64,000 nucleotides of DNA, from NCBI RefSeq assembly GCF_012396235.1, contig NZ_JAAXPA010000038.1, forward strand, positions 1-64,000. Reading direction: 5' to 3'. Below the pieces are notes generated by a model, which saw nothing but the letters and a program-made list of their open reading frames with translations, did not search any database and had not been told where the DNA came from. Position numbers and translations under genes: made by a program. Shown here one piece after another: positions 1-64,000 of the stretch (within the stretch, counting starts at the first letter, position 1; every line of letters starts with the position of its first letter). Origin of the DNA: Rhodococcus opacus (lineage in GTDB: Bacteria > Actinomycetota > Actinomycetes > Mycobacteriales > Mycobacteriaceae).

Positions 1-2
1 CC

Positions 3-179
3 TGCCTGAACTCGCCCGACCTCGTCGAGGGCATCCGGGCGCAGGTCGTGGACAAGGACCGCAACCCGCAGTGGTCGCCCGCCACCATCGAGGAGGTCGA
101 CCCGGCGCAGGTCGACGCGTTCTTCGCCCCACTCGGCGACCTCGAACTCGGCCTGACGGCCCCGCAGCCGCAGCATTGA
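3..179 (+). CDS. 3-hydroxyisobutyryl-CoA hydrolase, C-terminal end only
   Basis: Only the last 58 codons are in the window; the gene begins before base 1. The tail contains DKDRNPQWSPATIEEV followed by a short acidic and hydrophobic end, which resembles the C-terminus of 3-hydroxyisobutyryl-CoA hydrolases of the crotonase superfamily. That enzyme releases 3-hydroxyisobutyrate from its CoA thioester in valine breakdown. The next gene, 32 bases downstream on the same strand, encodes the dehydrogenase that uses this product, so the context fits. The active-site part of the protein is outside the window, so the call rests on the tail plus the neighbour. Confidence 0.7.
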   Translation, partial: CLNSPDLVEGIRAQVVDKDRNPQWSPATIEEVDPAQVDAFFAPLGDLELGLTAPQPQH

Positions 180-211
180 CCACCAGCTACACGCGTCCAG
201 GAGGGACTGCT

Positions 212-1111
212 ATGAGCACTACCGTCGGATTTCTGGGACTCGGCCACATGGGTGGTCCCATGGCGGCCAACCTCGTCAAGGCGGGGCACACGGTGGTCGG
301 TTTCGACCTCGCGCCCGCCGCTCTCGAACAGGCAGTGAAAGACGGTGTCACCGTCGCCGATTCGGCCGTGGAGGCGGTGCGTGAGGTGGACGTCGTGATC
401 ACGATGCTGCCGAGCGGAAAGCACGTTCTCGGGCTCTACGCGGAGATCCTGCCCGCCGCGAAGCCGGGCACCTTGTTCATCGATTCGTCCACCATCGACG
501 TCGCGGACGCCCGGGCGGCGCATGACGAGGCCGTCGAGGCGGGCCACCGTTCGGTGGACGCACCCGTTTCCGGTGGCGTCGTCGGCGCCACCGCGGGAAC
601 GCTCGCGTTCATGGTCGGCGGCACGGCGGACGACTTCGAGTCTGCGAAGCCGCTGCTCGACGTGATGGGCAAGAAGGTCGTTCACTGCGGAGACCCGGGC
701 AACGGTCAGGCCGCGAAGATCTGCAACAACATGATTCTGGGCGTGTCGATGATCGCCATCAGCGAGGCGTTCGTCCTCGGCGAGAAGCTGGGTCTGAGCC
801 ACCAGGCCCTGTTCGACGTCGCGTCCAACGCGTCCGGCCAGTGCTGGGCGCTCACCACCAACTGTCCTGTGCCCGGACCGGTTCCGACGAGCCCGGCCAA
901 CAACGACTACCAGCCGGGCTTCGCGGCCGCGCTGATGGACAAGGATCTCGGTCTCGCCGCGAACGCGCTGAAGACCAACGGCGTCGAGGCCGACCTCGGG
1001 CTGCGTGCCGCCGAGCTGTACAGCCGGTTCCACGCCGCCGGTGGTGGTGGTCAGGACTTCTCGGCCATCATCAACGACATCCGCGACCGTTCTACCAAGG
1101 GAGACCAGTGA
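212..1111 (+). CDS. mmsB: 3-hydroxyisobutyrate dehydrogenase
   Basis: Oxidises 3-hydroxyisobutyrate to methylmalonate semialdehyde with NAD+ in valine catabolism. The 299-residue product has the N-terminal dinucleotide motif [13 protein letters not shown] (about residues 9-21), the substrate loop [15 protein letters not shown] (117-130) and the catalytic lysine in GQAAKICNN (K169), all typical of beta-hydroxyacid dehydrogenases; length is normal. The ATG at 212 is chosen because CAGGAGGG lies just upstream and the protein then starts directly with the Rossmann strand; an open frame extends further upstream but over the previous gene. Its stop overlaps the GTG of the next gene by four bases (GTGA), so translation is probably coupled. 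Confidence 0.93.
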
Positions 1112-1884
1112 CCGACTTCGAGACCATCCTGCTCGACCGCAAGGGCCGGGTGGGGATCATCACCCTCAACCGTCCGAAGGCGCTCAACGCACTGAACTCC
1201 GAGCTGATGCGCGAGGTCGTGTCGGCGGTGGAGGAGTTGGAGAAGGATCCGGAGATCGGTGCCATTCTGATCACCGGTTCCGATCGGGCGTTCGCGGCGG
1301 GTGCCGACATCAAGGAGATGCAGCCCAAGTCGTACATGGACGTCTACCTGGACGACTTCTTCGCCGCATGGGACCGTCTCGCCGCGGCCCGCAAGCCGAC
1401 GATCGCTGCCGTCGCCGGGTACGCACTCGGCGGCGGATGCGAACTGGCGATGCTCTGCGACATCCTGATCGCCGCCGACACCGCGAAGTTCGGTCAGCCG
1501 GAAATCAAGCTCGGTGTCATCCCCGGCATCGGCGGTTCGCAGCGGCTGACCCGCGCGGTGGGTAAGGCCAAGGCCATGGAACTGTGCCTGACCGGCCGGA
1601 ACATGGACGCCGAGGAGGCCGAACGCGCCGGGCTGGTGTCGCGGATCGTGCCCGCCGCGGATCTGCTCGACGAGGCGCTGCAGACGGCGACCACCATCGC
1701 CGAGATGTCGCTTCCGGTCGCGATGATGGCGAAGGAAGCCGTCAACCGCTCGTTCGAGACCACCCTCACCGAGGGCGTCCGATTCGAGCGTCGGGTGTTC
1801 CATTCGACGTTCGCCACCGAGGATCAGAAGGAAGGCATGGCAGCGTTCGTCGAGAAGCGTTCGCCCGTGTTCAAACACCGCTAG
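1108..1884 (+). CDS. echA: Enoyl-CoA hydratase (crotonase)
   Basis: Hydrates 2-enoyl-CoA, here probably methacrylyl-CoA or short-chain enoyl-CoA, given the valine-pathway neighbours. The product is 258 residues, the usual crotonase size. The oxyanion-hole segments AAGADIKEM (63-71) and [10 protein letters not shown] (106-115) are intact, and both catalytic glutamates are present: E112 in GGGCEL and E132 in [11 protein letters not shown]. That makes it a true hydratase rather than an isomerase-type relative. The GTG start overlaps the mmsB stop. A strong hairpin follows the stop, ending the operon. Substrate assignment is inference. Confidence 0.92.
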
Positions 1885-1895
1885 AAACCCTGAAA

Positions 1896-1940
1896 ACGAC
1901 TGTCGCCCCGCACCGGGATCCGGTGCGGGGCGACAGTCGT
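1896..1940. terminator. Bidirectional hairpin terminator
   Basis: A perfect inverted repeat with 21-bp arms (ACGACTGTCGCCCC at the outer end) and a 3-base loop fills the gap between two convergent genes. The flank is AAAA on the left, which becomes TTTT for the leftward transcript. It probably stops transcription from both the mmsB-echA operon and the MarR gene. Confidence 0.85.
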
Positions 1941-1941
1941 C

Positions 1942-2475
1942 TCACCACTTGGTGGGGGCGTCTCCGGTGTCGAAATCGCCTGCCTCGCGGCGCAGTTCGG
2001 CGAGGATCGTGACCAGTTGTTCCAGCTTGTCGCCGGACACCCCGGGACTCGAGAACACCTGGGCGTTGAGTCGCTCGGTGGACTCGACGGCCAGTTTCCT
2101 TCCCGCGTCGGTGATTTCGATCAGGGTCGCGCGGCGATCGCTCGGATGCGGGACACGTCGCACAAGATTCGCCGTCTCGAGCCGGTCGACGGCGTTCGTC
2201 ACGCTGGTCGGGTGAACCTGAAGGCGCGCGCTGGCCTTCGCCATCGGGAGCGCGCCGGTGCGCGTGAACGTCAGCAGTGTCAGCAATTCGTACCGGGCGA
2301 ACGTGAGCCCCGACGGCTTGAGCACCTCTTCCACCCGGGCCATCATGATCTGCTGTGCCCGCATCACCGAGGTCACCGCGGCCATGCCGTCGGCGACATC
2401 ACCCCAGCCGTGCTTCGTCCACTGCCGGTGGGCCTCTTCGATGGGGTCGAGATGAAGTGGTGACGGTGGTGGCAT
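1942..2475 (-). CDS. MarR family transcriptional regulator
   Basis: A 177-residue winged-helix regulator. The core MPLAxASARLQVHPTSV-type helix-turn-helix (near residues 82-98) is followed by the wing VPHPSDRRATLIEITDAGR, the standard MarR signature. The N-terminal part (WGDVADGMAAVTSVMRAQQIMMARV) is the dimerisation helix of this subfamily. It is transcribed away from and convergent with the valine operon. The next gene upstream on the same strand is a drug-efflux-type transporter starting 1.3 kb away with only a 54-base gap between them, so MarR may be co-transcribed with it and control it. The ligand is unknown. Confidence 0.88.
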   Translation of the reverse strand: MPPPSPLHLDPIEEAHRQWTKHGWGDVADGMAAVTSVMRAQQIMMARVEEVLKPSGLTFARYELLTLLTFTRTGALPMAKASARLQVHPTSVTNAVDRLETANLVRRVPHPSDRRATLIEITDAGRKLAVESTERLNAQVFSSPGVSGDKLEQLVTILAELRREAGDFDTGDAPTKW

Positions 2476-2529
2476 GCGTCGATCATCCCATGGCGGGTGA
2501 TGGGCCGCGAAAGTCTGCCGAACGTGTCG

Positions 2530-3780
2530 TCAGTGCGCTTCCGCCTTCGCGGCAGCCGCCAATGCCACCAACCCGAGTCCCGCGCACGCCGTCATCGTGA
2601 CCGCGAGAGCGACGCCGGTGTTGCCGAGCACGCCGACCAGGGGAGCGATCAGCGCGCCGACACCGAACTGCAGGGCGCCGAGCAGCGCGGCAGCGGTACC
2701 GGCCGCCTCGCCGTGGCGGCCGAGAGCCAGCGCGGGGGCGTTGGGCAGGACGAAGCCGACGCCGGCGAGGAGGAACCACAGTGGAACGACGAACCCGACG
2801 AGCCCGCCGAACTCGAAGTGGGCGGTGGTGACCAGCGCCAGCCCGGCCACCGTCGCGAAGGCGAGGGCCGACACCGTGATCTGCAGCGGTGACCACCGTG
2901 CGAGGGCGCGGACGTTGAGTTGCGAGGCGCCGATCAGAGCGATCGCGCCGGAGCTGAACAGCAGCGCGAACTGCTGCTCGTCCAGGCCGTACTGGTCCTG
3001 GAACACGAACGACGCACCGGAGACGTACGAGAACAACGATCCCATCGCCACACTCGACACGAGTGCGAGCACCATGAACGCGCGGTCGCCCAGCAGGCTC
3101 TTGTAGGTGCCCAGCACGGCGCGCAGACTGCTCTTGCGCCGCCGCTCCGGCGGCAGCGTCTCCGTCAGACCCCACACCCCGATCAACGCCGTCAGGGTGC
3201 CGATCACGGCGAGGACGACGAAGATCCCGCGCCAGTCGACGGCGATGAGGAGCGCCCCGCCGATACTCGGGGCGAGAACGGGTGCGACGCCGAGCACGAG
3301 CATCAGCCGCGACATCACGACGGCCACGGTGTTCCCCGAGAACAGGTCGCGGACGACGGCGAGCGCGACCACCGCTGCGGCGGCGGCCCCGATGCCCTGG
3401 AAGACGCGGAGCACACCCAGCACGGCGACGGTCGGCGCGAAGACAGCGAGGACGGACGCGACCACGTGGACACCGATACCGGCGATGAGGGGACGCCTGC
3501 GCCCGAGGCTGTCCGCGAGCGGTCCGACGATCAACTGCCCCAGCGCGAGGCCGAGCAGAGTGCCGGTGATGGTCAGCTGGACCGCGGACGACGATGCGCC
3601 GAGGTCGGTTCCGATGTCCGGAAGCGCAGGCAGGTACATGTCGATGGTGAAGGGGCCGAGGGCCACCATCGCGCCGAGTACCAGGATCACCCGAAGGCTG
3701 GGACGGGTGGTTGTCCGGTCGGCGGTCGGGGCGGCGCGTTCTTCGGTATCGGTCACGAAGCAACACAGCAACGAGGGCAC
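2530..3780 (-). CDS. Bcr/CflA-type multidrug efflux MFS transporter
   Basis: A 416-residue major facilitator protein with about 12 hydrophobic segments. The first half has FTIDMYLPALPDI, the hallmark of the Bcr/CflA branch of the DHA1 drug:H+ antiporters, and GQLIVGPLADSLGRRRPL, the loop 2-3 MFS motif with its aspartate and basic residues. It should pump small hydrophobic compounds out across the plasma membrane with proton uptake. Start chosen at the ATG at 3780, which leaves a hydrophilic N-terminus of about 25 residues before the first membrane segment. The MarR gene lies immediately downstream on the same strand. The substrate cannot be told from sequence. Confidence 0.9.
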   Translation of the reverse strand: MPSLLCCFVTDTEERAAPTADRTTTRPSLRVILVLGAMVALGPFTIDMYLPALPDIGTDLGASSSAVQLTITGTLLGLALGQLIVGPLADSLGRRRPLIAGIGVHVVASVLAVFAPTVAVLGVLRVFQGIGAAAAAVVALAVVRDLFSGNTVAVVMSRLMLVLGVAPVLAPSIGGALLIAVDWRGIFVVLAVIGTLTALIGVWGLTETLPPERRRKSSLRAVLGTYKSLLGDRAFMVLALVSSVAMGSLFSYVSGASFVFQDQYGLDEQQFALLFSSGAIALIGASQLNVRALARWSPLQITVSALAFATVAGLALVTTAHFEFGGLVGFVVPLWFLLAGVGFVLPNAPALALGRHGEAAGTAAALLGALQFGVGALIAPLVGVLGNTGVALAVTMTACAGLGLVALAAAAKAEAH

Positions 3781-3873
3781 GTGGTTTGTTCCCGCCCCGG
3801 CATGTCGGTTTCAGAATCACCGTGAGCGCAACCCTCGCGCCCGGGGCACCGGCCGGGCACAGTAATCATCGAT

Positions 3874-3945
3874 GCGGGTGTGACTGAGTGGTTGAGGTAC
3901 CGGCCTGCAAAGCCGTTCACACGGGTTCGAATCCCGTCACTCGCT
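3874..3945 (+). tRNA. tRNA-Cys (GCA)
   Basis: Folds into a cloverleaf: acceptor stem GCGGGTG pairs with CACTCGC (one G-U pair), anticodon loop CTGCAAA gives anticodon GCA for cysteine, and the T arm is the canonical GGGTTCGAATCCC. The top pair of the anticodon stem is a C/U mismatch. CCA is not encoded. A perfect 15-bp hairpin follows within six bases. Confidence 0.93.
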
Positions 3946-3950
3946 CGGGT

Positions 3951-3983
3951 GAGAACCGGCAGGTGATGCACCTGCCGGTTCTC
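3951..3983. terminator. Hairpin terminator shared by tRNA-Cys and the MHS transporter gene
   Basis: Perfect 15-bp arms GAGAACCGGCAGGTG and its complement around a 3-base loop, followed by TTT. It ends the tRNA-Cys transcript and sits ten bases past the stop of the convergent transporter gene, so it can serve both. Confidence 0.85.
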
Positions 3984-3993
3984 TTTCGCGTGG

Positions 3994-5298
3994 TCACACG
4001 TCTTCGAGGCGAATGCCCTTGGTCTCCTTCATGAACAGGCACGCGACGCCGGTGAGGACAGCCAGCACCATGATGTAGACGCCGAACACCCAGCCGAGGT
4101 CGAGTCCGAGGAGAAGCTGGTTCAGGTACGGGGCGGTGCCACCGAACACCGCGACGGAGAACGAGTACGCGAATCCGATCGCCTGGGTGCGTAGTCGCGT
4201 CGGGAAGCTCTCCGACAGCGTGGAGGACAGAATCGACGCGGGGACCGCGACGATCAGCAGGGCGGCGGTGGTGGCGACGAGCAGGGTCCACCCGTCGGAC
4301 GTGATCATCATCGTCAGCGGTAACTGCAGGGCGAACATCAGAACCGCGAAGGCGCCCAGCATGGGCCGCCGGCCGATCTTGTCGGAGAGCAACCCGAGGA
4401 ACGGCAGCGAGACCAGTGCGATCAGCTGAGCGATCACCAGCATCCAGTACGCGGTGTCGGGATTCATGCCCTGCTGCGTGATCGCGTACGTGGAGATGTA
4501 CGACGTCCAGGTGTAGTGCGCGGCCGTGATGCCCGAGGTCATCCCGATCATCAGGAGGATCGCCCGGACGACGGCGCGGCGGGGGATGCTCGGCAGATCG
4601 TCGTTGTTCTGCGCTGCGTCGAAGACGTCGCTCTCTTCCATGCTGCGGCGCAGATACAGGGCGAACAGTGCCAGAAGCGCGCCGATGAGGAACGGGATAC
4701 GCCAACCCCATTGACCGACCGCGGTGTCGGACAGGGAGGAGGTGACGACGCCGCCGACCGTGTAGGCCAGCACCGAACCGCCGAAGATCGCGATGAACGC
4801 GACGCTGCCCCACATGCCGCGCCGGTGCGGAGGCGCGATCTCGCCGACGTAGGAGTACGCGGTCGCGGACTCGCCGCCGTGCGCGAAGCCCTGCATGACG
4901 CGCGCCGCGAGCAGGATCAGGGAGGCCCACGCGCCGATGGTCGAGTAGGTGGGCATCACTCCGATGATCAGGCTGCCCGTGGCCATCATCAGCATGGTCG
5001 TGACGAGGACGAATTTGCGTCCGCGTTTGTCGGCGATCCGGCCGAAGATGATCCCGCCGAGCGGGCGCATCAGGAAGCCGACCGCGAAGACGGCGAGCGT
5101 GGACAGCAGGGCGGAGACCGGGTCCGAGTTGCTGAACATCGCCGCCGCGATGAACGGGGCGAACACCGCGTAGGCGCTCCACTCGTACCACTCGAGGACG
5201 TTGCCGACGGAGCTGGCGAGGAGCGATTTCTTGCGGGAGGCGAGGGTGGGGCCGGAATGGGTGTCAGGCTGCGCCTGGCGAGTGAGGTCGACGTTCAC
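3994..5298 (-). CDS. MHS-family metabolite:H+ symporter (MFS)
   Basis: A 434-residue, 12-segment transporter of the metabolite:proton symporter family (relatives KgtP, ProP, ShiA). The N-terminus has SSVGNVLEWYEW and the family loop RPLGGIIFGRIADKRGRK, and the segment QGFAHGGESATAYSYVGE matches the MHS consensus. Members import organic acids, betaines or aromatic acids with protons. It lies 54 bases downstream of an acyl-CoA synthetase gene on the same strand, so the pair probably imports a carboxylic acid and then activates it to a CoA thioester. A shared terminator follows the stop. The transported acid is unknown. Confidence 0.9.
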   Translation of the reverse strand: MNVDLTRQAQPDTHSGPTLASRKKSLLASSVGNVLEWYEWSAYAVFAPFIAAAMFSNSDPVSALLSTLAVFAVGFLMRPLGGIIFGRIADKRGRKFVLVTTMLMMATGSLIIGVMPTYSTIGAWASLILLAARVMQGFAHGGESATAYSYVGEIAPPHRRGMWGSVAFIAIFGGSVLAYTVGGVVTSSLSDTAVGQWGWRIPFLIGALLALFALYLRRSMEESDVFDAAQNNDDLPSIPRRAVVRAILLMIGMTSGITAAHYTWTSYISTYAITQQGMNPDTAYWMLVIAQLIALVSLPFLGLLSDKIGRRPMLGAFAVLMFALQLPLTMMITSDGWTLLVATTAALLIVAVPASILSSTLSESFPTRLRTQAIGFAYSFSVAVFGGTAPYLNQLLLGLDLGWVFGVYIMVLAVLTGVACLFMKETKGIRLEDV

Positions 5299-5352
5299 GT
5301 GCAGTCACTTTCGTCGGGGTCGCGGAGTCGAAAGGTCGGAGAGGTCGGGTCG

Positions 5353-6966
5353 TCAGCGCAGGTCGCTGCGACGGATCTTGCCCGTCTGGGTCTTCGGGAG
5401 GTCGGTGATGATGTGCACCAGCCGGGGCCGCTTGTACGCGGCGAGACGGTCGCGGGCGAACGCGACGAGTTCGTCCTCGGTGGCGGTCGCGCCCGTGCGG
5501 AGCGAGACGTAGGCCACCACCGATTCGCCCTGGTAGTCGTCGGGCTGACCGACGACGGCGGCCTCGTGCACGGCCGGGTGTTCGTAGAGGGTGTCCTCGA
5601 CCTCACGGGGCCACACCTTGTAGCCGGAGACGTTGATCTGATCTTTGAGCCGGTCGACGAGGTACACCCACCCCGCGTCGTCGATGATCGCGACGTCCCC
5701 GGTGCGCAGCCGTCCGCCGGGCAGTGTGTCGCGGGAGGCGTCCGGGTTGCGCCAGTAGCCCGAAACAACCTGCGGTCCCGCGATTTCCAGCTCGCCCGCG
5801 GTGTGGGGCGGAACGGGGTCGCCATTCGGGTCGACGGCCCGGATGTCCACCCGGGGCAGCGGGAGACCGATGGACAGTGAGCCACTCGACGGGTCGACCG
5901 GCGCCCGCAGGCCGGGCGGCACCGCGATCACTCCGGCCGTGGTCTCGGTCATCCCGTACGCGTTGTGGATGTACTTGCCGAATCCGGCTTCGAACTTCTC
6001 CACTGTCGCTGGCGGGATGGGCGCGCCGCCCGAGTAGAGGGTCTTGACCGAGGCGAAGTGGTCCGCGCTCACACCCGGCACCTCGGAGAGTGCGTTGAAC
6101 ACGGTGATCGAGCCGATCGTGTAGGTCACCCGGTGTTCCACGAACGTCTCCAGTGCGACGGCCGCGTTGAACCTGTTCGCGAAGACGAGCACACAGTCCC
6201 GGACGAGGGCCACGCCGGCATTGAGCACGGCACCGGTGATGTGGAACAGGGGCGCGACAGCGAACACGACGTCCCCGTCGACGACGCCGGCGCAGTCACC
6301 GAAGTCGAGTGCGGTGGCCAGCACGTTCGCGTGGGAGTTGAGCGCGCCCTTCGGCGGGCCGGTGGTCCCGGAGGTGTAGGTGAGCAGCGCAAGATCGTCG
6401 CCGTCGAGTTCGATCAGGGGAGGCCGCCTGCCGCGAAAGCGTGCGAGGAGTGCGACGAGGTCGCCGTCGGCTGCCGGCGTGGCGCGCGTGGTGGACTCGA
6501 ACACCCGCGGATCGTTGCGGGTCTGGAAATCGAGGGCACTGGTGCTGATCGAGAATCGCACGCTGCTGCCGCGCAGGGTCTCGGCCGTGGCCGCGGCGCT
6601 CACGTCTTCGCAGATGATGCCGATCGGTTCGGCATCGTCGACGAGGCGGCGGAGTTCGTTTCCGCGGTACATCGGATTGAGCACCAGCGCCGCTGCGCCG
6701 ACCTTCCACAGTGCCAGCAGGGCGAGGGCGTACTGCGGCACATTCTGCAGGTAGATGCCCACCCGGTCGCCGCGCCCCACACCCCACTCGTCCAGCGCGA
6801 CGGCGAGGGCATCCGACAGGTCGTCGACCTCGCGCGCGGTGAGGGTGCCATCGAAATAGGCCACGGCGGGGTGATCGGGATGGGCCTTCACGCGCGACCG
6901 CCACGCGTCGAGAGTGGTCGCCACGGGTGGCTCCTGGATTCCGTCGTTGGTGAACGTCGACGACAC
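5353..6966 (-). CDS. Acyl-CoA synthetase (AMP-forming)
   Basis: A 537-residue class I adenylate-forming enzyme that would join a carboxylic acid to CoA through an acyl-AMP. Motifs in order: P-loop-like LLTYTSGTTGPPKGALNS, the HITGAVLN region, AYGMTETTAG (A5), GELEIAGPQVVSGYWRNP, TGDVAIIDDAGW (A7), KDQINVSGYKVWPREVE (A8) and the catalytic lysine in PKTQTGKIRRSDL (A10) at the extreme end. Length is normal. It leads a two-gene operon with an MHS transporter. Close in layout to the synthetase at 41929, including the WPREVE variant of A8. Several start codons are possible; the ATG at 6966 is the first. The acid is not identifiable. Confidence 0.9.
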   Translation of the reverse strand: MSSTFTNDGIQEPPVATTLDAWRSRVKAHPDHPAVAYFDGTLTAREVDDLSDALAVALDEWGVGRGDRVGIYLQNVPQYALALLALWKVGAAALVLNPMYRGNELRRLVDDAEPIGIICEDVSAAATAETLRGSSVRFSISTSALDFQTRNDPRVFESTTRATPAADGDLVALLARFRGRRPPLIELDGDDLALLTYTSGTTGPPKGALNSHANVLATALDFGDCAGVVDGDVVFAVAPLFHITGAVLNAGVALVRDCVLVFANRFNAAVALETFVEHRVTYTIGSITVFNALSEVPGVSADHFASVKTLYSGGAPIPPATVEKFEAGFGKYIHNAYGMTETTAGVIAVPPGLRAPVDPSSGSLSIGLPLPRVDIRAVDPNGDPVPPHTAGELEIAGPQVVSGYWRNPDASRDTLPGGRLRTGDVAIIDDAGWVYLVDRLKDQINVSGYKVWPREVEDTLYEHPAVHEAAVVGQPDDYQGESVVAYVSLRTGATATEDELVAFARDRLAAYKRPRLVHIITDLPKTQTGKIRRSDLR

Positions 6967-7019
6967 CGCTGTCCCCTTTCTCCGGCTCCGGTCCGAACGG
7001 GATGTCCGAATTCGAGCGG

Positions 7020-7043
7020 CCGACCGATCACTCGCTCGGTCGG
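7020..7043. promoter_or_regulatory. Palindromic operator candidate upstream of the synthetase/transporter operon
   Basis: Perfect 8-bp arms CCGACCGA and TCGGTCGG separated by 8 bases, about 55 bases upstream of the 6966 start. The CCGA...TCGG arms are of the sort bound by TetR-type regulators. Just to the right, 7064-7077 is another perfect palindrome, CACACCCGGGTGTG. Which protein binds is unknown. Confidence 0.5.
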
Positions 7044-7133
7044 TGTGGGCAAGTGTTGTGTGTCACACCCGGGTGTGTCAAGTCGGTGCCCGTGGGACTG
7101 CTGATTCCGTCACGGCTGCAGCGACGGTTGCGG

Positions 7134-7159
7134 CTCATATTTCCGTCTGGCAATATGAG
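7134..7159. promoter_or_regulatory. Operator for the ArsR-type regulator
   Basis: Perfect 8-bp inverted repeat CTCATATT-N10-AATATGAG whose right arm ends three bases before the ATG at 7163 and covers its ribosome-binding area. AT-rich inverted repeats of this spacing are typical ArsR/SmtB sites, and the position suggests autoregulation of the ArsR-SRPBCC operon. Confidence 0.65.
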
Positions 7160-7162
7160 GGC

Positions 7163-7465
7163 ATGAGCGCCTACGCCGCCCTGGCCGAGCCGCACCGCAG
7201 ACAGATCCTCGACTTGCTGCGTGATGGTGAGCGGCCCGCCGGAGAGCTGGTGGAGCACATCGCGCTCAGTCAGCCCGGCGTGTCCAAGCACCTCAAGGTG
7301 CTGCGCGAGGCCGGGCTCGTCGTGGTGCGCGTGGACGGCAAGCAGCGTCTGTACGCGCTGCGGCCAGAACCCCTCGCCGAGGTCGACCAGTGGCTGGAGC
7401 CGTACCGCGCGTTCTGGTCGAGGCGCCTCGACGCCCTCGAACTACACCTGGAGGAGAACCCATGA
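7163..7465 (+). CDS. ArsR family transcriptional regulator
   Basis: A 100-residue single-domain winged-helix repressor. It has LAEPHRRQILDLLRDGERPAGELVEHI, the recognition helix LSQPGVSKHLKVLREAGLV (about 35-53) and the wing VVRVDGKQRLYALR. There is no CVC metal site, so this is the non-metal branch that is usually paired with SRPBCC proteins. The ATG at 7163 is preferred over upstream in-frame starts because the protein then begins with the family's usual SAYAALAEPHRR and sits directly behind the inverted-repeat operator. Its stop overlaps the next start (ATGA). Confidence 0.9.
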   Translation: MSAYAALAEPHRRQILDLLRDGERPAGELVEHIALSQPGVSKHLKVLREAGLVVVRVDGKQRLYALRPEPLAEVDQWLEPYRAFWSRRLDALELHLEENP

Positions 7466-7980
7466 CCGACGGAACCCTGGAGACGATCGATGGTCGCCCG
7501 GCACTGCGCTTCGAGCGCACGCTCGCCCACTCGATCGAGCGCGTGTGGCGGGCGGTCAGCGTGCCGGCAGAACTCGAGCGCTGGTTTCCCGCAGCCGCCG
7601 AGTGGACACCGGCGACGGGGGAGACCTTCGAGGCCTACGGCGCGACCGGCGAGGTGACCGAGGTCGATGCACCCCATCGGCTGGCGTGGACCTTCGGCGG
7701 CGAGAAGTACAGCTTCGATCTGACCGCTGAGGGAGACGGCTGCCGGTTGATCTTCATCCATGTCTTCGGTGACCGAGCGATCGCAGCGCAGACTGCGGCC
7801 GGCTGGGAGACCTACCTGTCGCGGCTCGAGCCGCATCTCGCAGGCGGGTACCTCTCCGAGGCGGAGGCGCACGGCTCGTGGGATCAGTGGGAGGAAGTTC
7901 ACGAGCGCTACGCCGAGCGCTTCGGCGTCGACCCGACGCCGGGACGGCAATTCCTGGCGGCTCAGCGGGCCGGTCAATGA
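7462..7980 (+). CDS. SRPBCC (AHSA1-like) domain protein
   Basis: A 172-residue START/Bet v1-like protein of the activator-of-Hsp90 type (AHSA1 domain). Family marks are LRFERTLAHSIERVWRAVSVPAELERWFP near the N-terminus, GEVTEVDAPHRLAWTF in the middle and TAAGWETYLSRLEPHL near the end. Such proteins form a hydrophobic pocket and are nearly always encoded next to an ArsR regulator in actinobacteria, as here with a four-base overlap. The ligand and biochemical role are unknown; repression of the pair by the upstream regulator is likely. Confidence 0.88.
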   Translation: MTDGTLETIDGRPALRFERTLAHSIERVWRAVSVPAELERWFPAAAEWTPATGETFEAYGATGEVTEVDAPHRLAWTFGGEKYSFDLTAEGDGCRLIFIHVFGDRAIAAQTAAGWETYLSRLEPHLAGGYLSEAEAHGSWDQWEEVHERYAERFGVDPTPGRQFLAAQRAGQ

Positions 7981-8021
7981 CATCCGGTAGACCCTAGGGT
8001 CACCCGAAACATTCCGAATTC

Positions 8022-8584
8022 CTAGCTCGCGACGCGGTGGTGGAGGAAGGCGAAGCCGCTGCCGAAACGGCGCTCGTCCAGCAGTTCCAGCCTGCACCGG
8101 ACGCGCTCCGGGAGAGAGACCGGGTGCCGCCTCCCACGACGACGGGTGCGACGAACACCTGGCATGCGTCGACCAACCCGGCCGCGAAGGCGTGGGAGGC
8201 GAGTCCCGGGCCCCCGATGCGGATGTTCCGTGCCGCGCTCGCCTTCAGTTGCCGGACGGCGTCGGGGTCGAATTCCCGCTCGATGCGGGTCCTGGCGCTG
8301 GACGCCGCCTCCAGTGTCGTGGAGTAGACGACCTTGGTGGCTGCTCGCCAGATTTCCGCGAAGTCCTGCACACAGACAGGCTCTCTCGCGAGGTCGGGTA
8401 CGGATTCCCAATACGTCATCGTCTCGTACATCCGGCGCCCGTAGAGGTAGGTGCCGATCGGACGTTCGAGGTCGTTGACGAAGCTGTGGACCTCCTCGTC
8501 GGGTGCGGCCCAGTCGAAATTGCCGTCCTCGTCGGCGATGTAGCCGTCGAGCGACATGATCGTCGAGTAGATCAGCTCGCCCAC
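8022..8584 (-). pseudogene. RibD C-terminal/dihydrofolate-reductase-like protein, frameshifted
   Basis: The first part (MGELIYSTIMSLDGYIADEDGNFDW, then GTYLYGRRMYETMTYWE and IRIGGPGLASHAFAAGLVD) is a RibD C-terminal domain reductase of the small type. After VVGGGTRSL the frame runs into a non-family tail and stops at 8000. The expected ending, LPERVRCRLELLDERRFGSG followed by FAFLHHRVAS, is present in another frame and stops at 8022. The break is at a (GA)4 dinucleotide run at 8112-8119; removing one GA unit restores the family sequence. Either a real slippage mutation or a sequencing error. It starts with GTG and lies 30 bases downstream of the TetR gene, so it is probably in its operon. Confidence 0.8.
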
Positions 8585-8614
8585 CGCGAACCCCCTCGTG
8601 TCTGCTGGTCCGGA

Positions 8615-9223
8615 TCAGCGTGTCACGTCGAGTGCATCGACATCGACGCCTGCCGCCGGAAGCAGGTGATAGAAAGCACGTTCGCAGAGATCGATCATGT
8701 CCGTGCGGTCCATGGTCGGCTCGTCGAGCCACGACAGCACGACCTCTTCCATGAACGCCTGCCAGCCCGAGATCGCAGCCTCGAGCGCGGGTGTCGTCGG
8801 CACCCCGAACTCCGCCAGCGACGCACCTATCCAGCGGGTGAAGGTGTGCCGCATGCCGCGGTAGATCTGCCGCATCCGCTCGTCACCGCTACCGGCCATC
8901 CGCATGACCGCCAGGTAGATGGTGGGGTGCTCGATCACCGCGTCCGCGAATGTTTCGACGCCGGCCCGGAGCTGCCCGGACACGGGGAGCGTCGCGTCGG
9001 GTGTCATCCGCCGTTGCAGTTCGGAGGCCGAGGCCTCGAGGACGGCGTTGCGAAAACCCTGCTTGTTCTTGAAGTAGTGGAACAGCAGGGGCGGGGAGAC
9101 GCCCGCCTCGGCCGCCACCTGGTCCATCGACAGATCGTCGAACGGCACCGTCTCGAGAAGCCGGACGGCCACGTCGAGGATCTGCGCGCGCCGATCTTCG
9201 GGAGAGCGGGGTGCGGCGGCCAC
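8615..9223 (-). CDS. TetR family transcriptional regulator
   Basis: A 202-residue TetR protein. The N-terminal helix-turn-helix is MDQVAAEAGVSPPLLFHYF with KNKQGFRNAVL after it; the C-terminal part (VETFADAVIEHPTIYLAVMRMA, TRWIGASLAEFGV) is a typical ligand-binding bundle. It is divergent from the amidohydrolase gene at 9323, and a 21-bp palindrome lies between them, so it most likely represses that operon and perhaps itself. The reductase remnant lies downstream on the same strand. Confidence 0.9.
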   Translation of the reverse strand: MAAAPRSPEDRRAQILDVAVRLLETVPFDDLSMDQVAAEAGVSPPLLFHYFKNKQGFRNAVLEASASELQRRMTPDATLPVSGQLRAGVETFADAVIEHPTIYLAVMRMAGSGDERMRQIYRGMRHTFTRWIGASLAEFGVPTTPALEAAISGWQAFMEEVVLSWLDEPTMDRTDMIDLCERAFYHLLPAAGVDVDALDVTR

Positions 9224-9255
9224 CCCTGCACTCTATTGACGAACCCTCGAGGCGT

Positions 9256-9288
9256 CCATTGACTTTTACTCAATGGCATACGTAACCT
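9256..9288 (+). promoter_or_regulatory. Amidohydrolase promoter with overlapping TetR operator
   Basis: A perfect 7-bp inverted repeat CCATTGA-N7-TCAATGG (9256-9276) overlaps a plausible promoter: -35 TTGACT at 9260-9265, 17-bp spacer, -10 TAACCT at 9283-9288. It lies midway between the divergent TetR gene (start 9223) and the amidohydrolase gene (start 9323). Binding there would block the -35. Confidence 0.65.
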
Positions 9289-9322
9289 CGGGTAACACAT
9301 ACCGAGTGTGAGGAGCGCAACT

Positions 9323-11110
9323 ATGTCGGATTTCGATGTCGTCGTCAATGGTGGGCTGTGGTTCGACGGAACCGGATCCGCGCCCCGGCGCCGCAATCTC
9401 GGCATCCGCGACGGCGTCGTCGTCCGCGCATCGATCCGTCCGCTGCCCGTCGGGCCCGACACCGAGATCATCGATGCGGGAGGCAAATGGGTGGTCCCCG
9501 GATTCGTCGACGTGCACACCCACTACGACGCCGAGGTGCTCGTCAGCCCCGGGCTGCCGGAGTCGGTGCGACACGGCGTGACCACCGTCGTCCTCGGAAA
9601 CTGCTCCCTGTCCACCGTGTACTCGACGCCGCGTGAATGCGCCGACCTGTTCAGCCGGGTCGAGGCCGTACCACACGACTCCGTGCTCAGGATCCTGGAC
9701 GAGAACAAGATCTGGCAGAGCCCGGCGGAGTACGTCGAGGCACTCGAATCGCTGCCGCTCGGCCCCAATATCGCCGGTTTCATCGGGCACTCCGACATCC
9801 GCACCCACGTGCTCGGCCTCGGCCGGGGCACCGACAAGCGGACCAAGCCGAGCACCCGCGAACTCGAGCGGATGGGCGCGATGCTCACCGAGGCCGTGGA
9901 CGCGGGCTTCCTCGGCCTGTCCTCGATGACCAATGCGCTCGACAAGATCGACGGCGACGAATACCGTTCGCGCTCATTGCCGTCCACGTATGCGCGGTGG
10001 AAGGAGTTCCGCTTCCTCAACCGCATCCTGCGCGACCGCGGCAAGATCCTGCAGAGCGCGCCGACGATCAACCTGCACCCCAACATCGCGGGATTCTTCG
10101 CGGAGAGTTCGGGTCTGGGGCGACGCAAGCCCCTCAAGACGTCGCTGCTGTCCGCCGCGGACTCGAAGGCCTACCCGCCGATCGTGTACTTCATGCTCGC
10201 CGCGGCGCCGCTGCTCAACCGCTTCGCCAAGACCGACTTCAAGTGGCAGCACCTCCCGGTGCCGTTCACCGTCTACGCGGACGGCATCGACCTCGTGGTG
10301 TTCGAGGAGTTCGGTGCCGGCGCGGCGGCACTGCATCTCAAGGACCAGGTGGAACGAAACGCCCTGCTGCAGGACGAGTCCTACCGACGCCGGTTCCGCA
10401 AGGATTACGACAACAAGTTCAGCCCCCGCATCTGGCACCGCAATTTCTACGACGCGGTGATCGTCGGGTGCCCCGACGAGGCGCTGATCGGCAAGACGTT
10501 CGGCGCGGTGGGCGACCTGCGTGGCGTGCACCCGGTGGACGCATATCTCGATCTCGTCGTGAAGTACGGCACCGACCTGCGGTGGCGGACCACCATCGCC
10601 AACCATCGTCCCAAGTTCGCGAAGAAGCTCGCGGCCAGTTCCGGCGTGCAGATGGGATTCGGCGACGCGGGTGCGCACCTGCGCAACATGGCGTTCTACA
10701 ACTATCCGATCCGGTTGCTGAAGAAGGTCAAGGACGCGCAATCCGACCGCACACCGTTCCTGTCCGTCGAGCGTGCCGTCCACCGGCTGACGGGCGAGCT
10801 GGCCGACTGGTACGGCATCGATGCCGGCCACCTGCGCGAAGGGGACCGCGCCGACCTCGTCGTCATCGATCCGGCGGGTCTCGACGCGACCGTGGACGGA
10901 TTGTTCGAGGCCGAGGTCCCCGAGTACGGCGGTCTGCGCCGGATGGTGAACCGAAGCGACGCCGCGGCGGTCGCGACGGTGATCAACGGCAGGCTCGTCT
11001 ATCGCGACGGGGAGTTCACCGGCGGGTTCGGCGTCACCAAGACGGGACGGTTCCTCCGCGCCGGTGCGTCGGCCGCAGACCACAGCGAGCGTGAGACGGC
11101 CGTCCGATGA
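9323..11110 (+). CDS. N-acyl-D-amino-acid deacylase-like amidohydrolase
   Basis: A 595-residue amidohydrolase (Amidohydro_3, D-aminoacylase/dihydroorotase type). It has the first metal motif FVDVHTHYDAE (H65, H67), a middle GHSDIRTHVLG, and near the C-terminus GFGDAGAHLRNMAFYNYP, where the aspartate is the usual catalytic or metal residue, followed by DLVVIDP and a short ending strand. Family members hydrolyse N-acyl-D-amino acids or related amides. The ATG at 9323 has AGGAG seven bases upstream; an earlier in-frame start at 9308 lacks this. It overlaps the next gene by four bases. Regulated probably by the divergent TetR. The real substrate is unknown. Confidence 0.85.
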   Translation: MSDFDVVVNGGLWFDGTGSAPRRRNLGIRDGVVVRASIRPLPVGPDTEIIDAGGKWVVPGFVDVHTHYDAEVLVSPGLPESVRHGVTTVVLGNCSLSTVYSTPRECADLFSRVEAVPHDSVLRILDENKIWQSPAEYVEALESLPLGPNIAGFIGHSDIRTHVLGLGRGTDKRTKPSTRELERMGAMLTEAVDAGFLGLSSMTNALDKIDGDEYRSRSLPSTYARWKEFRFLNRILRDRGKILQSAPTINLHPNIAGFFAESSGLGRRKPLKTSLLSAADSKAYPPIVYFMLAAAPLLNRFAKTDFKWQHLPVPFTVYADGIDLVVFEEFGAGAAALHLKDQVERNALLQDESYRRRFRKDYDNKFSPRIWHRNFYDAVIVGCPDEALIGKTFGAVGDLRGVHPVDAYLDLVVKYGTDLRWRTTIANHRPKFAKKLAASSGVQMGFGDAGAHLRNMAFYNYPIRLLKKVKDAQSDRTPFLSVERAVHRLTGELADWYGIDAGHLREGDRADLVVIDPAGLDATVDGLFEAEVPEYGGLRRMVNRSDAAAVATVINGRLVYRDGEFTGGFGVTKTGRFLRAGASAADHSERETAVR

Positions 11111-11955
11111 GCGGCATGGAGCGGATCCGCACGTTCACCCGGGACGGGCTCGTGTTCGACGTTCGCGACGAGGGTCCGATCGACGGCACGCCGGTGGTGC
11201 TGTTGCACGGATTTCCGCAGGACTCGCGGTCGTGGGACGAACTGGCACCGTTGCTGCACCGGCGGGGATTTCGCACTCTCGCGCCGGACCAGCGCGGCTA
11301 TTCGGCCGGGGCCCGGCCCCGCGCCCGCTGGGCGTACCGCGGCTCGGAACTGGTCGCGGACGTCGTCGCGCTCATCGACCAGGCGGGCCTCGGGCCGGCG
11401 CATGTCGTCGGGCACGACTGGGGCGCTGTGGTGGCCTGGGGAATCGCGGCGGAACGGCCCGACCGGGTTCGCACGCTCACTGCGCTCTCGGTGCCGCATC
11501 CGGCGGCGTTCGTGCGGGCGATGCTCACCAGTCGCCAGATCCTGAAGTCCTGGTACATGTTCGCGTTCCAGCTGCCGTGGATTCCGGAGCGGCTGATCAC
11601 CCCGGACGGTTACGGCTACCGGGCACTGCTCGCCAGCGGCCAGTCTGCGGACCGGGCGAAGCGCGACCTCGAACCCATGCGCGATCGGACGCGGGCCCGG
11701 GGCGCTCTGAACTGGTATCGGGCCATGCCGTTCACCGCACCCCGTTCGGCCTCCCGGAAGGTCCGGGTGCCCACGCTCTTCGTGTGGAGCGACGGCGACT
11801 CGGCGATCGGGCCGGTTGGTCCCGCGCTGACCTCACGCTTCGTCGACGGCCCGTACACCTACGAGGTGTTCCGCGGTGTGAGCCACTGGATTCCGGACGA
11901 GGCGGCCGAGCGCGTCGACGAACTACTCGGCAGCCACCTGCTCGATCAGTCGTGA
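11107..11955 (+). CDS. Alpha/beta hydrolase, epoxide-hydrolase-like
   Basis: A 282-residue alpha/beta hydrolase. The oxyanion motif LLHGFPQDSRSW is at 33-43, the nucleophile is an aspartate, D104 in VVGHDWGA, and the catalytic histidine is H260 in GVSHWIPDE. An aspartate nucleophile in HDWG together with the cap sequences FQLPWIPE and LNWYRAMP points to the epoxide hydrolase branch rather than a serine esterase. It would open an epoxide to a diol by way of an alkyl-enzyme ester. It is translationally coupled to the amidohydrolase gene. Its 3' end overlaps a small leftward gene by 33 bases. Confidence 0.87.
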   Translation: MSGMERIRTFTRDGLVFDVRDEGPIDGTPVVLLHGFPQDSRSWDELAPLLHRRGFRTLAPDQRGYSAGARPRARWAYRGSELVADVVALIDQAGLGPAHVVGHDWGAVVAWGIAAERPDRVRTLTALSVPHPAAFVRAMLTSRQILKSWYMFAFQLPWIPERLITPDGYGYRALLASGQSADRAKRDLEPMRDRTRARGALNWYRAMPFTAPRSASRKVRVPTLFVWSDGDSAIGPVGPALTSRFVDGPYTYEVFRGVSHWIPDEAAERVDELLGSHLLDQS

Positions 11956-12192
11956 CGCCGATCGGTCCGTCCGCGCCACGTCGCCGGTGACCAAGCGGTC
12001 GAGGAGGATGGCCCGCAGCCCGGACACCGCGACCGTCGCATTCTCGCGGGCGTCCTGAGTGGAGAACCCACATCGGATCATCGCGTCGGCGACGGCGTCG
12101 ATCAGCGTGTGGATGGCCGAGGTGGCGAAGTCGGCGAACGGGCGTTCGGTGAGGCACTGAGCGGCGCGGACGTCGATCACGTCAACGCCCAC
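11923..12192 (-). pseudogene. Remnant of a TetR regulator (C-terminal domain only)
   Basis: An 89-residue frame beginning at a GTG with GGAG just upstream. The segment TLIDAVADAMIRCGFSTQDA and the ending GLRAILLDRLVTGDVARTDR resemble the last two or three helices of TetR ligand-binding domains. No helix-turn-helix can be found upstream in any frame of the leftward strand, so this is either a decayed TetR gene or a small stand-alone protein of that fold. It overlaps the end of the epoxide hydrolase gene, which fits decay. Confidence 0.45.
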
Positions 12193-12312
12193 ACTCCATC
12201 GGCGCGGTCGGAGCCCTCGAGGCGATCCTCACCGTCGGACGGTACTGATCGGCTGTCCGCTGTCGGTGAACGCCGCCGCGTCCGGGTGCGTCGTCTGGAA
12301 GACTCCGAAGGT

Positions 12313-12660
12313 ATGGAAGCTCAGCGCAGACTGACGCTGGTGACGGCCGCTCCCGAGCAATCGCGGGAGGAGCCGCTGGTGCGTGAGCTGTACGGGCGAG
12401 TGCTCCGCGAGGCCCGCCGGGACCAGGATCGGAGTCTCGAGGACGTCGCCGCCGCCGTCGGCATGTCGAAGCAGTACCTCTCCGAGATCGAACGTGGCAA
12501 GAAGGAGCCGTCGTCGGAAATGCTGCGCGCGGTGTGTGGCGCGCTCGGTCTGCCGGTGGAACACCTGCTGTTCCGGTCCGGGCGCCGGCTCGGCGCGGCG
12601 AACCGGAACCCGGCGACCAGGAGCCTGAACCGGCAGGTGCCCACGCTGCTCGCCGCCTAG
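12313..12660 (+). CDS. Cro/CI-type regulator of the ClgR/PopR kind
   Basis: A 115-residue XRE-family protein. The DNA-binding domain (about 28-90) reads GRVLREARRDQDRSLEDVA, AVGMSKQYLSEIERGKKEPS and SEMLRAVCGALGLPVEHLLF, closest to the ClgR/PopR regulators of Clp proteases in actinobacteria. The protein ends in Leu-Leu-Ala-Ala. In Streptomyces, PopR and ClgR are known to be degraded by ClpP in a way that depends on C-terminal alanines. It faces the tandem clpP genes tail to tail with only nine bases between stops, and a PopR-like box lies upstream of those genes. An in-frame GTG at 12286 is an alternative start. Function is inferred from these three facts together. Confidence 0.72.
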   Translation: MEAQRRLTLVTAAPEQSREEPLVRELYGRVLREARRDQDRSLEDVAAAVGMSKQYLSEIERGKKEPSSEMLRAVCGALGLPVEHLLFRSGRRLGAANRNPATRSLNRQVPTLLAA

Positions 12661-12669
12661 CGCCGTCCG

Positions 12670-13254
12670 TCAGGCCGCGACGAGCGTATCGGCCAGGCCG
12701 TACTCGATGGCCTCCTCGGCTGTGAAGATGCGGTCCCGGTCGGTGTCCCGCCGCAGCCGCTCGACGGTCTGACCGGTGTGTTTGCTCAGAATCGCTTCGG
12801 TCTGCGAACGGACCCGCATGATCTCCGCGGCCTGAAGCGCCAGGTCGGAGATCGTGCCGTTGCCCTGTGTCGACGGTTGGTGCAGCAGCGTCCGGGAATG
12901 GGCCAGGACGTGGCGGTGTCCCTTGGTTCCCGCCGCCAGCAGCACGGCGGCGGCGGACGCGGCCTGGCCCATGCAGTACGTGGCGATGGTCGGACGGAGG
13001 AACTGCATCGTGTCGTAGATCGCGAGCATCGCCGTCGTGGAGCCGCCGGGCGAATTGATGTACAACCCGATCTCCTGATCGGAACTGTCCGCCTGGAGGT
13101 GGAGCAGCTGTGCCATCACGACATTGGCGACTCCGTCGTCGATCTCGGTGCCCAGGAAGACGATCCGCTCGTTCAGCAGTCGGCTGAAGATGTCGAACGA
13201 CCGCTCGCCTGCCGGGGTGCGCTCGATGACGTGGGGAATGGTGTATTGGGACAT
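12670..13254 (-). CDS. clpP: ATP-dependent Clp protease proteolytic subunit
   Basis: A 194-residue ClpP serine protease subunit that forms heptameric rings and works with a Clp ATPase. The catalytic triad is complete: S100 in [10 protein letters not shown]125 in LLHQPS and D174 in RDTDRDRIF. The ATG at 13254 follows the stop of the other clpP gene by four bases; an in-frame TTG upstream would overlap that gene. It is the second gene of a leftward clpP pair. Because the pair sits beside a PopR-like regulator and not next to tig or clpX, it is probably the accessory clpP3-clpP4 kind rather than the housekeeping clpP1P2; that is inference. Confidence 0.93.
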
Positions 13255-13258
13255 GGCT

Positions 13259-13867
13259 TCACAATCCAATTCTCGGGGCGGTGGTGTGCGGGGCGATCTC
13301 GGCGAACGAGGACACGACGCGGTCGACGATCCCGTAGTCGCGGGCCTCGTCGGCGGTGAACCACCGGTCCCGGTCGCTGTCCTCGGCGATCTGCTCGACC
13401 GGATGCCCCGTCTCGGCGGCGAGGATCTCCTGCGACTGTCGTTTCATCCGTTCGAGGCTCTCGGCCTGGATGGCGATGTCGACGGCGGTGCCGCCGATGC
13501 CGGCCGAGGGCTGATGCATCATGATGCGGCTGTGCGCCAGACTGATCCGTTTGCCGTGGGTGCCCGAGCACAGCAGTACCTGGCCCATGCTCGCGGCGAA
13601 ACCCATGGCGACGGTCACCACGTCGTTGGGAACGAGCTTCATCGTGTCGTAGATGGCCAGGCCGGCGAAGACGGAGCCGCCCGGGGAATTGATGTACAGG
13701 ACGATGTCGCGTTTGGGGTCGGCGGCCGCGAGCAGCACCAGTTCGGAGCAGGCCCGCTCGGCCATGGCGTCGTCCACCTCGCCGGTGAGGAGGATCGTGC
13801 GCTGGCGAAACAGTCTGTCCGCCAACAGGTCGCGGTAATTCAGGTCGGGTAGTGCGGCTGTGGTCAT
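13259..13867 (-). CDS. clpP: ATP-dependent Clp protease proteolytic subunit (paralogue)
   Basis: A 202-residue ClpP with an intact triad: S93 in GFAASMGQ, H118 in MMHQPSAG and D167 in DSDRDRWF. It is first in the two-gene clpP operon. The ATG at 13867 is preferred because GGAGG lies a few bases upstream and the residues before it are arginine-rich and unlike ClpP. Its sequence differs clearly from the downstream copy (about half of positions by eye), as expected for two subunits of a mixed ClpP barrel. A palindrome 43 bases upstream of the start is a candidate regulator site. Confidence 0.93.
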
Positions 13868-13909
13868 GCCTCCATTACTACCGCCGCGCCGGTGCCGGAC
13901 CGGCGATTG

Positions 13910-13924
13910 TCTGCTGTGGGCAGA
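13910..13924. promoter_or_regulatory. PopR-like operator upstream of the clpP pair
   Basis: TCTGCTGTGGGCAGA, a TCTGC-N5-GCAGA palindrome (GTCTGC...GCAGAC if extended to 13909-13925). From memory, the PopR site of Streptomyces clpP3 is TCTGCC-N3-GGCAGA; this differs from it by one base. It lies 43 bases upstream of the first clpP start. The rest of the 304-base gap to 14171 shows no gene, only a probable start region for the rightward phosphatase gene. Confidence 0.6.
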
Positions 13925-14171
13925 CGACCTGCGCCGGGAGGTTCGGAAACCCCGGCGACGGTACCGCACCCGCCCGGGAATGTGACGCAGATCGCGTACG
14001 TGGCGACACTCCGGCGTCGAGCGCCGTGAACTGGGCGTTCGTGATTCGAGGTGGCCACGAGGAATCCAGTGGGTGAACGACTCGCCACGGGCAGGTGAAC
14101 GTCGGAAACAGACCGCTCGGCCAGTGGAATTGCCCGCGCGCGAAGGCGAACTCGCTGGTTAGGGTGCCCTC

Positions 14172-14840
14172 ATGCACGTTCTGTTCGTCTGTAGCGGGAA
14201 CGTCTGCCGCTCACCGATCGCAGAGCGGCTGACGCACGCGTACGCGCTTGCCCACGGTCTGCCGCACCTCACCGCGGAGAGCGCCGGTGTCCGAGCCCTC
14301 GTGGGCTTTCCGATCGAACCCGTCGCCGCCCGCGTCATCGAAGGGCTCGGCGCGAGCGCCGACGGGTTCCGAGCGCGTCGCCTGCGGCCCGAGATGATCA
14401 AACGCGCCGACCTCGTCCTCGCGATGACCGAGCAGATCCGGGACCGTTCGATGGAACTGCTCCTCGGGACGAGCCACTGTACGTTCACGCTTCGCGAGGC
14501 TCGCCGGATCGCCACCGACACCGGTGCCCGCACCGTCGCCGAACTCGCCGTCGCCCGAAGGGAGTACGGCGAGATCGACGATGCGAACATCAGCGACCCC
14601 GTCGGCCTCGGCGGGGCGGCGTTCGCGCAGGTGGGGGATCGGATCGCCGCCGAACTGATGCCGCTGCTCGACGCACTCGATCTCGGCAGCGGCACGAAAC
14701 GGGAACCCGAGACCGAGCCCGAACCCGAGCCCGGACCGCGGCCGTCTCCGGTCGTCCACCTGCCGCTGTCGCCCAGGCCGCTGATCGCGGCGCGGGCGGC
14801 GTCGTCGATCCTCGACTATCCCGTCAGCTGGTCGCGCTGA
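14172..14840 (+). CDS. Low-molecular-weight protein tyrosine phosphatase-like protein
   Basis: A 222-residue protein whose first 175 residues are a low-molecular-weight phosphatase domain. The P-loop C7-S-G-N-V-C-R13-S is the CX5R(S/T) signature, and the general-acid aspartate is in ISDPVGLG. It would remove phosphate from tyrosine residues in the cytosol; actinobacterial relatives act on host or envelope proteins. Beyond the domain is an unusual 45-residue tail rich in Glu-Pro pairs (KREPETEPEPEPGPRP) and then a hydrophobic end. The gene's last 17 bases overlap the convergent sulfotransferase gene. Confidence 0.82.
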   Translation: MHVLFVCSGNVCRSPIAERLTHAYALAHGLPHLTAESAGVRALVGFPIEPVAARVIEGLGASADGFRARRLRPEMIKRADLVLAMTEQIRDRSMELLLGTSHCTFTLREARRIATDTGARTVAELAVARREYGEIDDANISDPVGLGGAAFAQVGDRIAAELMPLLDALDLGSGTKREPETEPEPEPGPRPSPVVHLPLSPRPLIAARAASSILDYPVSWSR

Positions 14841-15981
14841 ACTGATAGTTGGCGAATCTCTCGTCCACCTGCTCGGCCGTGAGCCCGAATTCCTCGAGCG
14901 TGTACTTGTGGGAGGGGCGGCGGTCGCCGCTGCGACTTTCGGCGTGCATCGCCTCCATCGCCGACTGGGCCGAGGCGCTGAGTTCGAGCCCGAAGTGCGT
15001 GTAGACCAATTCGACGGTGCCGAGCGGATCGGCCACGAAATCGTGGTAGTCGACGTCGATGAACTGAGCGGGATCGTGCCGGGTGCGCGCGGCGGTGAAC
15101 TGCTCGAGCCCCCGGGCCCACAGCTCGAGCTGGCTCTCACCGATGACGCTGCCCCGGAACTTCTCCGACCACCCTTCCGTCGCCTGTTCCGCCAGGCTGC
15201 ACACCGACGGGACGATCGTGCGCGGCGGCCGGTGGGTCTGGATGATCAGGGCGTCCGGATAGACGGCGAGCAACTCGTTGAGCGCGAACAGGTGGCTGGG
15301 GTTCTTCAGCACCCAGCGGCGGTCCCGATCGGGAAGCCCGATCAGCTGCAGGTTCTTCTTGTGCCGCTGATAGGCGTTCGTCCAGTCCTGGCCCTCGAGC
15401 CAGCGGGAATATGTCGGGAGAGACGCCAGGCACTCGTAGGAGATCGACTTGAACGTCTGCCGCAGCAGTTGCCAGCACTCCTCGACTTCGCTCGCCGACA
15501 TGTAGTGCACGCCCATGAATTCGGGGCGTTCGATGTGGTGGCGGCTGAAACCCTCCTCGATCTTCTGGAACACGGGATTCGATTCCCAGGTCTCGCGCGG
15601 CGGACGGGGTTGGGGCATCTCGGTCAGCCACATCTCCAGGCCCTGATGCGACGGATCCGCGGTGAGTAGCCGGTGCAGCGCCGTCGTCCCCGTGCGGGGA
15701 AGCCCGGTGACGAAGATCGGCCGCTCGATCCGCACGTCCGCGTGCTCGGGGTTCTGCTTCCACGCTGCCTCGCTCAGCAGCCGCGCCACCAGGGCGCCGC
15801 GGAGGAACACCCGCGACACCTTGCTGCCGAGCGGGGTCAGCTGCTCGTCGACGTGGTACGAGTCCAGCAGGACGCCGAGGGCCTCGGTGTAGTCGTCCAC
15901 GCCGAAGTCGGTGAGGCCGGTCAGGCGGGTGGCCGAGGCGTGAAGGTCCTCGACCGTGCCGACGGTGGTGCGCTCGCTCAT
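14824..15981 (-). CDS. PAPS-dependent sulfotransferase
   Basis: A 385-residue sulfotransferase (Sulfotransfer_3 type). The PAPS 5'-phosphosulfate loop is RPIFVTGLPRTGTTALHRLL (residues 87-106), and the 3'-phosphate-binding region is in the later segment LIIQTHRPPRTIVPSVCSL. It transfers sulfate from PAPS to a hydroxyl, leaving PAP. The acceptor is unknown. It is last in the leftward operon DUF1214-SDR-sulfotransferase, 19 bases after the SDR stop. The genes for making PAPS and removing PAP lie on the other side of the shared IclR gene, which supports PAPS use. Relatives are common in mycobacterial lipid and steroid gene groups. Confidence 0.88.
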   Translation of the reverse strand: MSERTTVGTVEDLHASATRLTGLTDFGVDDYTEALGVLLDSYHVDEQLTPLGSKVSRVFLRGALVARLLSEAAWKQNPEHADVRIERPIFVTGLPRTGTTALHRLLTADPSHQGLEMWLTEMPQPRPPRETWESNPVFQKIEEGFSRHHIERPEFMGVHYMSASEVEECWQLLRQTFKSISYECLASLPTYSRWLEGQDWTNAYQRHKKNLQLIGLPDRDRRWVLKNPSHLFALNELLAVYPDALIIQTHRPPRTIVPSVCSLAEQATEGWSEKFRGSVIGESQLELWARGLEQFTAARTRHDPAQFIDVDYHDFVADPLGTVELVYTHFGLELSASAQSAMEAMHAESRSGDRRPSHKYTLEEFGLTAEQVDERFANYQFSATS

Positions 15982-16000
15982 GATGCTCCGGTTCTCGTCG

Positions 16001-16789
16001 CTAGTGATGGAATTCGCCGCAGTTGACGTCGAGGCACTGGCCGGTCACGGCGCTCGCCAACGGTGAGGCCAGGAAGATCACGGTGTCGGCCACTTCCTCG
16101 GTCGTGGGGAGCCTCTTCAGGTCGGTGTTCGCGGCGGTGTGTTCGTAGATCTGCTCGACGGTCGTCCCGTACTTCTCGGCCTGGTGCGTGAAGTACTGCT
16201 TCAGCGTGTCTCCCCAGATATAGCCGGGAGCAACGGAATTGACACGGATTCCCTGAGGTCCCAATTCCGTGGCGAGCGACTGCGATGTCGCGAGCAGGGC
16301 GGATTTGGCCATCTTGTAGCTGCCGTACCGCTCCTGGGAGTGTCGGAGCACCATCGAGTTGATGTTCACCACCGCTCCGTTCGATTCGGCGAGTGCGGGG
16401 GTGAACAGCTGGGTCAGCCGCAGCGCCCCGAGCACGGTCAGCTCGAAACTGCTGCGAATGTGGTCGAATTCCGTGCGGGCCAGCGGTTTCATCGACGGAA
16501 CCGAGAACGCGTTGTTGATCAGCACGTCGACCTTGCCGTACGCGTCGACGGCCGCGGACACCAGATTCTCGGCTGATGCCTGGTCCGTGATGTCGGTCGG
16601 GACGGTCACGGCGCGTCGGCCGACAGCGATGATCTCCTTGGCCACCTCGTCGAGACGCGACGCGGTGCGGGCGGCCAGCACCACGTCCGCGCCGGCGTCG
16701 GCGCAGCGGACGGCGAGGGTCCGGCCCAGGGCCGGACCGACGCCGGAGATGACGACCACCTTGTCCTGCAGGAGTTGCGGAGTGGTCAT
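16001..16789 (-). CDS. Short-chain dehydrogenase/reductase
   Basis: A 262-residue classical SDR. The cofactor loop is VISGVGPALGRTLA (variant of TGxxxGxG), the structural motif is LINNAF, and the active site is the serine in NINSMVL with Y-x3-K in GSYKMAKSAL. The motif with VLAARTAS after strand 2 suggests NADP(H). It would oxidise an alcohol or reduce a ketone. The ATG at 16789 follows the DUF1214 stop by five bases, so the two are co-transcribed and probably coupled. Being between a DUF1214 protein and a sulfotransferase suggests work on the same alcohol-bearing substrate. Confidence 0.9.
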   Translation of the reverse strand: MTTPQLLQDKVVVISGVGPALGRTLAVRCADAGADVVLAARTASRLDEVAKEIIAVGRRAVTVPTDITDQASAENLVSAAVDAYGKVDVLINNAFSVPSMKPLARTEFDHIRSSFELTVLGALRLTQLFTPALAESNGAVVNINSMVLRHSQERYGSYKMAKSALLATSQSLATELGPQGIRVNSVAPGYIWGDTLKQYFTHQAEKYGTTVEQIYEHTAANTDLKRLPTTEEVADTVIFLASPLASAVTGQCLDVNCGEFHH

Positions 16790-16794
16790 GGCGC

Positions 16795-17961
16795 TCACCC
16801 CAGCATCCGGTCGGCGACCGCGGCCTGGCGTGCGGCGATGCGTTCGGCGAAGTCCTCGGGCGAGATCTTGTTGGAGTCGTGGAACGGCAGCGTCCGATGG
16901 ATCTCGTCGAACTTCACGACCTCGATGCGGGGACCGTCGCCCGGGGTCAGTTCGCGGGAGACGCGCTGCCAGCGGAACTGCAGGTAGCCGCGGAGGTGCC
17001 CGATGGTGGCGATCCAGTTGGCGACGCCCGGATTGCGCTCGCTGACGACGAGCCGGATGTGGTCGTCGGGATCCACCTGCGACTGGGCGACGTTCAGCGA
17101 GGTCTGGTGGTTGACGTAGTCGAGGGAGATGTACCACATGCTGCCCAGCTGAAAACCCTGGTAGGGCACGTCGGCTTTCGGGACGGTGATGACGATGGCC
17201 TCGTCCTCGGCGAGTTCGTAATGCCCGACGGACGAGTACTGCGTGGCGAGGCCGCCCGGCGTCAGCCGCGGTTCGGTCATCGTGTTCACCGGCAGGTTCA
17301 GATAGAACCACTCCGGGAACTGCAGCCACGTCTTCACCCGGGAGACCAGGGCTGTGCCCGCGCGGGCGTACCGCTTCTCGACGGCTTCCCGCGTGAGCGG
17401 ACCCGGAGCCGTACCCGTCGTATCCGCCCTGGCGATGCGGATGGTGCCGCGCTGCTGACTCCAGTCGCTGTACACCTCCCGGACCACCAGCTGCGACGAA
17501 CCCGGCGCGAGGGTGAAGTAGTTGCGACTGCCGGCGCTCTCGCCGGGCCCGAACCGCACCTCGAACGAACCGTCGGGGGCGATGTCGATCTCCCGGTCGT
17601 CGAACGCGGTGACGCTGCCGGGAACGTGTGCGGCCGTGTAGTTTCCGCTCAGCACCTGGAAGCTCAGGTCCGCCGTGGTGCCGCGCCGCCCGGTCACCAC
17701 GTATTCGACGTCGTCGTTGATCCGCGCGCCGAAGTACAGGGTGTCGGGGTTGTCGAGGCCCATCTTCATGTGCGGGCCGGTGCCCGAGATGAACGTCGGG
17801 TGCGACCGTTCGGTGGCCCAGGCGGCGTGCGTCGTGGCGAGAATGCCGCCGGCGAGGTACTGGTAGCCCTCCAGCAGATCCTGTTCGGTGCGGATGTGGG
17901 GGGCGCTCTCGATCAGTTTCTCGGCCTCGGCCATGGCGTCGGCGAATGGGTCGGTCAGCAC
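16795..17961 (-). CDS. DUF1214 domain protein
   Basis: A 388-residue protein of the DUF1214 family, with no signal peptide or membrane segment seen. Recognisable stretches are MKMGLDNPDTLYFGARIND, GNYTAAHVPGSVTAFDDRE and, in the C-terminal half, LPVNTMTEPRLTPGG and GSMWYISLDYVNHQTSLN. The family is common in mycobacteria and rhodococci, often in lipid or steroid gene groups, but its biochemical role is not established. It is the first gene of the operon driven by the KstR-box promoter at 18025-18054. Confidence 0.8.
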   Translation of the reverse strand: MLTDPFADAMAEAEKLIESAPHIRTEQDLLEGYQYLAGGILATTHAAWATERSHPTFISGTGPHMKMGLDNPDTLYFGARINDDVEYVVTGRRGTTADLSFQVLSGNYTAAHVPGSVTAFDDREIDIAPDGSFEVRFGPGESAGSRNYFTLAPGSSQLVVREVYSDWSQQRGTIRIARADTTGTAPGPLTREAVEKRYARAGTALVSRVKTWLQFPEWFYLNLPVNTMTEPRLTPGGLATQYSSVGHYELAEDEAIVITVPKADVPYQGFQLGSMWYISLDYVNHQTSLNVAQSQVDPDDHIRLVVSERNPGVANWIATIGHLRGYLQFRWQRVSRELTPGDGPRIEVVKFDEIHRTLPFHDSNKISPEDFAERIAARQAAVADRMLG

Positions 17962-17983
17962 ACCGTGCTCCTCACGAGGGGGT

Positions 17984-17999
17984 GGTACAAATATGTACC
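17984..17999. promoter_or_regulatory. Palindromic operator A (GGTACA-N4-TGTACC)
   Basis: GGTACAAATATGTACC, perfect 6-bp arms around AATA, 22 bases upstream of the DUF1214 start and 25 bases downstream of the -10 of its promoter. An almost identical palindrome, GGTCCAAATATGGACC, lies at the matching place in front of cysD. The IclR protein encoded next door is the obvious candidate to bind both. Confidence 0.7.
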
Positions 18000-18024
18000 T
18001 GCGTGGTAGAACATTGATGAACCG

Positions 18025-18054
18025 ACAATAGAACGTGTTCTAAGGAGTGGTCAA
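18025..18054 (-). promoter_or_regulatory. Promoter of the DUF1214-SDR-sulfotransferase operon with KstR-type box
   Basis: On the leftward strand: -35 TTGACC (18054-18049), 18-bp spacer, -10 TATTGT (18030-18025). The 14-bp perfect palindrome TAGAACGTGTTCTA (18029-18042) sits over the spacer and -10 and fits the KstR consensus TNNAACNNGTTNNA of the actinobacterial cholesterol regulator. The -35 overlaps the IclR start codon. A partial half-site TAGAACA lies at 18007-18013. Confidence 0.7.
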
Positions 18055-18977
18055 TGGGACACGAGGACGAGACGCCCGACAGGGCGCAGGGCCGACGGTC
18101 GCCGCCCACCGAGCGTGTGGTGCAGGTGCTCGACTTCCTGGTGGCGCGCAAGGGGCACCGCTTCGGTCTGTCGGAGCTGGCCCGGCAACTCGACATCAGC
18201 AAGCCCACCTGCCTGGGGATCCTCACCGAACTGGCCCGCGGCGGCTATCTCGTCCGGGATCCCGCCACGAAGACGTACGGCCTCGGGCCCGCCCTCATCG
18301 CGGCCGGCCGCGCGGCGCAGCAAGGATTCGCGGCCGGGCCGGTGGCGCGCACGCATCTCGCCGTGCTCAGTGAGGAGTTCCGGACCACGTGCACGGCGTC
18401 GGCGGTGGTCGGCGACCGCATCGCCGTCCTGGAGCTGACGAGTCCGCCCGGTGTGCGGGCGGCCGCCAAGGTGGGGGAGATGTACCCGTTCGCGCCGCCC
18501 GTCGGCCTGATGTACGTGCTGTGGGACGGCGACGACGCGCTGCAGTCGTGGTTGCGGCGGGAGCCGACCCTGCCGGTGCGCCTCGACCGCGACCGGTTGC
18601 GCACCGTGGTGGACGAGTGCTCCCGCACCGGGTATCTCGTGGAGACGCTCACTCCGGTCGGCCAGCGCCTGCACACGCTCATGGCCGGGGTCGCCGCGCA
18701 CGACCTGCCGCCGGAGTTGCGCGACGTGCTCGGTGAGATGGTGTCCAGCCTCGGGGAGCGGGTGTACCTGGACGCCGAACACGCGGACCCCGCCGCGCCG
18801 CATCCCGTCAGCCTCATCGCCGCGCCGACGTACGACGCCGAGGGGCATCAGGCCATGGTCCTGACGCTCTATGTGGGCACCGAACTCGCGCCGTCCGACA
18901 TCGCGCGGCGGGGCAAGGCTCTCGCCGCGGCCGCGGACGCGATCACGGTGGAGGTGGGCGGCCGCCGGCCACGGTGA
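18054..18977 (+). CDS. IclR family transcriptional regulator
   Basis: A 307-residue IclR protein. The N-terminal winged helix is TERVVQVLDFLVARKGHRFG followed by LSELARQLDISKPTCLGIL; the rest is the effector-binding domain, ending YDAEGHQAMVLTLYVGTEL. Start at ATG 18054 with TAAGGAGTGG just upstream. It stands between the leftward sulfotransferase operon and the rightward cysD operon. The two near-identical palindromes at 17984 and 19046 flank it and are its probable sites. The effector is unknown; a CoA thioester or steroid-like acid would fit the surroundings but is a guess. Confidence 0.9.
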   Translation: MGHEDETPDRAQGRRSPPTERVVQVLDFLVARKGHRFGLSELARQLDISKPTCLGILTELARGGYLVRDPATKTYGLGPALIAAGRAAQQGFAAGPVARTHLAVLSEEFRTTCTASAVVGDRIAVLELTSPPGVRAAAKVGEMYPFAPPVGLMYVLWDGDDALQSWLRREPTLPVRLDRDRLRTVVDECSRTGYLVETLTPVGQRLHTLMAGVAAHDLPPELRDVLGEMVSSLGERVYLDAEHADPAAPHPVSLIAAPTYDAEGHQAMVLTLYVGTELAPSDIARRGKALAAAADAITVEVGGRRPR

Positions 18978-18987
18978 CGAACGGGCA

Positions 18988-19017
18988 TTGACCGCAATCT
19001 GAAACACGTTCTATTCT
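18988..19017 (+). promoter_or_regulatory. Promoter of the cysD operon with KstR-type box
   Basis: -35 TTGACC at 18988-18993, 18-bp spacer, -10 TATTCT at 19012-19017. The box TGAAACACGTTCTA at 19000-19013 fits TNNAACNNGTTNNA and matches the 18029 palindrome at 12 of 14 places. The whole element is a near copy of the leftward promoter at 18025-18054. Confidence 0.68.
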
Positions 19018-19043
19018 CGGAGGTGCAATCATTTTCGACCGAG

Positions 19044-19063
19044 CTGGTCCAAATATGGACCAG
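19044..19063. promoter_or_regulatory. Palindromic operator B (CTGGTCCA-N4-TGGACCAG)
   Basis: Perfect 8-bp arms around AATA. The inner 16 bases differ from operator A at 17984 by one symmetric pair. It lies 34 bases upstream of the cysD start and 28 bases past the -10 by its inner core, so binding would block the elongating polymerase. Confidence 0.72.
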
Positions 19064-19097
19064 TTGCCGGTAAGGCACTCGCGACGAGGAGTCGCCC

Positions 19098-20015
19098 ATG
19101 ACCGCACCGCCCGTGTACGAGTTGTCCCACCTCGGCGCACTCGAAGCCGAAGCCGTGCACATCTTCCGAGAAGTGGCCGCCACGTTCGAGCGTCCGGTTC
19201 TGCTGTTCTCCGGCGGCAAGGACTCGGTGGTCATGCTCCACGTGGCCGCCAAGGCGTTCTGGCCCGCACCCCTCCCGTTCGCCGTCATGCACGTCGACAC
19301 CGGCCACAACTTCGACGAGGTCATCGAGTTCCGCGACCGGACCGTCGACCGCCTCGACCTGCGGATGGTGGTGTCCAGCGTGCAGGACGACATCGACGCA
19401 GGCCGCGTCAGCGAGGAGACGGGTCCGCGGGCCAGCCGCAACCGGCTCCAGACCGCGGCGCTGCTGCGCGGGATCCGAGACAACGGTTTCGACGCCATCT
19501 TCGGCGGCGCCCGCCGCGACGAGGAGAAGGCCCGCGCGAAGGAGCGGGTGTTCAGCTTCCGCGACGAGTTCGGGCAGTGGGATCCGCGGGCGCAACGCCC
19601 GGAGCTGTGGAGCCTCTACAACGGCAGGCACCGCAAGGGGGAGCACATCCGGGTGTTCCCGCTGTCCAACTGGACCGAACTCGACATCTGGCAGTACATC
19701 AGCGAGGAGAAGATCGAACTGCCGCCCCTGTACTACGCGCACCGCAGGGAGGTTGTGCCCCGCGACGGAATGCTGTTGGCGCACACCCGGTTCCTGACCC
19801 TGCTCCCCGGAGACGAGCCGTACGAGGCCCTCGTCCGATTCCGGACCGTCGGCGACGCCACGTGCACGGGCTGCGTCGAGTCGTCGGCAACCACCGCCGA
19901 GGCCGTGGTCACCGAGGTCGCCGCGAGCAGGCTGACCGAGCGCGGCGCTACCCGGGCCGACGACCGGATCTCCGAGGCCGGCATGGAAGACCGCAAGAAG
20001 GAAGGGTACTTCTGA
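19098..20015 (+). CDS. cysD: Sulfate adenylyltransferase, small subunit
   Basis: A 305-residue CysD, the catalytic PP-loop ATPase subunit of ATP sulfurylase that makes APS from ATP and sulfate. The PP-loop is FSGGKDSVVML (S38-G-G-K-D-S43). Other family marks are MHVDTGHNFDEVIEFRD, FGGARRDEEKARAKERVFS and the ending MEDRKKEGYF. It is the first gene of the rightward operon, and its stop overlaps the cysNC start by one base (TGATG). Linked to a sulfotransferase rather than to APS reductase genes, it probably supplies PAPS for sulfation, not cysteine synthesis. Confidence 0.95.
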   Translation: MTAPPVYELSHLGALEAEAVHIFREVAATFERPVLLFSGGKDSVVMLHVAAKAFWPAPLPFAVMHVDTGHNFDEVIEFRDRTVDRLDLRMVVSSVQDDIDAGRVSEETGPRASRNRLQTAALLRGIRDNGFDAIFGGARRDEEKARAKERVFSFRDEFGQWDPRAQRPELWSLYNGRHRKGEHIRVFPLSNWTELDIWQYISEEKIELPPLYYAHRREVVPRDGMLLAHTRFLTLLPGDEPYEALVRFRTVGDATCTGCVESSATTAEAVVTEVAASRLTERGATRADDRISEAGMEDRKKEGYF

Positions 20016-21865
20016 TGCCGCAGCTACTCCGGGTCGCGACCGCGGGCAGCGTCGACGACGGCAAGTCCACCCTGATCGGCCGACTGCTGTACGACTCGAA
20101 GGCGATCTTCGAGGATCAGCTCGAGGCGGTCGAACGCACCAGCCGCGAACGGGGCGACGAGCACGCCGACCTGGCGCTGCTCACCGACGGTCTGCGCGCC
20201 GAACGCGAGCAGGGCATCACCATCGATGTCGCGCACCGCTACTTCGCCACACCGCACCGCAAGTTCATCATCGCGGACACGCCGGGACACGAGCAGTACA
20301 CCCGGAACATGGTGACCGGCGCGTCGACCGCCGACCTGGCACTGATTCTCGTCGACGCCCGCAAGGGGATCCTCGAGCAGACGCGCCGCCACGCGTTCAT
20401 CGCCAGCCTCCTCGGAATTCCGCACCTGGTTCTGTGCGTCAACAAGATGGATCTCGTCGGGTGGTCCGAGGACCGGTTCGAGGAGATCAAGGAGGAGTTC
20501 CGGCAGTTCGCGATCAAACTCGAGGTCCACGACCTCACGTTCATCCCGGTGTCGGCACTGCGCGGCGACAACATCGCGCAACGCACCGTCAACATGCCCT
20601 GGTACGAGGGAGGGTCGCTGCTGCACTACCTCGAGCAGGTGCACGTGGCCTCCGACCGCAACCTCATCGACGCGCGGTTCCCGGTGCAGTACGTGGTCCG
20701 GCCGCAGCGCCGGACCGATTCCGCGCTGCACGATTTCCGCGGGTACGCAGGCACGGTCGCCAGCGGCGTGTTCAAGCCGGGCGACGAGGTGGTGGCACTG
20801 CCGTCCGGATTCACCTCCACCGTCAGCGCCATCTGGGGTCCCGGCGGAACCCGTCTCGACGAGGCGTTCGCACCGTCGGCGGTGTGCGTGCAGCTCGCCG
20901 ACCAACTGGACGTGAGCCGCGGAGATGTGCTGTGCCGCCCCAACAACCGTCCGCTCGTCGGGCAGGAACTCGACGCGATGGTCTGCTGGTTCAGCGAACA
21001 GTCCTCGCTGACACCGGATGCGCGGTACACGCTGCTGCACACCACCCGCGCCACCAGGGCGTCCGTCGCGCGGCTCGACTACCGCCTCGACGTGAACACC
21101 CTGCACCGCGACGAGTCCGCACAGTCGCTCTCGCTCAACGAGATCGGCCGTATCCAGTTGAGGACGTCGCAGCCGCTGATGTTCGACCCGTACCGCCGCA
21201 ACCACGTGACGGGCAGTTTCATCCTCGTCGACGAGTCCACCCACAACACCGTCGCCGCCGGCATGATCACCGGGCCGACACTGTCGCGATCCAAGGTGGT
21301 GTGGCACGCCGCGGCCGTCTCGCGGGACGAGCGGGCGACACGGGGTCGCACGGTGTGGCTGACCGGACTGTCGGCGTCGGGAAAGTCGACGGTCGCGGTG
21401 GAACTCGAGCGGCGCCTGGTCGCGGCCGGGGTGCCCGCCTACCGGCTGGACGGCGACAACCTGCGTCACGGTCTCAACGCCGACCTCGGTTTCAGTGCGG
21501 AGGACCGCGCCGAGAACGTGCGCCGCGTCGGCGCCGTGGCGCAACTGCTCGCCGACTCCGGGGTGGTCGCGATCGCGTCGCTGATCAGCCCGTACCGCGC
21601 CGACCGGGACCGCGTCCGGGAGCAGCACCGGGCCGCCGGGCTCGACTTCGTCGAGGTGTTCGTCGACACGCCGGTGGAACAGTGCGAAGCGCGGGACCCC
21701 AAGGGCATGTACGCGAAAGCCCGCGCGGGGGAGATCACCGGATTCACCGGGGTCGACGACCCGTACGAGGCCCCGGAGAACGCCGAACTCGTCCTCCGGC
21801 CCGGAGACGGCACGCCGACCGAACAAGCCGAGAGAATTATGGAATTGTTGAGACGTGATCACTGA
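20015..21865 (+). CDS. cysNC: Bifunctional ATP sulfurylase large subunit / APS kinase
   Basis: A 616-residue fusion. Residues 1 to about 430 are CysN, an EF-Tu-like GTPase: G1 AGSVDDGKSTL (10-20), G3 DTPGHEQYTRNM, G4 NKMD. Residues from about 445 are CysC, APS kinase, with P-loop GLSASGKST (around 450), RLDGDNLRHGLN, the lid region VFVDTPVEQCEARDPKG and the ending of the family. Together with CysD it turns sulfate, ATP and GTP into PAPS, the sulfotransferase donor. The start ATG is at the overlap with cysD; the 3' end overlaps the next gene by 11 bases. Confidence 0.95.
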   Translation: MPQLLRVATAGSVDDGKSTLIGRLLYDSKAIFEDQLEAVERTSRERGDEHADLALLTDGLRAEREQGITIDVAHRYFATPHRKFIIADTPGHEQYTRNMVTGASTADLALILVDARKGILEQTRRHAFIASLLGIPHLVLCVNKMDLVGWSEDRFEEIKEEFRQFAIKLEVHDLTFIPVSALRGDNIAQRTVNMPWYEGGSLLHYLEQVHVASDRNLIDARFPVQYVVRPQRRTDSALHDFRGYAGTVASGVFKPGDEVVALPSGFTSTVSAIWGPGGTRLDEAFAPSAVCVQLADQLDVSRGDVLCRPNNRPLVGQELDAMVCWFSEQSSLTPDARYTLLHTTRATRASVARLDYRLDVNTLHRDESAQSLSLNEIGRIQLRTSQPLMFDPYRRNHVTGSFILVDESTHNTVAAGMITGPTLSRSKVVWHAAAVSRDERATRGRTVWLTGLSASGKSTVAVELERRLVAAGVPAYRLDGDNLRHGLNADLGFSAEDRAENVRRVGAVAQLLADSGVVAIASLISPYRADRDRVREQHRAAGLDFVEVFVDTPVEQCEARDPKGMYAKARAGEITGFTGVDDPYEAPENAELVLRPGDGTPTEQAERIMELLRRDH

Positions 21866-22985
21866 CGCACGACTCGCGGCCGACATCGCCTCCGGTGCCG
21901 GTGCCCTGCTGCTGGACATCCGCACCGCGGGACTCGGATCGGCGGACGGACGGGAACTGGGCAGGCGGGGCGACGTCGCCGCCGACGCGTTCATTCTCGG
22001 CAAGCTCTCCGCGGAGCGACCCGGCGACGCGATCCTGTCCGAGGAGTCGGCCGACGACCGGTCGCGGCTGGAGAGTTCGCGGGTGTGGATCATCGACCCG
22101 CTCGACGGTTCCAAGGAGTACGGACTGCCCGGGCACTCGGACTGGGCCGTGCACGTCGCGCTGTGGGAACGCGGTCGGGGCATCACGGCGGCAGCGGTCG
22201 CGCAACCGGCGCTGGGCGCCGTGTATGCCAGTGACGACGACAGCCATGCGGTGCATACCGAACAACTCCCGGCACGACCACGGATCGTCGTATCCGCCAG
22301 CAGGCCGCCTGCCTTCGTCGACGCCGTCGCGACGGAGATCGGCGCCGAGGTCACCACCATGGGTTCGGCCGGAGCGAAGGCGATGGCGGTGCTCCGCGGA
22401 GACGTGGACGCCTACATCCACTCGGGCGGTCAGTGGGAATGGGACTCGGCCGCACCCGTCGGCGTCGCCGAGGCTGCGGGCCTGCACTGCTCGCGGATCG
22501 ACGGAACCCCGTTGGACTACAACGAATCCCACCCGTACCTGCCGGACCTCCTGATCTGCCGGCCGGAGCTGGCTCGGCCGCTGCTCGCCGCGATCGCGAC
22601 ACACGCCACCGACACGGCCGACAGCGGCCGGGTCGCGATGGCCAGGGCCTACATCGATGCACTGGTCAGCCACGACGCCACCAAGGTGCGTCTCGCGGAC
22701 AACGCCTGGCGGGTGGAGAACGGGCAGCACACGGGCGAATCGGGGGCGTTCATCCGGGACGAACTCGAAAACGGCCTGCAGTATCAGGCCATCCAGGCCG
22801 TGCGCGAACTCTCCTTCCACGAGTGGGGCGACAACGTGGTGGCCCGGTTCGTGCTCGACCTCGGGGCCACGCCCACCGAGGTGACGTCCGTCCGGATCAC
22901 GGAACATTTCGACATCCCGGCCGGGGCGATCCAGTCCGTCATGGCCATCATCGAACCGTCCGCGATCGAAAGGGAGAACCGATGA
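21855..22985 (+). CDS. CysQ-type 3'(2'),5'-bisphosphate nucleotidase with extra C-terminal domain
   Basis: A 376-residue fusion. Residues 1-245 are an inositol-monophosphatase-fold CysQ, with metal-binding SEES (62-65), VWIIDPLDGSKEY (77-89) and QWEWDSAAP (193-201). It removes the 3' phosphate of PAP left by sulfotransferases, or of PAPS. Residues about 255-370 form an added domain, from SGRVAMARAYIDALVSHDA through VARFVLDLG to FDIPAGAIQSVMAII. Its helix-then-sheet pattern looks NTF2-like; this is a guess. Ordinary CysQ proteins end near 250-270 residues. GTG start inside the cysNC end; ATGA overlap with the next gene. Confidence 0.85.
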   Translation: MITDARLAADIASGAGALLLDIRTAGLGSADGRELGRRGDVAADAFILGKLSAERPGDAILSEESADDRSRLESSRVWIIDPLDGSKEYGLPGHSDWAVHVALWERGRGITAAAVAQPALGAVYASDDDSHAVHTEQLPARPRIVVSASRPPAFVDAVATEIGAEVTTMGSAGAKAMAVLRGDVDAYIHSGGQWEWDSAAPVGVAEAAGLHCSRIDGTPLDYNESHPYLPDLLICRPELARPLLAAIATHATDTADSGRVAMARAYIDALVSHDATKVRLADNAWRVENGQHTGESGAFIRDELENGLQYQAIQAVRELSFHEWGDNVVARFVLDLGATPTEVTSVRITEHFDIPAGAIQSVMAIIEPSAIERENR

Positions 22986-23383
22986 CCCCGGATCAACTGG
23001 TCACCCAATTCTGTGCCGAGTGGATCGAGCCCGATCCGGCGAAGATCGCGGACTATTTCGCGGAAGACGCGGTCTACCACAACATTCCGATGGAACCCGT
23101 CATCGGGCGTGACGCGATCCGCGAGTTCGTCGCCGGCTTCATCGCGGCCTTCGGCGGCATCGACTTCCGGGTGCACCGGCAGGTCACCGACGGCGGGCAG
23201 AGCCCCAACGCCGAGGAATCGAGCGGCGTGGTGATGAACGAGCGGATCGACGTGTTCACGCTGAACGGCAACGTCGTCGAACTGCCCGTCGTCGGCGTCT
23301 TCGAGATCACCGACGGCAAGATCACCACCTGGCGCGACTACTTCGACATGGCACCGATCCAGGCTGCTGCCGGCGGTGGATAG
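22982..23383 (+). CDS. Limonene-1,2-epoxide hydrolase-like protein
   Basis: A 133-residue SnoaL/LEH-fold protein. Set against the Rhodococcus limonene-1,2-epoxide hydrolase, all five active-site residues are kept: Y32 and N34 in VYHNIPM, R88 and D90 in NERIDVF, and D119 in TTWRDYFD. It should therefore be a real hydrolase that opens an epoxide to a diol, or a close relative acting on a steroid or terpenoid ring. It overlaps the previous gene by four bases, so it belongs to the cysD operon. The substrate is unknown. Confidence 0.83.
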   Translation: MTPDQLVTQFCAEWIEPDPAKIADYFAEDAVYHNIPMEPVIGRDAIREFVAGFIAAFGGIDFRVHRQVTDGGQSPNAEESSGVVMNERIDVFTLNGNVVELPVVGVFEITDGKITTWRDYFDMAPIQAAAGGG

Positions 23384-23390
23384 CGGCCCG

Positions 23391-24041
23391 ATGATCGCCG
23401 TCCCGGCCGGGCAGGTCACGCTGTCGGATCGCCGAACCACCCGCAGTTGGAGCGTGGAGCTGGGTGCCTTCGAGATCGCCGTCCATCCTGTGACGCAGGG
23501 GGAGTACGCCGCGATCACCGGCGAGTGGCCGGGCACGACGCGGGGAACGCGGCTGCCGGTCGACGGAGTGTCGTGGCGGGACGCGATCCTGTTCTGCAAT
23601 GCCCTGTCGGAGCGTGCCGGGCTCGCCGCTGCCTATCGCGTGACCGGTGACGACGTCGTGTGGGACACCGTGGCCGACGGGTACCGGCTTCCGGCCGAGG
23701 CCGAATGGGAACGCGCCTGCCGGGCGGGCACCACGGGTCCGCGGTACGGCCCGCTCGACGCGATCGCGTGGTACCGCGGCAACTCCGACGGCCGGTCGCG
23801 GGAGGTGGGCGGCAAGCAGCCGAACGCATGGGGCCTGCGCGACACCCTGGGCAATGTGTGGGAGTGGTGCTGGGATCTGTACGACCCCGAGGTGTACGGC
23901 CCGTACCGGGTCCTGCGCGGCGGTGGGTGGTTCGACGAGCACTGGAGTTGCCGAGCCTCCGTGCGGAGGCGCAGTCACCCGACCTACCGCATCGACGACG
24001 TCGGATTCCGTCTCGCTCGGGGTGCATTAACCTCTGACTAA
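23391..24041 (+). CDS. FGE-sulfatase-fold protein lacking the catalytic cysteine pair
   Basis: A 216-residue protein with the fold of formylglycine-generating enzyme (SUMF1/DUF323): MIAVPAGQVTLSD at the start, HPVTQGEYAAITG, YRLPAEAEWERACRAG, NAWGLRDTLGNVWEWCWD and RGGGWFDEHWSCRASVRRRS, then GFRLARG. True FGE has two cysteines in the RGGS..C....C segment. Here the first is aspartate and only the second remains, so formylglycine formation is unlikely. Perhaps an oxygenase or a non-enzymatic relative. A GTG at 23376 overlapping the previous gene is an alternative start. It is the last gene of the cysD operon, and no sulfatase gene is in the window. Confidence 0.75.
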   Translation: MIAVPAGQVTLSDRRTTRSWSVELGAFEIAVHPVTQGEYAAITGEWPGTTRGTRLPVDGVSWRDAILFCNALSERAGLAAAYRVTGDDVVWDTVADGYRLPAEAEWERACRAGTTGPRYGPLDAIAWYRGNSDGRSREVGGKQPNAWGLRDTLGNVWEWCWDLYDPEVYGPYRVLRGGGWFDEHWSCRASVRRRSHPTYRIDDVGFRLARGALTSD

Positions 24042-24044
24042 ATG

Positions 24045-24074
24045 TTGACGTCAGGTTCAAGTTAGTTCTACGCT
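24045..24074 (+). promoter_or_regulatory. Promoter of the lactonase-TetR operon with shared 16-bp motif
   Basis: -35 TTGACG at 24045-24050, 18-bp spacer, -10 TACGCT at 24069-24074. The 16-bp motif TTGACGTCAGGTTCAA (24045-24060, a TTGA-N8-TCAA repeat) begins at the -35. Copies occur at 32244 (13 of 16 the same) and, inverted, at 26507. Confidence 0.55.
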
Positions 24075-24121
24075 GAGCTCGGGAGTATGACGACGGTCAC
24101 ACCCGGAGAGGGCGAGTCTGC

Positions 24122-25114
24122 ATGAGCCAGGTCAACACGGTCCGCGGGCCGATCGACAGCGCCGAACTCGGACGCACCTACATGCACGAGCACGTGTTCG
24201 TGCTGACGCCCGACGTGCAACAGAACTACCCGGACGAGTGGGGGAGCGAAGACGAGCGGGTCGCCGACGCGGTCACCAAGCTGCGCGCGCTGGCGGAGCA
24301 GGGTGTCCGGACCATCGTCGACCCCACCGTCGTCGGGCTCGGCCGGTACATCCCGCGCATCCAGCGGGTCGCGGAACAGCTTCCCGAGCTGAACATCGTT
24401 GCCGCAACAGGGCTGTACACCTACGACGACGTGCCGTTCTTCTTCCACTACCGCGGTCCGGCGCTGGACGCGATCGTGGGGGCCGAGGTTCCCGACCCGA
24501 TGGTGGACATGTTCGTGAAGGACATCGAAGAGGGAATCGCCGACACCGGGGTCCGCGCGGGACTGCTCAAGTGCGCGATCGACCACCAGGGGCCCACGCC
24601 CGGTGTCGAGCGGGTGATGCGGGCCGTCGCGAAGGCGCATCGGCGCACCGGCGTGCCCATCACCGTGCACACCCACCCCGGCAGCGAGGCCGGATTGCAC
24701 GTCACACGCGTGATGTGCGATGAGGAGGGGGTGCGGCCGGACCGGATCGTCCTCGGCCACAGCGGAGACAGCACCGACATCGAGCATCTGACCAGCCTCG
24801 CCGAGGCCGGCTTCGTCCTCGGGATGGACCGGTTCGGGATCAACCTCGAGACGACGTTCGAAGCCCGCGCCGACACGCTCGTCGAGATGTGCCGCCGGGG
24901 ATTCGCGGGGCAGATGGTGCTGTCGCAGGACGCCTCCTGCTACATCGACTGGATCGACCCCAACCTGATGGCCGCACTCCCGCAGTGGCACTACCTGCAC
25001 ATCGAGAACGACGTGCTGCCCTACGTCCGCGAGCGGGGTGTGACCGAGAAGATGATCACCGAGATGTTGGTCGAGGTGCCTCGGCGATACTTCGAGAACG
25101 TCGACCCCTACTGA
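24122..25114 (+). CDS. Phosphotriesterase-like lactonase
   Basis: A 330-residue TIM-barrel amidohydrolase of the phosphotriesterase family. The binuclear metal ligands are all present: H22 and H24 in YMHEHVF, carboxylated K150 in AGLLKCAID, H183 in TVHTHPG, H213 in LGHSGDSTD and D270 in LSQDASCY. The features TGLYTYDDVPFFFHY and GMDRFGINL match the lactonase branch (PLL), to which the mycobacterial PPH belongs. Such enzymes open gamma or delta lactones to hydroxy acids, with weak phosphotriesterase activity. The next gene, a TetR, begins one base after its stop, so the two are co-transcribed. Confidence 0.87.
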   Translation: MSQVNTVRGPIDSAELGRTYMHEHVFVLTPDVQQNYPDEWGSEDERVADAVTKLRALAEQGVRTIVDPTVVGLGRYIPRIQRVAEQLPELNIVAATGLYTYDDVPFFFHYRGPALDAIVGAEVPDPMVDMFVKDIEEGIADTGVRAGLLKCAIDHQGPTPGVERVMRAVAKAHRRTGVPITVHTHPGSEAGLHVTRVMCDEEGVRPDRIVLGHSGDSTDIEHLTSLAEAGFVLGMDRFGINLETTFEARADTLVEMCRRGFAGQMVLSQDASCYIDWIDPNLMAALPQWHYLHIENDVLPYVRERGVTEKMITEMLVEVPRRYFENVDPY

Positions 25115-25115
25115 C

Positions 25116-25754
25116 ATGTCGCGCCCGCGAATTGCACCCACACCACCGGTCACGGCCCGGGGCGTCCGCACCCGCGATCGTCTCGTCGCCGCGGCCCGGG
25201 TGGTGTTCGAGCGCGAGGGGTACCTCGACGCCCGTCTCGTCGACATCAGCAAGGAGGCCGGACTCTCGACCGGATCGTTCTACACCTACTTCACCAACAA
25301 GGAGGAGGCGTTCGCGGCGGTCGTCGAGGTGACGCAGAACGACCTGCTGCATCCGGGCATGGGACGGGTCGCGGACGAAGGCGACGTGCACGCGGTCGTG
25401 GAGGCGAGCATCCGCGCCTACCTGCACGCGTGCCGCCGGAACGCGCGACTGCTGGCCCTGCTCGAGCAGGTCGCGCACGTCGACCCCGCATTCCGTGAAC
25501 TGGAACGCTCGCGGGACGAAACGTTCTACCGGCGCAACGCGCGTGCGATCGCCGACCTGCAGGACCGCGGTCTCGCCGACGCCTCGCTCGACCCGATGCT
25601 GACGTCGAAGGCGTTGTCCGCCATGGTCGGAAGGATGGCCTACAGCTATTTCGTCGGACCGCCGAGCGAGCGGCGATCGCTCACGTTCGAGCAGTTGACC
25701 GCCGGACTCGCGCGGATGTGGACGAACGCGCTGCGCGTCCCCGACCGCGTGTGA
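25116..25754 (+). CDS. TetR family transcriptional regulator
   Basis: A 212-residue TetR protein. The helix-turn-helix is LVDISKEAGLSTGSFYTYF with TNKEEAFAAVV after it (about 42-72). The C-terminal part has RAYLHACRRNARLLALLEQV, a pattern of the TetR_C ligand-binding domains common in acyl-CoA regulators. It is encoded in the lactonase operon behind the shared motif at 24045, so it is the leading candidate for the protein that reads the motif at all three places. Its gene meets the next, leftward, TetR gene tail to tail with six bases between. Confidence 0.9.
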   Translation: MSRPRIAPTPPVTARGVRTRDRLVAAARVVFEREGYLDARLVDISKEAGLSTGSFYTYFTNKEEAFAAVVEVTQNDLLHPGMGRVADEGDVHAVVEASIRAYLHACRRNARLLALLEQVAHVDPAFRELERSRDETFYRRNARAIADLQDRGLADASLDPMLTSKALSAMVGRMAYSYFVGPPSERRSLTFEQLTAGLARMWTNALRVPDRV

Positions 25755-25760
25755 GGACCG

Positions 25761-26387
25761 TCAGTAGCCGGGTGCGTGGAGGATGCGCAGAACGAGGTCG
25801 GCGTTGATGTCGCCCAGTTCCTCCGGCGTGAATTCGCCGTCGGGGCTGTACCACCGGCAGATGTCCACCGCGAGCGACATGATCGCCAGAACCGCGACGC
25901 GGGGGTCGGGGATCAGGAACACCCCCTGATCGATCCCGTTCTGCACCTCTCGAATTGCCGCGAGCCGGATCTGGAGCCGAGTCTCGGCGACCACCTCGCG
26001 GTGTTCGGGGTCGAGATGCCTGCTCTCGTACTGGGCGATGCGCGCGCGGCGGAAGTTCCGGGCGTGCATGATGCTGAATTCGCGGACCAGTGCCCGGACG
26101 CGGTCGATGGGGTCGGTGAACGGCGCCACGGCCTTCAGCACCAGCGCGAGCGCGCGCTCGTTCGACCGGCGGACGAGCTGGAACAGCAGATCTTCCTTGG
26201 ACGGGAAGTGCACGTACATCGCGGAGGGGCTCATCCCGGCCATGGTGGAGATGTCCCTCGTGCGGGTGGCTTCGAAACCCTTGTCGGAGAACAGTGTCGT
26301 CGCCGCCCGGAGCAGGCGTTCCTCGGATGTCGGCGGACCAGGGCTCGGCTCCTCGGTCGCGGATACGTCGTCTCGCAGTTCGGTCAT
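25761..26387 (-). CDS. TetR family transcriptional regulator
   Basis: A 208-residue TetR protein: SEERLLRAATTLFSDKGF, then the helix-turn-helix TRDISTMAGMSPSAMYVHFP with SKEDLLFQLV, and an effector domain ending DICRWYSPDGEFTPEELG, a type common among regulators of CoA-linked catabolism. The ATG at 26387 is preferred over an in-frame ATG at 26408 because GGAGAGGA lies before it. It is divergent from the MHS transporter gene at 26580. The palindrome at 26490 and the motif at 26507 lie between them, so it may control that transporter. Confidence 0.9.
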   Translation of the reverse strand: MTELRDDVSATEEPSPGPPTSEERLLRAATTLFSDKGFEATRTRDISTMAGMSPSAMYVHFPSKEDLLFQLVRRSNERALALVLKAVAPFTDPIDRVRALVREFSIMHARNFRRARIAQYESRHLDPEHREVVAETRLQIRLAAIREVQNGIDQGVFLIPDPRVAVLAIMSLAVDICRWYSPDGEFTPEELGDINADLVLRILHAPGY

Positions 26388-26459
26388 CGGTGGTCCTCTC
26401 CGCCGCATCGAGCTTCGTCCGCATCGGCGGGATCGGGCAAGATCAATCCCCTCGAGTGA

Positions 26460-26488
26460 TTGACATCACACAGCTATTCAAACACACT
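26460..26488 (+). promoter_or_regulatory. Possible promoter of the MHS transporter gene
   Basis: A consensus -35 TTGACA at 26460-26465, 17-bp spacer and a weak -10 CACACT at 26483-26488. It would give a leader of about 85 bases that carries the palindrome at 26490 and the shared motif at 26507. Confidence 0.4.
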
Positions 26489-26489
26489 A

Positions 26490-26503
26490 AGCAAGCGCTC
26501 ACT
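26490..26503. promoter_or_regulatory. Imperfect palindrome, TetR-type operator candidate
   Basis: AGCAAGCGCTCACT: AGCGCT centre with AG...CT ends, a pattern seen at TetR sites of acyl-CoA-linked genes. It lies in the gap between the divergent TetR (25761) and MHS transporter genes. Which of the two TetR proteins would bind is open. Confidence 0.4.
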
Positions 26504-26506
26504 GAC

Positions 26507-26522
26507 TTGAAGTTGGCGTCAT
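26507..26522 (-). promoter_or_regulatory. Shared 16-bp motif, copy 2 (inverted)
   Basis: Read on the leftward strand this is ATGACGCCAACTTCAA, matching WTGACGNCRRNTTCAA found at 24045 and 32244. It lies 58 bases upstream of the transporter start, in the leader, so binding could block transcription. Confidence 0.5.
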
Positions 26523-26579
26523 GTTCTGAAAAATCTGTCTCCCACATCCATACGAAGACCTATCCCGAGGAGTGATCGG

Positions 26580-27956
26580 ATGACTACATCCGCGGTGCAG
26601 CCGAGTAAGGACGCAGCCGGCGACACAGCCGTCTCGCGCAAGCGTGCGCATCGGAAACTGCTTGCGGCGGGACTCGTCGGCAGCTCGATCGAGTGGTACG
26701 ACTTCTTCCTGTACGGAACCGCTGCGGCACTGGTCTTTCCCCACGTCTTCTTCCCCGACTCGTCGGCGTTGATGGGCACCCTGCTCTCGTTCAGCACGTT
26801 CTGGGCGGGCTTCGTCGCACGCCCACTCGGCGGCCTCGTCGCCGGCCACTTCGGCGACAAGTACGGCCGCAAGCCGGCCGTCGTCACCTGCCTGCTGTTC
26901 ATGGGACTGGCGACATTCCTCATCGGCTGCCTTCCGGGCGCCGCGACCATCGGCGTCGCGGCCCCGATCCTGCTGGTGGTCCTGCGGTTCGTCCAGGGCC
27001 TGGCGTGCGGTGGTCAATGGGGTGGGATCGTCCTGCTGCTGACCGAATCGGCGAGCCCCAAGCGCAGGGGATTCTCCGGGACCTTCGGCCAGATGGGCGT
27101 CTCCTTCGGCGTCCTGCTCGGCAACCTGGTGTTCCTCGGCGCCACCGCGGCGATCTCGAACGAGGCGTTCCTCAGCTGGGGCTGGCGGATCCCGTTCTTC
27201 GCGAGCGCACTGCTTTTCCCGGTCGTGCTCTACATCCAGACCAAGGTCGAGGACACCCCCGAATTCCGGGACCTGCAGGAGGAGGCGCAGAAGAAGAACA
27301 AGACCGTCGTCCGCGCACCGCTGACGGAGGCGATCAAGGAACACTGGCGCAAGATCCTGCTCGGCTGCGGTCTGCTCGCGGCCACCAACTCCCTGTTCTA
27401 CATCTCCATCGCCGGTGTGCTCAGCTACGGCACCGCGGAACTGGGACTCGAGCGCAACGACCTGCTCGCGATCTCGCTGCTCAGCGCCGGACTCACGGTC
27501 GGTGTCGTGCTGTGGTCCGGGCACATGTCCGACAAGATCGGGCGCAGGCCGATGATCCTGATCGGCGCGGCGATGATCATCGTGTGGGCGTTCCCGTACT
27601 TCTGGCTGATCAACACCCGGAACCTGTTGCTGTTCTTCATCGCCGTCACGGTCGGCAGCGTCTTCCAGTCCATGACATACGGGCCGATCGCCGCGTACAT
27701 GGGTGAACTGTTCGCTCCCAACGTCCGGTACTCGGCGGCCTCCCTCGCGTACCAGCTGGCGGCGATCACGGTCAGCGGCGGCACTCCGTTCATCATGACC
27801 GCGCTGATCGCCAAGACCGGAACCACCACGTTCGTCGCCGTCTTCGTCGCACTGATGGGGCTGGTCACGTTCCTCTGCGCGTGGAAGCTCCGCGAGACCA
27901 ACACCGCCGAGGTGCGGAACGATCCCACCGCCGTACCCGGCGCCCAGTTCTACTGA
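26580..27956 (+). CDS. MHS-family metabolite:H+ symporter (MFS)
   Basis: A 458-residue transporter with about 12 membrane segments. Family marks: GLVGSSIEWYDFFLYGTAAAL at the first segment (trimmed here to its core SSIEWYDFFLYG), RPLGGLVAGHFGDKYGRK in loop 2-3 and QGLACGGQWGGIVLL in segment 5. Members import organic acids or osmolytes with protons at the plasma membrane; the SSIEWYDF form is close to ShiA-like carriers. Its control region carries the motif shared with the lactonase and the dehydrogenase operons, so it probably brings in the compound they degrade. Start at ATG 26580 with GAGGAG upstream. Confidence 0.9.
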   Translation: MTTSAVQPSKDAAGDTAVSRKRAHRKLLAAGLVGSSIEWYDFFLYGTAAALVFPHVFFPDSSALMGTLLSFSTFWAGFVARPLGGLVAGHFGDKYGRKPAVVTCLLFMGLATFLIGCLPGAATIGVAAPILLVVLRFVQGLACGGQWGGIVLLLTESASPKRRGFSGTFGQMGVSFGVLLGNLVFLGATAAISNEAFLSWGWRIPFFASALLFPVVLYIQTKVEDTPEFRDLQEEAQKKNKTVVRAPLTEAIKEHWRKILLGCGLLAATNSLFYISIAGVLSYGTAELGLERNDLLAISLLSAGLTVGVVLWSGHMSDKIGRRPMILIGAAMIIVWAFPYFWLINTRNLLLFFIAVTVGSVFQSMTYGPIAAYMGELFAPNVRYSAASLAYQLAAITVSGGTPFIMTALIAKTGTTTFVAVFVALMGLVTFLCAWKLRETNTAEVRNDPTAVPGAQFY

Positions 27957-27974
27957 CCGGCACTACAAGGCGAC

Positions 27975-28003
27975 GTGGGGTGGCTGGGACCCAGCCACCC
28001 CAC
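27975..28003. terminator. Hairpin terminator between convergent genes
   Basis: Perfect 13-bp arms GTGGGGTGGCTGG and its complement around a 3-base loop, between the MHS transporter stop (27956) and the oxidoreductase stop (28009). No T run, as is common in actinobacteria. It can serve both strands. Confidence 0.8.
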
Positions 28004-28008
28004 AGCCG

Positions 28009-28992
28009 TCAGTTCGGCACCGTCAGCACGATCCGGCCTTCGCAGTCCCCGGATTCGAGCAGGCGGTGCGCCTCGGCGGCCTGCGCCAGCGGCAGCGTGG
28101 TGTGCGGCATGCTCGCCGTGCCCGCGGCCACCCACTCGATCGCGCGGCGCGCGGCGGCCTCCGCGGCGGTCGGATCCTGCATCAGCAGTCCGCCGACGTT
28201 GAAACCCAGGACGGCGCGGTTGGCGAGCCACAACTCGTTGGCACCGACTCGCACGTCGTCCTCTCCGCTCGCATTGCCCACGGCGAGAAGCCGGCCCAGC
28301 GGCGCGAGCACCTCGAGGCTCTCGGCACGCAACCGGCCGCCGACCGGGTCCACGACGATGTCCACCGAATCGATGCCCGCGTCCGACAGGGCGCTGCGAA
28401 ATCCGTTGCTCGACACCACCAGGTCGTATCCGTACCGCTCGGCCTCCGCGGCACGTCGGGCAGACCGAACCGTGCCCAGCACCTGCGCGGCGCCGAGCCG
28501 ACGGGCCACCTGCGCGGTGATGCCCGACAGGGCTCCTGCGGCGCCGTGGATCAGCACCTGGCTTCCCGGACCGACATTGCCCGCGAGTTCCAGCGACAGC
28601 AGCGCCGTAGTGGTGTTCGGGACCAGCGCCACCGCCTCGGCCGGATCGAGGCGAGGGTCCACGGAATCGAGCGGGATCGTGATGGCCGCATCGGCCACCG
28701 ATACCTCCGCATAGCCGCCCGCGGTCGGGCGAGAGAGCGTCACGACAGGCTGGCCGGCCCGCAGATGATGCACGCCGGCACCGACTTCCCGCACTGTTCC
28801 CGCCACCTCGAGGCCGGGCACGATCGGTGGTGTCCCGCCGAACTCACCACGACGCATTAGGACGTCCGCCAACCCGACCGCGGCGTGCGAGACGTCGATA
28901 CTCACCTGGCCGGGCCCCGGCTCCGGAACGGCGAGCTCGGCCGTCTCGAGGACGTCTACTTCGCCGAAACGTGAAATGGTGATCGCGCGCAT
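28009..28992 (-). CDS. Zinc-independent quinone oxidoreductase-like protein (MDR family)
   Basis: A 327-residue medium-chain reductase of the NADPH:quinone oxidoreductase group. The N-terminal part has MRAITISRFGEVDVLE and MRRGEFGGTPPIVPGLEVAGTV; the cofactor loop is IHGAAGALSGITAQVARRLGA, a variant of AxxGxxG; VDIVVDPVGG follows. No structural or catalytic zinc cysteines are seen. It would reduce quinones or enones with NADPH. It lies 85 bases downstream of the next leftward operon (29078-32150), so it may be the last gene of it or on its own. Confidence 0.86.
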   Translation of the reverse strand: MRAITISRFGEVDVLETAELAVPEPGPGQVSIDVSHAAVGLADVLMRRGEFGGTPPIVPGLEVAGTVREVGAGVHHLRAGQPVVTLSRPTAGGYAEVSVADAAITIPLDSVDPRLDPAEAVALVPNTTTALLSLELAGNVGPGSQVLIHGAAGALSGITAQVARRLGAAQVLGTVRSARRAAEAERYGYDLVVSSNGFRSALSDAGIDSVDIVVDPVGGRLRAESLEVLAPLGRLLAVGNASGEDDVRVGANELWLANRAVLGFNVGGLLMQDPTAAEAAARRAIEWVAAGTASMPHTTLPLAQAAEAHRLLESGDCEGRIVLTVPN

Positions 28993-29077
28993 GGCCTACC
29001 TCGTCATCTCGTCGTCGCACGGGTACGGCCGCCACCGTAGTACGGTGACGGCCGCGACGAGCCCTCCGAGCGTGCTG

Positions 29078-30091
29078 TCAGTGGTTGCCGATCTCCAGCA
29101 CGAGCTTGCCGGTGTTGGCGCCGTCGAACAGCAGATTGAGTGTGCGGCCGAAGGCCTCGACGCCCCCGGTCTCGACCTGTTCGCGGGTCACGATCTCGCC
29201 GGCGCGGATCCACTCCGACATCGCGTCCATGCCCTCGGGGAACCGGTCGAGGTAGTCGAACACGATGAACCCCGTCATCGACGCCCGGTTGACCAGTAGC
29301 GACAGGTACCGGGACGGGCCGGGCTGCGGGTCGGTGGCGTTGTATCCGGAGATCGCGCCGCACAGCGCGACCCGGGCGTTCTTGCGGAGCCGGGCCAGTG
29401 CGGCGTCGAGGATCTCGCCGCCGACGTTGTCGAAGTAGATGTCGATTCCGTCCGGTGCGGCGGCGCGCAGGGCCTTGCCGACCGATTCGGACTTGTAGTC
29501 GATCGCCGCGTCGAAACCCAGCTCCTCCGTCAGCCACGCGCACTTCTCCGGGCCGCCGGCGATGCCGATCACCGTGGCGCCCTTCAACTTCGCGATCTGC
29601 CCGGCGATACTCCCGACCGCTCCGGCCGCCCCCGAGATGAGCACGGTGTCGCCCTTCTCCAGCTTGCCGATGTCGGTGAGGCCGAAGTAGGCGGTCATGC
29701 CTGGGAACCCGAGCGCGCCCAGCCACGTCGGCGCCGGGGCGAGCGACTCGTCGACGGCGAGTGCGCCGCGGCCGTCGGAGAGCGCGAACTCCTGCACGCC
29801 GAACTGTCCGGAGACGAGCTGTCCCTCCGGGAACTTCGCGTTCTTCGACGCCACCACCCGGCCGACGGCGTGGGTGCGCATCACCTCACCGATCGCCACC
29901 GGCGGCACGTACGACTTCACGTCGTCGAGCCACCCGCGCATCGCGGGATCGAGGGACACGTAGTCCACCTTCACGGTGAATTCGCCGTCCGCGGGTTCGG
30001 GGATCGGTTCCGACGTGATCTCCCAGGTGGAGTCGTCGGGACGGCCGACCGGACGCTTCGCCAGTCGGACCTGCCTGTTCACGGATGTCAC
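29078..30091 (-). CDS. NADP-dependent enone/prostaglandin-reductase-like oxidoreductase
   Basis: A 337-residue MDR protein of the leukotriene B4 12-hydroxydehydrogenase/CurA group, which reduces the double bond of alpha,beta-unsaturated ketones or acyl groups. Marks: DYVSLDPAMRGWLDD, GALGFPGMTAYFGL, the cofactor loop ISGAAGAVGSIAGQIAKLKG, DIYFDNVGG and RYLSLLVNRASMTGF. GTG at 30091 is chosen because AAAGGTGA lies at the right distance; a GTG at 30100 overlapping the upstream stop is also possible. Coupled to the acyl-CoA synthetase gene just upstream. Confidence 0.88.
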   Translation of the reverse strand: MTSVNRQVRLAKRPVGRPDDSTWEITSEPIPEPADGEFTVKVDYVSLDPAMRGWLDDVKSYVPPVAIGEVMRTHAVGRVVASKNAKFPEGQLVSGQFGVQEFALSDGRGALAVDESLAPAPTWLGALGFPGMTAYFGLTDIGKLEKGDTVLISGAAGAVGSIAGQIAKLKGATVIGIAGGPEKCAWLTEELGFDAAIDYKSESVGKALRAAAPDGIDIYFDNVGGEILDAALARLRKNARVALCGAISGYNATDPQPGPSRYLSLLVNRASMTGFIVFDYLDRFPEGMDAMSEWIRAGEIVTREQVETGGVEAFGRTLNLLFDGANTGKLVLEIGNH

Positions 30092-30096
30092 GGTGT

Positions 30097-31617
30097 TCAC
30101 CTTTCGGGTACCTCTGCGGTCAGTGCGTCGTTCTTCAGTGCGGTCCGGTCGATCGACCGCTTGAGGATCTTTCCGGTCGACCCCTTCGGGAGGGAATCGA
30201 CGATCGCGACGATCCGGGGAATCTTGTATGCGGACAGTCGTTCCCGCGCCCAGCTGGTCAGTTCGCCGCCGTCCAGACCGGAACCGGGGACGGTGGCCAC
30301 GACCGCGGCCACCTCCTCGCCGTAGTGATCGTCGGGAACACCCACGACGGCGGCCTCGAGGATGTCGGGATGTGTGTACAACACCTCCTCGACTTCGCTC
30401 GGGTACACGTTGTAGCCGCCGCGGATGATGAGGTCCTTGACCCGGTCGACGATGCGCAGATCCCCGTCCGCATCGATCTCGCCCAGATCCCCCGTGCGCA
30501 GCCAGCCGTCCGAGTCCAGGACGGCCGCGGTGTCGGACGGCCGGTTCCAGTAACCCTTCATCACGGTCGCCCCCTTCACGAACACCTCGCCGACGCTGCC
30601 GGGAGGGCAGGCGGTGTTGTCGTGGTCCCGCACCTGGACCTCCAGCCGGGGAACCGCGCGTCCGGTGAAGCCGATCTTTCCGCCGCGGTCGATGTCGTTG
30701 AACGTGCCGAACGCGGTGGTCTCGGTGAGCCCGTATCCCTCGAGGATGGTGCACCCGAAGCGGGACTCGAATTCGCGGGCCACTTCGCCCGGCAGCGACG
30801 CGCCCCCGGAGATGGCAATGCGCAGTTGCGTGAAGTCCTGCGAGTCGGCGCCGTCCGCGGCGTGGAGCATCGCGTTCCACATCGTCGGCACCCCGGCCAT
30901 GATCGTGAGGCGGTCGCGTCGGAGGAGAGCGAGCATCGCGGCCGGGTCGAACCGGGCCAGCAGCGACAGCGACCCGCCGCCCGTGAACGTCGCCATCATG
31001 ACCGAGGCCTGGCCGAAGACGTGGAACAGCGGAAGCCCCGTGCCCGTCCGGTCGTCGGTCGAACCGCGACTGCATTCGGCGCCGATCTCACCTCCGGACA
31101 GCAGGTTCCCGACCGTCAGCTCCGCGCCCTTCGGCCGCCCGGTGGTGCCGGACGTGTAGAGGATGGCGGCGGTGTCGTCGCGGTCCCGCTCGGCGACGGG
31201 AACCGGCTCGGCGTCCGATGCCGCGGCGTCGGGTGCGAGCGTCCAGACGGGGATGTCCAACGCGGACGCGGCGTCGCCGATCGCGGGGCCGAGTTCGTGC
31301 CACACGACGGCGAGCGCGGCGCCGGCGTCGGTGAGAACGTACTCGGTCTCGGGCCGGGTGGACATCGTGTTCACCGGGACCACGACGCACCCCGCCGCCT
31401 GAATTCCCAGATACGCCACCACGAACTCGGGCACGGAGGGTGCGGCCAGGAGAATTCTGTCGCCGGGGGACAGGCCCGCTTCGGTGAGTGCTCCCGCATA
31501 TCGGGTGCTCGCGTCGCGCAACTGTCCGTAGGTCAGGGTGCTGTCCGCACCCCGTAGTGCGATGTTGCCGGGAGTGGCGTCCGCGTGGCGGGACACCGGA
31601 TCGATCACATTTGCCAT
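30097..31617 (-). CDS. Fatty-acid-type acyl-CoA synthetase (AMP-forming)
   Basis: A 506-residue adenylate-forming ligase with AAILYTSGTTGRPKGAELT (A3), PLFHVFGQ, LEGYGLTETTAFG (A5), GSVGEVFVKGATVMKGYWNR, WLRTGDLGEID (A7), RVKDLIIRGGYNVYPSEVEE (A8, KDxIxRGGxNVYPxEVE form) and the catalytic lysine in PKGSTGKILKR (A10). The YPSEVEE form is that of FadD-like fatty acid ligases. It is the middle gene of the leftward operon MaoC, synthetase, reductase, and would activate the acid that MaoC hydrates after dehydrogenation. The substrate is not identified. Confidence 0.9.
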   Translation of the reverse strand: MANVIDPVSRHADATPGNIALRGADSTLTYGQLRDASTRYAGALTEAGLSPGDRILLAAPSVPEFVVAYLGIQAAGCVVVPVNTMSTRPETEYVLTDAGAALAVVWHELGPAIGDAASALDIPVWTLAPDAAASDAEPVPVAERDRDDTAAILYTSGTTGRPKGAELTVGNLLSGGEIGAECSRGSTDDRTGTGLPLFHVFGQASVMMATFTGGGSLSLLARFDPAAMLALLRRDRLTIMAGVPTMWNAMLHAADGADSQDFTQLRIAISGGASLPGEVAREFESRFGCTILEGYGLTETTAFGTFNDIDRGGKIGFTGRAVPRLEVQVRDHDNTACPPGSVGEVFVKGATVMKGYWNRPSDTAAVLDSDGWLRTGDLGEIDADGDLRIVDRVKDLIIRGGYNVYPSEVEEVLYTHPDILEAAVVGVPDDHYGEEVAAVVATVPGSGLDGGELTSWARERLSAYKIPRIVAIVDSLPKGSTGKILKRSIDRTALKNDALTAEVPER

Positions 31618-31670
31618 GTCGTCAACCTCCGACGCGGTACAGGGTTTTCCGGCCTCGACGGCACGGGCGG

Positions 31671-32150
31671 TTATCCGGCCTCTACGACGCGGGCGACGGA
31701 CTCGGACACGACCACCGGCTTGTCGGAGCCCTCACGCTCGACGATCTGACTCATCGTCACCTGGATGCCGCCCCCGACCTGTTCCGCGGACTGCACGGTG
31801 GCGCGCATCCGGATGCGTGAACCCACCGGCACCGGCGCGGGGAAACGGACCTTGTTGTAGCCGTAGTTCAGGCTGTGGGCGAAACCGTCGAACCGCAGCA
31901 GGGTCGCCGACAGTGCCGGTCCGAGAGACAGGCTGTACAGCCCGTGCGCGATGGTGCCGCCGAGTGGGCTGGCGGCGGCGCGCTCGGGATCGATGTGGAT
32001 CCACTGGTGGTCGCCGGTCGCGTCGGCGAAGGCGTTGACTCGTTCCTGGGTGACGTCGTGCCAGTCGGTGGGGCCCAGCTCCTTGCCGATCAACGCCGTG
32101 AGCTCGTCGAAGCTCGCGGGGCGAACGGGCAGTGCGGTGGTGTCGGTCAT
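31671..32150 (-). CDS. MaoC-type (R)-specific enoyl-CoA hydratase
   Basis: A 159-residue single hot-dog-fold hydratase. The catalytic pair is the D-x4-H motif, D47 and H52, in FADATGDHQWIHIDPERA, followed by the serine-rich SPLGGTIAHGLYSLSLGP and KVRFPAPVPVGSRIR. It adds water to 2-enoyl-CoA. It is the first gene of the leftward operon and is divergent from the eleven-gene operon; both start in the 160-base gap that carries the shared motif at 32244. Confidence 0.9.
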   Translation of the reverse strand: MTDTTALPVRPASFDELTALIGKELGPTDWHDVTQERVNAFADATGDHQWIHIDPERAAASPLGGTIAHGLYSLSLGPALSATLLRFDGFAHSLNYGYNKVRFPAPVPVGSRIRMRATVQSAEQVGGGIQVTMSQIVEREGSDKPVVVSESVARVVEAG

Positions 32151-32237
32151 CTGTCTCCCTCAATTCCGGGTGGTGCGGGGCCTGGATGTGTCACGTTGGC
32201 TGCATCGAACTTCGAGGTGTTCGCCGAACTCCGACAC

Positions 32238-32266
32238 TTGAACTTGACGACGGATTCAACTATACA
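32238..32266 (+). promoter_or_regulatory. Promoter of the eleven-gene catabolic operon with shared motif, copy 3
   Basis: -35 TTGAAC at 32238-32243, 17-bp spacer, -10 TATACA at 32261-32266. The spacer is filled by TTGACGACGGATTCAA (32244-32259), a TTGA-N8-TCAA repeat agreeing at 13 of 16 bases with that at 24045. A repressor bound here would exclude RNA polymerase. The divergent MaoC operon may be covered by the same site. Confidence 0.65.
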
Positions 32267-32312
32267 AAAGAGAGACGCGAGTCACAACGCACGGCGAAGG
32301 AGAGGACACCTC

Positions 32313-33131
32313 GTGAAGGTTGCACAGAAGGTCGCCATCGTGACCGGCGGTGGAGGCGGAATCGGCGGGGCGATCGCGGACCGTCTCGCCGACCAGGGCG
32401 CCAAGGTGCTGGTCGCCGATCTCGACCCGAACGCCGCCGCCGCGGTTGCGGACGGAATCAACGCACGTCACCCCGGAACGGCCGTCGCCGAAGGCGCCGA
32501 CGTCGCGGACGCCGATCAGATCCGCCGCATCATCGATCGCGCGGAGACCGAGTTCGGCCCGGTCGATCTCTACTTCGCCAACGCCGGCATCGCGGGAGCG
32601 CCCGGCCTCGATGCCGACGACGCCGGCTGGGATCTCGCGATCGACGTCAACGTCCGCGCCCACATCCGCGCCGCCCGGCAACTCGTGCCGAAGTGGGTCG
32701 AGCGGGGCGAGGGGTACTTCGTGTCGACCGCGTCCGCGGCCGGGCTCCTCACTCAAATCGGTTCGGCCACCTACGCGGTCACCAAGCACGCGGCCGTCGC
32801 GTTCTCCGAATGGCTGTCGGTCACGTATGGGGACAACGGAGTTCGCGTCAGCTGCCTCTGTCCGATGGGCGTCGAGACGAAGTTGATGCGCTCCGGCGAG
32901 AACTCGGGTGATCCACTCGGCGTCGCGGCCACCCGCGCCGTCGTCTCGGCAGGCGACGTGCTGCAGCCCGAGCAGGTCGCCGACATCGTGCTCGACGCCG
33001 TGGACCGGGAGACGTTCCTGATCCTGCCCCACGAGAGCGTCCTCACCATGTACCGGCAGAAGGGATCCGACTACGACCGCTGGCTGCGCGGGATGCGCCG
33101 CTACCAGAGTTCGCTGCTGGAGCACGCGTGA
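32313..33131 (+). CDS. Short-chain dehydrogenase/reductase
   Basis: A 272-residue classical SDR with cofactor loop TGGGGGIGGAIA (11-22), acidic D36 after strand 2 (VADLD, so NAD+ preferred), FANAGIAG in place of NNAG, catalytic Y154 and K158 in ATYAVTKHA. The GTG at 32313 has GAAGGAGAGG upstream. It is the first gene of the operon and would oxidise a hydroxyacyl-CoA or alcohol intermediate. The last 40 residues (ESVLTMYRQKGSDYDRWLRG) are a subgroup mark seen in CoA-catabolic SDRs. GTGA overlap with the next gene. Confidence 0.9.
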   Translation: MKVAQKVAIVTGGGGGIGGAIADRLADQGAKVLVADLDPNAAAAVADGINARHPGTAVAEGADVADADQIRRIIDRAETEFGPVDLYFANAGIAGAPGLDADDAGWDLAIDVNVRAHIRAARQLVPKWVERGEGYFVSTASAAGLLTQIGSATYAVTKHAAVAFSEWLSVTYGDNGVRVSCLCPMGVETKLMRSGENSGDPLGVAATRAVVSAGDVLQPEQVADIVLDAVDRETFLILPHESVLTMYRQKGSDYDRWLRGMRRYQSSLLEHA

Positions 33132-33940
33132 CCCCCGAGCACGCAGACCTGGTCCTCGCCGAGCGGCGCGGACCGGTCCTGGTGCTGACGTTCAACCGGC
33201 CGGACAAGCTGAACGCCTGGACCGACGACCTCGAGGACCGGTACTTCACGCTGCTCGGCGACGCCGAGGACGACCCGGACGTCCGCGCGATCGTCGTGAC
33301 CGGAGCCGGGCGCGGGTTCTGCGCCGGCGCCGACCTCGGACGCCTGCAGGCCGTCGGTGACGTCTCCGAAGCGGACCTCCTCCGGCCGCGCCCCCGCGAC
33401 CTTCCCGCAACACTGCGCAAACCGCTGATCGGGGCGATCAACGGGGTCGCCGCCGGTCTCGGAATGGTGGAAGCCCTCTACTGCGACGTCCGGTTCGCCT
33501 CGGCGTCCGCCCGGTTCACGACCGCCTTCGCCAAGCGGGGACTGATCGCCGAATACGGCATCTCCTGGCTGCTGCCCCGGCTCGTGGGACGCAGCCGCGC
33601 CACCGACCTGCTGCTGTCGAGCCGCATGGTCGATGCCGAGGAGGCGTTGCGCATCGGACTCGTCGACCACCTCGTGCCGGACGGTTCGGTCGTCGACGCC
33701 GCGGTCGCCTATGCCGAACAGCTGGCGACGCACTGCTCCCCGACGTCGATGGCCGTCATCAAGGACCAATTACAGAACGATGCGGACGGCACCTACGCCG
33801 AGTCCGTGGCCCGAGCGGAAGGCCTGATGTTGCAGGCGTTCCGCGGGGCCGATCTCGTCGAGGGCGTACAGAGTCACCTCGACAAGCGCACACCCACGTT
33901 TCCCTCACTACCCGTCAGGAGTTCCCATGTCCCTGTTTGA
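33128..33940 (+). CDS. Enoyl-CoA hydratase/isomerase family protein
   Basis: A 270-residue crotonase-fold protein with the oxyanion segments [11 protein letters not shown] (64-73) and [12 protein letters not shown] (106-117). The first catalytic glutamate of hydratases is not in its usual place (V114 there, E115 next to it). The second acid is E142 in [14 protein letters not shown], where PaaG-type isomerases have aspartate. It may therefore be an isomerase or a specialised hydratase. GTG start overlapping the SDR stop; its end runs 14 bases into the acyl-CoA dehydrogenase gene. Confidence 0.85.
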
Positions 33941-35180
33941 CATCTCGGATCGCGCCCAGCAGTTGCAGATCGATCTGCTGGAGTTCATGGATTCGCATGT
34001 GTATCCGGCGGAGGCGGTGTATGAGGAGCAGATGCGGGAGTCGGGGGATCCGCATTTCCAGCCGCCGGTGTTGGAGGAGTTGAAGGTTGAGGCGCGGCGT
34101 CGGGGGTTGTGGAATCTGTTTCATCCGCATCCGGGGACGGGTGCGGGGTTGACGAATCTCGAGTATGCGCCGTTGGCGGAGATCATGGGGCGCAGTCATA
34201 TTGCGTCGGAGGCGTGTAATTGTAATGCGCCGGATACGGGCAACATGGAGGTGCTCGAGTTGTTCGGTACGGCCGAGCACAAGGAGAAGTATCTGATGCC
34301 GTTGCTGGAGGGGACGATGGCGTCGGCGTTCGCGATGACGGAGCCGGCGGTGGCGAGTTCGGATGCGACGAATGTGGAGTTGTCGATGGTCCGGGACGGT
34401 GACGAGTATGTGCTCAACGGGCGGAAGTGGTTCGCGTCGAATGCGTTGCATCGGAATTGCCGGGTGTTGATCGTGATGGGGAAGACGGATCCGTCGGCGG
34501 CACCGCATCGGCAGCAGTCGATGATGGTGGTGCCGATCGATGCGCCGGGGGTGACGGTGATGCGGGGGTTGCCGGTGTTCGGGTATCAGGATCGTGAGGG
34601 GCATGCGGAGATCGACTTCGCCGATGTTCGGGTGCCGGTCAAGGATGTGTTGAAGGGCGAGGGGGAGGGTTTCGCGATTTCGCAGGCGCGGTTGGGTCCG
34701 GGCCGGATTCATCACTGCATGCGGGCGATCGGGATGGCGGAGCGGGCGTTGGAGTTGATGTGTCGTCGGGCGTCGTCGCGGGTGACGTTCGGGAAGCCGG
34801 TCAGTGAGAATGCGAATATTCAGGATTGGATTGCGGAGGCGCGGATCGAGATCGAGATGATCCGGTTGTTGACGCTGAAGGCGGCGTATCTGATGGATAC
34901 GGTGGGGAACAAGGAGGCGCGGACGGAGATCGCGGCGATCAAGGTGGCGGCTCCGAATATTGCGTTGAAGATTGTGGATCGGGCGATTCAGGTGCACGGT
35001 GGGGCCGGCGTCACCGACGACTTCCCGCTTGCCATGGCCTGGGCGCACCTGCGAACCCTGCGCCTGGCGGACGGTCCCGACGAGGTCCACAAGCGCGCCA
35101 TCGCGCGGCAGGAACTCCGGCAGTACCGCGACACCGCCGTCAGCGCCTCCACCAACGGACACAAGGTTGCGGTGAGCTGA
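33927..35180 (+). CDS. Acyl-CoA dehydrogenase of the ACAD10/11 type
   Basis: A 417-residue FAD flavoprotein. FAD and substrate loops: [19 protein letters not shown] and KWFASNALH. The C-terminal half has [58 protein letters not shown] and [19 protein letters not shown], the pattern of the dehydrogenase part of human ACAD10/11 and bacterial LvaC, which remove phosphate from 4-phosphoacyl-CoA. A separate APH-type kinase lies two genes downstream. From about 33960 to 35005 codons end in T or use TTG, CGG and GGG far more than in the neighbours, then change abruptly. The ATG lies inside the previous gene's end. Confidence 0.88.
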
Positions 35181-35181
35181 C

Positions 35182-35956
<775 letters not shown>

Positions 35957-35964
<8 letters not shown>

Positions 35965-36991
35965 CGTGGACGTCGTCGGCATCGACACCGAGGCCGTGAG
36001 CCGCTGGTTCGGCACGCTCGGCATCGACAGTGCCGGACCGCTGACCTTCGACCGGATCGGACTCGGCCAGTCGAACCTCACCTACCTGGTCCAGGACCGG
36101 GCGGGCGGCAGATGGGTGCTCCGGCGTCCACCCCTCGGACACCTGCTGGCGTCGGCCCACGACGTCGCCCGCGAGGCGCGGGTCCTCTCCGCCCTCGAGG
36201 ACACCGTGGTGCCCACCCCGCGGGTGTTCGGACTCACCGACGACCCGGAGGTGAGCGAGGTACCGCTGCTGCTGATGGAGTTCGTCGACGGACAGGTCGT
36301 CGATCGCATGTCGATCGCGGAGTCCCTGACCCAGGAACGCCGCCGGGCGATCGGTCTGTCGCTGCCGCGGACGCTCGCGAAGATCCACGCGGTGGACCTC
36401 GACCGGACCGGGTTGACCGACCTGGCCAGCCACAAGCCGTACGCGCAGCGTCAGCTCAAGCGGTGGTCGGGGCAGTGGGAGAAGTCGAAGACCCGCGAGC
36501 TGCCCGCCCTCGACGACCTGACGCGACGGCTCGCCGCCTCGGTGCCGGAGCAGCGGGAATTGACACTGGTGCACGGCGACTTCCACCTGCGCAACGTCAT
36601 CACCTCCCACGAGACCGGGGAGGTGACCGCGGCCCTGGACTGGGAGTTGTGCACCCTCGGCGACCCCCTCGCCGACGTCGGCAGCCTGCTCGCGTACTGG
36701 CCGGAGCCGGGCGAGACGACCGGCGGCGACTTCCCCGCGTCCACCCTCGACGGTTTCCCGGACCGGGTGGAGATCGCCGGGGTGTACCTCGACGAGACCG
36801 GCCGCGACCCGCAAGCCCTCGCGTTCTGGCACGTCCTCGGCCTGTGGAAGGTCGCGGTCATCGCGGAGGGCGTCATGCGCCGCGCGCGGGACGAACCGCA
36901 GAACAAGGCGGCCGCGGGCACCCCGACCGTCGAGCGCATCGACGACCTGGTGGCCAAGGCGTGCGACATCGCCGCCCGGGCCGGAATCTGA
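35957..36991 (+). CDS. APH-fold kinase, probable 4-hydroxyacyl-CoA kinase (LvaA/ACAD10-like)
   Basis: A 344-residue phosphotransferase of the aminoglycoside-phosphotransferase fold: GLGQSNLTYLV (glycine loop, 35-45), LLMEFVDGQV (hinge), catalytic loop LVHGDFHLRNVI with D208, and metal-binding DWELCTLGDPLADVG (228-242). The CTLGDPLADVG form is that of the kinase part of ACAD10/11 and of LvaA, which phosphorylates 4-hydroxyvaleryl-CoA, rather than antibiotic kinases. The matching dehydrogenase is at 33927. Starts at GTG 35957; GTG 35966 is an alternative. Confidence 0.85.
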
Positions 36992-37013
36992 TCGAACGAC
37001 GATGGAGAAATTC

Positions 37014-37763
37014 ATGAAGAGAACGGCAATCGTCACCGGCGCGGCACGAGGCATCGGTGCCGCGGTGGCGAAGAAACTGGCGAACGACGGGTACGCGGTG
37101 GCCGTGCTCGACCTCGACGAGTCCGCGTGTGCGGCAACCGTCGACGCCATCGAGTCCGCCGGCGGCCGGGCGCTGGCCGTGGGCGCGAACGTCGCCGACG
37201 AGGCGTCGGTCGCCGCGGCGGTCGAGCGGGTGGCGACCGAACTCGGTGCCCCGACGATCCTGATCAACAATGCCGGAATCACCCGCGACAACCTGTTGTT
37301 CAAGATGACCGTCGACGACTGGGACGCGGTCATGAACGTGCACCTGCGCGGTGCGTTCCTGATGTCGCGGGCCGTGCAGCAGCACATGGTCGACGCCGGG
37401 TTCGGGCGCATCGTGAATCTGTCGAGCACGTCCGCGCTCGGTAACCGCGGGCAGGTCAACTACTCCGCCGCCAAGGCGGGCATGCAGGGCTTCACCAAGA
37501 CGCTCGCCATCGAACTGGGCAAGTTCGGTGTCACCGCGAACGCGATCGCGCCCGGCTTCATCGAGACCGAGATGACCGCCGCCACCGCCGAGCGGGTGGG
37601 TGTCGGCTTCGAGGACTTCAAGAAGGCGGCGGCGTCGCAGATCCCGGTGAACCGCGTCGGGCAGCCCGAGGACATCGCCAACACCGCGTCGTTCCTGGCG
37701 AGTGAGGGTGCCGGATTCGTGTCCGGACAAGTGATCTACGTCGCCGGCGGACCGAAGGACTGA
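37014..37763 (+). CDS. Short-chain dehydrogenase/reductase, FabG-like
   Basis: A 249-residue SDR with TGAARGIGAAVAKKL, DLDES after strand 2 (aspartate, NAD+), ILINNAGITRDNLLFKM, the serine in NLSSTSALGN and Y-x3-K in VNYSAAKAGMQGF. The NNAGITRDNLLFKM segment is typical of 3-oxoacyl-ACP/CoA reductases (FabG/PhaB). It would oxidise a 3-hydroxyacyl-CoA in beta-oxidation. The ATG at 37014 is chosen over 37002 because GGAGAA precedes it at good spacing. Confidence 0.9.
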   Translation: MKRTAIVTGAARGIGAAVAKKLANDGYAVAVLDLDESACAATVDAIESAGGRALAVGANVADEASVAAAVERVATELGAPTILINNAGITRDNLLFKMTVDDWDAVMNVHLRGAFLMSRAVQQHMVDAGFGRIVNLSSTSALGNRGQVNYSAAKAGMQGFTKTLAIELGKFGVTANAIAPGFIETEMTAATAERVGVGFEDFKKAAASQIPVNRVGQPEDIANTASFLASEGAGFVSGQVIYVAGGPKD

Positions 37764-37768
37764 GGAAC

Positions 37769-38959
37769 ATGACCACTGACGAACAGGCGATCGCACGCGA
37801 CCTCAGCGATCGCGTCGCGACCCTCGTCGAACAGAACGACCTGTCGGATCCGACCGGGTTCCTCGGAGCCCGATTCGACGCCGGCCTCGCGTGGGTCCAC
37901 TTCCCGCCGGGGCGCGGCGGGCTCGGTCTGCCGCAGAGCTTCCAGGCGCAGGTCGATGCCGAACTCGCTGCCGCCGGAGCGCCCGGTCCGGCCAAGGGCC
38001 GCAACGGGATCGGATTGGGCATGGCCGCGCCGACCATCGCCGCGTTCGGCACCGAGGAACAACAGCAGAAGTACCTGCGGCCGATCTTCACCAGCGAGCA
38101 CATCTACTGCCAGTTGTTCAGCGAACCGGGGGCGGGCTCCGACCTGGCCGCGGTCGCGACGCGAGCCGTCCGTGAGGGTGACGGCTGGATTGTCAACGGG
38201 CAGAAGGTGTGGACGTCGGGGGCGCAGAACGCACAGATGGCGATCCTCGTGGCCCGGACGGATCCGACGGTGCCCAAGCACGCCGGGCTCACGTACTTCC
38301 TGTGCGACATGAGCGATCCCGGTATCGACGTCCGGCCGTTGCGGCAGATCACCGGTGAGGCCGAGTTCAACGAAGTGTTCCTCACCGACGTCCACATTCC
38401 CGATACCGATCGGCTCGGCGACGAGGGGCAGGGCTGGCGGGTGGCCACCGCGACCCTCAACAACGAGCGGGTGGCGATCGGTGGTTCCGCGGCCGCCCGC
38501 GAGAGCGGCATGATCGGACCGGTCGCCCAGGCCTGGCGGGAGCAACCCGAACTCCGCGATCCGGCGATGCACGACGAACTGCTGCGGCTGTGGGTCGAAG
38601 CGGAGGTCGCCCGGCTGACCGGGGAACGCCTGCGGCAACAACTCGAGGCCGGGCAACCCGGCCCGGAGGGATCCGGCCTGAAGCTGGCTTTCGCCCGGCT
38701 CGCGCAGACCATTTCGGGTTTCGACATCGAACTCCACGGCGAGGCCGGGCTGCGGTACGACGACTGGACCATGCGCCGCCCCGACAAGGTCGACTTCACC
38801 GGCCGTGAACCCGGCTACCGGTACCTGCGCGCGAAAGGCAACTCGATCGAGGGCGGCACGTCCGAGATCCTGCGCAACGTCATCGCAGAACGCGTCCTCG
38901 GCCTCCCGCCGGAGCATCGCGTCGACAAGGACATCGCCTGGAAGGACCTGCCCCGATGA
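37769..38959 (+). CDS. Acyl-CoA dehydrogenase (first of a pair)
   Basis: A 396-residue FAD enzyme: LFSEPGAGSDLAAVATRAV (FAD/substrate loop), KVWTSGAQNA, the middle domain ITGEAEFNEVFLTDVHIPD and a C-terminal GNSIEGGTSEILRNVIAERV with the glutamate that can be the base. It starts five bases after the SDR stop and overlaps the next dehydrogenase gene by four bases. Adjacent, unlike ACAD genes in actinobacteria are often the two subunits of an alpha2-beta2 enzyme, as shown for ChsE-type enzymes of cholesterol side-chain oxidation; a heteromer with the product of 38956 is likely. Confidence 0.92.
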   Translation: MTTDEQAIARDLSDRVATLVEQNDLSDPTGFLGARFDAGLAWVHFPPGRGGLGLPQSFQAQVDAELAAAGAPGPAKGRNGIGLGMAAPTIAAFGTEEQQQKYLRPIFTSEHIYCQLFSEPGAGSDLAAVATRAVREGDGWIVNGQKVWTSGAQNAQMAILVARTDPTVPKHAGLTYFLCDMSDPGIDVRPLRQITGEAEFNEVFLTDVHIPDTDRLGDEGQGWRVATATLNNERVAIGGSAAARESGMIGPVAQAWREQPELRDPAMHDELLRLWVEAEVARLTGERLRQQLEAGQPGPEGSGLKLAFARLAQTISGFDIELHGEAGLRYDDWTMRRPDKVDFTGREPGYRYLRAKGNSIEGGTSEILRNVIAERVLGLPPEHRVDKDIAWKDLPR

Positions 38960-40056
38960 GCACCGCAGATCTGCTGTATTCCGACACGGAAGACGCCCTG
39001 CGCGACTCCGTCCGCCGCCTCCTCGCCGACCGCTGCCCACCGGAACTGGTGGTCGGGGCGTACGACCGGGCACCCGCCGACTTCTCCGGAGTGTGGAAAT
39101 CCCTCGCCGTCGAACTCGGACTGGCGGGCCTGCTCGTCCCCGAGGACCTGGGCGGCGCCGGCGCGACCGCACGCGAGGCTGCGGTGGTCATGGAGGAGAT
39201 CGGACGTGCCGTCGCGCCCGTCCCGTACCTTTCCAGCGCCGTACTCGCGACGGTCGCGCTGCTGAAGGCGGGAGACTCGCGAACGGTCGGCGCACTCGCC
39301 GACGGGACGACCACCGGTGCGCTCACGGTCGGGCTCGCGACCGCACCGGGCCGGTTCACCCCGACCGTGCGCCGGGACGGCGACGCCCTGACCGGCACCG
39401 TTACCAGTGTCGCGGGCGTCTCGGAGGCCGACATCCTGATCGTGCCGGTCGAGGGTCCGGGTGGACTCGAACTGCACACGGTTCCCGCCGGCACCGCCGG
39501 CGTCTCGGTCATTTCCGTGCTCGCGCTCGACATGACCCGGCCACTGTCGGATGTCTCGTTCGACGCCGCCGCATCCACCCGCATTGACGACGGCAACGCC
39601 GCGGCGGCGGTCCGTGACGCCCTCGTCGTCGGTGCCGCACTGCTCGCCTCCGAGCAACTCGGGCTTGCGCAGTGGTGCTTCGAGACGACCCTGGCGTACG
39701 TCAAGGAGCGAACCCAGTTCGGCCGCGCCGTCGGGTCGTTCCAGGCGATCAAGCACCGCCTCGCCGACCTGTGGCTCGAGGTCACCTCCGCGGCCGCCGC
39801 TGCCCGCTACGCCGCGGACACTGCCGCCCGGGGCGACGCGGACGCCGAGGTCGCGGCTGCCGTCGCGCAGGCGTACTGCAGTGACGTCGCCGTCCACGCC
39901 GCCGAGGAGTGCGTCCAGCTGCACGGCGGGATCGGCATGACGTGGGAATACCCCGCGCACCTGTATCTGAAGAGGGCGAAGAGCGATCAGCTCGCGTTCG
40001 GCACCGCCTACCGTCACCGCGCGCGCCTCGCCGACCTGATCGACCTGCCCGCGTAA
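38956..40056 (+). CDS. Acyl-CoA dehydrogenase (second of a pair)
   Basis: A 366-residue, shorter ACAD: LLVPEDLGGAGATAREAAV in the N-terminal domain, KERTQFGRAVGSFQAIKH and CVQLHGGIGMTWEYPAHLYLKRAK in the C-terminal domain. The usual FAD loop of the middle domain is poorly kept, with ALTGTVTSVAGVSEAD in its place. That fits a partner subunit with reduced FAD contacts, as in actinobacterial heteromeric ACADs. Its start overlaps the stop of the longer ACAD (ATGA), which favours equal production. Confidence 0.9.
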   Translation: MSTADLLYSDTEDALRDSVRRLLADRCPPELVVGAYDRAPADFSGVWKSLAVELGLAGLLVPEDLGGAGATAREAAVVMEEIGRAVAPVPYLSSAVLATVALLKAGDSRTVGALADGTTTGALTVGLATAPGRFTPTVRRDGDALTGTVTSVAGVSEADILIVPVEGPGGLELHTVPAGTAGVSVISVLALDMTRPLSDVSFDAAASTRIDDGNAAAAVRDALVVGAALLASEQLGLAQWCFETTLAYVKERTQFGRAVGSFQAIKHRLADLWLEVTSAAAAARYAADTAARGDADAEVAAAVAQAYCSDVAVHAAEECVQLHGGIGMTWEYPAHLYLKRAKSDQLAFGTAYRHRARLADLIDLPA

Positions 40057-40091
40057 CCCGAGCCGCACCACCGACAGTCAGGAAGCAATCC

Positions 40092-41075
40092 ATGAAGGCA
40101 TGGCGTGTCCACGAACTCGGCGAGCCGCGCACCGCGCTGCAACTCGAGGAGGTCCCGGATCCGACGGCAGGCCCCGGCCAGGTGCTGGTGAAGGTTCTCG
40201 CCGCACCGGCGAACTTCCCCGACGTGCTGCTGTGCCGCGGCGAATACCAGATCAAGCCGCCGCTGCCGTTCACACCCGGAGTCGAGCTGTGCGGTGACGT
40301 GCTGGAGGTCGGTGACGGCGTGACCCGCTTCGCCGTCGGCGACCGGGTGATCGGCAACCCCAACCTGCCCGGCGGCGGATTCGCCCAGATGGCCGTGATG
40401 GACGAGGCCAACACGTTCGCCGCCCCGTCCGCGCTCGACGACGCCGAGGCGTCGGCGTTGAGCATCGGCTACCAGACGAGCTGGTTCGCCCTGCACCGGC
40501 GCACCCAGCTGAAGCCGGGGGAGACGCTGCTCGTCCATGCCGCCGCGGGCGGAGTGGGCAGCGCCGCAGTGCAATTGGGCAAGGCTGCCGGAGCGAAGGT
40601 GATCGGCGTCGTCGGAGGCTCCGACAAGGTCGAGTACTGCCGCCGGCTGGGGGCGGATCTGGTGATCGACCGGCACACCGACGATTTCGTTCCGCTGGTC
40701 AAGGAATTCACCGGCGGACGCGGCGCGGACGTCGTCTACGACCCGGTCGGCGGCGACGCCTACGCGAAGTCCACCAAGTGCATCGCGTTCGAAGGCCGGA
40801 TCCTGATCATCGGTTTCGCCGGCGGCACCATCCCGACACCCGGCCTCAATCACGCCCTGATCAAGAACTACTCGATCATCGGCCTGCACTGGGGTCTGTA
40901 CAAGCAGTACAACCAGCAGGCGATCGCCGACTGCCACGAGGAACTGACCCGTCTCGCCGACTCCGGTGCGATCACGCCGCTCATCAGCGAGCGGCTCTCG
41001 CTCGCGGACGTCGCCGACGGCATCGGCCGGCTCGGTGACGGCAGCACCGTCGGCCGCCTCGTCTTCCAACCCTGA
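40092..41075 (+). CDS. NADPH:quinone oxidoreductase family protein
   Basis: A 327-residue MDR enzyme: MKAWRVHELGEPRTALQLEE, VLLCRGEYQIKPPLPFTPGV, the cofactor loop VHAAAGGVGSAAVQLGKAAG, VVYDPVGGDAYAKSTK and HWGLYKQYNQQ. It has no zinc ligands. This subgroup (often annotated QorA) is frequent in CoA-catabolic operons of actinobacteria and may reduce an enoyl group or quinone with NADPH. It begins 35 bases after the ACAD pair. Confidence 0.9.
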   Translation: MKAWRVHELGEPRTALQLEEVPDPTAGPGQVLVKVLAAPANFPDVLLCRGEYQIKPPLPFTPGVELCGDVLEVGDGVTRFAVGDRVIGNPNLPGGGFAQMAVMDEANTFAAPSALDDAEASALSIGYQTSWFALHRRTQLKPGETLLVHAAAGGVGSAAVQLGKAAGAKVIGVVGGSDKVEYCRRLGADLVIDRHTDDFVPLVKEFTGGRGADVVYDPVGGDAYAKSTKCIAFEGRILIIGFAGGTIPTPGLNHALIKNYSIIGLHWGLYKQYNQQAIADCHEELTRLADSGAITPLISERLSLADVADGIGRLGDGSTVGRLVFQP

Positions 41076-41086
41076 AGGGAACGCAC

Positions 41087-41875
41087 ATGGACATCGGTTC
41101 GCTGTTCGACGTCGCAGGCAAGACCGTGGTGGTCACCGGAGGTTCGCGGGGTATCGGCCGGATGATCGCGCAAGGATTCGTCCTGGCCGGGGCTACCGTG
41201 ATCATCTCCGCCCGCAAGGCCGAGGCGTGCGAGAAGGCCGCGGCCGAACTGTCCGCCGCCGGGCCGGGGACGTGTCACGCACACCCCGCCGACCTGTCCA
41301 CCGAGGAGGGGATCGAGGGCCTCGTCGCGCGGGTCGCCGAGGTGTCGCCCCGGCTGGACGTCCTGGTGAACAACGCCGGAGCGACGTGGGGTGCGCCGGT
41401 CGACGATTTCCCGGCCGCCGGTTTCGACAAGATCTTCGACATCAACGTCAAGGGCGTGTTCATGCTCACCCAGGCGTTGCTGCCGAGTCTGCGGGCCGCG
41501 GCGACGGACGGTGACCCCGCCCGGGTGATCAACATCGGATCGATCGACGGACTCGTGGTGTCGGGTAGCGAGAACTTCTCGTACGGGGCGAGCAAGGCCG
41601 CGGTCCACATGCTCACCCGCAAGCTCGCAGCGACACTGGCCGCCGAGCGGATCACCGTCAATGCCATTGCCCCCGGACCGTTTCCGAGCAAGATGATGGC
41701 CTTCGTCCTGGACGATCCGGAGCGGAAGGAGGCGGTCGAGGGATCGGTCCCGCTCGGCCGGGTCGGCACCCCGGAAGACGTCGCGGGCACCGCGATCTTC
41801 CTCTCCTCGCGTGCCGGGGCCTACCTCACCGGCACCGTCGTCCCCGTCGACGGCGGGATGTCGGGAACACGCTGA
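41087..41875 (+). CDS. Short-chain dehydrogenase/reductase
   Basis: A 262-residue SDR with TGGSRGIGRMIAQGF, SARK after strand 2 (suggesting NADP), VLVNNAGATWGAPVDDFP, the serine in NIGSIDGLVV and Y-x3-K in FSYGASKAAVHML. The DVLVNNAGATWGAP and GPFPSKMMAF segments are the marks of a subgroup common in fatty acid and steroid operons of mycobacteria and rhodococci. It is the fourth SDR of the operon; the number suggests several alcohol/ketone steps or differing stereochemistry. Confidence 0.9.
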   Translation: MDIGSLFDVAGKTVVVTGGSRGIGRMIAQGFVLAGATVIISARKAEACEKAAAELSAAGPGTCHAHPADLSTEEGIEGLVARVAEVSPRLDVLVNNAGATWGAPVDDFPAAGFDKIFDINVKGVFMLTQALLPSLRAAATDGDPARVINIGSIDGLVVSGSENFSYGASKAAVHMLTRKLAATLAAERITVNAIAPGPFPSKMMAFVLDDPERKEAVEGSVPLGRVGTPEDVAGTAIFLSSRAGAYLTGTVVPVDGGMSGTR

Positions 41876-41928
41876 ACAGCACGTCAGACAGTCGGAACAC
41901 GGAACGAGCGAGAGGCGGTACGGCCGCG

Positions 41929-43587
41929 ATGAGCTGGTACGACGACAGGCCCTGGATGGATCGGTACGACGAGAACACGCGTTCCGTGGGGGAGATCCCC
42001 GCCCGGACAGCGCTCCACATGTTCTCGGCCGCGGTCGAATCCGCCCCGGACGGGCCGGCCATCCGGTACCTCGGGGGCACCCTCGACTACCGCGAGGTCG
42101 ACGAACTCAGCGACGGTGTGGCCGCCTACCTCACCGAGAACGGATTCGGGAAGGGCGACCGGCTCGCAATCTACCTGCAGAACATCCCGCAGTTCGTGCT
42201 GGCGTTGCTCGGCACGTGGAAGGCGGGCGGTGTCGTCGTCCCGCTGAACCCGATGTACCGGGACGAGCTTTCTCACATCCTCACCGACGCCGGAGTCACC
42301 GCGATCGTGTGCAGCGAGAACGCGTGGGCCGATCGGGTGGCGGAGCGGGCATCCGCCGCCGGGGTGCGGATCGCGCTGACCGCGAGCGAACTCGACATCC
42401 AGACGTCCGGCGACCCACGGGTGTTCGGGGGCGTGACCCGGGTGCGCGCCGAGGGCGTGCCGGACCTGCTCGAGGTGGCCCGGGCGCGCGCGGGGGCCGG
42501 CGTGCCGGATCCCGGTCTGGTCCCGGACGACGTCGCGCTCGTGTCCTACACGTCCGGAACGAGTGGAGTCCCCAAGGGAGCGATCAACACCCACCGGAAT
42601 CTCACCGTCAACAGTTCGATCCTGCGCCTGTACGAGAGCAAGCCCGCCGGTTCGCCGATCTTCGCGCTCGCACCGCTGTTCCACATCACGGGCATGGTGT
42701 GCCAGTTGCTCACCGCGATCGACCTGGCGTCGCCGCTGATCCTCGCGTACCGGTTCGACGCAGGGGTCGTCCTCGACGCCCTCGAGCGGGAGCGGCCGGT
42801 GTTCATGGTCGGCCCGTCCACCGCCTACATGGCGCTGATGGCCCACCCCGACTTCTCCGGTGAGCGCTTCGCTTCGCTGGAGGCCGTGATGTCCGGTGGC
42901 GCCCCGCTACCCCCTGCCATCGTCGAACGGTTCCGGGAGCTGACCGGAAAGTACATCCGCAACGGCTACGGGCTCACCGAGACCAGCGCACCGTGCGTCG
43001 TCGTCCCGCCGAACCTGGAGGCGCCGGTCGATCCGTCGTCGGGCACGCTGGCGATCGGCCTGCCCCTTCCGTCCGCCGTGATCCGGATCGTCGGGGAGGA
43101 CGGGCACGACCTCGACCCGCTCGAAGTCGGGGAGATCGCCGTCGACGGGCCGATGGTCGTGCCCGCGTACTGGAACAAGCCGGACGCCACGGCGCAGTCG
43201 CTGCCCGGCGGCCGGTTGCTCACCGGCGATGTGGGCTTCATGGACGCCCAGGGCTGGGTGTACGTCGTCGATCGCAAGAAGGACATGATCAACGCGTCCG
43301 GGTTCAAGGTCTGGCCGCGCGAGGTCGAGGACGTCCTGTACCGGCACCCGGCAGTCCGGGAGGCCGCCGTCGTCGGCGAGCCGGACAGCTACCGCGGCGA
43401 GACCGTCGCCGCGTTCGTCAGCCTCCGCCCCGGGCAGACGGTCGAGACGGACGACCTCGTCGAGTACTGCCGGGAGCGGCTGGCGAGCTACAAGGCCCCG
43501 AGGCGCGTCGAGATCGTCGACGAACTGCCCAAGACGGCCAGTGGGAAGATCCTCCGACGCGAAATGCGCCGCAGCACCCCGGCCTGA
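41929..43587 (+). CDS. Acyl-CoA synthetase (AMP-forming)
   Basis: A 552-residue adenylate-forming ligase: LVSYTSGTSGVPKGAINTH (A3), APLFHITGM, RNGYGLTETSAPCVV (A5), VGEIAVDGPMVVPAYWNK, LLTGDVGFMDAQGW (A7), KKDMINASGFKVWPREVED (A8) and the catalytic lysine in PKTASGKILRREMR (A10). It is the last gene of the operon. It would activate the free acid that the dehydrogenases then oxidise. The INASGFKVWPREVE form is shared with the synthetase at 5353 (INVSGYKVWPREVE), so the two are probably related. Its stop is 29 bases from the convergent gene, with no clear terminator. Confidence 0.92.
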   Translation: MSWYDDRPWMDRYDENTRSVGEIPARTALHMFSAAVESAPDGPAIRYLGGTLDYREVDELSDGVAAYLTENGFGKGDRLAIYLQNIPQFVLALLGTWKAGGVVVPLNPMYRDELSHILTDAGVTAIVCSENAWADRVAERASAAGVRIALTASELDIQTSGDPRVFGGVTRVRAEGVPDLLEVARARAGAGVPDPGLVPDDVALVSYTSGTSGVPKGAINTHRNLTVNSSILRLYESKPAGSPIFALAPLFHITGMVCQLLTAIDLASPLILAYRFDAGVVLDALERERPVFMVGPSTAYMALMAHPDFSGERFASLEAVMSGGAPLPPAIVERFRELTGKYIRNGYGLTETSAPCVVVPPNLEAPVDPSSGTLAIGLPLPSAVIRIVGEDGHDLDPLEVGEIAVDGPMVVPAYWNKPDATAQSLPGGRLLTGDVGFMDAQGWVYVVDRKKDMINASGFKVWPREVEDVLYRHPAVREAAVVGEPDSYRGETVAAFVSLRPGQTVETDDLVEYCRERLASYKAPRRVEIVDELPKTASGKILRREMRRSTPA

Positions 43588-43616
43588 GCCCGCCGCCGTC
43601 CCGTTCGTTCCGACGA

Positions 43617-44777
43617 TCAGGCGAGAACGGGGTGCGGGTAGTCCGCCGCGCGGTGCTGGAACGACAGGATCCGGGGGTTCTGCACGACCCCGTCGCGGAT
43701 CTCGACGGCCCGCCGGATCGTGTCGCTGCGGTCCCAGGCGGCGGGTCCGTCGAGGACCGTCCCCAGGTGCGGGAGCAGGGCCTCGCTGATCTCCCACGTC
43801 GCCGAATTCCACAGGTAGGACGGGCTGTGATCGACCGCGTAGTAGCGGACGTTCTCACCGATCATGAACGTCGGATCGGCGAACGACGTGGGCCGGGCCC
43901 AGCTGAAGCCCATTCCCTCGTCGCAGGACACGTCGACGACGAGGCTGCCGGGCAGGAGGGTCTCGACGTCCGAGTCGATCAGGAACGTCAGCGGCGACTC
44001 CGTGTCCTGCAGGACGCAGTTGACGATGATGTCGTGCCGGGCGAGGAATCCGGCGAGCGGCATCCGGCCCTCGTCCGTGGTGACGTGGCTGCGGCGCGGA
44101 TCGGCGTCGTCGTGATCGAACTGCACGATCTCCGCGGAGTGGATCGGCGAGCTCACGGCGGTGACCCCGCGCTGGGTGACGACGTGGACGTCGTGGATGC
44201 CCAGGGCGTTCAGCGCGGTGACGGCGCCGCGGGCGGTGGCACCGAAGCCGAGGACCACGGCGCGGAGACGGCGGCCGTAGTCGCCGGTCGAACCCGCGAT
44301 CGACAGGGCGTGCAGCACCGAGCTGTATCCGGCGAGCTCGTTGTTCTTGTGGAAGACATGGAGCTGGAACGACCCCTCGACGCTCCAGTGGTTCATGGCC
44401 TCGAACGCGATCAACGTGAGGTGGCGATCGACGGCCACCTGGGTGAGCTCCGTGTCCTGGACGCAGTGCGGCCACCCCCACAGGATCTGGCCGTCACGCA
44501 GGTCCGCCAGATCCTTCGCGAGAGGTTTGGGCAGCAGGAGGACGTCGTTGTGCTCGATCAGCTGCTCCCGGGTGCGCAGACCGCCCACCGACAGGGCCAG
44601 CTGCTCGTCGGACACGCCGAAGGGCTCTCCGTAGCCGTACTCGAGATGGATGCGGCCACGGAGGTCGGGGTCGATCCGGTCGAAGTGGAGCGGGTGGATC
44701 GGGAGCCGGCGTTCGTCGGTTTTGCTCGAACGCGCGACGACGCCGAGGGTGAGTGGATGAGAGCGGTGTTGCTGCAC
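43617..44777 (-). CDS. Alanine dehydrogenase/carboxyethylornithine-synthase-like protein
   Basis: A 386-residue protein of the alanine dehydrogenase/pyridine nucleotide transhydrogenase N-terminal fold. The NAD(P) loop is VVLGFGATARGAVTALNALG, and the N-terminal part has KTDERRLPIHPLHFDRIDP with EYGYGEPFG. It is nearest to N5-(carboxyethyl)ornithine synthase and related opine-type dehydrogenases, which couple an amino acid to pyruvate by reductive amination. GTG at 44777 is chosen because AAGGGA lies at good distance; upstream residues of the longer frame are low in complexity. The metabolic role in this organism is unknown. Confidence 0.78.
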   Translation of the reverse strand: MQQHRSHPLTLGVVARSSKTDERRLPIHPLHFDRIDPDLRGRIHLEYGYGEPFGVSDEQLALSVGGLRTREQLIEHNDVLLLPKPLAKDLADLRDGQILWGWPHCVQDTELTQVAVDRHLTLIAFEAMNHWSVEGSFQLHVFHKNNELAGYSSVLHALSIAGSTGDYGRRLRAVVLGFGATARGAVTALNALGIHDVHVVTQRGVTAVSSPIHSAEIVQFDHDDADPRRSHVTTDEGRMPLAGFLARHDIIVNCVLQDTESPLTFLIDSDVETLLPGSLVVDVSCDEGMGFSWARPTSFADPTFMIGENVRYYAVDHSPSYLWNSATWEISEALLPHLGTVLDGPAAWDRSDTIRRAVEIRDGVVQNPRILSFQHRAADYPHPVLA

Positions 44778-44990
44778 AGGGTGTCCCTTGGTCGACACTG
44801 CCGGAGAGAGTCTTCGGCAGAGAGTTGTTGCCGCGGAACCCGCAATGGAGGAGGCCAGCGTTCGATCGATGTGCGCGGCATCTGCCGGCGCGGCTGCAGC
44901 TCTCGACAAAGCCCGAGGAGATCACTCGGGGAAGACTGGTAGCACCAGAGAGAAAGGCTGCGCCGCGACAGGCGACGCAGTTCCTCGTGG

Positions 44991-45063
44991 TGCCCCCGGC
45001 AGGATTCGAACCTGCGACCTTTCGCTCCGGAGGCGAACGCTCTATCCCCTGAGCTACGGGGGC
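44991..45063 (-). tRNA. tRNA-Arg (CCG)
   Basis: On the leftward strand the cloverleaf has acceptor GCCCCCG pairing with CGGGGGC and discriminator A, D arm GCTCAGGGGATAGAGC, anticodon loop CTCCGGA (anticodon CCG, arginine CGG codons) and T arm GCAGGTTCGAATCCTGC. CCA is not encoded. It lies 4.4 kb from argS, with no link beyond chance shown. Confidence 0.95.
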
Positions 45064-45229
45064 GCACCGGAAATCCGGTGTGCCGATTGGGCTGGCCAAT
45101 CGTAGCGCATGGGTAGTGGGATCGACCAAATCGGTCCCCCTACTTCGTGGACTCGCCCCGGTAGCGGCCCGAACACGCCTAGTGTCGGGAGGACGTGGAC
45201 GCTCGCGAACTCCCGGGGAGGGGTCGAGA

Positions 45230-47632
45230 ATGACCGATGGACGGCAGGTCGGGTCGCAGGACTCCGACGGGCACTATTCCGATTCCGACCTCGATCTGGA
45301 CCTGCGGTGGTGGGCAGCGGCCAACTATCTGACGGTCGCGCAGATCTACCTGCAGGACAACGCGCTTCTGCGTGCGCCGCTGCGCCCCGAACACATCAAA
45401 CCCCGGCTCCTCGGGCACTGGGGGACGAGCCCGGGTCTGTCGATGATCTACGCCCTGCTGAACCGTCTCATCCGCCGGACCGACACCGACTGTCTCTACG
45501 TGACGGGTCCCGGACACGGTGGCCCTGCGCTCGTCGCCGCCACGTACCTGGAGGGGACGTACTCCGAGGTGTACCCGGGCGTGTCCCGCGATGCCGCCGG
45601 TATCCACCGTCTCTGCCGGCAGTTCTCGACGCCGGGTGGCATCCCGAGTCACGTCAGTGTGCAGACGCCGGGCAGCATCCACGAGGGCGGCGAGCTCGGC
45701 TACGCTCTCGCGCATGCCGCCGGGGCGGCATTCGATCACCCGAACCTGTTGGTGGCGTGCGTGATCGGAGACGGCGAGGCCGAGACCGGACCACTGTCCG
45801 GTTCGTGGAAACTCCCCGCATTCCTCAATCCGGAACGTGACGGAGCGGTGTTGCCGATCCTGCACGTCAACGGAGCGAAGATCGCCGGGCCCACCGTCTA
45901 CGGTCGCAGCAGCGACGCGGACGTCGAGGCGTTCCTCGGCGGTCAGGGCTGGGCGCCGACCGTCGTCTCCGGCGACGACCCGAGGCAGGTCTTCCCGGCG
46001 CTGCATCGCGCCCTCACCGACGCGCACGCAGCGATCTCCGACCTGCAGCGGGAGGCGCGGGCCGGCCGGCGCAGCGCAGCCAAGTGGCCGGCGATCGTGC
46101 TGCGGACCCCGAAGGGCTGGACCGGTCCGCGCACCGTCGACGGCGTGCTCGTCGAGGGCACGCACCGGGCGCATCAGGTTCCGCTGTCGGGGGTGCGGAC
46201 CGACGAGGCGCATCTGCGTCAGCTCGAGGAGTGGATGCGGTCCTACGGCCCCGGTGAACTGTTCGACTCCTCCGGCGCACTCGTTCCGGACCTCGAGCGG
46301 CTCGCGCCGCAGGGCGACAAGCGGATGGGTTCGTCGCCGTACGCGAACGGCGGCCGCCTGCGTGCCGATCTTCCCGTGCCGCCGCTGGAGAAGTACGCGC
46401 TCGCGATCGAGAAGCCCGGCACCACCGTCCACGAGACCACCCGGGTGCTCGGGGAACTGCTCCGCGACCTGTACGTCGCTACCACCACGCCCGACGGCGG
46501 TGGATACTTCCGGCTGTTCTGCCCGGACGAAACGGCCAGCAACCGGTTGGGCGCCGTGTTCGAGGTGACCGACCGCTGCTGGCAGCTGCCGGTCACCGAC
46601 TACGACGACGGACTGTCGGCCCGCGGCCGGGTGATGGAAGTGCTCAGCGAGCACCTCTGCGAGGGATGGCTGGAGGGATATCTGCTGTCGGGGCGGCACG
46701 GGCTGTTCGCCAGCTACGAGGCGTTCGCGATGGTGAGCGTGTCGATGCTCGTCCAGCACACGAAGTGGCTGCAGCACGCGGTGGATCTGCCGTGGCGGGC
46801 ACCGGTGGCGTCGCTGAACGTCCTGCTGACCAGCACGTGCTGGCGCAACGACCACAACGGGTTCAGTCATCAGGGGCCGGGCATGATCGACGCCGTCATC
46901 CCGCTCGCACCGGATGTCGTCCGGATCTGGCTGCCACCCGACTCGAACACTCTGCTCTCCATCGCCGACCACTGCCTCCGCAGCACCGACCACGTCAATC
47001 TCATCGTGGTCGACAAGCAGCCGCACCTGCAGTACCTGACCCTCGCGGAGGCGCATGCGCACTGCGCGGCCGGGGCGTCGGTGTGGGAGTGGGCGGGGAC
47101 GGAAGGCGCGGTGGGCGCCGACCCGGACGTCGTGCTCGCCGCCGCCGGGGACGTCCCGACCCAGGAGATCCTCGCCGCGGCGCAGTTGCTGCGCGAACAC
47201 ACGCCGGACCTGGTCACCCGGGTGGTCAACGTCGTCGACCTGATGGGGTTGCTCACCCCCACCGAACACCCGCACGGATTCGACGCACGCATGTTCCTCG
47301 ACCTGTTCACCGCGGACACGGACGTGGTGTTCGCGTTCCACGGGTACTCGCGCGCCGTCCACGAGCTGATCCACGGGCGTCCCGCCCCGGACCGGTTCCA
47401 CGTTCGCGGCTTCAGCGAACAGGGCACCACGACGACACCGTTCGACATGGTCGTGCTCAACCGGATGAGCCGCTATCACCTGGTCCTCGAGGCGCTGCGA
47501 CGCACGCGGAGAGAGCCGGCCGGTGCCGGCGAACTGGCCGATTTCTGCCTCCGGCAACTCGAACGGCACGGCGAATACGTCGTCGCGCACCTCGAGGACA
47601 TGCCCGAGGTGCGCGACTGGACGTGGTCGTGA
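45230..47632 (+). CDS. xfp: Xylulose-5-phosphate/fructose-6-phosphate phosphoketolase
   Basis: An 800-residue thiamine-diphosphate enzyme that splits xylulose 5-phosphate or fructose 6-phosphate with phosphate to acetyl phosphate plus a triose or tetrose phosphate. Marks: RWWAAANYLTVAQIYLQDN, LLGHWGTSPGL, VTGPGHGGPA, the ThDP motif GDGEAETGPLSGSW, LHVNGAKIAGPT, the activating region SNRLGAVFEVTDR and the ending EYVVAHLEDMPEVRDW. Length is normal. The ATG at 45230 follows GGGGAGGGG. It is a monocistronic gene with its stop nine bases from the convergent DUF305 gene. Confidence 0.96.
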   Translation: MTDGRQVGSQDSDGHYSDSDLDLDLRWWAAANYLTVAQIYLQDNALLRAPLRPEHIKPRLLGHWGTSPGLSMIYALLNRLIRRTDTDCLYVTGPGHGGPALVAATYLEGTYSEVYPGVSRDAAGIHRLCRQFSTPGGIPSHVSVQTPGSIHEGGELGYALAHAAGAAFDHPNLLVACVIGDGEAETGPLSGSWKLPAFLNPERDGAVLPILHVNGAKIAGPTVYGRSSDADVEAFLGGQGWAPTVVSGDDPRQVFPALHRALTDAHAAISDLQREARAGRRSAAKWPAIVLRTPKGWTGPRTVDGVLVEGTHRAHQVPLSGVRTDEAHLRQLEEWMRSYGPGELFDSSGALVPDLERLAPQGDKRMGSSPYANGGRLRADLPVPPLEKYALAIEKPGTTVHETTRVLGELLRDLYVATTTPDGGGYFRLFCPDETASNRLGAVFEVTDRCWQLPVTDYDDGLSARGRVMEVLSEHLCEGWLEGYLLSGRHGLFASYEAFAMVSVSMLVQHTKWLQHAVDLPWRAPVASLNVLLTSTCWRNDHNGFSHQGPGMIDAVIPLAPDVVRIWLPPDSNTLLSIADHCLRSTDHVNLIVVDKQPHLQYLTLAEAHAHCAAGASVWEWAGTEGAVGADPDVVLAAAGDVPTQEILAAAQLLREHTPDLVTRVVNVVDLMGLLTPTEHPHGFDARMFLDLFTADTDVVFAFHGYSRAVHELIHGRPAPDRFHVRGFSEQGTTTTPFDMVVLNRMSRYHLVLEALRRTRREPAGAGELADFCLRQLERHGEYVVAHLEDMPEVRDWTWS

Positions 47633-47641
47633 AGCCGGAAG

Positions 47642-48352
47642 TCAGTTCATCGGGAGGGGAGCAGCGCCCTTCGCGGTGAGCATGTTCGTCATCACCGTCG
47701 ACTCGCTCTGCTGGGTGTCCACCATCGTCTGCGCGAGAGAGCGCACCGCGTCCTCCGACGCGTGCTGGGCCGCGTACTCCATCATCGGAAGTCCGCCCTG
47801 GTGGTGACGCAGCATCAGCTGGAGGTACAGGACGTCGACGGCCGGACCGGTGGCCTGACGCAACGCGGCCATGTCCTCCGAGGACGCCATGCCCGGCATC
47901 TTCGACATCGATCCCATGTGCCCGCTGTCGGCGGATCCGTGGTCGTGACCGTCCGAGTGCTCGGATTCCATCCAGCCCATGTAGCCGCCGGACGGCAGCG
48001 CCGGCTGATCCCACAGCGCGAGCCAGCCCTGCATCTGCCCGAGCTGATTCTGCTGCGTGGTGAGGATGTCGTACGCGAGGCCGCGCACCGCCGGGTCGGT
48101 GGCGCCCGCCAGCGCGATCGCCGACATCTCCACCGCCTGGCTGTGATGCACGCTCATGTCCTGCGCGAATCCGACGTCGACGGAACCGGCCTCGGGAACC
48201 GGGGCGCCGGAGTCCTCGAGCGGAAGCCGGGCGAGGAACCCGAGCGCGAATCCGAGGGCGATGGCGCCGATCAGCCCGATGACCAGCAGCGCTGTGCGCT
48301 GACTGGGCCGGGACGGGGCTGGATTGGCTGCGGGTTCGGCTGAACTAGCCAT
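47642..48352 (-). CDS. DUF305 (ferritin-like, metal-binding) membrane-anchored protein
   Basis: A 236-residue protein with one N-terminal membrane segment (LLVIGLIGAIALGFALGFL, about 22-41) and a DUF305 domain outside the membrane. The domain's two histidine motifs are MSVHHSQAVEM and LMLRHHQGGLPM. Between them is a linker rich in His and Met, HSDGHDHGSADSGHMGSMSK, suited to copper or silver binding. DUF305 proteins are linked to copper handling in many bacteria. The ATG at 48352 lies within the last codons of the DUF3105 gene (8-base overlap), so the two are made together. Confidence 0.85.
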   Translation of the reverse strand: MASSAEPAANPAPSRPSQRTALLVIGLIGAIALGFALGFLARLPLEDSGAPVPEAGSVDVGFAQDMSVHHSQAVEMSAIALAGATDPAVRGLAYDILTTQQNQLGQMQGWLALWDQPALPSGGYMGWMESEHSDGHDHGSADSGHMGSMSKMPGMASSEDMAALRQATGPAVDVLYLQLMLRHHQGGLPMMEYAAQHASEDAVRSLAQTMVDTQQSESTVMTNMLTAKGAAPLPMN

Positions 48353-49265
48353 TGCCGCCCTCAGCCGGCGCCTGCTGCAGATCGGACGGCAGCTGCAGGT
48401 CGCTCGGGAGCTGCATGCCGCTGGGCAGCTGCGCCCCCGCGCCACCGGACTCGGACTGGTCGGGGCTGATACCGCCACCGTCCATCGGCACCGCGTCCGC
48501 GCCGGGTGCGCTCGGGTCGAACGGCGGCGGGTTGTCGGGGTCGAAACCGGAGCCCGGGATGGACGAGCAGCTCGCGCCGACCTCCGGGTAGGTGTTCTTG
48601 TTGATCCGCAGCGCGGTGATGAACTGGTCGATGCGCTCGTCGTCGACGCTGTCCAGCTTCAGCTGGTGCCCCCACGACTGCAGCGAGACCGGGCTGTCGA
48701 GGCCCGGGAACGGCGACATCAGCGTGTACGTCTCGCCGTCCACCTTGTCCTTCAGCGTCTCGACCTGGTCGGCGGACAGCTCGTCCGGGTTGTAGGCGAT
48801 CCACACGGCGCCGTGCTCGAGCGAGTGCACGGCGTTCTCGGTGCGGATCGCGTTCGGGTAGACCGTGCCGGTGCACGTCGCCCAGATGGCGTCGTGCGGG
48901 CCACCGAACGGGGGCGACTGGTCGTACGCGACGCGCTGCGTCGGCTGGATGTGGATGCCGGCCGGGTAGTCGACCTTGACGACGCCGTCGATGTTGACCG
49001 ACGGGTCGGGATTCTCGACGCTCGGTGCGTACTTCGCGGCTTCTTCCTTGGCCTGGTACTTGGGGACCAGGTTGATCGCGAGGATCGCCACGAGTGCGAG
49101 AACGGCAGCTCCGGCGCCGATCGTCAGCCAGGGGATGGTCCGCGGAGCGGACGCGCCACCCTTGACTTTCGCGCCGCCGCTCCTCTTCTTGGCGGCCTTG
49201 ATGGCCTTCGCCGACTTCGCGCCCGAGTTCTTATCGGGACCGCGACTTTCCGAACCGCTTGGCAT
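48345..49265 (-). CDS. DUF3105 membrane-anchored protein
   Basis: A 306-residue protein: basic N-terminus of about 43 residues with Lys/Ala repeats, one membrane segment (LTIGAGAAVLALVAILAINL), then a DUF3105 domain outside the membrane with PPFGGPHDAIWATCTGTVY, AVHSLEHGAVWIAYNPDEL and SPFPGLDSPVSLQSWGHQL. The histidines of GGPH, SLEHG and WGH suggest a metal site. It ends with a Pro/Gln-rich tail with repeats of LPSDLQLPSDLQ. Function is unestablished. The ATG at 49265 gives the usual basic start; it is divergent from argS and in an operon with the DUF305 gene. Confidence 0.85.
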   Translation of the reverse strand: MPSGSESRGPDKNSGAKSAKAIKAAKKRSGGAKVKGGASAPRTIPWLTIGAGAAVLALVAILAINLVPKYQAKEEAAKYAPSVENPDPSVNIDGVVKVDYPAGIHIQPTQRVAYDQSPPFGGPHDAIWATCTGTVYPNAIRTENAVHSLEHGAVWIAYNPDELSADQVETLKDKVDGETYTLMSPFPGLDSPVSLQSWGHQLKLDSVDDERIDQFITALRINKNTYPEVGASCSSIPGSGFDPDNPPPFDPSAPGADAVPMDGGGISPDQSESGGAGAQLPSGMQLPSDLQLPSDLQQAPAEGGNG

Positions 49266-49469
49266 CGATTGTGATCTTTCGGTGTGTGGGTTACGGGCGC
49301 TCGACCCCCGGTAACCGGAAGCTGAGGGCCGGGACTCAGGGCGACACCACTGTACTTTCCCACCCTGAGCGCAACCTGGGAGAGTGGCCGCGGCCACGCT
49401 CGCCGGCGGTCGCCGGGCCCGCGGCGGGACTCGCGGGAAGGCGGATCACCGCCCGGGACGCGTTGGCCA

Positions 49470-49475
49470 TAGGAT
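49470..49475 (+). promoter_or_regulatory. -10 element for near-leaderless argS transcription
   Basis: TAGGAT ends eight bases before the argS GTG at 49484, putting the expected transcript start at or within two bases of the start codon. No ribosome-binding site is seen there, so argS may be leaderless, common in actinobacteria. No clear -35. Confidence 0.4.
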
Positions 49476-49483
49476 AGATACCT

Positions 49484-51136
49484 GTGACTCCAGCTGACCT
49501 TGCCGAACTGCTCCGCGGAACCGCCGCGAAAGTGCTCGCCGAACGCGGACTCGACGTGTCCGTGCTTCCCGAAACTCTCACGGTCGAGCGTCCGCGCAAT
49601 CCCGAGCACGGCGATTACGCCACCAACGTCGCGATGCAGGTGGCCAAGAAGGTCGGTACCAACCCGCGTGAGCTGGCCGGCTGGCTCGCCGAGGCGCTGA
49701 CCGCGGCCGCGGGCATCGACAGCGCCGACATCGCGGGCCCGGGATTCCTCAACATCCGCCTGGCCGCCGACGCGCAGGGCGCGATCGTCGCGAAGATCCT
49801 CGAGGAGGGTGCCGCGTTCGGGTCCGGACACACGCTCGACGGCAAGAAGATCAACCTCGAGTTCGTCTCGGCCAACCCCACCGGCCCCATCCACCTCGGT
49901 GGAACGCGCTGGGCGGCCGTGGGCGACGCGCTGGGCCGGATCCTGTCCACCCAGGGCGCGGCAGTCACCCGCGAGTACTACTTCAACGACCACGGCGCCC
50001 AGATCGACCGGTTCTCCCGCTCGCTGATCGCGGCCGCCAAGGGTGAACCCGCCCCCGAGGACGGCTACGCGGGCGCGTACATCGCCGACATCGCCACCCA
50101 GGTGCAGCAGCAGCGCCCCGACGTGCTGGAACTGCCCGCGGGCGAGCAGCAGGAAGTCTTCCGCGCCATCGGCGTCGACCTGATGTTCGCCCACATCAAG
50201 CGCACCCTGCACGAGTTCGGCGTCGACTTCGACGTCTACTTCCACGAGAACTCGCTGTTCGAGTCCGGTGCGGTGGAGAAGGCCGTCGAGACGCTCAAGG
50301 ACTCCGGCAACCTGTTCCAGGAGGACGGCGCCTGGTGGCTCAAGAGCACCGACTTCGGCGACGACAAGGACCGCGTCGTCATCAAGAGCGACGGCAACGC
50401 GGCGTACATCGCCGGTGACATCGCCTACTTCCAGGACAAGCGCTCCCGCGGCTTCGACCTGTGCATCTACATGCTCGGTGCCGACCACCACGGGTACATC
50501 GGCCGGCTCAAGGCGGCCGCGGCCGCGTTCGGCGACGACCCCGACACCGTCGAGGTGCTGATCGGCCAGATGGTGAACCTCGTCCGCGACGGTGTGGCCG
50601 TGAAGATGAGCAAGCGCGCCGGGACGGTCATCACCCTCGACGACCTCGTCGAGGCGATCGGCGTCGACGCGTCGCGGTACGCGATGATCCGGTCGTCGGT
50701 GGATTCGAGCATCGACATCGACCTCGAACTGTGGACGAGCACCGGCAACGAGAACCCGGTGTACTACGTGCAATACGCGCACGCCCGCCTGTCGGCCATC
50801 GCCCGCAACGCCGCCGACCTCGGTGTCGCGGTCACGGATCCCGACTTCTCGCTGCTCGTCACGGAGCAGGAGGGCGATCTGATCCGCACCCTCGGCGAGT
50901 ACCCGCGCGTCGTCACCAGTGCCGCGAATCTGCGTGAGCCGCACCGCATTGCGCGGTATCTCGAGGAGCTGGCCGGTGCCTATCACCGGTTCTACGGCGC
51001 CTGCCGGATCCTGCCCCAGGGCGACGAGGAAATCGGCCCGCTGCACATCGCGCGACTGGCGCTGTGCGACGCGTCCCGTCAGGTCCTGTCCAACGGGCTG
51101 GCCCTGCTCGGCGTCAGCGCACCGGAGCAGATGTGA
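49484..51136 (+). CDS. argS: Arginyl-tRNA synthetase
   Basis: A 550-residue class I synthetase. The HIGH motif is in the [20 protein letters not shown] segment as HLGG, a form also seen in mycobacterial ArgS; KMSKR is intact in [10 protein letters not shown]. The N-terminal additional domain ([19 protein letters not shown]) and C-terminal DALR anticodon domain ([16 protein letters not shown]) are both present. It charges tRNA-Arg. It starts the long core-gene run; its stop overlaps lysA's GTG (GTGA). Confidence 0.96.
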
Positions 51137-52554
51137 ACGCGCACCCCGCAGGTCCCAAGCACGCCGAACAGCTGCACGCACCCGGTCTGCCCGAACGTCC
51201 CGCCGACGCGGCCGCATTCGCCGCACTCTCTCCCGAGGTGTGGCCCCGCAACGCGCACCGCGCCGCGGACGGAGTCGTCAGCCTGGCGGGCATCCCGGTC
51301 ACCGAACTGGCCGAGAAGTACGGCACCCCATTGTTCGTGGTCGACGAGGACGACTTCCGGTCCCGCTGCCGCGACATGGCCCGTGCGTTCGGGTCCACCG
51401 CCAAGGTGCACTACGCATCCAAGGCGTTCCTGTGCGGCGAGATCGCCCGCTGGGTCGCCGACGAGGGCCTGTCCCTGGACGTCGCGTCGGGCGGTGAACT
51501 GGCGGTCGCCCTGCACGCCGGATTCCCGGCGGAGCGAATTGCCATGCACGGCAACAACAAATCGGTCGCCGAGCTGACCGCCGCCGTGTCGGCCCGGGTC
51601 GGGCACATCGTGCTCGACTCCGCCACGGAGATCGACCGCCTCGACAAGGTGGCCGCCGAAGCCGGTGTGCTGCAGGACGTTCTGATCCGCGTGACGGTCG
51701 GAGTCGAGGCACACACCCACGAATTCATCTCCACGGCCCACGAGGACCAGAAGTTCGGGTTCTCGCTCGCGGGCGGAAAGGCGATCGACGCGGTCCGCCG
51801 GGTCTTCGCCGCCGACAATCTGCGGCTGGTCGGACTCCACAGCCACATCGGCTCGCAGATCTTCGACGTCGACGGCTTCGAGTTGGCCGCACACCGCGTG
51901 ATCGGGCTGCTGCGGGACGTCGTCGCGGAGTTCGGCGTGGACAAGACCGCCCAGATCTCGATCATCGACCTCGGCGGCGGCATGGGAATCTCCTACGTCC
52001 CCACCGACGACCCGCCGCCGGTCGACCAGCTCGCCGCCAAACTCGGCGACATCGTGCGCAACGAGTCGGCGCTCGCCGGTCTGCCGGAGCCGACGCTGGC
52101 CGTCGAACCCGGACGCGCGATCGCCGGACCCGGCACGGTGACGCTGTACGAGGTCGGCACCATCAAGGACGTCACCGTCGGCGCCAACCTCACCCGCCGG
52201 TACGTCAGCGTCGACGGCGGAATGAGCGACAACATCCGTACCGCGCTGTACCAGGCGGAGTACGAGGCCAAACTGGTCTCGCGGGTCAGCGACGCGGCAC
52301 CGGTGGTGTCCCGCGTCGTCGGTAAGCACTGCGAGTCCGGCGACGTCGTGATCCGCGACACCTGGATGCCCGAGGACATCGACGCCGGCGATTTGCTCGC
52401 CGTCGCGGCCACCGGTGCATACTGCTATTCGATGTCGAGCAGGTACAACCTGCTCGCCCGCCCTGCCGTGGTGGCGGTGCGCGACGGACAGTCGCGCGTG
52501 ATCCTCCGGAGGGAAACCGTGGAAGACCTGCTGAGCTTGGAGGTACAGGAGTGA
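51133..52554 (+). CDS. lysA: Diaminopimelate decarboxylase
   Basis: A 473-residue PLP enzyme of fold type III that makes L-lysine from meso-diaminopimelate. The PLP lysine is K97 in [10 protein letters not shown]; other marks are [44 protein letters not shown], the active-site CESGD and [11 protein letters not shown]. The GTG overlapping argS is chosen; the first 45 residues are an N-terminal extension as in mycobacterial LysA. The operon continues directly into hom. Confidence 0.96.
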
Positions 52555-53860
52555 CGAGCGAATCGGCGCATCGCGCTATCGGTGTGGCCGTCCTCGGCCT
52601 CGGCAACGTCGGGAGCGAGGTCGTGCGCATCCTGCGGGAGCACAGCGAAGACCTCGAGGCTCGCGTCGGTGCCCCGCTGGAACTGCGCGGAGTGGCCGTG
52701 CGCCGCCCCGGCAAGGACCGCGGAATTCCCGAGGAGTTGCAGACCACCGACGCGGAGTCACTCGTGGCCCGCGACGACGTCGACCTCGTCGTCGAGGTGA
52801 TCGGCGGCATGGACCTGCCCCGCAAGCTGATCCTCTCGGCGCTCAACTCCGGCAAGTCCGTCGTCACCGCCAACAAGGCGCTGCTCGCCGATCACACGGG
52901 TGAACTGGCCGAGGCCGCGGAACTGCACAACGTCGACCTCTACTTCGAGGCCGCCGTGGCCGGCGCGATCCCCGTGATCCGCCCGCTCATCCAGTCCCTC
53001 GCCGGTGACCGGGTGAACAAGGTCGCCGGAATCGTGAACGGAACCACCAACTTCATCCTGTCGGCGATGGACGAGACCGGCGCGGACTACGCCGCGACCC
53101 TCGCCGAGGCCGGACGCCTGGGATACGCCGAGGCCGATCCGACCGCCGACGTGGAGGGCTACGACGCCGCCGCCAAGGCGGCGATCCTCGCGTCGATCGC
53201 ATTCCACACCCGGGTCACGGCCGCCGACGTGTACCGCGAGGGGATCTCCAAGATCACCGCGGCCGACCTGACGTCGGCTCGTGCACTCGACTGCACGATC
53301 AAGCTGCTGTCCATCTGCGAGCGGATCACCACCCCCGAGGGCAAGGAGCGGATCTCCGCGCGGGTCTACCCGGCGCTCGTGCCGCTGGAACATCCGCTGG
53401 CCTCGGTCAACGGTGCGTTCAACGCTGTCGTCGTCGAGGCGGAGAACGCCGGACGCCTGATGTTCTACGGGCAGGGCGCAGGCGGCGCCCCCACCGCGTC
53501 GGCCGTGATGGGCGACCTGGTGATGGCCGCGCGCAACAAGGTGAACGGTGGCCGCGGACCCCGCGAGTCCAAGTACGCCAAGCTGAAGATCGCGCCGATC
53601 GGCGACATCCCCACGCGCTACTACGTCAACATGCAGGTGACGGACAAGGCCGGGGTCCTGTCGGCGGTGGCTGCCGAATTCTCGCAGCACGGCGTCAGCA
53701 TCTCCACCGTGCGGCAGGAAGGCGCCGGCGACGGTGCCCGCCTCGTCGTCGTGACCCACGTCGCGACGGATTCTGCTCTGTCGGAAACCGTTGAGGCACT
53801 GAGCAAACTCGAATTCGTCACCGCTGTGACCAGCGTGCTGCGACTGGAAGGCACCGAACA

Positions 53861-53864
<4 letters not shown>
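52551..53864 (+). CDS. hom: Homoserine dehydrogenase
   Basis: A 437-residue enzyme that reduces aspartate semialdehyde to homoserine. NAD(P) loop [17 protein letters not shown], catalytic domain [18 protein letters not shown] and [19 protein letters not shown] with the catalytic lysine, and a C-terminal ACT domain ([20 protein letters not shown]) that gives threonine feedback control in this group. GTG start overlaps lysA by four bases; ATGA overlap into thrC. Confidence 0.97.
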
Positions 53865-55932
<2,068 letters not shown>

Positions 55933-55936
55933 CACG

Positions 55937-55964
55937 CCGTAGGGGCGTCTCCTTGCCCCTACGG
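55937..55964 (+). terminator. Terminator after thrB
   Basis: Perfect 10-bp arms CCGTAGGGGC and GCCCCTACGG around an 8-base loop, followed by TCGTT. It separates the argS-thrB operon from rho. Confidence 0.8.
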
Positions 55965-56260
55965 TCGTTCACAGCTATCCTGGGCAATGTCCGTACATCG
56001 TGCGCATCAGACGCCGGTGCTTCACCAGGGCAATTACTCCAGGTCAATCGGGGTTGACGGCTCCTGGCACGATCCTCCGCACTATCTGTCGTGTAGGGAT
56101 TGCGAGTACGCGCCTGTTTCAAAGGTGATGTGATGGCGGGCAAGCCGGCAGTTCTTCACATGCAACTACGTACGGCACATCCGAATTCGGTATTCGAAAC
56201 CGAATTACGGGACGAACCCTCGACTCTGCGCAGCGCGAGTGAGGGAAGGAAAGGACCTCC
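55965..56260 (+). other. rho upstream region, no gene seen
   Basis: About 300 bases with lower GC than the surroundings and no coding frame with good features. It holds TTGACG at 56054 with no well-spaced -10, and GGAAAGGA before the rho GTG. A long rho leader is usual in bacteria and often part of rho autoregulation; no hairpin strong enough to name is seen. Confidence 0.5.
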
Positions 56261-58381
56261 GTGACCGATACGGACCTCATCGCCGCTCCTGTGCGCGCCT
56301 CCTCGGTGGATACCGTTGGCGCGCAGGCAGGCGACTCTTCACAGGCGTCATCGACCGCACCCGGCACCGGTGCCGTGACAGCCTCCACCAAGCGCGCCGA
56401 GGCGCGCCGGGGTGCCGGGCTGTCCGGAATGGTGCTCACCGAGCTCCGCACTCTCGCAGGTGAGCTGGGCATCAAGGGCATTTCGGGGATGCGCAAGGGC
56501 GACCTGATCGCCGCGATCAAGGAGCGTCAGGGCGGCACTTCCGCCCCGGCCGCTGCCGCGACCGAAGCCGCTCCCCGGACCCGGGCCACGCGCGCGAAGC
56601 GCGAACAGTCCGCTCAGACCGAACTCGAAGTGACTCCGCAGGCGGAGACCACGGAGAAGACCGCCGAGCCCAAGTCGGCCGAACCCGCGACGGGCGACGG
56701 CGCAGCCGCCGACTCCGACACCGCCGAAGGCGGCCGTCGCGGGCGTCAGCGCCGCGGATCCGCGCGTCGGGCAGGCGCACCCGAGCAGGGTGACCAGGGC
56801 GGCAACGCTCAGGACACCGCCTCGGCGAATGCCACCGACACGCAGCAGGCCGAGCGCAAGCAGGCCGACGACCGTCAGGATTCCGCCGAGAAGCCGGCCA
56901 AGCAGGACGGGGCCGGCGAACAGGGCGGCGACCGCAGCCGACGTGAGCGGGGCGGCGACCGCGGTGATCGTGGCGACACTCGTGGTGACCGCGGCGACCG
57001 CGGTGACCGGGGCGACCGCGGTGACCGGGGCGATCGCGGTGACCGGGGCGATCGCGACAACCGTGGCGACCGCAGCCAGGGCAGCAACGGCCCGCGCACC
57101 AACGACAACCGCCCGAGCGACGACGAGGAAGGCGGTCGCGGACGCCGCGGACGTCGCTTCCGCGAACGCCGTCGTGGACGCGACCGCGGCGAAGGCGGCG
57201 GCGGTGACGCCCGCGAGACCGAGATCCGCGAGGACGACGTCCTGCAGCCGGTCGCCGGCATCCTGGACGTCCTCGACAACTACGCGTTCGTGCGGACCTC
57301 CGGCTACCTGGCCGGACCGAACGACGTCTACGTGTCGATGAACCTGATCCGCAAGAACGGTCTCCGCCGCGGCGACGCCATCACCGGCGCCGTCCGGGTC
57401 GGACGCGAAGGCGAGCAGGGCAACCAGCGCCAGAAGTTCAACCCGCTGGTCCGCATCGACACCGTCAACGGTGGCGACGTGGAAGCGGCCAAGAAGCGCC
57501 CCGAGTTCGGCAAGCTCACCCCGCTGTACCCGAATCAGCGGCTGCGTCTGGAGACGACGCCGAACATCTTGACGACGCGTGTCATCGACCTGGTGATGCC
57601 GATCGGCAAGGGACAGCGTGCGCTGATCGTGAGCCCGCCGAAGGCCGGTAAGACCAGCGTTCTGCAGGCCATCGCCAACGCCATCGCGACCAACAACCCC
57701 GAGTGCTACCTCATGGTCGTGCTGGTCGACGAGCGTCCCGAAGAGGTCACCGACATGCAGCGTTCGGTGAAGGGCGAGGTCATCTCCTCGACCTTCGACC
57801 GTCCGCCGGGAGACCACACCTCGGTCGCCGAGCTGGCCATCGAGCGTGCGAAGCGTCTGGTGGAGGCGGGCAAGGACGTCGTCGTCCTCCTCGACTCGAT
57901 CACCCGCCTCGGCCGTGCGTACAACAACTCGTCGCCGGCCTCGGGACGCATCCTCTCCGGTGGTGTCGACTCGACCGCGCTGTATCCGCCGAAGCGTTTC
58001 CTCGGTGCTGCGCGCAACATCGAGAACGGCGGTTCGCTCACGATCATCGCGACGGCCATGGTCGAGACCGGTTCCACCGGCGACACCGTGATCTTCGAGG
58101 AGTTCAAGGGCACCGGTAACGCCGAGCTGAAGCTCGACCGCAAGATCGCGGAACGTCGTGTGTTCCCGGCCGTGGACGTGAACCCGTCGGGTACGCGTAA
58201 GGACGAGCTGCTGCTCAGCCCGGACGAGGCGGCGGTGCTGCACAAGCTCCGGCGCGTGCTCTCGGGTCTCGACTCGCACCAGGCCATCGATCTGCTGATC
58301 GACCGCCTCAAGAAGAGCAAGAGCAACATCGAATTCCTCATGCAGGTGTCGAAGACTGCTCCGGGCGCGATCGACGACTGA
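56261..58381 (+). CDS. rho: Transcription termination factor Rho (with large actinobacterial insert)
   Basis: A 706-residue Rho hexameric RNA helicase. The Rho N domain (LSGMVLTELRTLAGELGI, with GISGMRKGDLIAAIKE) is split from the RNA-binding cold-shock-like domain (DVLQPVAGILDVLDNYAFVR) by a charged insert of about 220 residues, including an Arg-Gly-Asp repeat. The motor has Walker A SPPKAGKTSVLQ (K464), VVLVDERPEEVTDMQRSV, LLDSITRLGRAYNN (Walker B) and the Q-loop region ALYPPKRFLGAARNIE. The insert is known in high-GC actinobacteria and aids RNA binding. GTG start with GGAAAGGA upstream. Confidence 0.97.
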   Translation: MTDTDLIAAPVRASSVDTVGAQAGDSSQASSTAPGTGAVTASTKRAEARRGAGLSGMVLTELRTLAGELGIKGISGMRKGDLIAAIKERQGGTSAPAAAATEAAPRTRATRAKREQSAQTELEVTPQAETTEKTAEPKSAEPATGDGAAADSDTAEGGRRGRQRRGSARRAGAPEQGDQGGNAQDTASANATDTQQAERKQADDRQDSAEKPAKQDGAGEQGGDRSRRERGGDRGDRGDTRGDRGDRGDRGDRGDRGDRGDRGDRDNRGDRSQGSNGPRTNDNRPSDDEEGGRGRRGRRFRERRRGRDRGEGGGGDARETEIREDDVLQPVAGILDVLDNYAFVRTSGYLAGPNDVYVSMNLIRKNGLRRGDAITGAVRVGREGEQGNQRQKFNPLVRIDTVNGGDVEAAKKRPEFGKLTPLYPNQRLRLETTPNILTTRVIDLVMPIGKGQRALIVSPPKAGKTSVLQAIANAIATNNPECYLMVVLVDERPEEVTDMQRSVKGEVISSTFDRPPGDHTSVAELAIERAKRLVEAGKDVVVLLDSITRLGRAYNNSSPASGRILSGGVDSTALYPPKRFLGAARNIENGGSLTIIATAMVETGSTGDTVIFEEFKGTGNAELKLDRKIAERRVFPAVDVNPSGTRKDELLLSPDEAAVLHKLRRVLSGLDSHQAIDLLIDRLKKSKSNIEFLMQVSKTAPGAIDD
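56949..57074 (+). repeat. In-frame repeat coding Arg-Gly-Asp in rho
   Basis: Nine-base units of the form CGNGGNGAY, about twelve with minor breaks, coding (RGD)n from REGGDRGD-like to NRGDRSQ. Codons vary at third positions, so selection is at the protein level. Not a CRISPR array. Confidence 0.85.
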
Positions 58382-58393
58382 TCTCGACCCGAC

Positions 58394-58434
58394 GCGGGGC
58401 CCGGCGACTCTCGGTCGCCGGGCCCCGCTGTTTT
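58394..58434 (+). terminator. Intrinsic terminator after rho
   Basis: Perfect 14-bp arms GCGGGGCCCGGCGA and TCGCCGGGCCCCGC with a 7-base loop, followed by TGTTTT. Strong Rho-independent terminator 12 bases after the rho stop. Confidence 0.9.
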
Positions 58435-58503
58435 CCCTCGGGAACCACCGTGGAACAAAACGCGGACCACCCGCGTTGACCACACCGCAAGCACAAATGC
58501 CGA

Positions 58504-58534
58504 TTGGGATCGCGAACCTGCGATCTGGCATACT
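58504..58534 (+). promoter_or_regulatory. Probable rpmE promoter
   Basis: TTGGGA at 58504 and CATACT at 58529 with 19 bases between them, 74 bases upstream of rpmE and downstream of the rho terminator. A modest match; spacing is long. Confidence 0.4.
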
Positions 58535-58607
58535 GAGCGGCTGAGTCCGGTTCCGGTTCACGTCTTCGAACGGCGAAGGCGACCCGGCGACCATTGAAAG
58601 GGACACC

Positions 58608-58850
58608 ATGAAGTCAGGCATTCACCCCAACTACGTGGCCACCACCGTGGTCTGCGGTTGCGGAAACACCTTCGAGACCCACAGCACCAAGGAGACCGGG
58701 CGTATCAACGTCGAGGTCTGCTCGCAGTGCCACCCGTTCTACACCGGCAAGCAGAAGATCCTCGACACCGGTGGACGTGTCGCCCGCTTCGAGGCTCGCT
58801 ACGGCAAGCGCGCCGGCAAGGGCGCAGCCAAGGAATCTGCAGAGTCCTAG
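58608..58850 (+). CDS. rpmE: 50S ribosomal protein L31, zinc-binding form
   Basis: An 80-residue L31: [20 protein letters not shown], then [28 protein letters not shown] (broken here for length) and a basic tail. The cysteine pairs C-G-C and C-S-Q-C form the zinc ribbon, so this is the C+ form replaced by a C- paralogue when zinc is short. AAGGGA is upstream. It has its own promoter and terminator. Confidence 0.97.
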
Positions 58851-58857
58851 CTGTTCC

Positions 58858-58904
58858 GCCGACGCCCGTCCTGCGATAATTGCAGGCCGGGCGTCGGCTT
58901 TTTT
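58858..58904 (+). terminator. Intrinsic terminator after rpmE
   Basis: Outer arms GCCGACGCCCG and CGGGCGTCGGC, an inner CCTGC/GCAGG stem with a 7-base loop, then six T. Textbook Rho-independent terminator. It ends 38 bases before prfA. Confidence 0.95.
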
Positions 58905-58942
58905 GTGCCCATTCCCGAAAGAAACGCAGAGCGGAGCGAATC

Positions 58943-60022
58943 ATGGCAGGGACCACCCAGCCGTCGGCCATCGACGACATCCTGGCCGAACATGCCGGCC
59001 TGGAGCAGCAGTTGGCGGACCCGGCCCTGCACAACGACGCTTCCGCGGCCCGCAAGGCGGGCAAGCGATTCGCCGAGCTCGCGCCGATCATGGCGACGTA
59101 CACCAGGCTCAAGTCGGCGCAGGACGATCTGGATGCCGCGCGCGAACTCGCCGCCGACGACTCCAGCTTTGCCGCCGAGGTACCCGAACTCGAGGCGCAG
59201 GTCCTGGAACTCGACAAGACCCTCACCGACCTTCTGGCCCCCCGCGACCCGCACGACGGTGACGACGTGGTGCTCGAGGTGAAGTCGGGGGAGGGCGGCG
59301 AGGAATCCGCGCTGTTCGCCTCCGATCTGGCCCGGATGTACGTCCGGTACGCCGAGCGGCACGGCTGGCGTGTCGAGATCCTCGACGCGACCGTGTCCGA
59401 TCTGGGCGGATACAAGGACGCGACGCTGTCGATCAAGTCGAAGGGCGATGTGCGTGACGGGGTCTGGGCGCGACTGAAGTTCGAGGGCGGTGTCCACCGC
59501 GTGCAGCGCGTGCCCGTCACGGAATCGCAGGGACGCGTCCACACGTCCGCCGCCGGTATCCTCATCTACCCGGAACCGGAAGAAGTCGAGGAGGTGCAGA
59601 TCGACGAAACCGATCTGCGCATCGACGTCTACCGCTCCTCGGGCAAGGGTGGTCAGGGTGTCAACACCACCGACTCCGCGGTCCGGATCACGCACCTGCC
59701 CACCGGAATCGTCGTGACCTGCCAGAACGAGCGCTCACAGCTGCAGAACAAGGCCCGCGCCATGCAGGTGCTGGCCGCGCGGCTGCAGGCCGCCGCCGAG
59801 GAAGCCGCGGATGCCGAGGCGTCGGCGGGCAGGCAGAGCCAGGTGCGCACCGTCGACCGTTCGGAGCGCATCCGCACCTACAACTTCCCGGAGAACCGCA
59901 TCACCGATCACCGGATCGGTTTCAAGTCCCACAACCTGGACGCGGTCCTGGACGGCGAACTCGACGCCCTGCTGGACGCCCTGGGCAAGTCGGACCGTGA
60001 GGCGAGGCTCGCCGCGGAGTAA
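58943..60022 (+). CDS. prfA: Peptide chain release factor 1
   Basis: A 359-residue class I release factor for UAA and UAG. The catalytic GGQ is in [18 protein letters not shown] (about residue 236-238) and the stop-codon-recognition PxT is PVT in [12 protein letters not shown], the RF1 form. The ATG at 58943 has CGGAGCG upstream. prmC, the enzyme that methylates the GGQ glutamine, follows 53 bases later. Confidence 0.97.
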
Positions 60023-60075
60023 CCGCGAAGCGGGACCGCGCCACCGGACGGCGAGCCGCGTGGCAGTCTGTACCT

Positions 60076-61005
60076 GTGAGTCGCCTTCCTCTTCGCCTGG
60101 CCCTGATCGACGCAACCGCGCAACTCGACGAGGCCGGGGTGCGTAGCTCCCGTGCGGATGCCGAACTGCTCGCGGCCCACCTGCTGGGGGTGGAGCGGAC
60201 CCGGCTCGGCCTCGTCCCGCTGGTCGACGAGTCGGTGATCGACGCCTACAAGAAGATGGTCGACCAGCGCGCCAAGCGGATTCCGTTGCAGTACATCCTC
60301 GGTACCGCCGCGATGGGGGACATCGACATCGAGGTCGGCCCCGGGGTCTTCGTGCCGCGTCCCGAGACGGAACTGCTGCTCGGCTGGGCGCTCGCGTTCC
60401 TCGGAAGCTGCGATCAGCATCCGCCGGTGGTCCTCGACCTGTGCACCGGGTCGGGCGCGCTCGCGCTCGCGATCGCCAATGCCCGCCCCGACGCCGTCGT
60501 GCACGCCGTCGAACTCGAACCGCACGCTCTCGCGTGGGCCCGGCGCAACGCCGATGCCCGCGAACAGGCAGGTGACGCACCGATCCGGTTGTATCAGGGC
60601 GACGTGACCGATCGGACGTTGCTGGCCGGGCTCGAAGGCGGCGTCGACCTGATCGTGGCGAACCCGCCGTACATCCCGGAAGGTGTCGAGCTCGAACCCG
60701 AGGTGGCCGACCACGATCCGCACAGCGCGCTGTTCGCCGGACCGGACGGTCTGTCGGTCATCAAGCCGATGATCTCGAACGTCGCGCGCTGGTTGCGGAT
60801 CGGGGGAGCGGTCGGCATCGAGCACGACGACTCCAACGGGTCCGACGTGGCGGCACTGTTCGCGTCCCGCCGGGTGTTCGGCGAGGTCGCGGAGCACCCG
60901 GACCTCGCCGGCAAGCCGCGCTTCGTGGTCGCCCGGCGCGTCGCAACGGATATCGAGGCGCAGCGTGCAGGGGCCGTCGCCGAGGGTGAAAGAATGGGCG
61001 GGTGA
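60076..61005 (+). CDS. prmC: Release factor glutamine methyltransferase
   Basis: A 309-residue AdoMet-dependent methyltransferase that modifies the GGQ glutamine of release factors. N-terminal helical domain (SSRADAELLAAHLLG), FVPRPETELLLGWAL, AdoMet loop VVLDLCTGSGALALAIA and the substrate motif NPPY (196-199) in IVANPPYIPEGVE. GTG start. Four-base overlap with the next gene. Confidence 0.95.
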   Translation: MSRLPLRLALIDATAQLDEAGVRSSRADAELLAAHLLGVERTRLGLVPLVDESVIDAYKKMVDQRAKRIPLQYILGTAAMGDIDIEVGPGVFVPRPETELLLGWALAFLGSCDQHPPVVLDLCTGSGALALAIANARPDAVVHAVELEPHALAWARRNADAREQAGDAPIRLYQGDVTDRTLLAGLEGGVDLIVANPPYIPEGVELEPEVADHDPHSALFAGPDGLSVIKPMISNVARWLRIGGAVGIEHDDSNGSDVAALFASRRVFGEVAEHPDLAGKPRFVVARRVATDIEAQRAGAVAEGERMGG

Positions 61006-61658
61006 GTACCGTTTACGACTGTGGCCTTCCCGATTCACGCTCCGCCGGAATGAGTGCGGCCAAGAATGCGCTGAAGGCCGGGCGGCTCGTCGTGCTCCCC
61101 ACGGACACGCTGTACGGAATCGGCGCGGACGCATTCGACAGCGAGGCTGTCGCCGCCCTCCTGCGGGCCAAGGGTCGCGGACGCGACATGCCGGTTCCCG
61201 TGCTCGTCGGCTCGTGGAACACGATCGACGGCCTGGTGTACAGCGTCCGCCCGCAGACGCGCGACCTCATCCGGGCGTTCTGGCCGGGCGGGCTGAGTCT
61301 CGTTGTGGAACAAGCGCCTTCGCTGGCGTGGGATCTCGGCGACACCCGGGGCACGGTCATGCTGCGCATGCCGCTGCACCCCGTCGCCCTCGAACTGTTG
61401 CGTGAAGTCGGACCGCTGGCGGTGTCGAGCGCGAACGTCTCCGGGCAGCCGCCCGCGACGACGGTCGAGGAGGCGCGCGAGCAACTCGGCGGATCGGCGA
61501 GCGTGTACCTCGACGGTGGTCGGGCCGAGCAGGGGCAGGCATCGACGATCGTCGACCTCACCGGCGCGACCCCCCGGATCCTGCGTGAAGGTGCCGTGCC
61601 CACCGGCGATGTCGCCGACGTGCTCGGAGTGACGGCGAAGAGCCTGTCCGCCCAGTGA
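61002..61658 (+). CDS. tsaC: L-threonylcarbamoyladenylate synthase
   Basis: A 218-residue Sua5/YrdC-domain protein that makes threonylcarbamoyl-AMP from threonine, bicarbonate and ATP for t6A37 of tRNA. Marks: GRLVVLPTDTLYGIGADAF, PVPVLVGSW, FWPGGLSLVVEQAP, LRMPLHPVALELL and PLAVSSANVSGQPPATT. It lacks the extra Sua5 domain, so it is of the short type. GTG start overlapping prmC; GTGA overlap into wecA. The gene order is that of mycobacteria. Confidence 0.95.
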   Translation: MSTVYDCGLPDSRSAGMSAAKNALKAGRLVVLPTDTLYGIGADAFDSEAVAALLRAKGRGRDMPVPVLVGSWNTIDGLVYSVRPQTRDLIRAFWPGGLSLVVEQAPSLAWDLGDTRGTVMLRMPLHPVALELLREVGPLAVSSANVSGQPPATTVEEAREQLGGSASVYLDGGRAEQGQASTIVDLTGATPRILREGAVPTGDVADVLGVTAKSLSAQ

Positions 61659-62836
61659 GTGCTGCCGAATCGGCCGGCGTGGCGCTGGCCCAAGCAGGTG
61701 GGGGCGCGGGTGTCCCGCTGCGTGAACTCCTGCTCGTCCTCTTCACCGCTGCGGTGGTCACCTACCTGGCCACCGGGGCCGTGCGGCTGTTCGCGCTCCG
61801 GTTCGGGGCGGTGGCGGTGCCGCGGGACCGCGACGTCCATGTCACTCCGACGCCCCGCCTCGGCGGGGTCGGCATGTATCTCGGCATGCTCGTCGCGTTG
61901 TTGTTCGCGCAGCAGCTACCCGCCCTGACCAGGGGATTCGAGTTCACCTCCGACATTCCCGCGGCCCTGGTCTCGGGGTTCGTGATCGTGCTGGTGGGGG
62001 TGGTCGACGACCGGTGGGGCCTGGACGCGCTCACCAAGTTCGTCGGCCAGGTCACCGCGGCGGGGATCCTCGTCGTGATGGGGGTGAGCTGGTTCATCAT
62101 CTATATGCCGTTCGGGGACGGCAGCACCGTCATCCTCGACCAGCTCCAGGCCGGTCTCGTCACGGTGGGTGTCGCGGTCGTGATGGTGAACGCCATGAAC
62201 TTCGTCGACGGCCTCGACGGTCTCGCGGCGGGCCTCGGTCTGATCTCCTCGCTCGCGATCTGCGTGTTCTCGGTGGGGCTTCTGCACGATCAGGGCGGCG
62301 ACGTCAGCGCGTATCCGCCCGCGCTGATCGCCGCGGCGCTGGCGGGTGCGTGTCTCGGATTCCTGCCGCACAACTTCCAGCCCGCCAAGATCTTCATGGG
62401 CGACTCCGGCTCCATGCTGATCGGCCTGATGCTCGCGGCCATCTCCACCAGCGCGTCCGGCCGCATCCCGCTGACCGCATACGGCACCCGCGACCTGCTC
62501 GGACTTCTCTCTCCGCTGCTCCTCGTCGGTGCCGTCATGTTCATCCCGATCCTCGACCTGCTGCTCGCCGTGGTCCGGCGTACCCGTGCGGGGGTGAGCC
62601 CGTTCAGTCCCGACAAGATGCACCTCCACCACCGGCTCCTGCAGATCGGGCACTCGCACCGTCGCGTCGTGCTGCTCATCTACTTGTGGGTCGGTGTCCT
62701 GGCGTTCGGCGCGGTCGGATCGGCCCTGTTCGACCGTCGCGTCGTCGTCCTCCTGGTTGCGGGAGGCCTCGTCTTCGCGCTGGTCGTCACGGCCGTCCCG
62801 TCGATTCGCGGACAGCAGCACGACCGTCGCGGCTGA
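61655..62836 (+). CDS. wecA: Polyprenyl-phosphate GlcNAc-1-phosphate transferase
   Basis: A 393-residue, about 11-segment membrane enzyme of the MraY/WecA family. It transfers GlcNAc-1-P to decaprenyl phosphate, the first step of the linker joining arabinogalactan to peptidoglycan in mycolate-containing bacteria. Marks: PTPRLGGVGMYLGML, VGVVDDRWGLDALTKF (Mg-binding DD), NAMNFVDGLDGLAAGLG, IFMGDSGSMLIGL and DKMHLHHRLLQIGHSHR, the HIHH-type loop. GTG start overlapping tsaC. The role in linker synthesis is from the known mycobacterial enzyme. Confidence 0.94.
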   Translation: MSAAESAGVALAQAGGGAGVPLRELLLVLFTAAVVTYLATGAVRLFALRFGAVAVPRDRDVHVTPTPRLGGVGMYLGMLVALLFAQQLPALTRGFEFTSDIPAALVSGFVIVLVGVVDDRWGLDALTKFVGQVTAAGILVVMGVSWFIIYMPFGDGSTVILDQLQAGLVTVGVAVVMVNAMNFVDGLDGLAAGLGLISSLAICVFSVGLLHDQGGDVSAYPPALIAAALAGACLGFLPHNFQPAKIFMGDSGSMLIGLMLAAISTSASGRIPLTAYGTRDLLGLLSPLLLVGAVMFIPILDLLLAVVRRTRAGVSPFSPDKMHLHHRLLQIGHSHRRVVLLIYLWVGVLAFGAVGSALFDRRVVVLLVAGGLVFALVVTAVPSIRGQQHDRRG

Positions 62837-62883
62837 CCGGAGGGTTGCGGCGGACCGGCGAAGATCCACTACCCTTGGCGACC

Positions 62884-63348
62884 GTGACGTTCACCCCCGC
62901 CTCCGCCCCTGATCACACCGCATCGTTGCGGGCTGCCGTCCGCTACGGAGTTCTCGGTCTGATCGCGCTGGCAGTGGTCGGTTCGATCATCGCGTTTCTC
63001 GTCGCGGGCAAGCCCGGTCTGTACGGCGCTCTTCTCGGTGCGGCAGTCGGGGGAGGGTTCATCCTGTGCACCGCACTGGGTGTGCTGTTCACCGCGAAAC
63101 TTCCGGCCTTGACGGCGGGAGCGGTACTGCTCGGTACGTGGTTGTTGAAGATGATCCTCGCGATCACGGTCCTGGCGATCCTCAAACCGCTCGACTTCTA
63201 CGACAAGACGGCATTGGTGCTGGTCATGGTGCTGTCGCTGGTGATCGTGCTGGGGGCGGAGACGTTCGGAGTGCTGGGAACCAAGGCGCCGTACGTCGAG
63301 CCCACGCCGTCGGACGACGCCGGATCGCCGGAATCGGACGATAAGTAG
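62884..63348 (+). CDS. AtpI-like small membrane protein
   Basis: A 154-residue protein with four hydrophobic segments (YGVLGLIALAVVGSIIAFLV, LYGALLGAAVGGGFILCTAL, AGAVLLGTWLLKMILAITVL and LVLVMVLSLVIVLGAETFGV) and an acidic tail. It stands just before atpB, where mycobacteria have Rv1303 and other bacteria atpI, so it probably aids ATP synthase ring assembly; sequence likeness to AtpI is slight. GTG at 62884 is chosen; there is no strong ribosome-binding site. Confidence 0.8.
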   Translation: MTFTPASAPDHTASLRAAVRYGVLGLIALAVVGSIIAFLVAGKPGLYGALLGAAVGGGFILCTALGVLFTAKLPALTAGAVLLGTWLLKMILAITVLAILKPLDFYDKTALVLVMVLSLVIVLGAETFGVLGTKAPYVEPTPSDDAGSPESDDK

Positions 63349-63660
63349 TACTACGAGATGTAGTAAAATTGAATCGACCCGGACCCCGTCTACACAACGT
63401 CGTAGATGACTTGCTAAGGTCTGGGTCAAGCGAGAGCAATGAGAGTGCGAGTAAGTTACTCGCCGGTATTGCATGCTTGTAGGTGGCCGCACTTTCAGGG
63501 CCGCCGAGTCGACGAGAGTCGCCGACACCGACAGACGCTGGACTCGAACAGTCCGCAGCAGCTGACGAATACGCGAGTCGAGCTTGTCGACTTGTTTGAT
63601 CGTCAATGTCCGATCGAACCGCAGTCAACGAAGGCTGCGGACCGACTACGGGAGAGAACG
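63349..63660 (+). other. Region upstream of atpB, no gene seen
   Basis: About 310 bases with several AT-rich stretches, among them GTAGTACTACGAGATGTAGTAAAATTG just after the previous stop (quoted in part: GTAGTACTAC is a perfect palindrome at 63346-63355) and TTGCTAAGG near 63411. It most likely carries the main promoter and the leader of the ATP synthase operon. GGGAGAG at 63650-63656 is the ribosome-binding site. Confidence 0.5.
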
Positions 63661-64000
63661 CTGAGCGTCATCAACGTGGCTGCTGGAGAAGAATTCCACG
63701 CGCCTTCCCTGAACGACTTCTTCCCGCCCGCGGTCCTGTTCGAAGGGACTCCGTTCGAACTCGACCGCCTGATGCTGGTTCGCATCCTGCTGTCCGGACT
63801 GATGATGCTCTTCTTCGTCATCGCGATGCGCAGCCCGAAGATCATTCCGCGCGGTGTCCAGAACATCGGTGAGATCGCGCTCGACTTCGTCCGGATCAAC
63901 ATCGCGGAAGAGATTCTCGGCAAGGAGCAGGGCAAGCGCTTCCTGCCGGTCATCACCACCATCTTCTTCCTGGTGCTCGCCAGCAACCTCGGCAGCATCA
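63661..64000 (+). CDS. atpB: ATP synthase F0 subunit a, N-terminal part
   Basis: The first 113 codons; the gene runs past the window. The frame reads LSVINVAAGEEFHAPSLNDF, then FPPAVLFEGTPFELDRLML and the first membrane segment LLSGLMMLFFVIAM, followed by SPKIIPRGVQNIGEIALDF, as in actinobacterial AtpB. Subunit a forms the proton half-channels beside the c ring. GGGAGAG lies four bases before CTG at 63661, which gives the family N-terminus; the only standard start nearby, GTG at 63676, has no site at the right distance. A CTG start is therefore proposed. Confidence 0.9.
   Translation, partial: MSVINVAAGEEFHAPSLNDFFPPAVLFEGTPFELDRLMLVRILLSGLMMLFFVIAMRSPKIIPRGVQNIGEIALDFVRINIAEEILGKEQGKRFLPVITTIFFLVLASNLGSI

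What the first reader, a model, noticed from the sequence alone, without database searches (positions are those of the whole stretch)
14824..24041. A dedicated sulfation island: sulfotransferase with its own PAPS supply and PAP removal
A PAPS sulfotransferase, SDR and DUF1214 protein are divergent from an IclR gene followed by cysD, cysNC, a CysQ fusion, a limonene-epoxide-hydrolase-like protein and an FGE-fold protein. Known enzymology: CysD/CysNC make PAPS, sulfotransferase uses it, CysQ clears PAP. No APS or PAPS reductase is in the window, so cysteine synthesis is not the obvious purpose. With KstR-type boxes in both promoters, a catabolic step on a steroid or terpenoid alcohol is the inferred role, perhaps turning a hydroxyl into a leaving group or making a sulfate conjugate.
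Basis: partly seen in the sequence, partly recalled or inferred. Interest (0 to 1): 0.85.

Follow-up and report, generated by a model that had tools for sequence, protein, structure and literature searches.

The report
Steroid-controlled sulfation gene island
A Rhodococcus gene island makes activated sulfate and most likely attaches it to a steroid-related molecule, apparently under two regulators, one of which is the switch for steroid breakdown; relatives carry the same set, so steroid-eating bacteria may use an overlooked sulfation step.

Summary
14824-24041 holds a PAPS sulfotransferase (STR), an SDR and a 388-aa protein, divergent from IclR, cysD, cysNC, a CysQ fusion, an LEH-like protein and an FGE-fold protein. 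The unit is conserved: in 60 neighbourhoods (27 genera) STR follows the 388-aa gene in 59 and cysD-cysNC is divergent from it in 46. The FGE protein is not core (3 of 60). The genome's cysteine operon lies elsewhere, with an APS reductase and a CysN without kinase, so PAPS is not needed for cysteine.

Both promoters carry a KstR box between -35 and -10. About 30 bp beyond, both carry a second palindrome, GGTNCANATNTGNACC, seen only where the IclR gene is (41 of 44 against 0 of 16 loci); the genome has one other match. Among 300 genomes the 388-aa gene occurs only in those with the steroid hydroxylase domain KshA (158 of 174; 0 of 126 others). A paralogous cassette seems to have recruited its own CysD separately.

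Best reading: a KstR- and IclR-controlled sulfation module of steroid metabolism. Substrate and role of the sulfate (leaving group or tag) are unknown. The probable mycobacterial counterpart of the trio is a known KstR target of unknown function.

The parts
14824..15981 (-). PAPS-dependent sulfotransferase (Sulfotransfer_3); closest solved chain 2zq5 (recalled as M. tuberculosis Stf1)
   Evidence: Pfam 206 bits; 2zq5 E 1.9e-170; P-loop motif in 58 of 59 orthologues
16001..16789 (-). SDR oxidoreductase, presumed to set the oxidation state of the hydroxyl that is sulfated
   Evidence: PRK07890 434 bits against cut-off 258; same strand beside the 388-aa gene in 56 of 60 loci
16795..17961 (-). 388-aa two-domain protein, remote DUF1214 relative, core member of the module
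   Evidence: no Pfam match; model pLDDT 91; 6ANS E 8e-37; in 158 of 300 genomes (own included) at E<1e-100
17984..17999 (.). candidate IclR operator, palindrome GGTACAAATATGTACC, in the leader of the 388-aa/SDR/STR operon
18025..18054 (-). promoter-like -35 TTGACC / -10 TATTGT of the 388-aa/SDR/STR operon, with the KstR box in the spacer
   Evidence: 2 sites found in 1.25 kb, 0.1 expected; similar layout in 43 of 46 relatives with a box, by a loose pattern
18029..18042 (.). KstR-type box TAGAACGTGTTCTA
   Evidence: motif and binding in mycobacteria from PMC1995591 (passages)
18054..18977 (+). IclR-family regulator, local to the island
   Evidence: HTH_IclR 31 bits; divergent in 44 of 60 loci
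18988..19017 (+). promoter-like -35 TTGACC / -10 TATTCT of the cysD operon, with the KstR box in the spacer
   Evidence: similar layout in 30 of 35 relatives with a box, by a loose pattern
19000..19013 (.). KstR-type box TGAAACACGTTCTA
   Evidence: within 200 bp upstream of cysD in 35 of 46 loci (in three of them the same box is counted for both genes)
19046..19061 (.). candidate IclR operator, palindrome GGTCCAAATATGGACC, in the leader of the cysD operon
19098..20015 (+). CysD, small subunit of ATP sulfurylase (APS synthesis)
   Evidence: TIGR02039 453 bits
20015..21865 (+). CysNC, GTPase subunit of ATP sulfurylase fused to APS kinase (PAPS synthesis); only clear APS kinase in the draft genome
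   Evidence: PRK05506 980 bits; own-genome scans
21855..22985 (+). CysQ PAP phosphatase (about residues 1-250) fused to a ~120-aa C-terminal domain, perhaps NTF2-like
   Evidence: M. tuberculosis CysQ: 5djf E 4e-94, 5djk E 1.8e-31 at 56%; C-terminal domain only weak SnoaL_2, E 0.088; separate reading frame in L078
22982..23383 (+). limonene-epoxide-hydrolase-like (NTF2-fold) protein; Tyr, Asn, Arg, Asp, Asp of the LEH site (recalled) aligned
   Evidence: SnoaL_2 68.5 and LEH 63.8 bits; LEH structures E 3e-23
23376..24041 (+). FGE-fold protein, not core, lacks the CxxxxC pair
   Evidence: PF03781 134.5 bits; 3 of 60 loci

Best explanation
The island is a dedicated sulfation module of steroid metabolism. 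CysD and CysNC turn sulfate into PAPS; the sulfotransferase puts the sulfuryl group on a hydroxyl of a steroid-derived (or co-metabolised) compound, whose oxidation state the SDR probably sets; CysQ removes PAP. The 388-aa DUF1214-like protein, and in Rhodococcus the LEH/NTF2-type proteins, act on the same substrate before or after sulfation. Transcription of both arms is blocked by KstR, whose box lies in the promoter spacer, until steroid catabolism starts. A local IclR regulator, with a second operator in both leaders, probably adds control by a compound of this pathway. Shown: gene content, conservation, conserved palindromes and their place, co-occurrence with KshA, the separate cysteine operon. 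Inferred: enzyme activities, KstR and IclR binding, steroid nature of the substrate, fate of the sulfate.
For: Conserved unit in 60 loci of 27 genera and in the 80 named loci (the sets overlap). Both KstR boxes in 24 of 24 same-genus loci with CysD; box before the 388-aa gene in 46 of 60 loci against 0.25 expected, before cysD in 35 of 46 against 0.16. Box between -35 and -10 in the window, similar layout in relatives. Second palindrome tied to IclR: 41 of 44 against 0 of 16 before the 388-aa gene; 32 of 39 against 0 of 8 before cysD; named loci 64 of 68 against 0 of 11. Own kstR with a box before it. 388-aa gene only in KshA-positive genomes: 158 of 174 against 0 of 126. Cysteine operon separate: CysH with APS-reductase signatures, CysN without kinase (signatures named in PMC8557817). 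Paralogous cassette CysQ-CysD-CysNC-NTF2-SDR-STR-DUF1214-like, whose CysD is not a near copy of the island's.
Against: No expression, binding or metabolite data. In PMC6429209's table (passages) Rv3531c is listed as predicted to be required for growth on cholesterol but Rv3530c and Rv3529c are not, so the sulfotransferase may be dispensable. 14 of 60 loci have the 388-aa gene without a divergent CysD, and 14 of 60 have no box within 250 bp before it. 16 of 174 KshA-positive genomes lack a close 388-aa gene. The genome has a second, Stf0-type sulfotransferase that could draw on the same PAPS. No KstR box near the paralogous cassette, so sulfation cassettes also exist outside steroid control. 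The palindrome is missing or poor in 3 of 44 and 7 of 39 loci with IclR. Counts are not corrected for shared ancestry.
Confidence: 0.62

Rival explanations
1. KstR-coupled sulfation of a non-steroid product: when the cell grows on steroids the module makes a sulfated envelope lipid, quinone or signal rather than a catabolic intermediate.
For: Mycobacterial sulfotransferases are discussed as makers of sulfated bacterial metabolites (PMC3141025 passages). The table in PMC6429209 does not list Rv3529c as required on cholesterol. The paralogous cassette has no KstR box near it.
Against: The 388-aa gene is confined to KshA-positive genomes (158 of 174 against 0 of 126). The LEH-like partner keeps an epoxide hydrolase site, which suggests small-molecule chemistry. 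No lipid-assembly gene is among the window genes that recur in the relatives; genes of the relatives without a counterpart in the window were not annotated.
Confidence: 0.2
2. Sulfur-supply function: the island is a second sulfate-activation locus used under sulfur limitation, and its KstR boxes are incidental.
For: In R. qingshengii IGTS8 a second CysD, a CysNC and a Stf0 were seen on dibenzothiophene (PMC8557817 passages).
Against: That locus (sulfatase, CysNC, CysD, Stf0) has another gene order; a locus of that make-up lies elsewhere in relatives G015 and G018. The KstR box and the second palindrome are conserved in both promoters far above background. The cysteine route in this genome should not use PAPS.
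Confidence: 0.07
3. Detoxification or export (a sub-case of the best explanation as to enzymes, a rival as to purpose, so its odds overlap with it): sulfation makes poorly degraded or toxic sterols, oxysterols or side products soluble, without being a step of degradation.
For: Fits a sulfotransferase gene not listed as required on cholesterol. The LEH-like partner would suit oxidised sterols (the epoxysterol link is recalled).
Against: No exporter is among the window genes that recur widely: the MFS gene at 26580 recurs at 50% or more only in near relatives. Genes of the relatives without a counterpart in the window were not annotated, so an exporter there is not excluded.
Confidence: 0.3

Closest known systems
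KstR-regulon genes Rv3531c-Rv3530c-Rv3529c of M. tuberculosis (PMC1995591, PMC6429209: passages seen)
   Same: KstR motif between Rv3531c and Rv3532, with binding shown by EMSA in that paper; listed as hypothetical, possible oxidoreductase and conserved hypothetical; the window STR matches 2zq5, which I recall as the Rv3529c product Stf1
   Different: here the operon faces IclR-cysD-cysNC-cysQ with a second KstR box and a second shared palindrome; four of five fetched loci named Mycobacterium, Mycolicibacter or Mycolicibacterium have the trio without cysD (L185, L190, L196, L197; L148 has it). The M. tuberculosis locus itself was not fetched, so orthology rests on 2zq5 and recall. No function for the trio appears in the passages seen
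NodPQ with NodH of rhizobia (recalled, not tested)
   Same: a second ATP sulfurylase/APS kinase pair kept with a sulfotransferase under a pathway regulator
   Different: serves Nod-factor synthesis, not a steroid regulon; regulators differ; no CysQ, 388-aa protein or IclR that I recall
Stf0-linked CysN2C/CysD2 locus of R. qingshengii IGTS8 (PMC8557817, passages seen)
   Same: CysD, CysNC and a sulfotransferase together
   Different: Stf0-type enzyme (another Pfam family), sulfatase neighbour, found on dibenzothiophene; a locus of this make-up lies away from the island in G015 and G018, its CysD 64-65% identical to the island's
Assimilatory cys operon (own genome, contig C37)
   Same: CysD and CysN homologues
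   Different: beside CysH (APS reductase) and sulfite reductase, CysN lacks the kinase

Membership tests
KstR regulon | KstR palindrome TnnAACnnGTTnnA in the promoter | tested here: met
   two sites in 64 kb, 0.11 expected; conserved
KstR regulon | a KstR orthologue and steroid genes in the genome | tested here: met
   L119:1209-1844 matches KstR 5ua2 E 1.9e-85; KshA_C matches
KstR regulon | binding by KstR and derepression without it | not testable with these tools
   binding reported only for the mycobacterial site (PMC1995591)
PAPS sulfotransferase (Sulfotransfer_3) | family profile and nucleotide-binding motifs (motifs recalled) | tested here: met
   206 bits; P-loop 58 of 59, second motif 56 of 59
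PAPS sulfotransferase (Sulfotransfer_3) | transfer of sulfate from PAPS to an acceptor | not testable with these tools
   no assay
CysD/CysNC sulfate-activating complex | CysD, CysN GTPase and APS kinase domains with their motifs (motifs recalled) | tested here: met
   GTPase motif 45 of 45, kinase DGDN motif 45 of 45, strict kinase P-loop 33 of 45, CysD PP-loop 47 of 47
CysQ PAP phosphatase | closest to a PAP phosphatase, metal-site motifs present (motifs recalled) | tested here: met
   5djf E 4e-94, next E 1.3e-11; two motifs 39 of 39, a third 38 of 39
Assimilatory sulfate reduction operon | APS or PAPS reductase and sulfite reductase alongside | tested here: not met
   reductase and sulfite reductase are on contig C37
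Formylglycine-generating enzyme | active-site cysteine pair CxxxxC (recalled) | tested here: not met
   absent from the window protein and from the 3 relatives' proteins, one of which (L049) is frameshifted
Limonene epoxide hydrolase | Tyr, Asn, Arg, Asp, Asp active-site residues (recalled) | tested here: met
   aligned by eye; activity not tested
DUF1214 | match to PF06742 | tested here: inconclusive
   none directly; the 28%-identical paralogue matches; fold weakly similar to VPA0106/VPA0735, recalled as DUF1254/DUF1214 proteins
Nod-type sulfation (NodPQ-NodH) | NodH-type sulfotransferase and Nod genes | not tested
   no search made; only a weak NoeE match was seen (18.9 bits against 500)

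The most novel reading that the evidence does not exclude
Sulfation is an activating step of actinobacterial steroid breakdown. A hydroxyl that cannot be oxidised directly (for example a tertiary or hindered one on an oxidised sterol) is sulfated by STR, and the sulfate leaves as a leaving group in an elimination or substitution catalysed by the DUF1214-like protein or the NTF2-fold partners. The sulfate is then re-activated by the local CysD/CysNC, and the cycle is gated by KstR and by an IclR sensor of the intermediate. The step would also exist in mycobacteria, drawing PAPS from their general supply.
Probability: 0.2. Interest if true: 0.92.

Novelty: new variant of a known kind. Interest (0 to 1): 0.7.

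Why it matters
Three genes with KstR boxes, found in most KshA-positive genomes examined (158 of 174 for the 388-aa gene), have no assigned step in the papers I saw. Finding them tied by shared palindromes to PAPS synthesis and PAP removal proposes a concrete chemistry for them, sulfation, and names a co-substrate that can be traced with labelled sulfate. It also suggests a functional partner for the DUF1214-like 388-aa family, which recurs beside sulfotransferases (13 of 20 loci fetched), and predicts a two-operator IclR circuit that can be tested directly. If the sulfate is a leaving group, steroid catabolism would use a chemistry that I recall mainly from biosynthesis.

Tried and rejected
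Rejected: (1) The island as the sole sulfation system: a Stf0-type sulfotransferase is on C37, and 10 of 14 island-bearing genomes checked have a second APS kinase over the cut-off. (2) FGE as part of the system: 3 of 60 loci, hit broken into two pieces in L049, no CxxxxC. (3) PTE, TetR and MFS as parts: near relatives only. (4) Island CysD as a recent copy of the assimilatory one: about 63% identical and apart in the tree, though the island rows are not one supported clade: L073 groups with the assimilatory and Stf0-linked rows at 81/85, 13 of 25 inner forks are open, and the program warns of long branches meeting.

Led nowhere: Pfam for the 388-aa protein at E<=10; Rfam (no match); Pfam for the CysQ tail and its separate relative in L078 (E 0.088 and none; the NTF2 assignment rests on the predicted strand order and is weak); the fold search of the CysQ fusion returned only phosphatase-domain entries among the 50 rows shown. 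Papers: searches listed no paper whose title or abstract start links a sulfotransferase or its own PAPS supply to the KstR regulon; most listed papers were not opened, and the library lacks most subscription journals. PMC4810484, PMC4881515 and PMC3182942 were searched for terms only: no 'sulfotransferase'.

Limits: the 60 loci come from 59 genomes (two from G039). Relatives were searched only with window genes, so conserved neighbours unknown to the window would be missed. Genome tallies use handles transcribed by hand; the script totals agree with the tools' tallies. 'Strong' means E<1e-100 for the 388-aa protein (9 weaker matches dropped) and E<1e-50 for KshA (12 dropped). In L088, L092 and L093 one box in a short gap is counted for both genes. 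The -35/-10 count in relatives used a loose pattern without a shuffled control. The L122-L201 set overlaps the unnamed set, 79 of 80 were counted, one being too near the locus end. The 20 loci were chosen by me from the hits, not at random.
Full report
OBSERVATION. The window lies in an 8.1 Mb, 109-contig draft genome (G000:C42). The nearest named record is Rhodococcus wratislaviensis: 96% identity for the 388-aa protein, 99% for CysD and CysNC. On the minus strand are a Sulfotransfer_3 protein (STR), an SDR and a 388-aa protein; on the plus strand IclR, CysD, CysNC, CysQ with an extra domain, a SnoaL/LEH protein and an FGE-fold protein. From cysD on, the plus-strand genes overlap end to start (20015; 21855-21865; 22982-22985; 23376-23383).

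ENZYMES. STR matches 2zq5 over its whole length (E 1.9e-170); I recall that entry as M. tuberculosis Stf1 (Rv3529c), but the tool names it only as an uncharacterized protein. CysQ matches M. tuberculosis CysQ, a PAP phosphatase (5djf E 4e-94; the next chain E 1.3e-11; 56% identity in the fold search). The LEH-like protein aligns with limonene epoxide hydrolases and keeps the five residues that I recall as their active site. The FGE-fold protein lacks the cysteine pair. The 388-aa protein has no Pfam match. Its model (pLDDT 91) resembles 6ANS, an uncharacterized Burkholderia protein, and more weakly VPA0106 and VPA0735.

NOT FOR CYSTEINE. The genome's sulfite reductase, CysH, CysD and CysN lie together on C37. 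That CysN has 428 aa and no kinase. CysH carries CCALRKVAPL, SIGCAPCTS and KTECGLH, which PMC8557817 gives as APS-reductase signatures (passages). So cysteine synthesis here should not need PAPS. The island has the only APS kinase with a strong score: 232 bits; the one other match has 22.4 bits, just over Pfam's cut-off of 21.1, and the stricter apsK profile finds only the island's. Among 13 other island-bearing same-genus genomes checked, 10 have a second APS kinase over the cut-off elsewhere and 3 do not. The genome also has a Stf0-type sulfotransferase. Beside its counterpart, relatives G015 and G018 have a CysD/CysNC pair that this genome lacks. The Stf0 protein of this genome may therefore share the island's PAPS.

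CONSERVATION. I fetched 60 neighbourhoods of the 388-aa gene from 59 genomes: 25 from the same genus, 35 from 26 other genera. STR lies downstream on the same strand in 59 of 60, SDR in 56, divergent IclR in 44, divergent CysD in 46 (17 genera), CysNC in 46, CysQ in 38 (11 genera), LEH in 27 (3 genera), FGE in 3 (1 genus), PTE in 12 (1 genus). The 80 named loci add Nocardia, Amycolatopsis, Mycobacteroides, Prauserella, Kibdelosporangium, Microtetraspora, Mycobacterium and others. The four Microtetraspora loci, the two Prauserella loci and four of five loci named Mycobacterium, Mycolicibacter or Mycolicibacterium have the trio without CysD.

CO-OCCURRENCE WITH STEROID DEGRADATION. In 300 genomes (own included) the 388-aa protein is found at E<1e-100 in 158 (9 weaker matches dropped) and the steroid hydroxylase domain KshA_C at E<1e-50 in 174 (12 dropped). 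All 158 lie within the 174; none of the 126 others has the 388-aa protein at that level. Of the 158, 157 have an APS kinase at E<=1e-40. The exception, G269, has its locus on a 5,560-base contig that ends beside cysD. Of the 142 without the protein, 91 have an APS kinase. Seven of the 16 KshA-positive exceptions hold a more distant relative at E<=1e-44. In the four examined (L214-L217) an STR is beside it, and in three (L214-L216) a KstR-type box precedes it. Shared ancestry was not corrected for.

REGULATION, KSTR. The genome has kstR (L119:1209-1844, matching KstR structures at E about 2e-85) with a box about 50 bp before it, between genes that I read by eye as FadE34-like and otsB, the order described for mycobacteria in PMC1995591 (passages). 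A box also precedes the KshA gene on the same contig. In the window the box occurs twice and only here. The whole genome has 66 matches to this loose pattern, against 26 for the reversed control, so single matches elsewhere mean little. In relatives, a box lies within 250 bp before the 388-aa gene in 46 of 60 loci (0.25 expected from the rest of the same loci) and within 200 bp before cysD in 35 of 46 (0.16 expected; in three loci with a short gap one box serves both counts). All 24 same-genus loci with CysD have both. In both promoters of the window the box fills the spacer of a promoter-like site. A similar layout recurs in 43 of 46 and 30 of 35 relatives by a loose pattern. A repressor there would block both operons.

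REGULATION, SECOND OPERATOR. Both leaders hold a 16-bp palindrome, GGTNCANATNTGNACC, at 17984-17999 and 19046-19061. No other copy lies in the window even with one mismatch, and 0 of 100 shuffles had two. The whole genome has one more exact match, a G+C-rich variant, and the reversed control pattern also has one. With up to one mismatch it lies before the 388-aa gene in 41 of 44 loci with IclR and 0 of 16 without, and before cysD in 32 of 39 against 0 of 8. Where both are found, it starts 28-31 bp beyond the KstR box in 34 of 38 loci for the 388-aa gene (the other gaps: 7, 23, 24, 24) and 28-33 bp beyond it in 29 of 29 for cysD. Named loci: 64 of 68 against 0 of 11. The simplest reading is the operator of the local IclR protein, with this island as its main or only target. 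That PAPS supply and sulfotransferase share both palindromes is the best evidence that the first serves the second.

A SECOND CASSETTE. In G022 and four further genomes examined (L208, L210-L213) one operon reads CysQ-CysD-CysNC-NTF2-SDR-STR-DUF1214-like, with no KstR box in four of the five loci and none near the operon in the fifth (L211). In G022, STR is 55%, CysQ 54%, SDR 53%, CysNC 53%, CysD 48% and the DUF1214-like protein 28% identical to the island's. In the trees its STR falls, weakly supported, among island STRs, whereas its CysD sits on a very long branch apart from island, Stf0-linked and assimilatory CysD. The roots are midpoints and many forks are unsupported. If right, the STR/SDR/DUF1214 set has twice gained its own PAPS supply. 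In the 20 loci of DUF1214-like relatives fetched, 13 have an STR in the locus and 7 do not.

MECHANISM. Sulfate to APS to PAPS (CysD, CysNC), sulfuryl transfer (STR), PAP removal (CysQ): known enzymology of the families, not tested here. Acceptor: inferred steroid-derived, from KstR boxes and co-occurrence with KshA. Role of the sulfate: open. Leaving group, soluble tag or product are all possible. A point against an essential catabolic step is that PMC6429209 lists Rv3531c, but not Rv3530c or Rv3529c, among genes predicted to be required for growth on cholesterol.

KNOWN OR NEW. Known before: a KstR site beside Rv3531c with binding (PMC1995591), a solved STR homologue, and paired PAPS supply and sulfotransferase in general (NodPQ/NodH recalled; IGTS8 Stf0 locus). 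Not seen in the papers that the searches listed: the tie between the trio and its own PAPS supply, the double-operator design, the second cassette. Hence a new variant of a known kind.

Noticed in passing
L208:5300-12456 (also L210-L213): A second, paralogous sulfation operon CysQ-CysD-CysNC-NTF2-SDR-STR-DUF1214-like, in L208 beside a TetR gene, with no KstR box near it.
   Followed up: partly
L203 / L204:8910-9671 (G000:C37:41945-42583): Stf0-type sulfotransferase in the own genome without the CysD/CysNC pair that sits beside its counterpart in relatives G015 and G018 (L205, L206).
   Followed up: partly
L214-L216: In three genomes of another family a distant DUF1214-like protein, STR and SDR stand together behind a KstR-type box; these genomes lack the close 388-aa gene.
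   Followed up: partly
L095:7165-7574: A perfect KstR-type box just before a 124-aa reading frame that looks, by eye, SnoaL/ketosteroid-isomerase-like, in the own genome.
   Followed up: no
G000:C77:212080-215543: An FGE-like gene close to an arylsulfatase-like gene (both read by eye) in the own genome, away from the island.
   Followed up: no
L049:3300-3600: The FGE-fold gene of this relative matches in two pieces in different frames, so it looks broken there.
   Followed up: no
31875-43587: A run with SDR, enoyl-CoA hydratase, acyl-CoA dehydrogenase and AMP-ligase genes without KstR boxes, probably another catabolic cluster.
   Followed up: no
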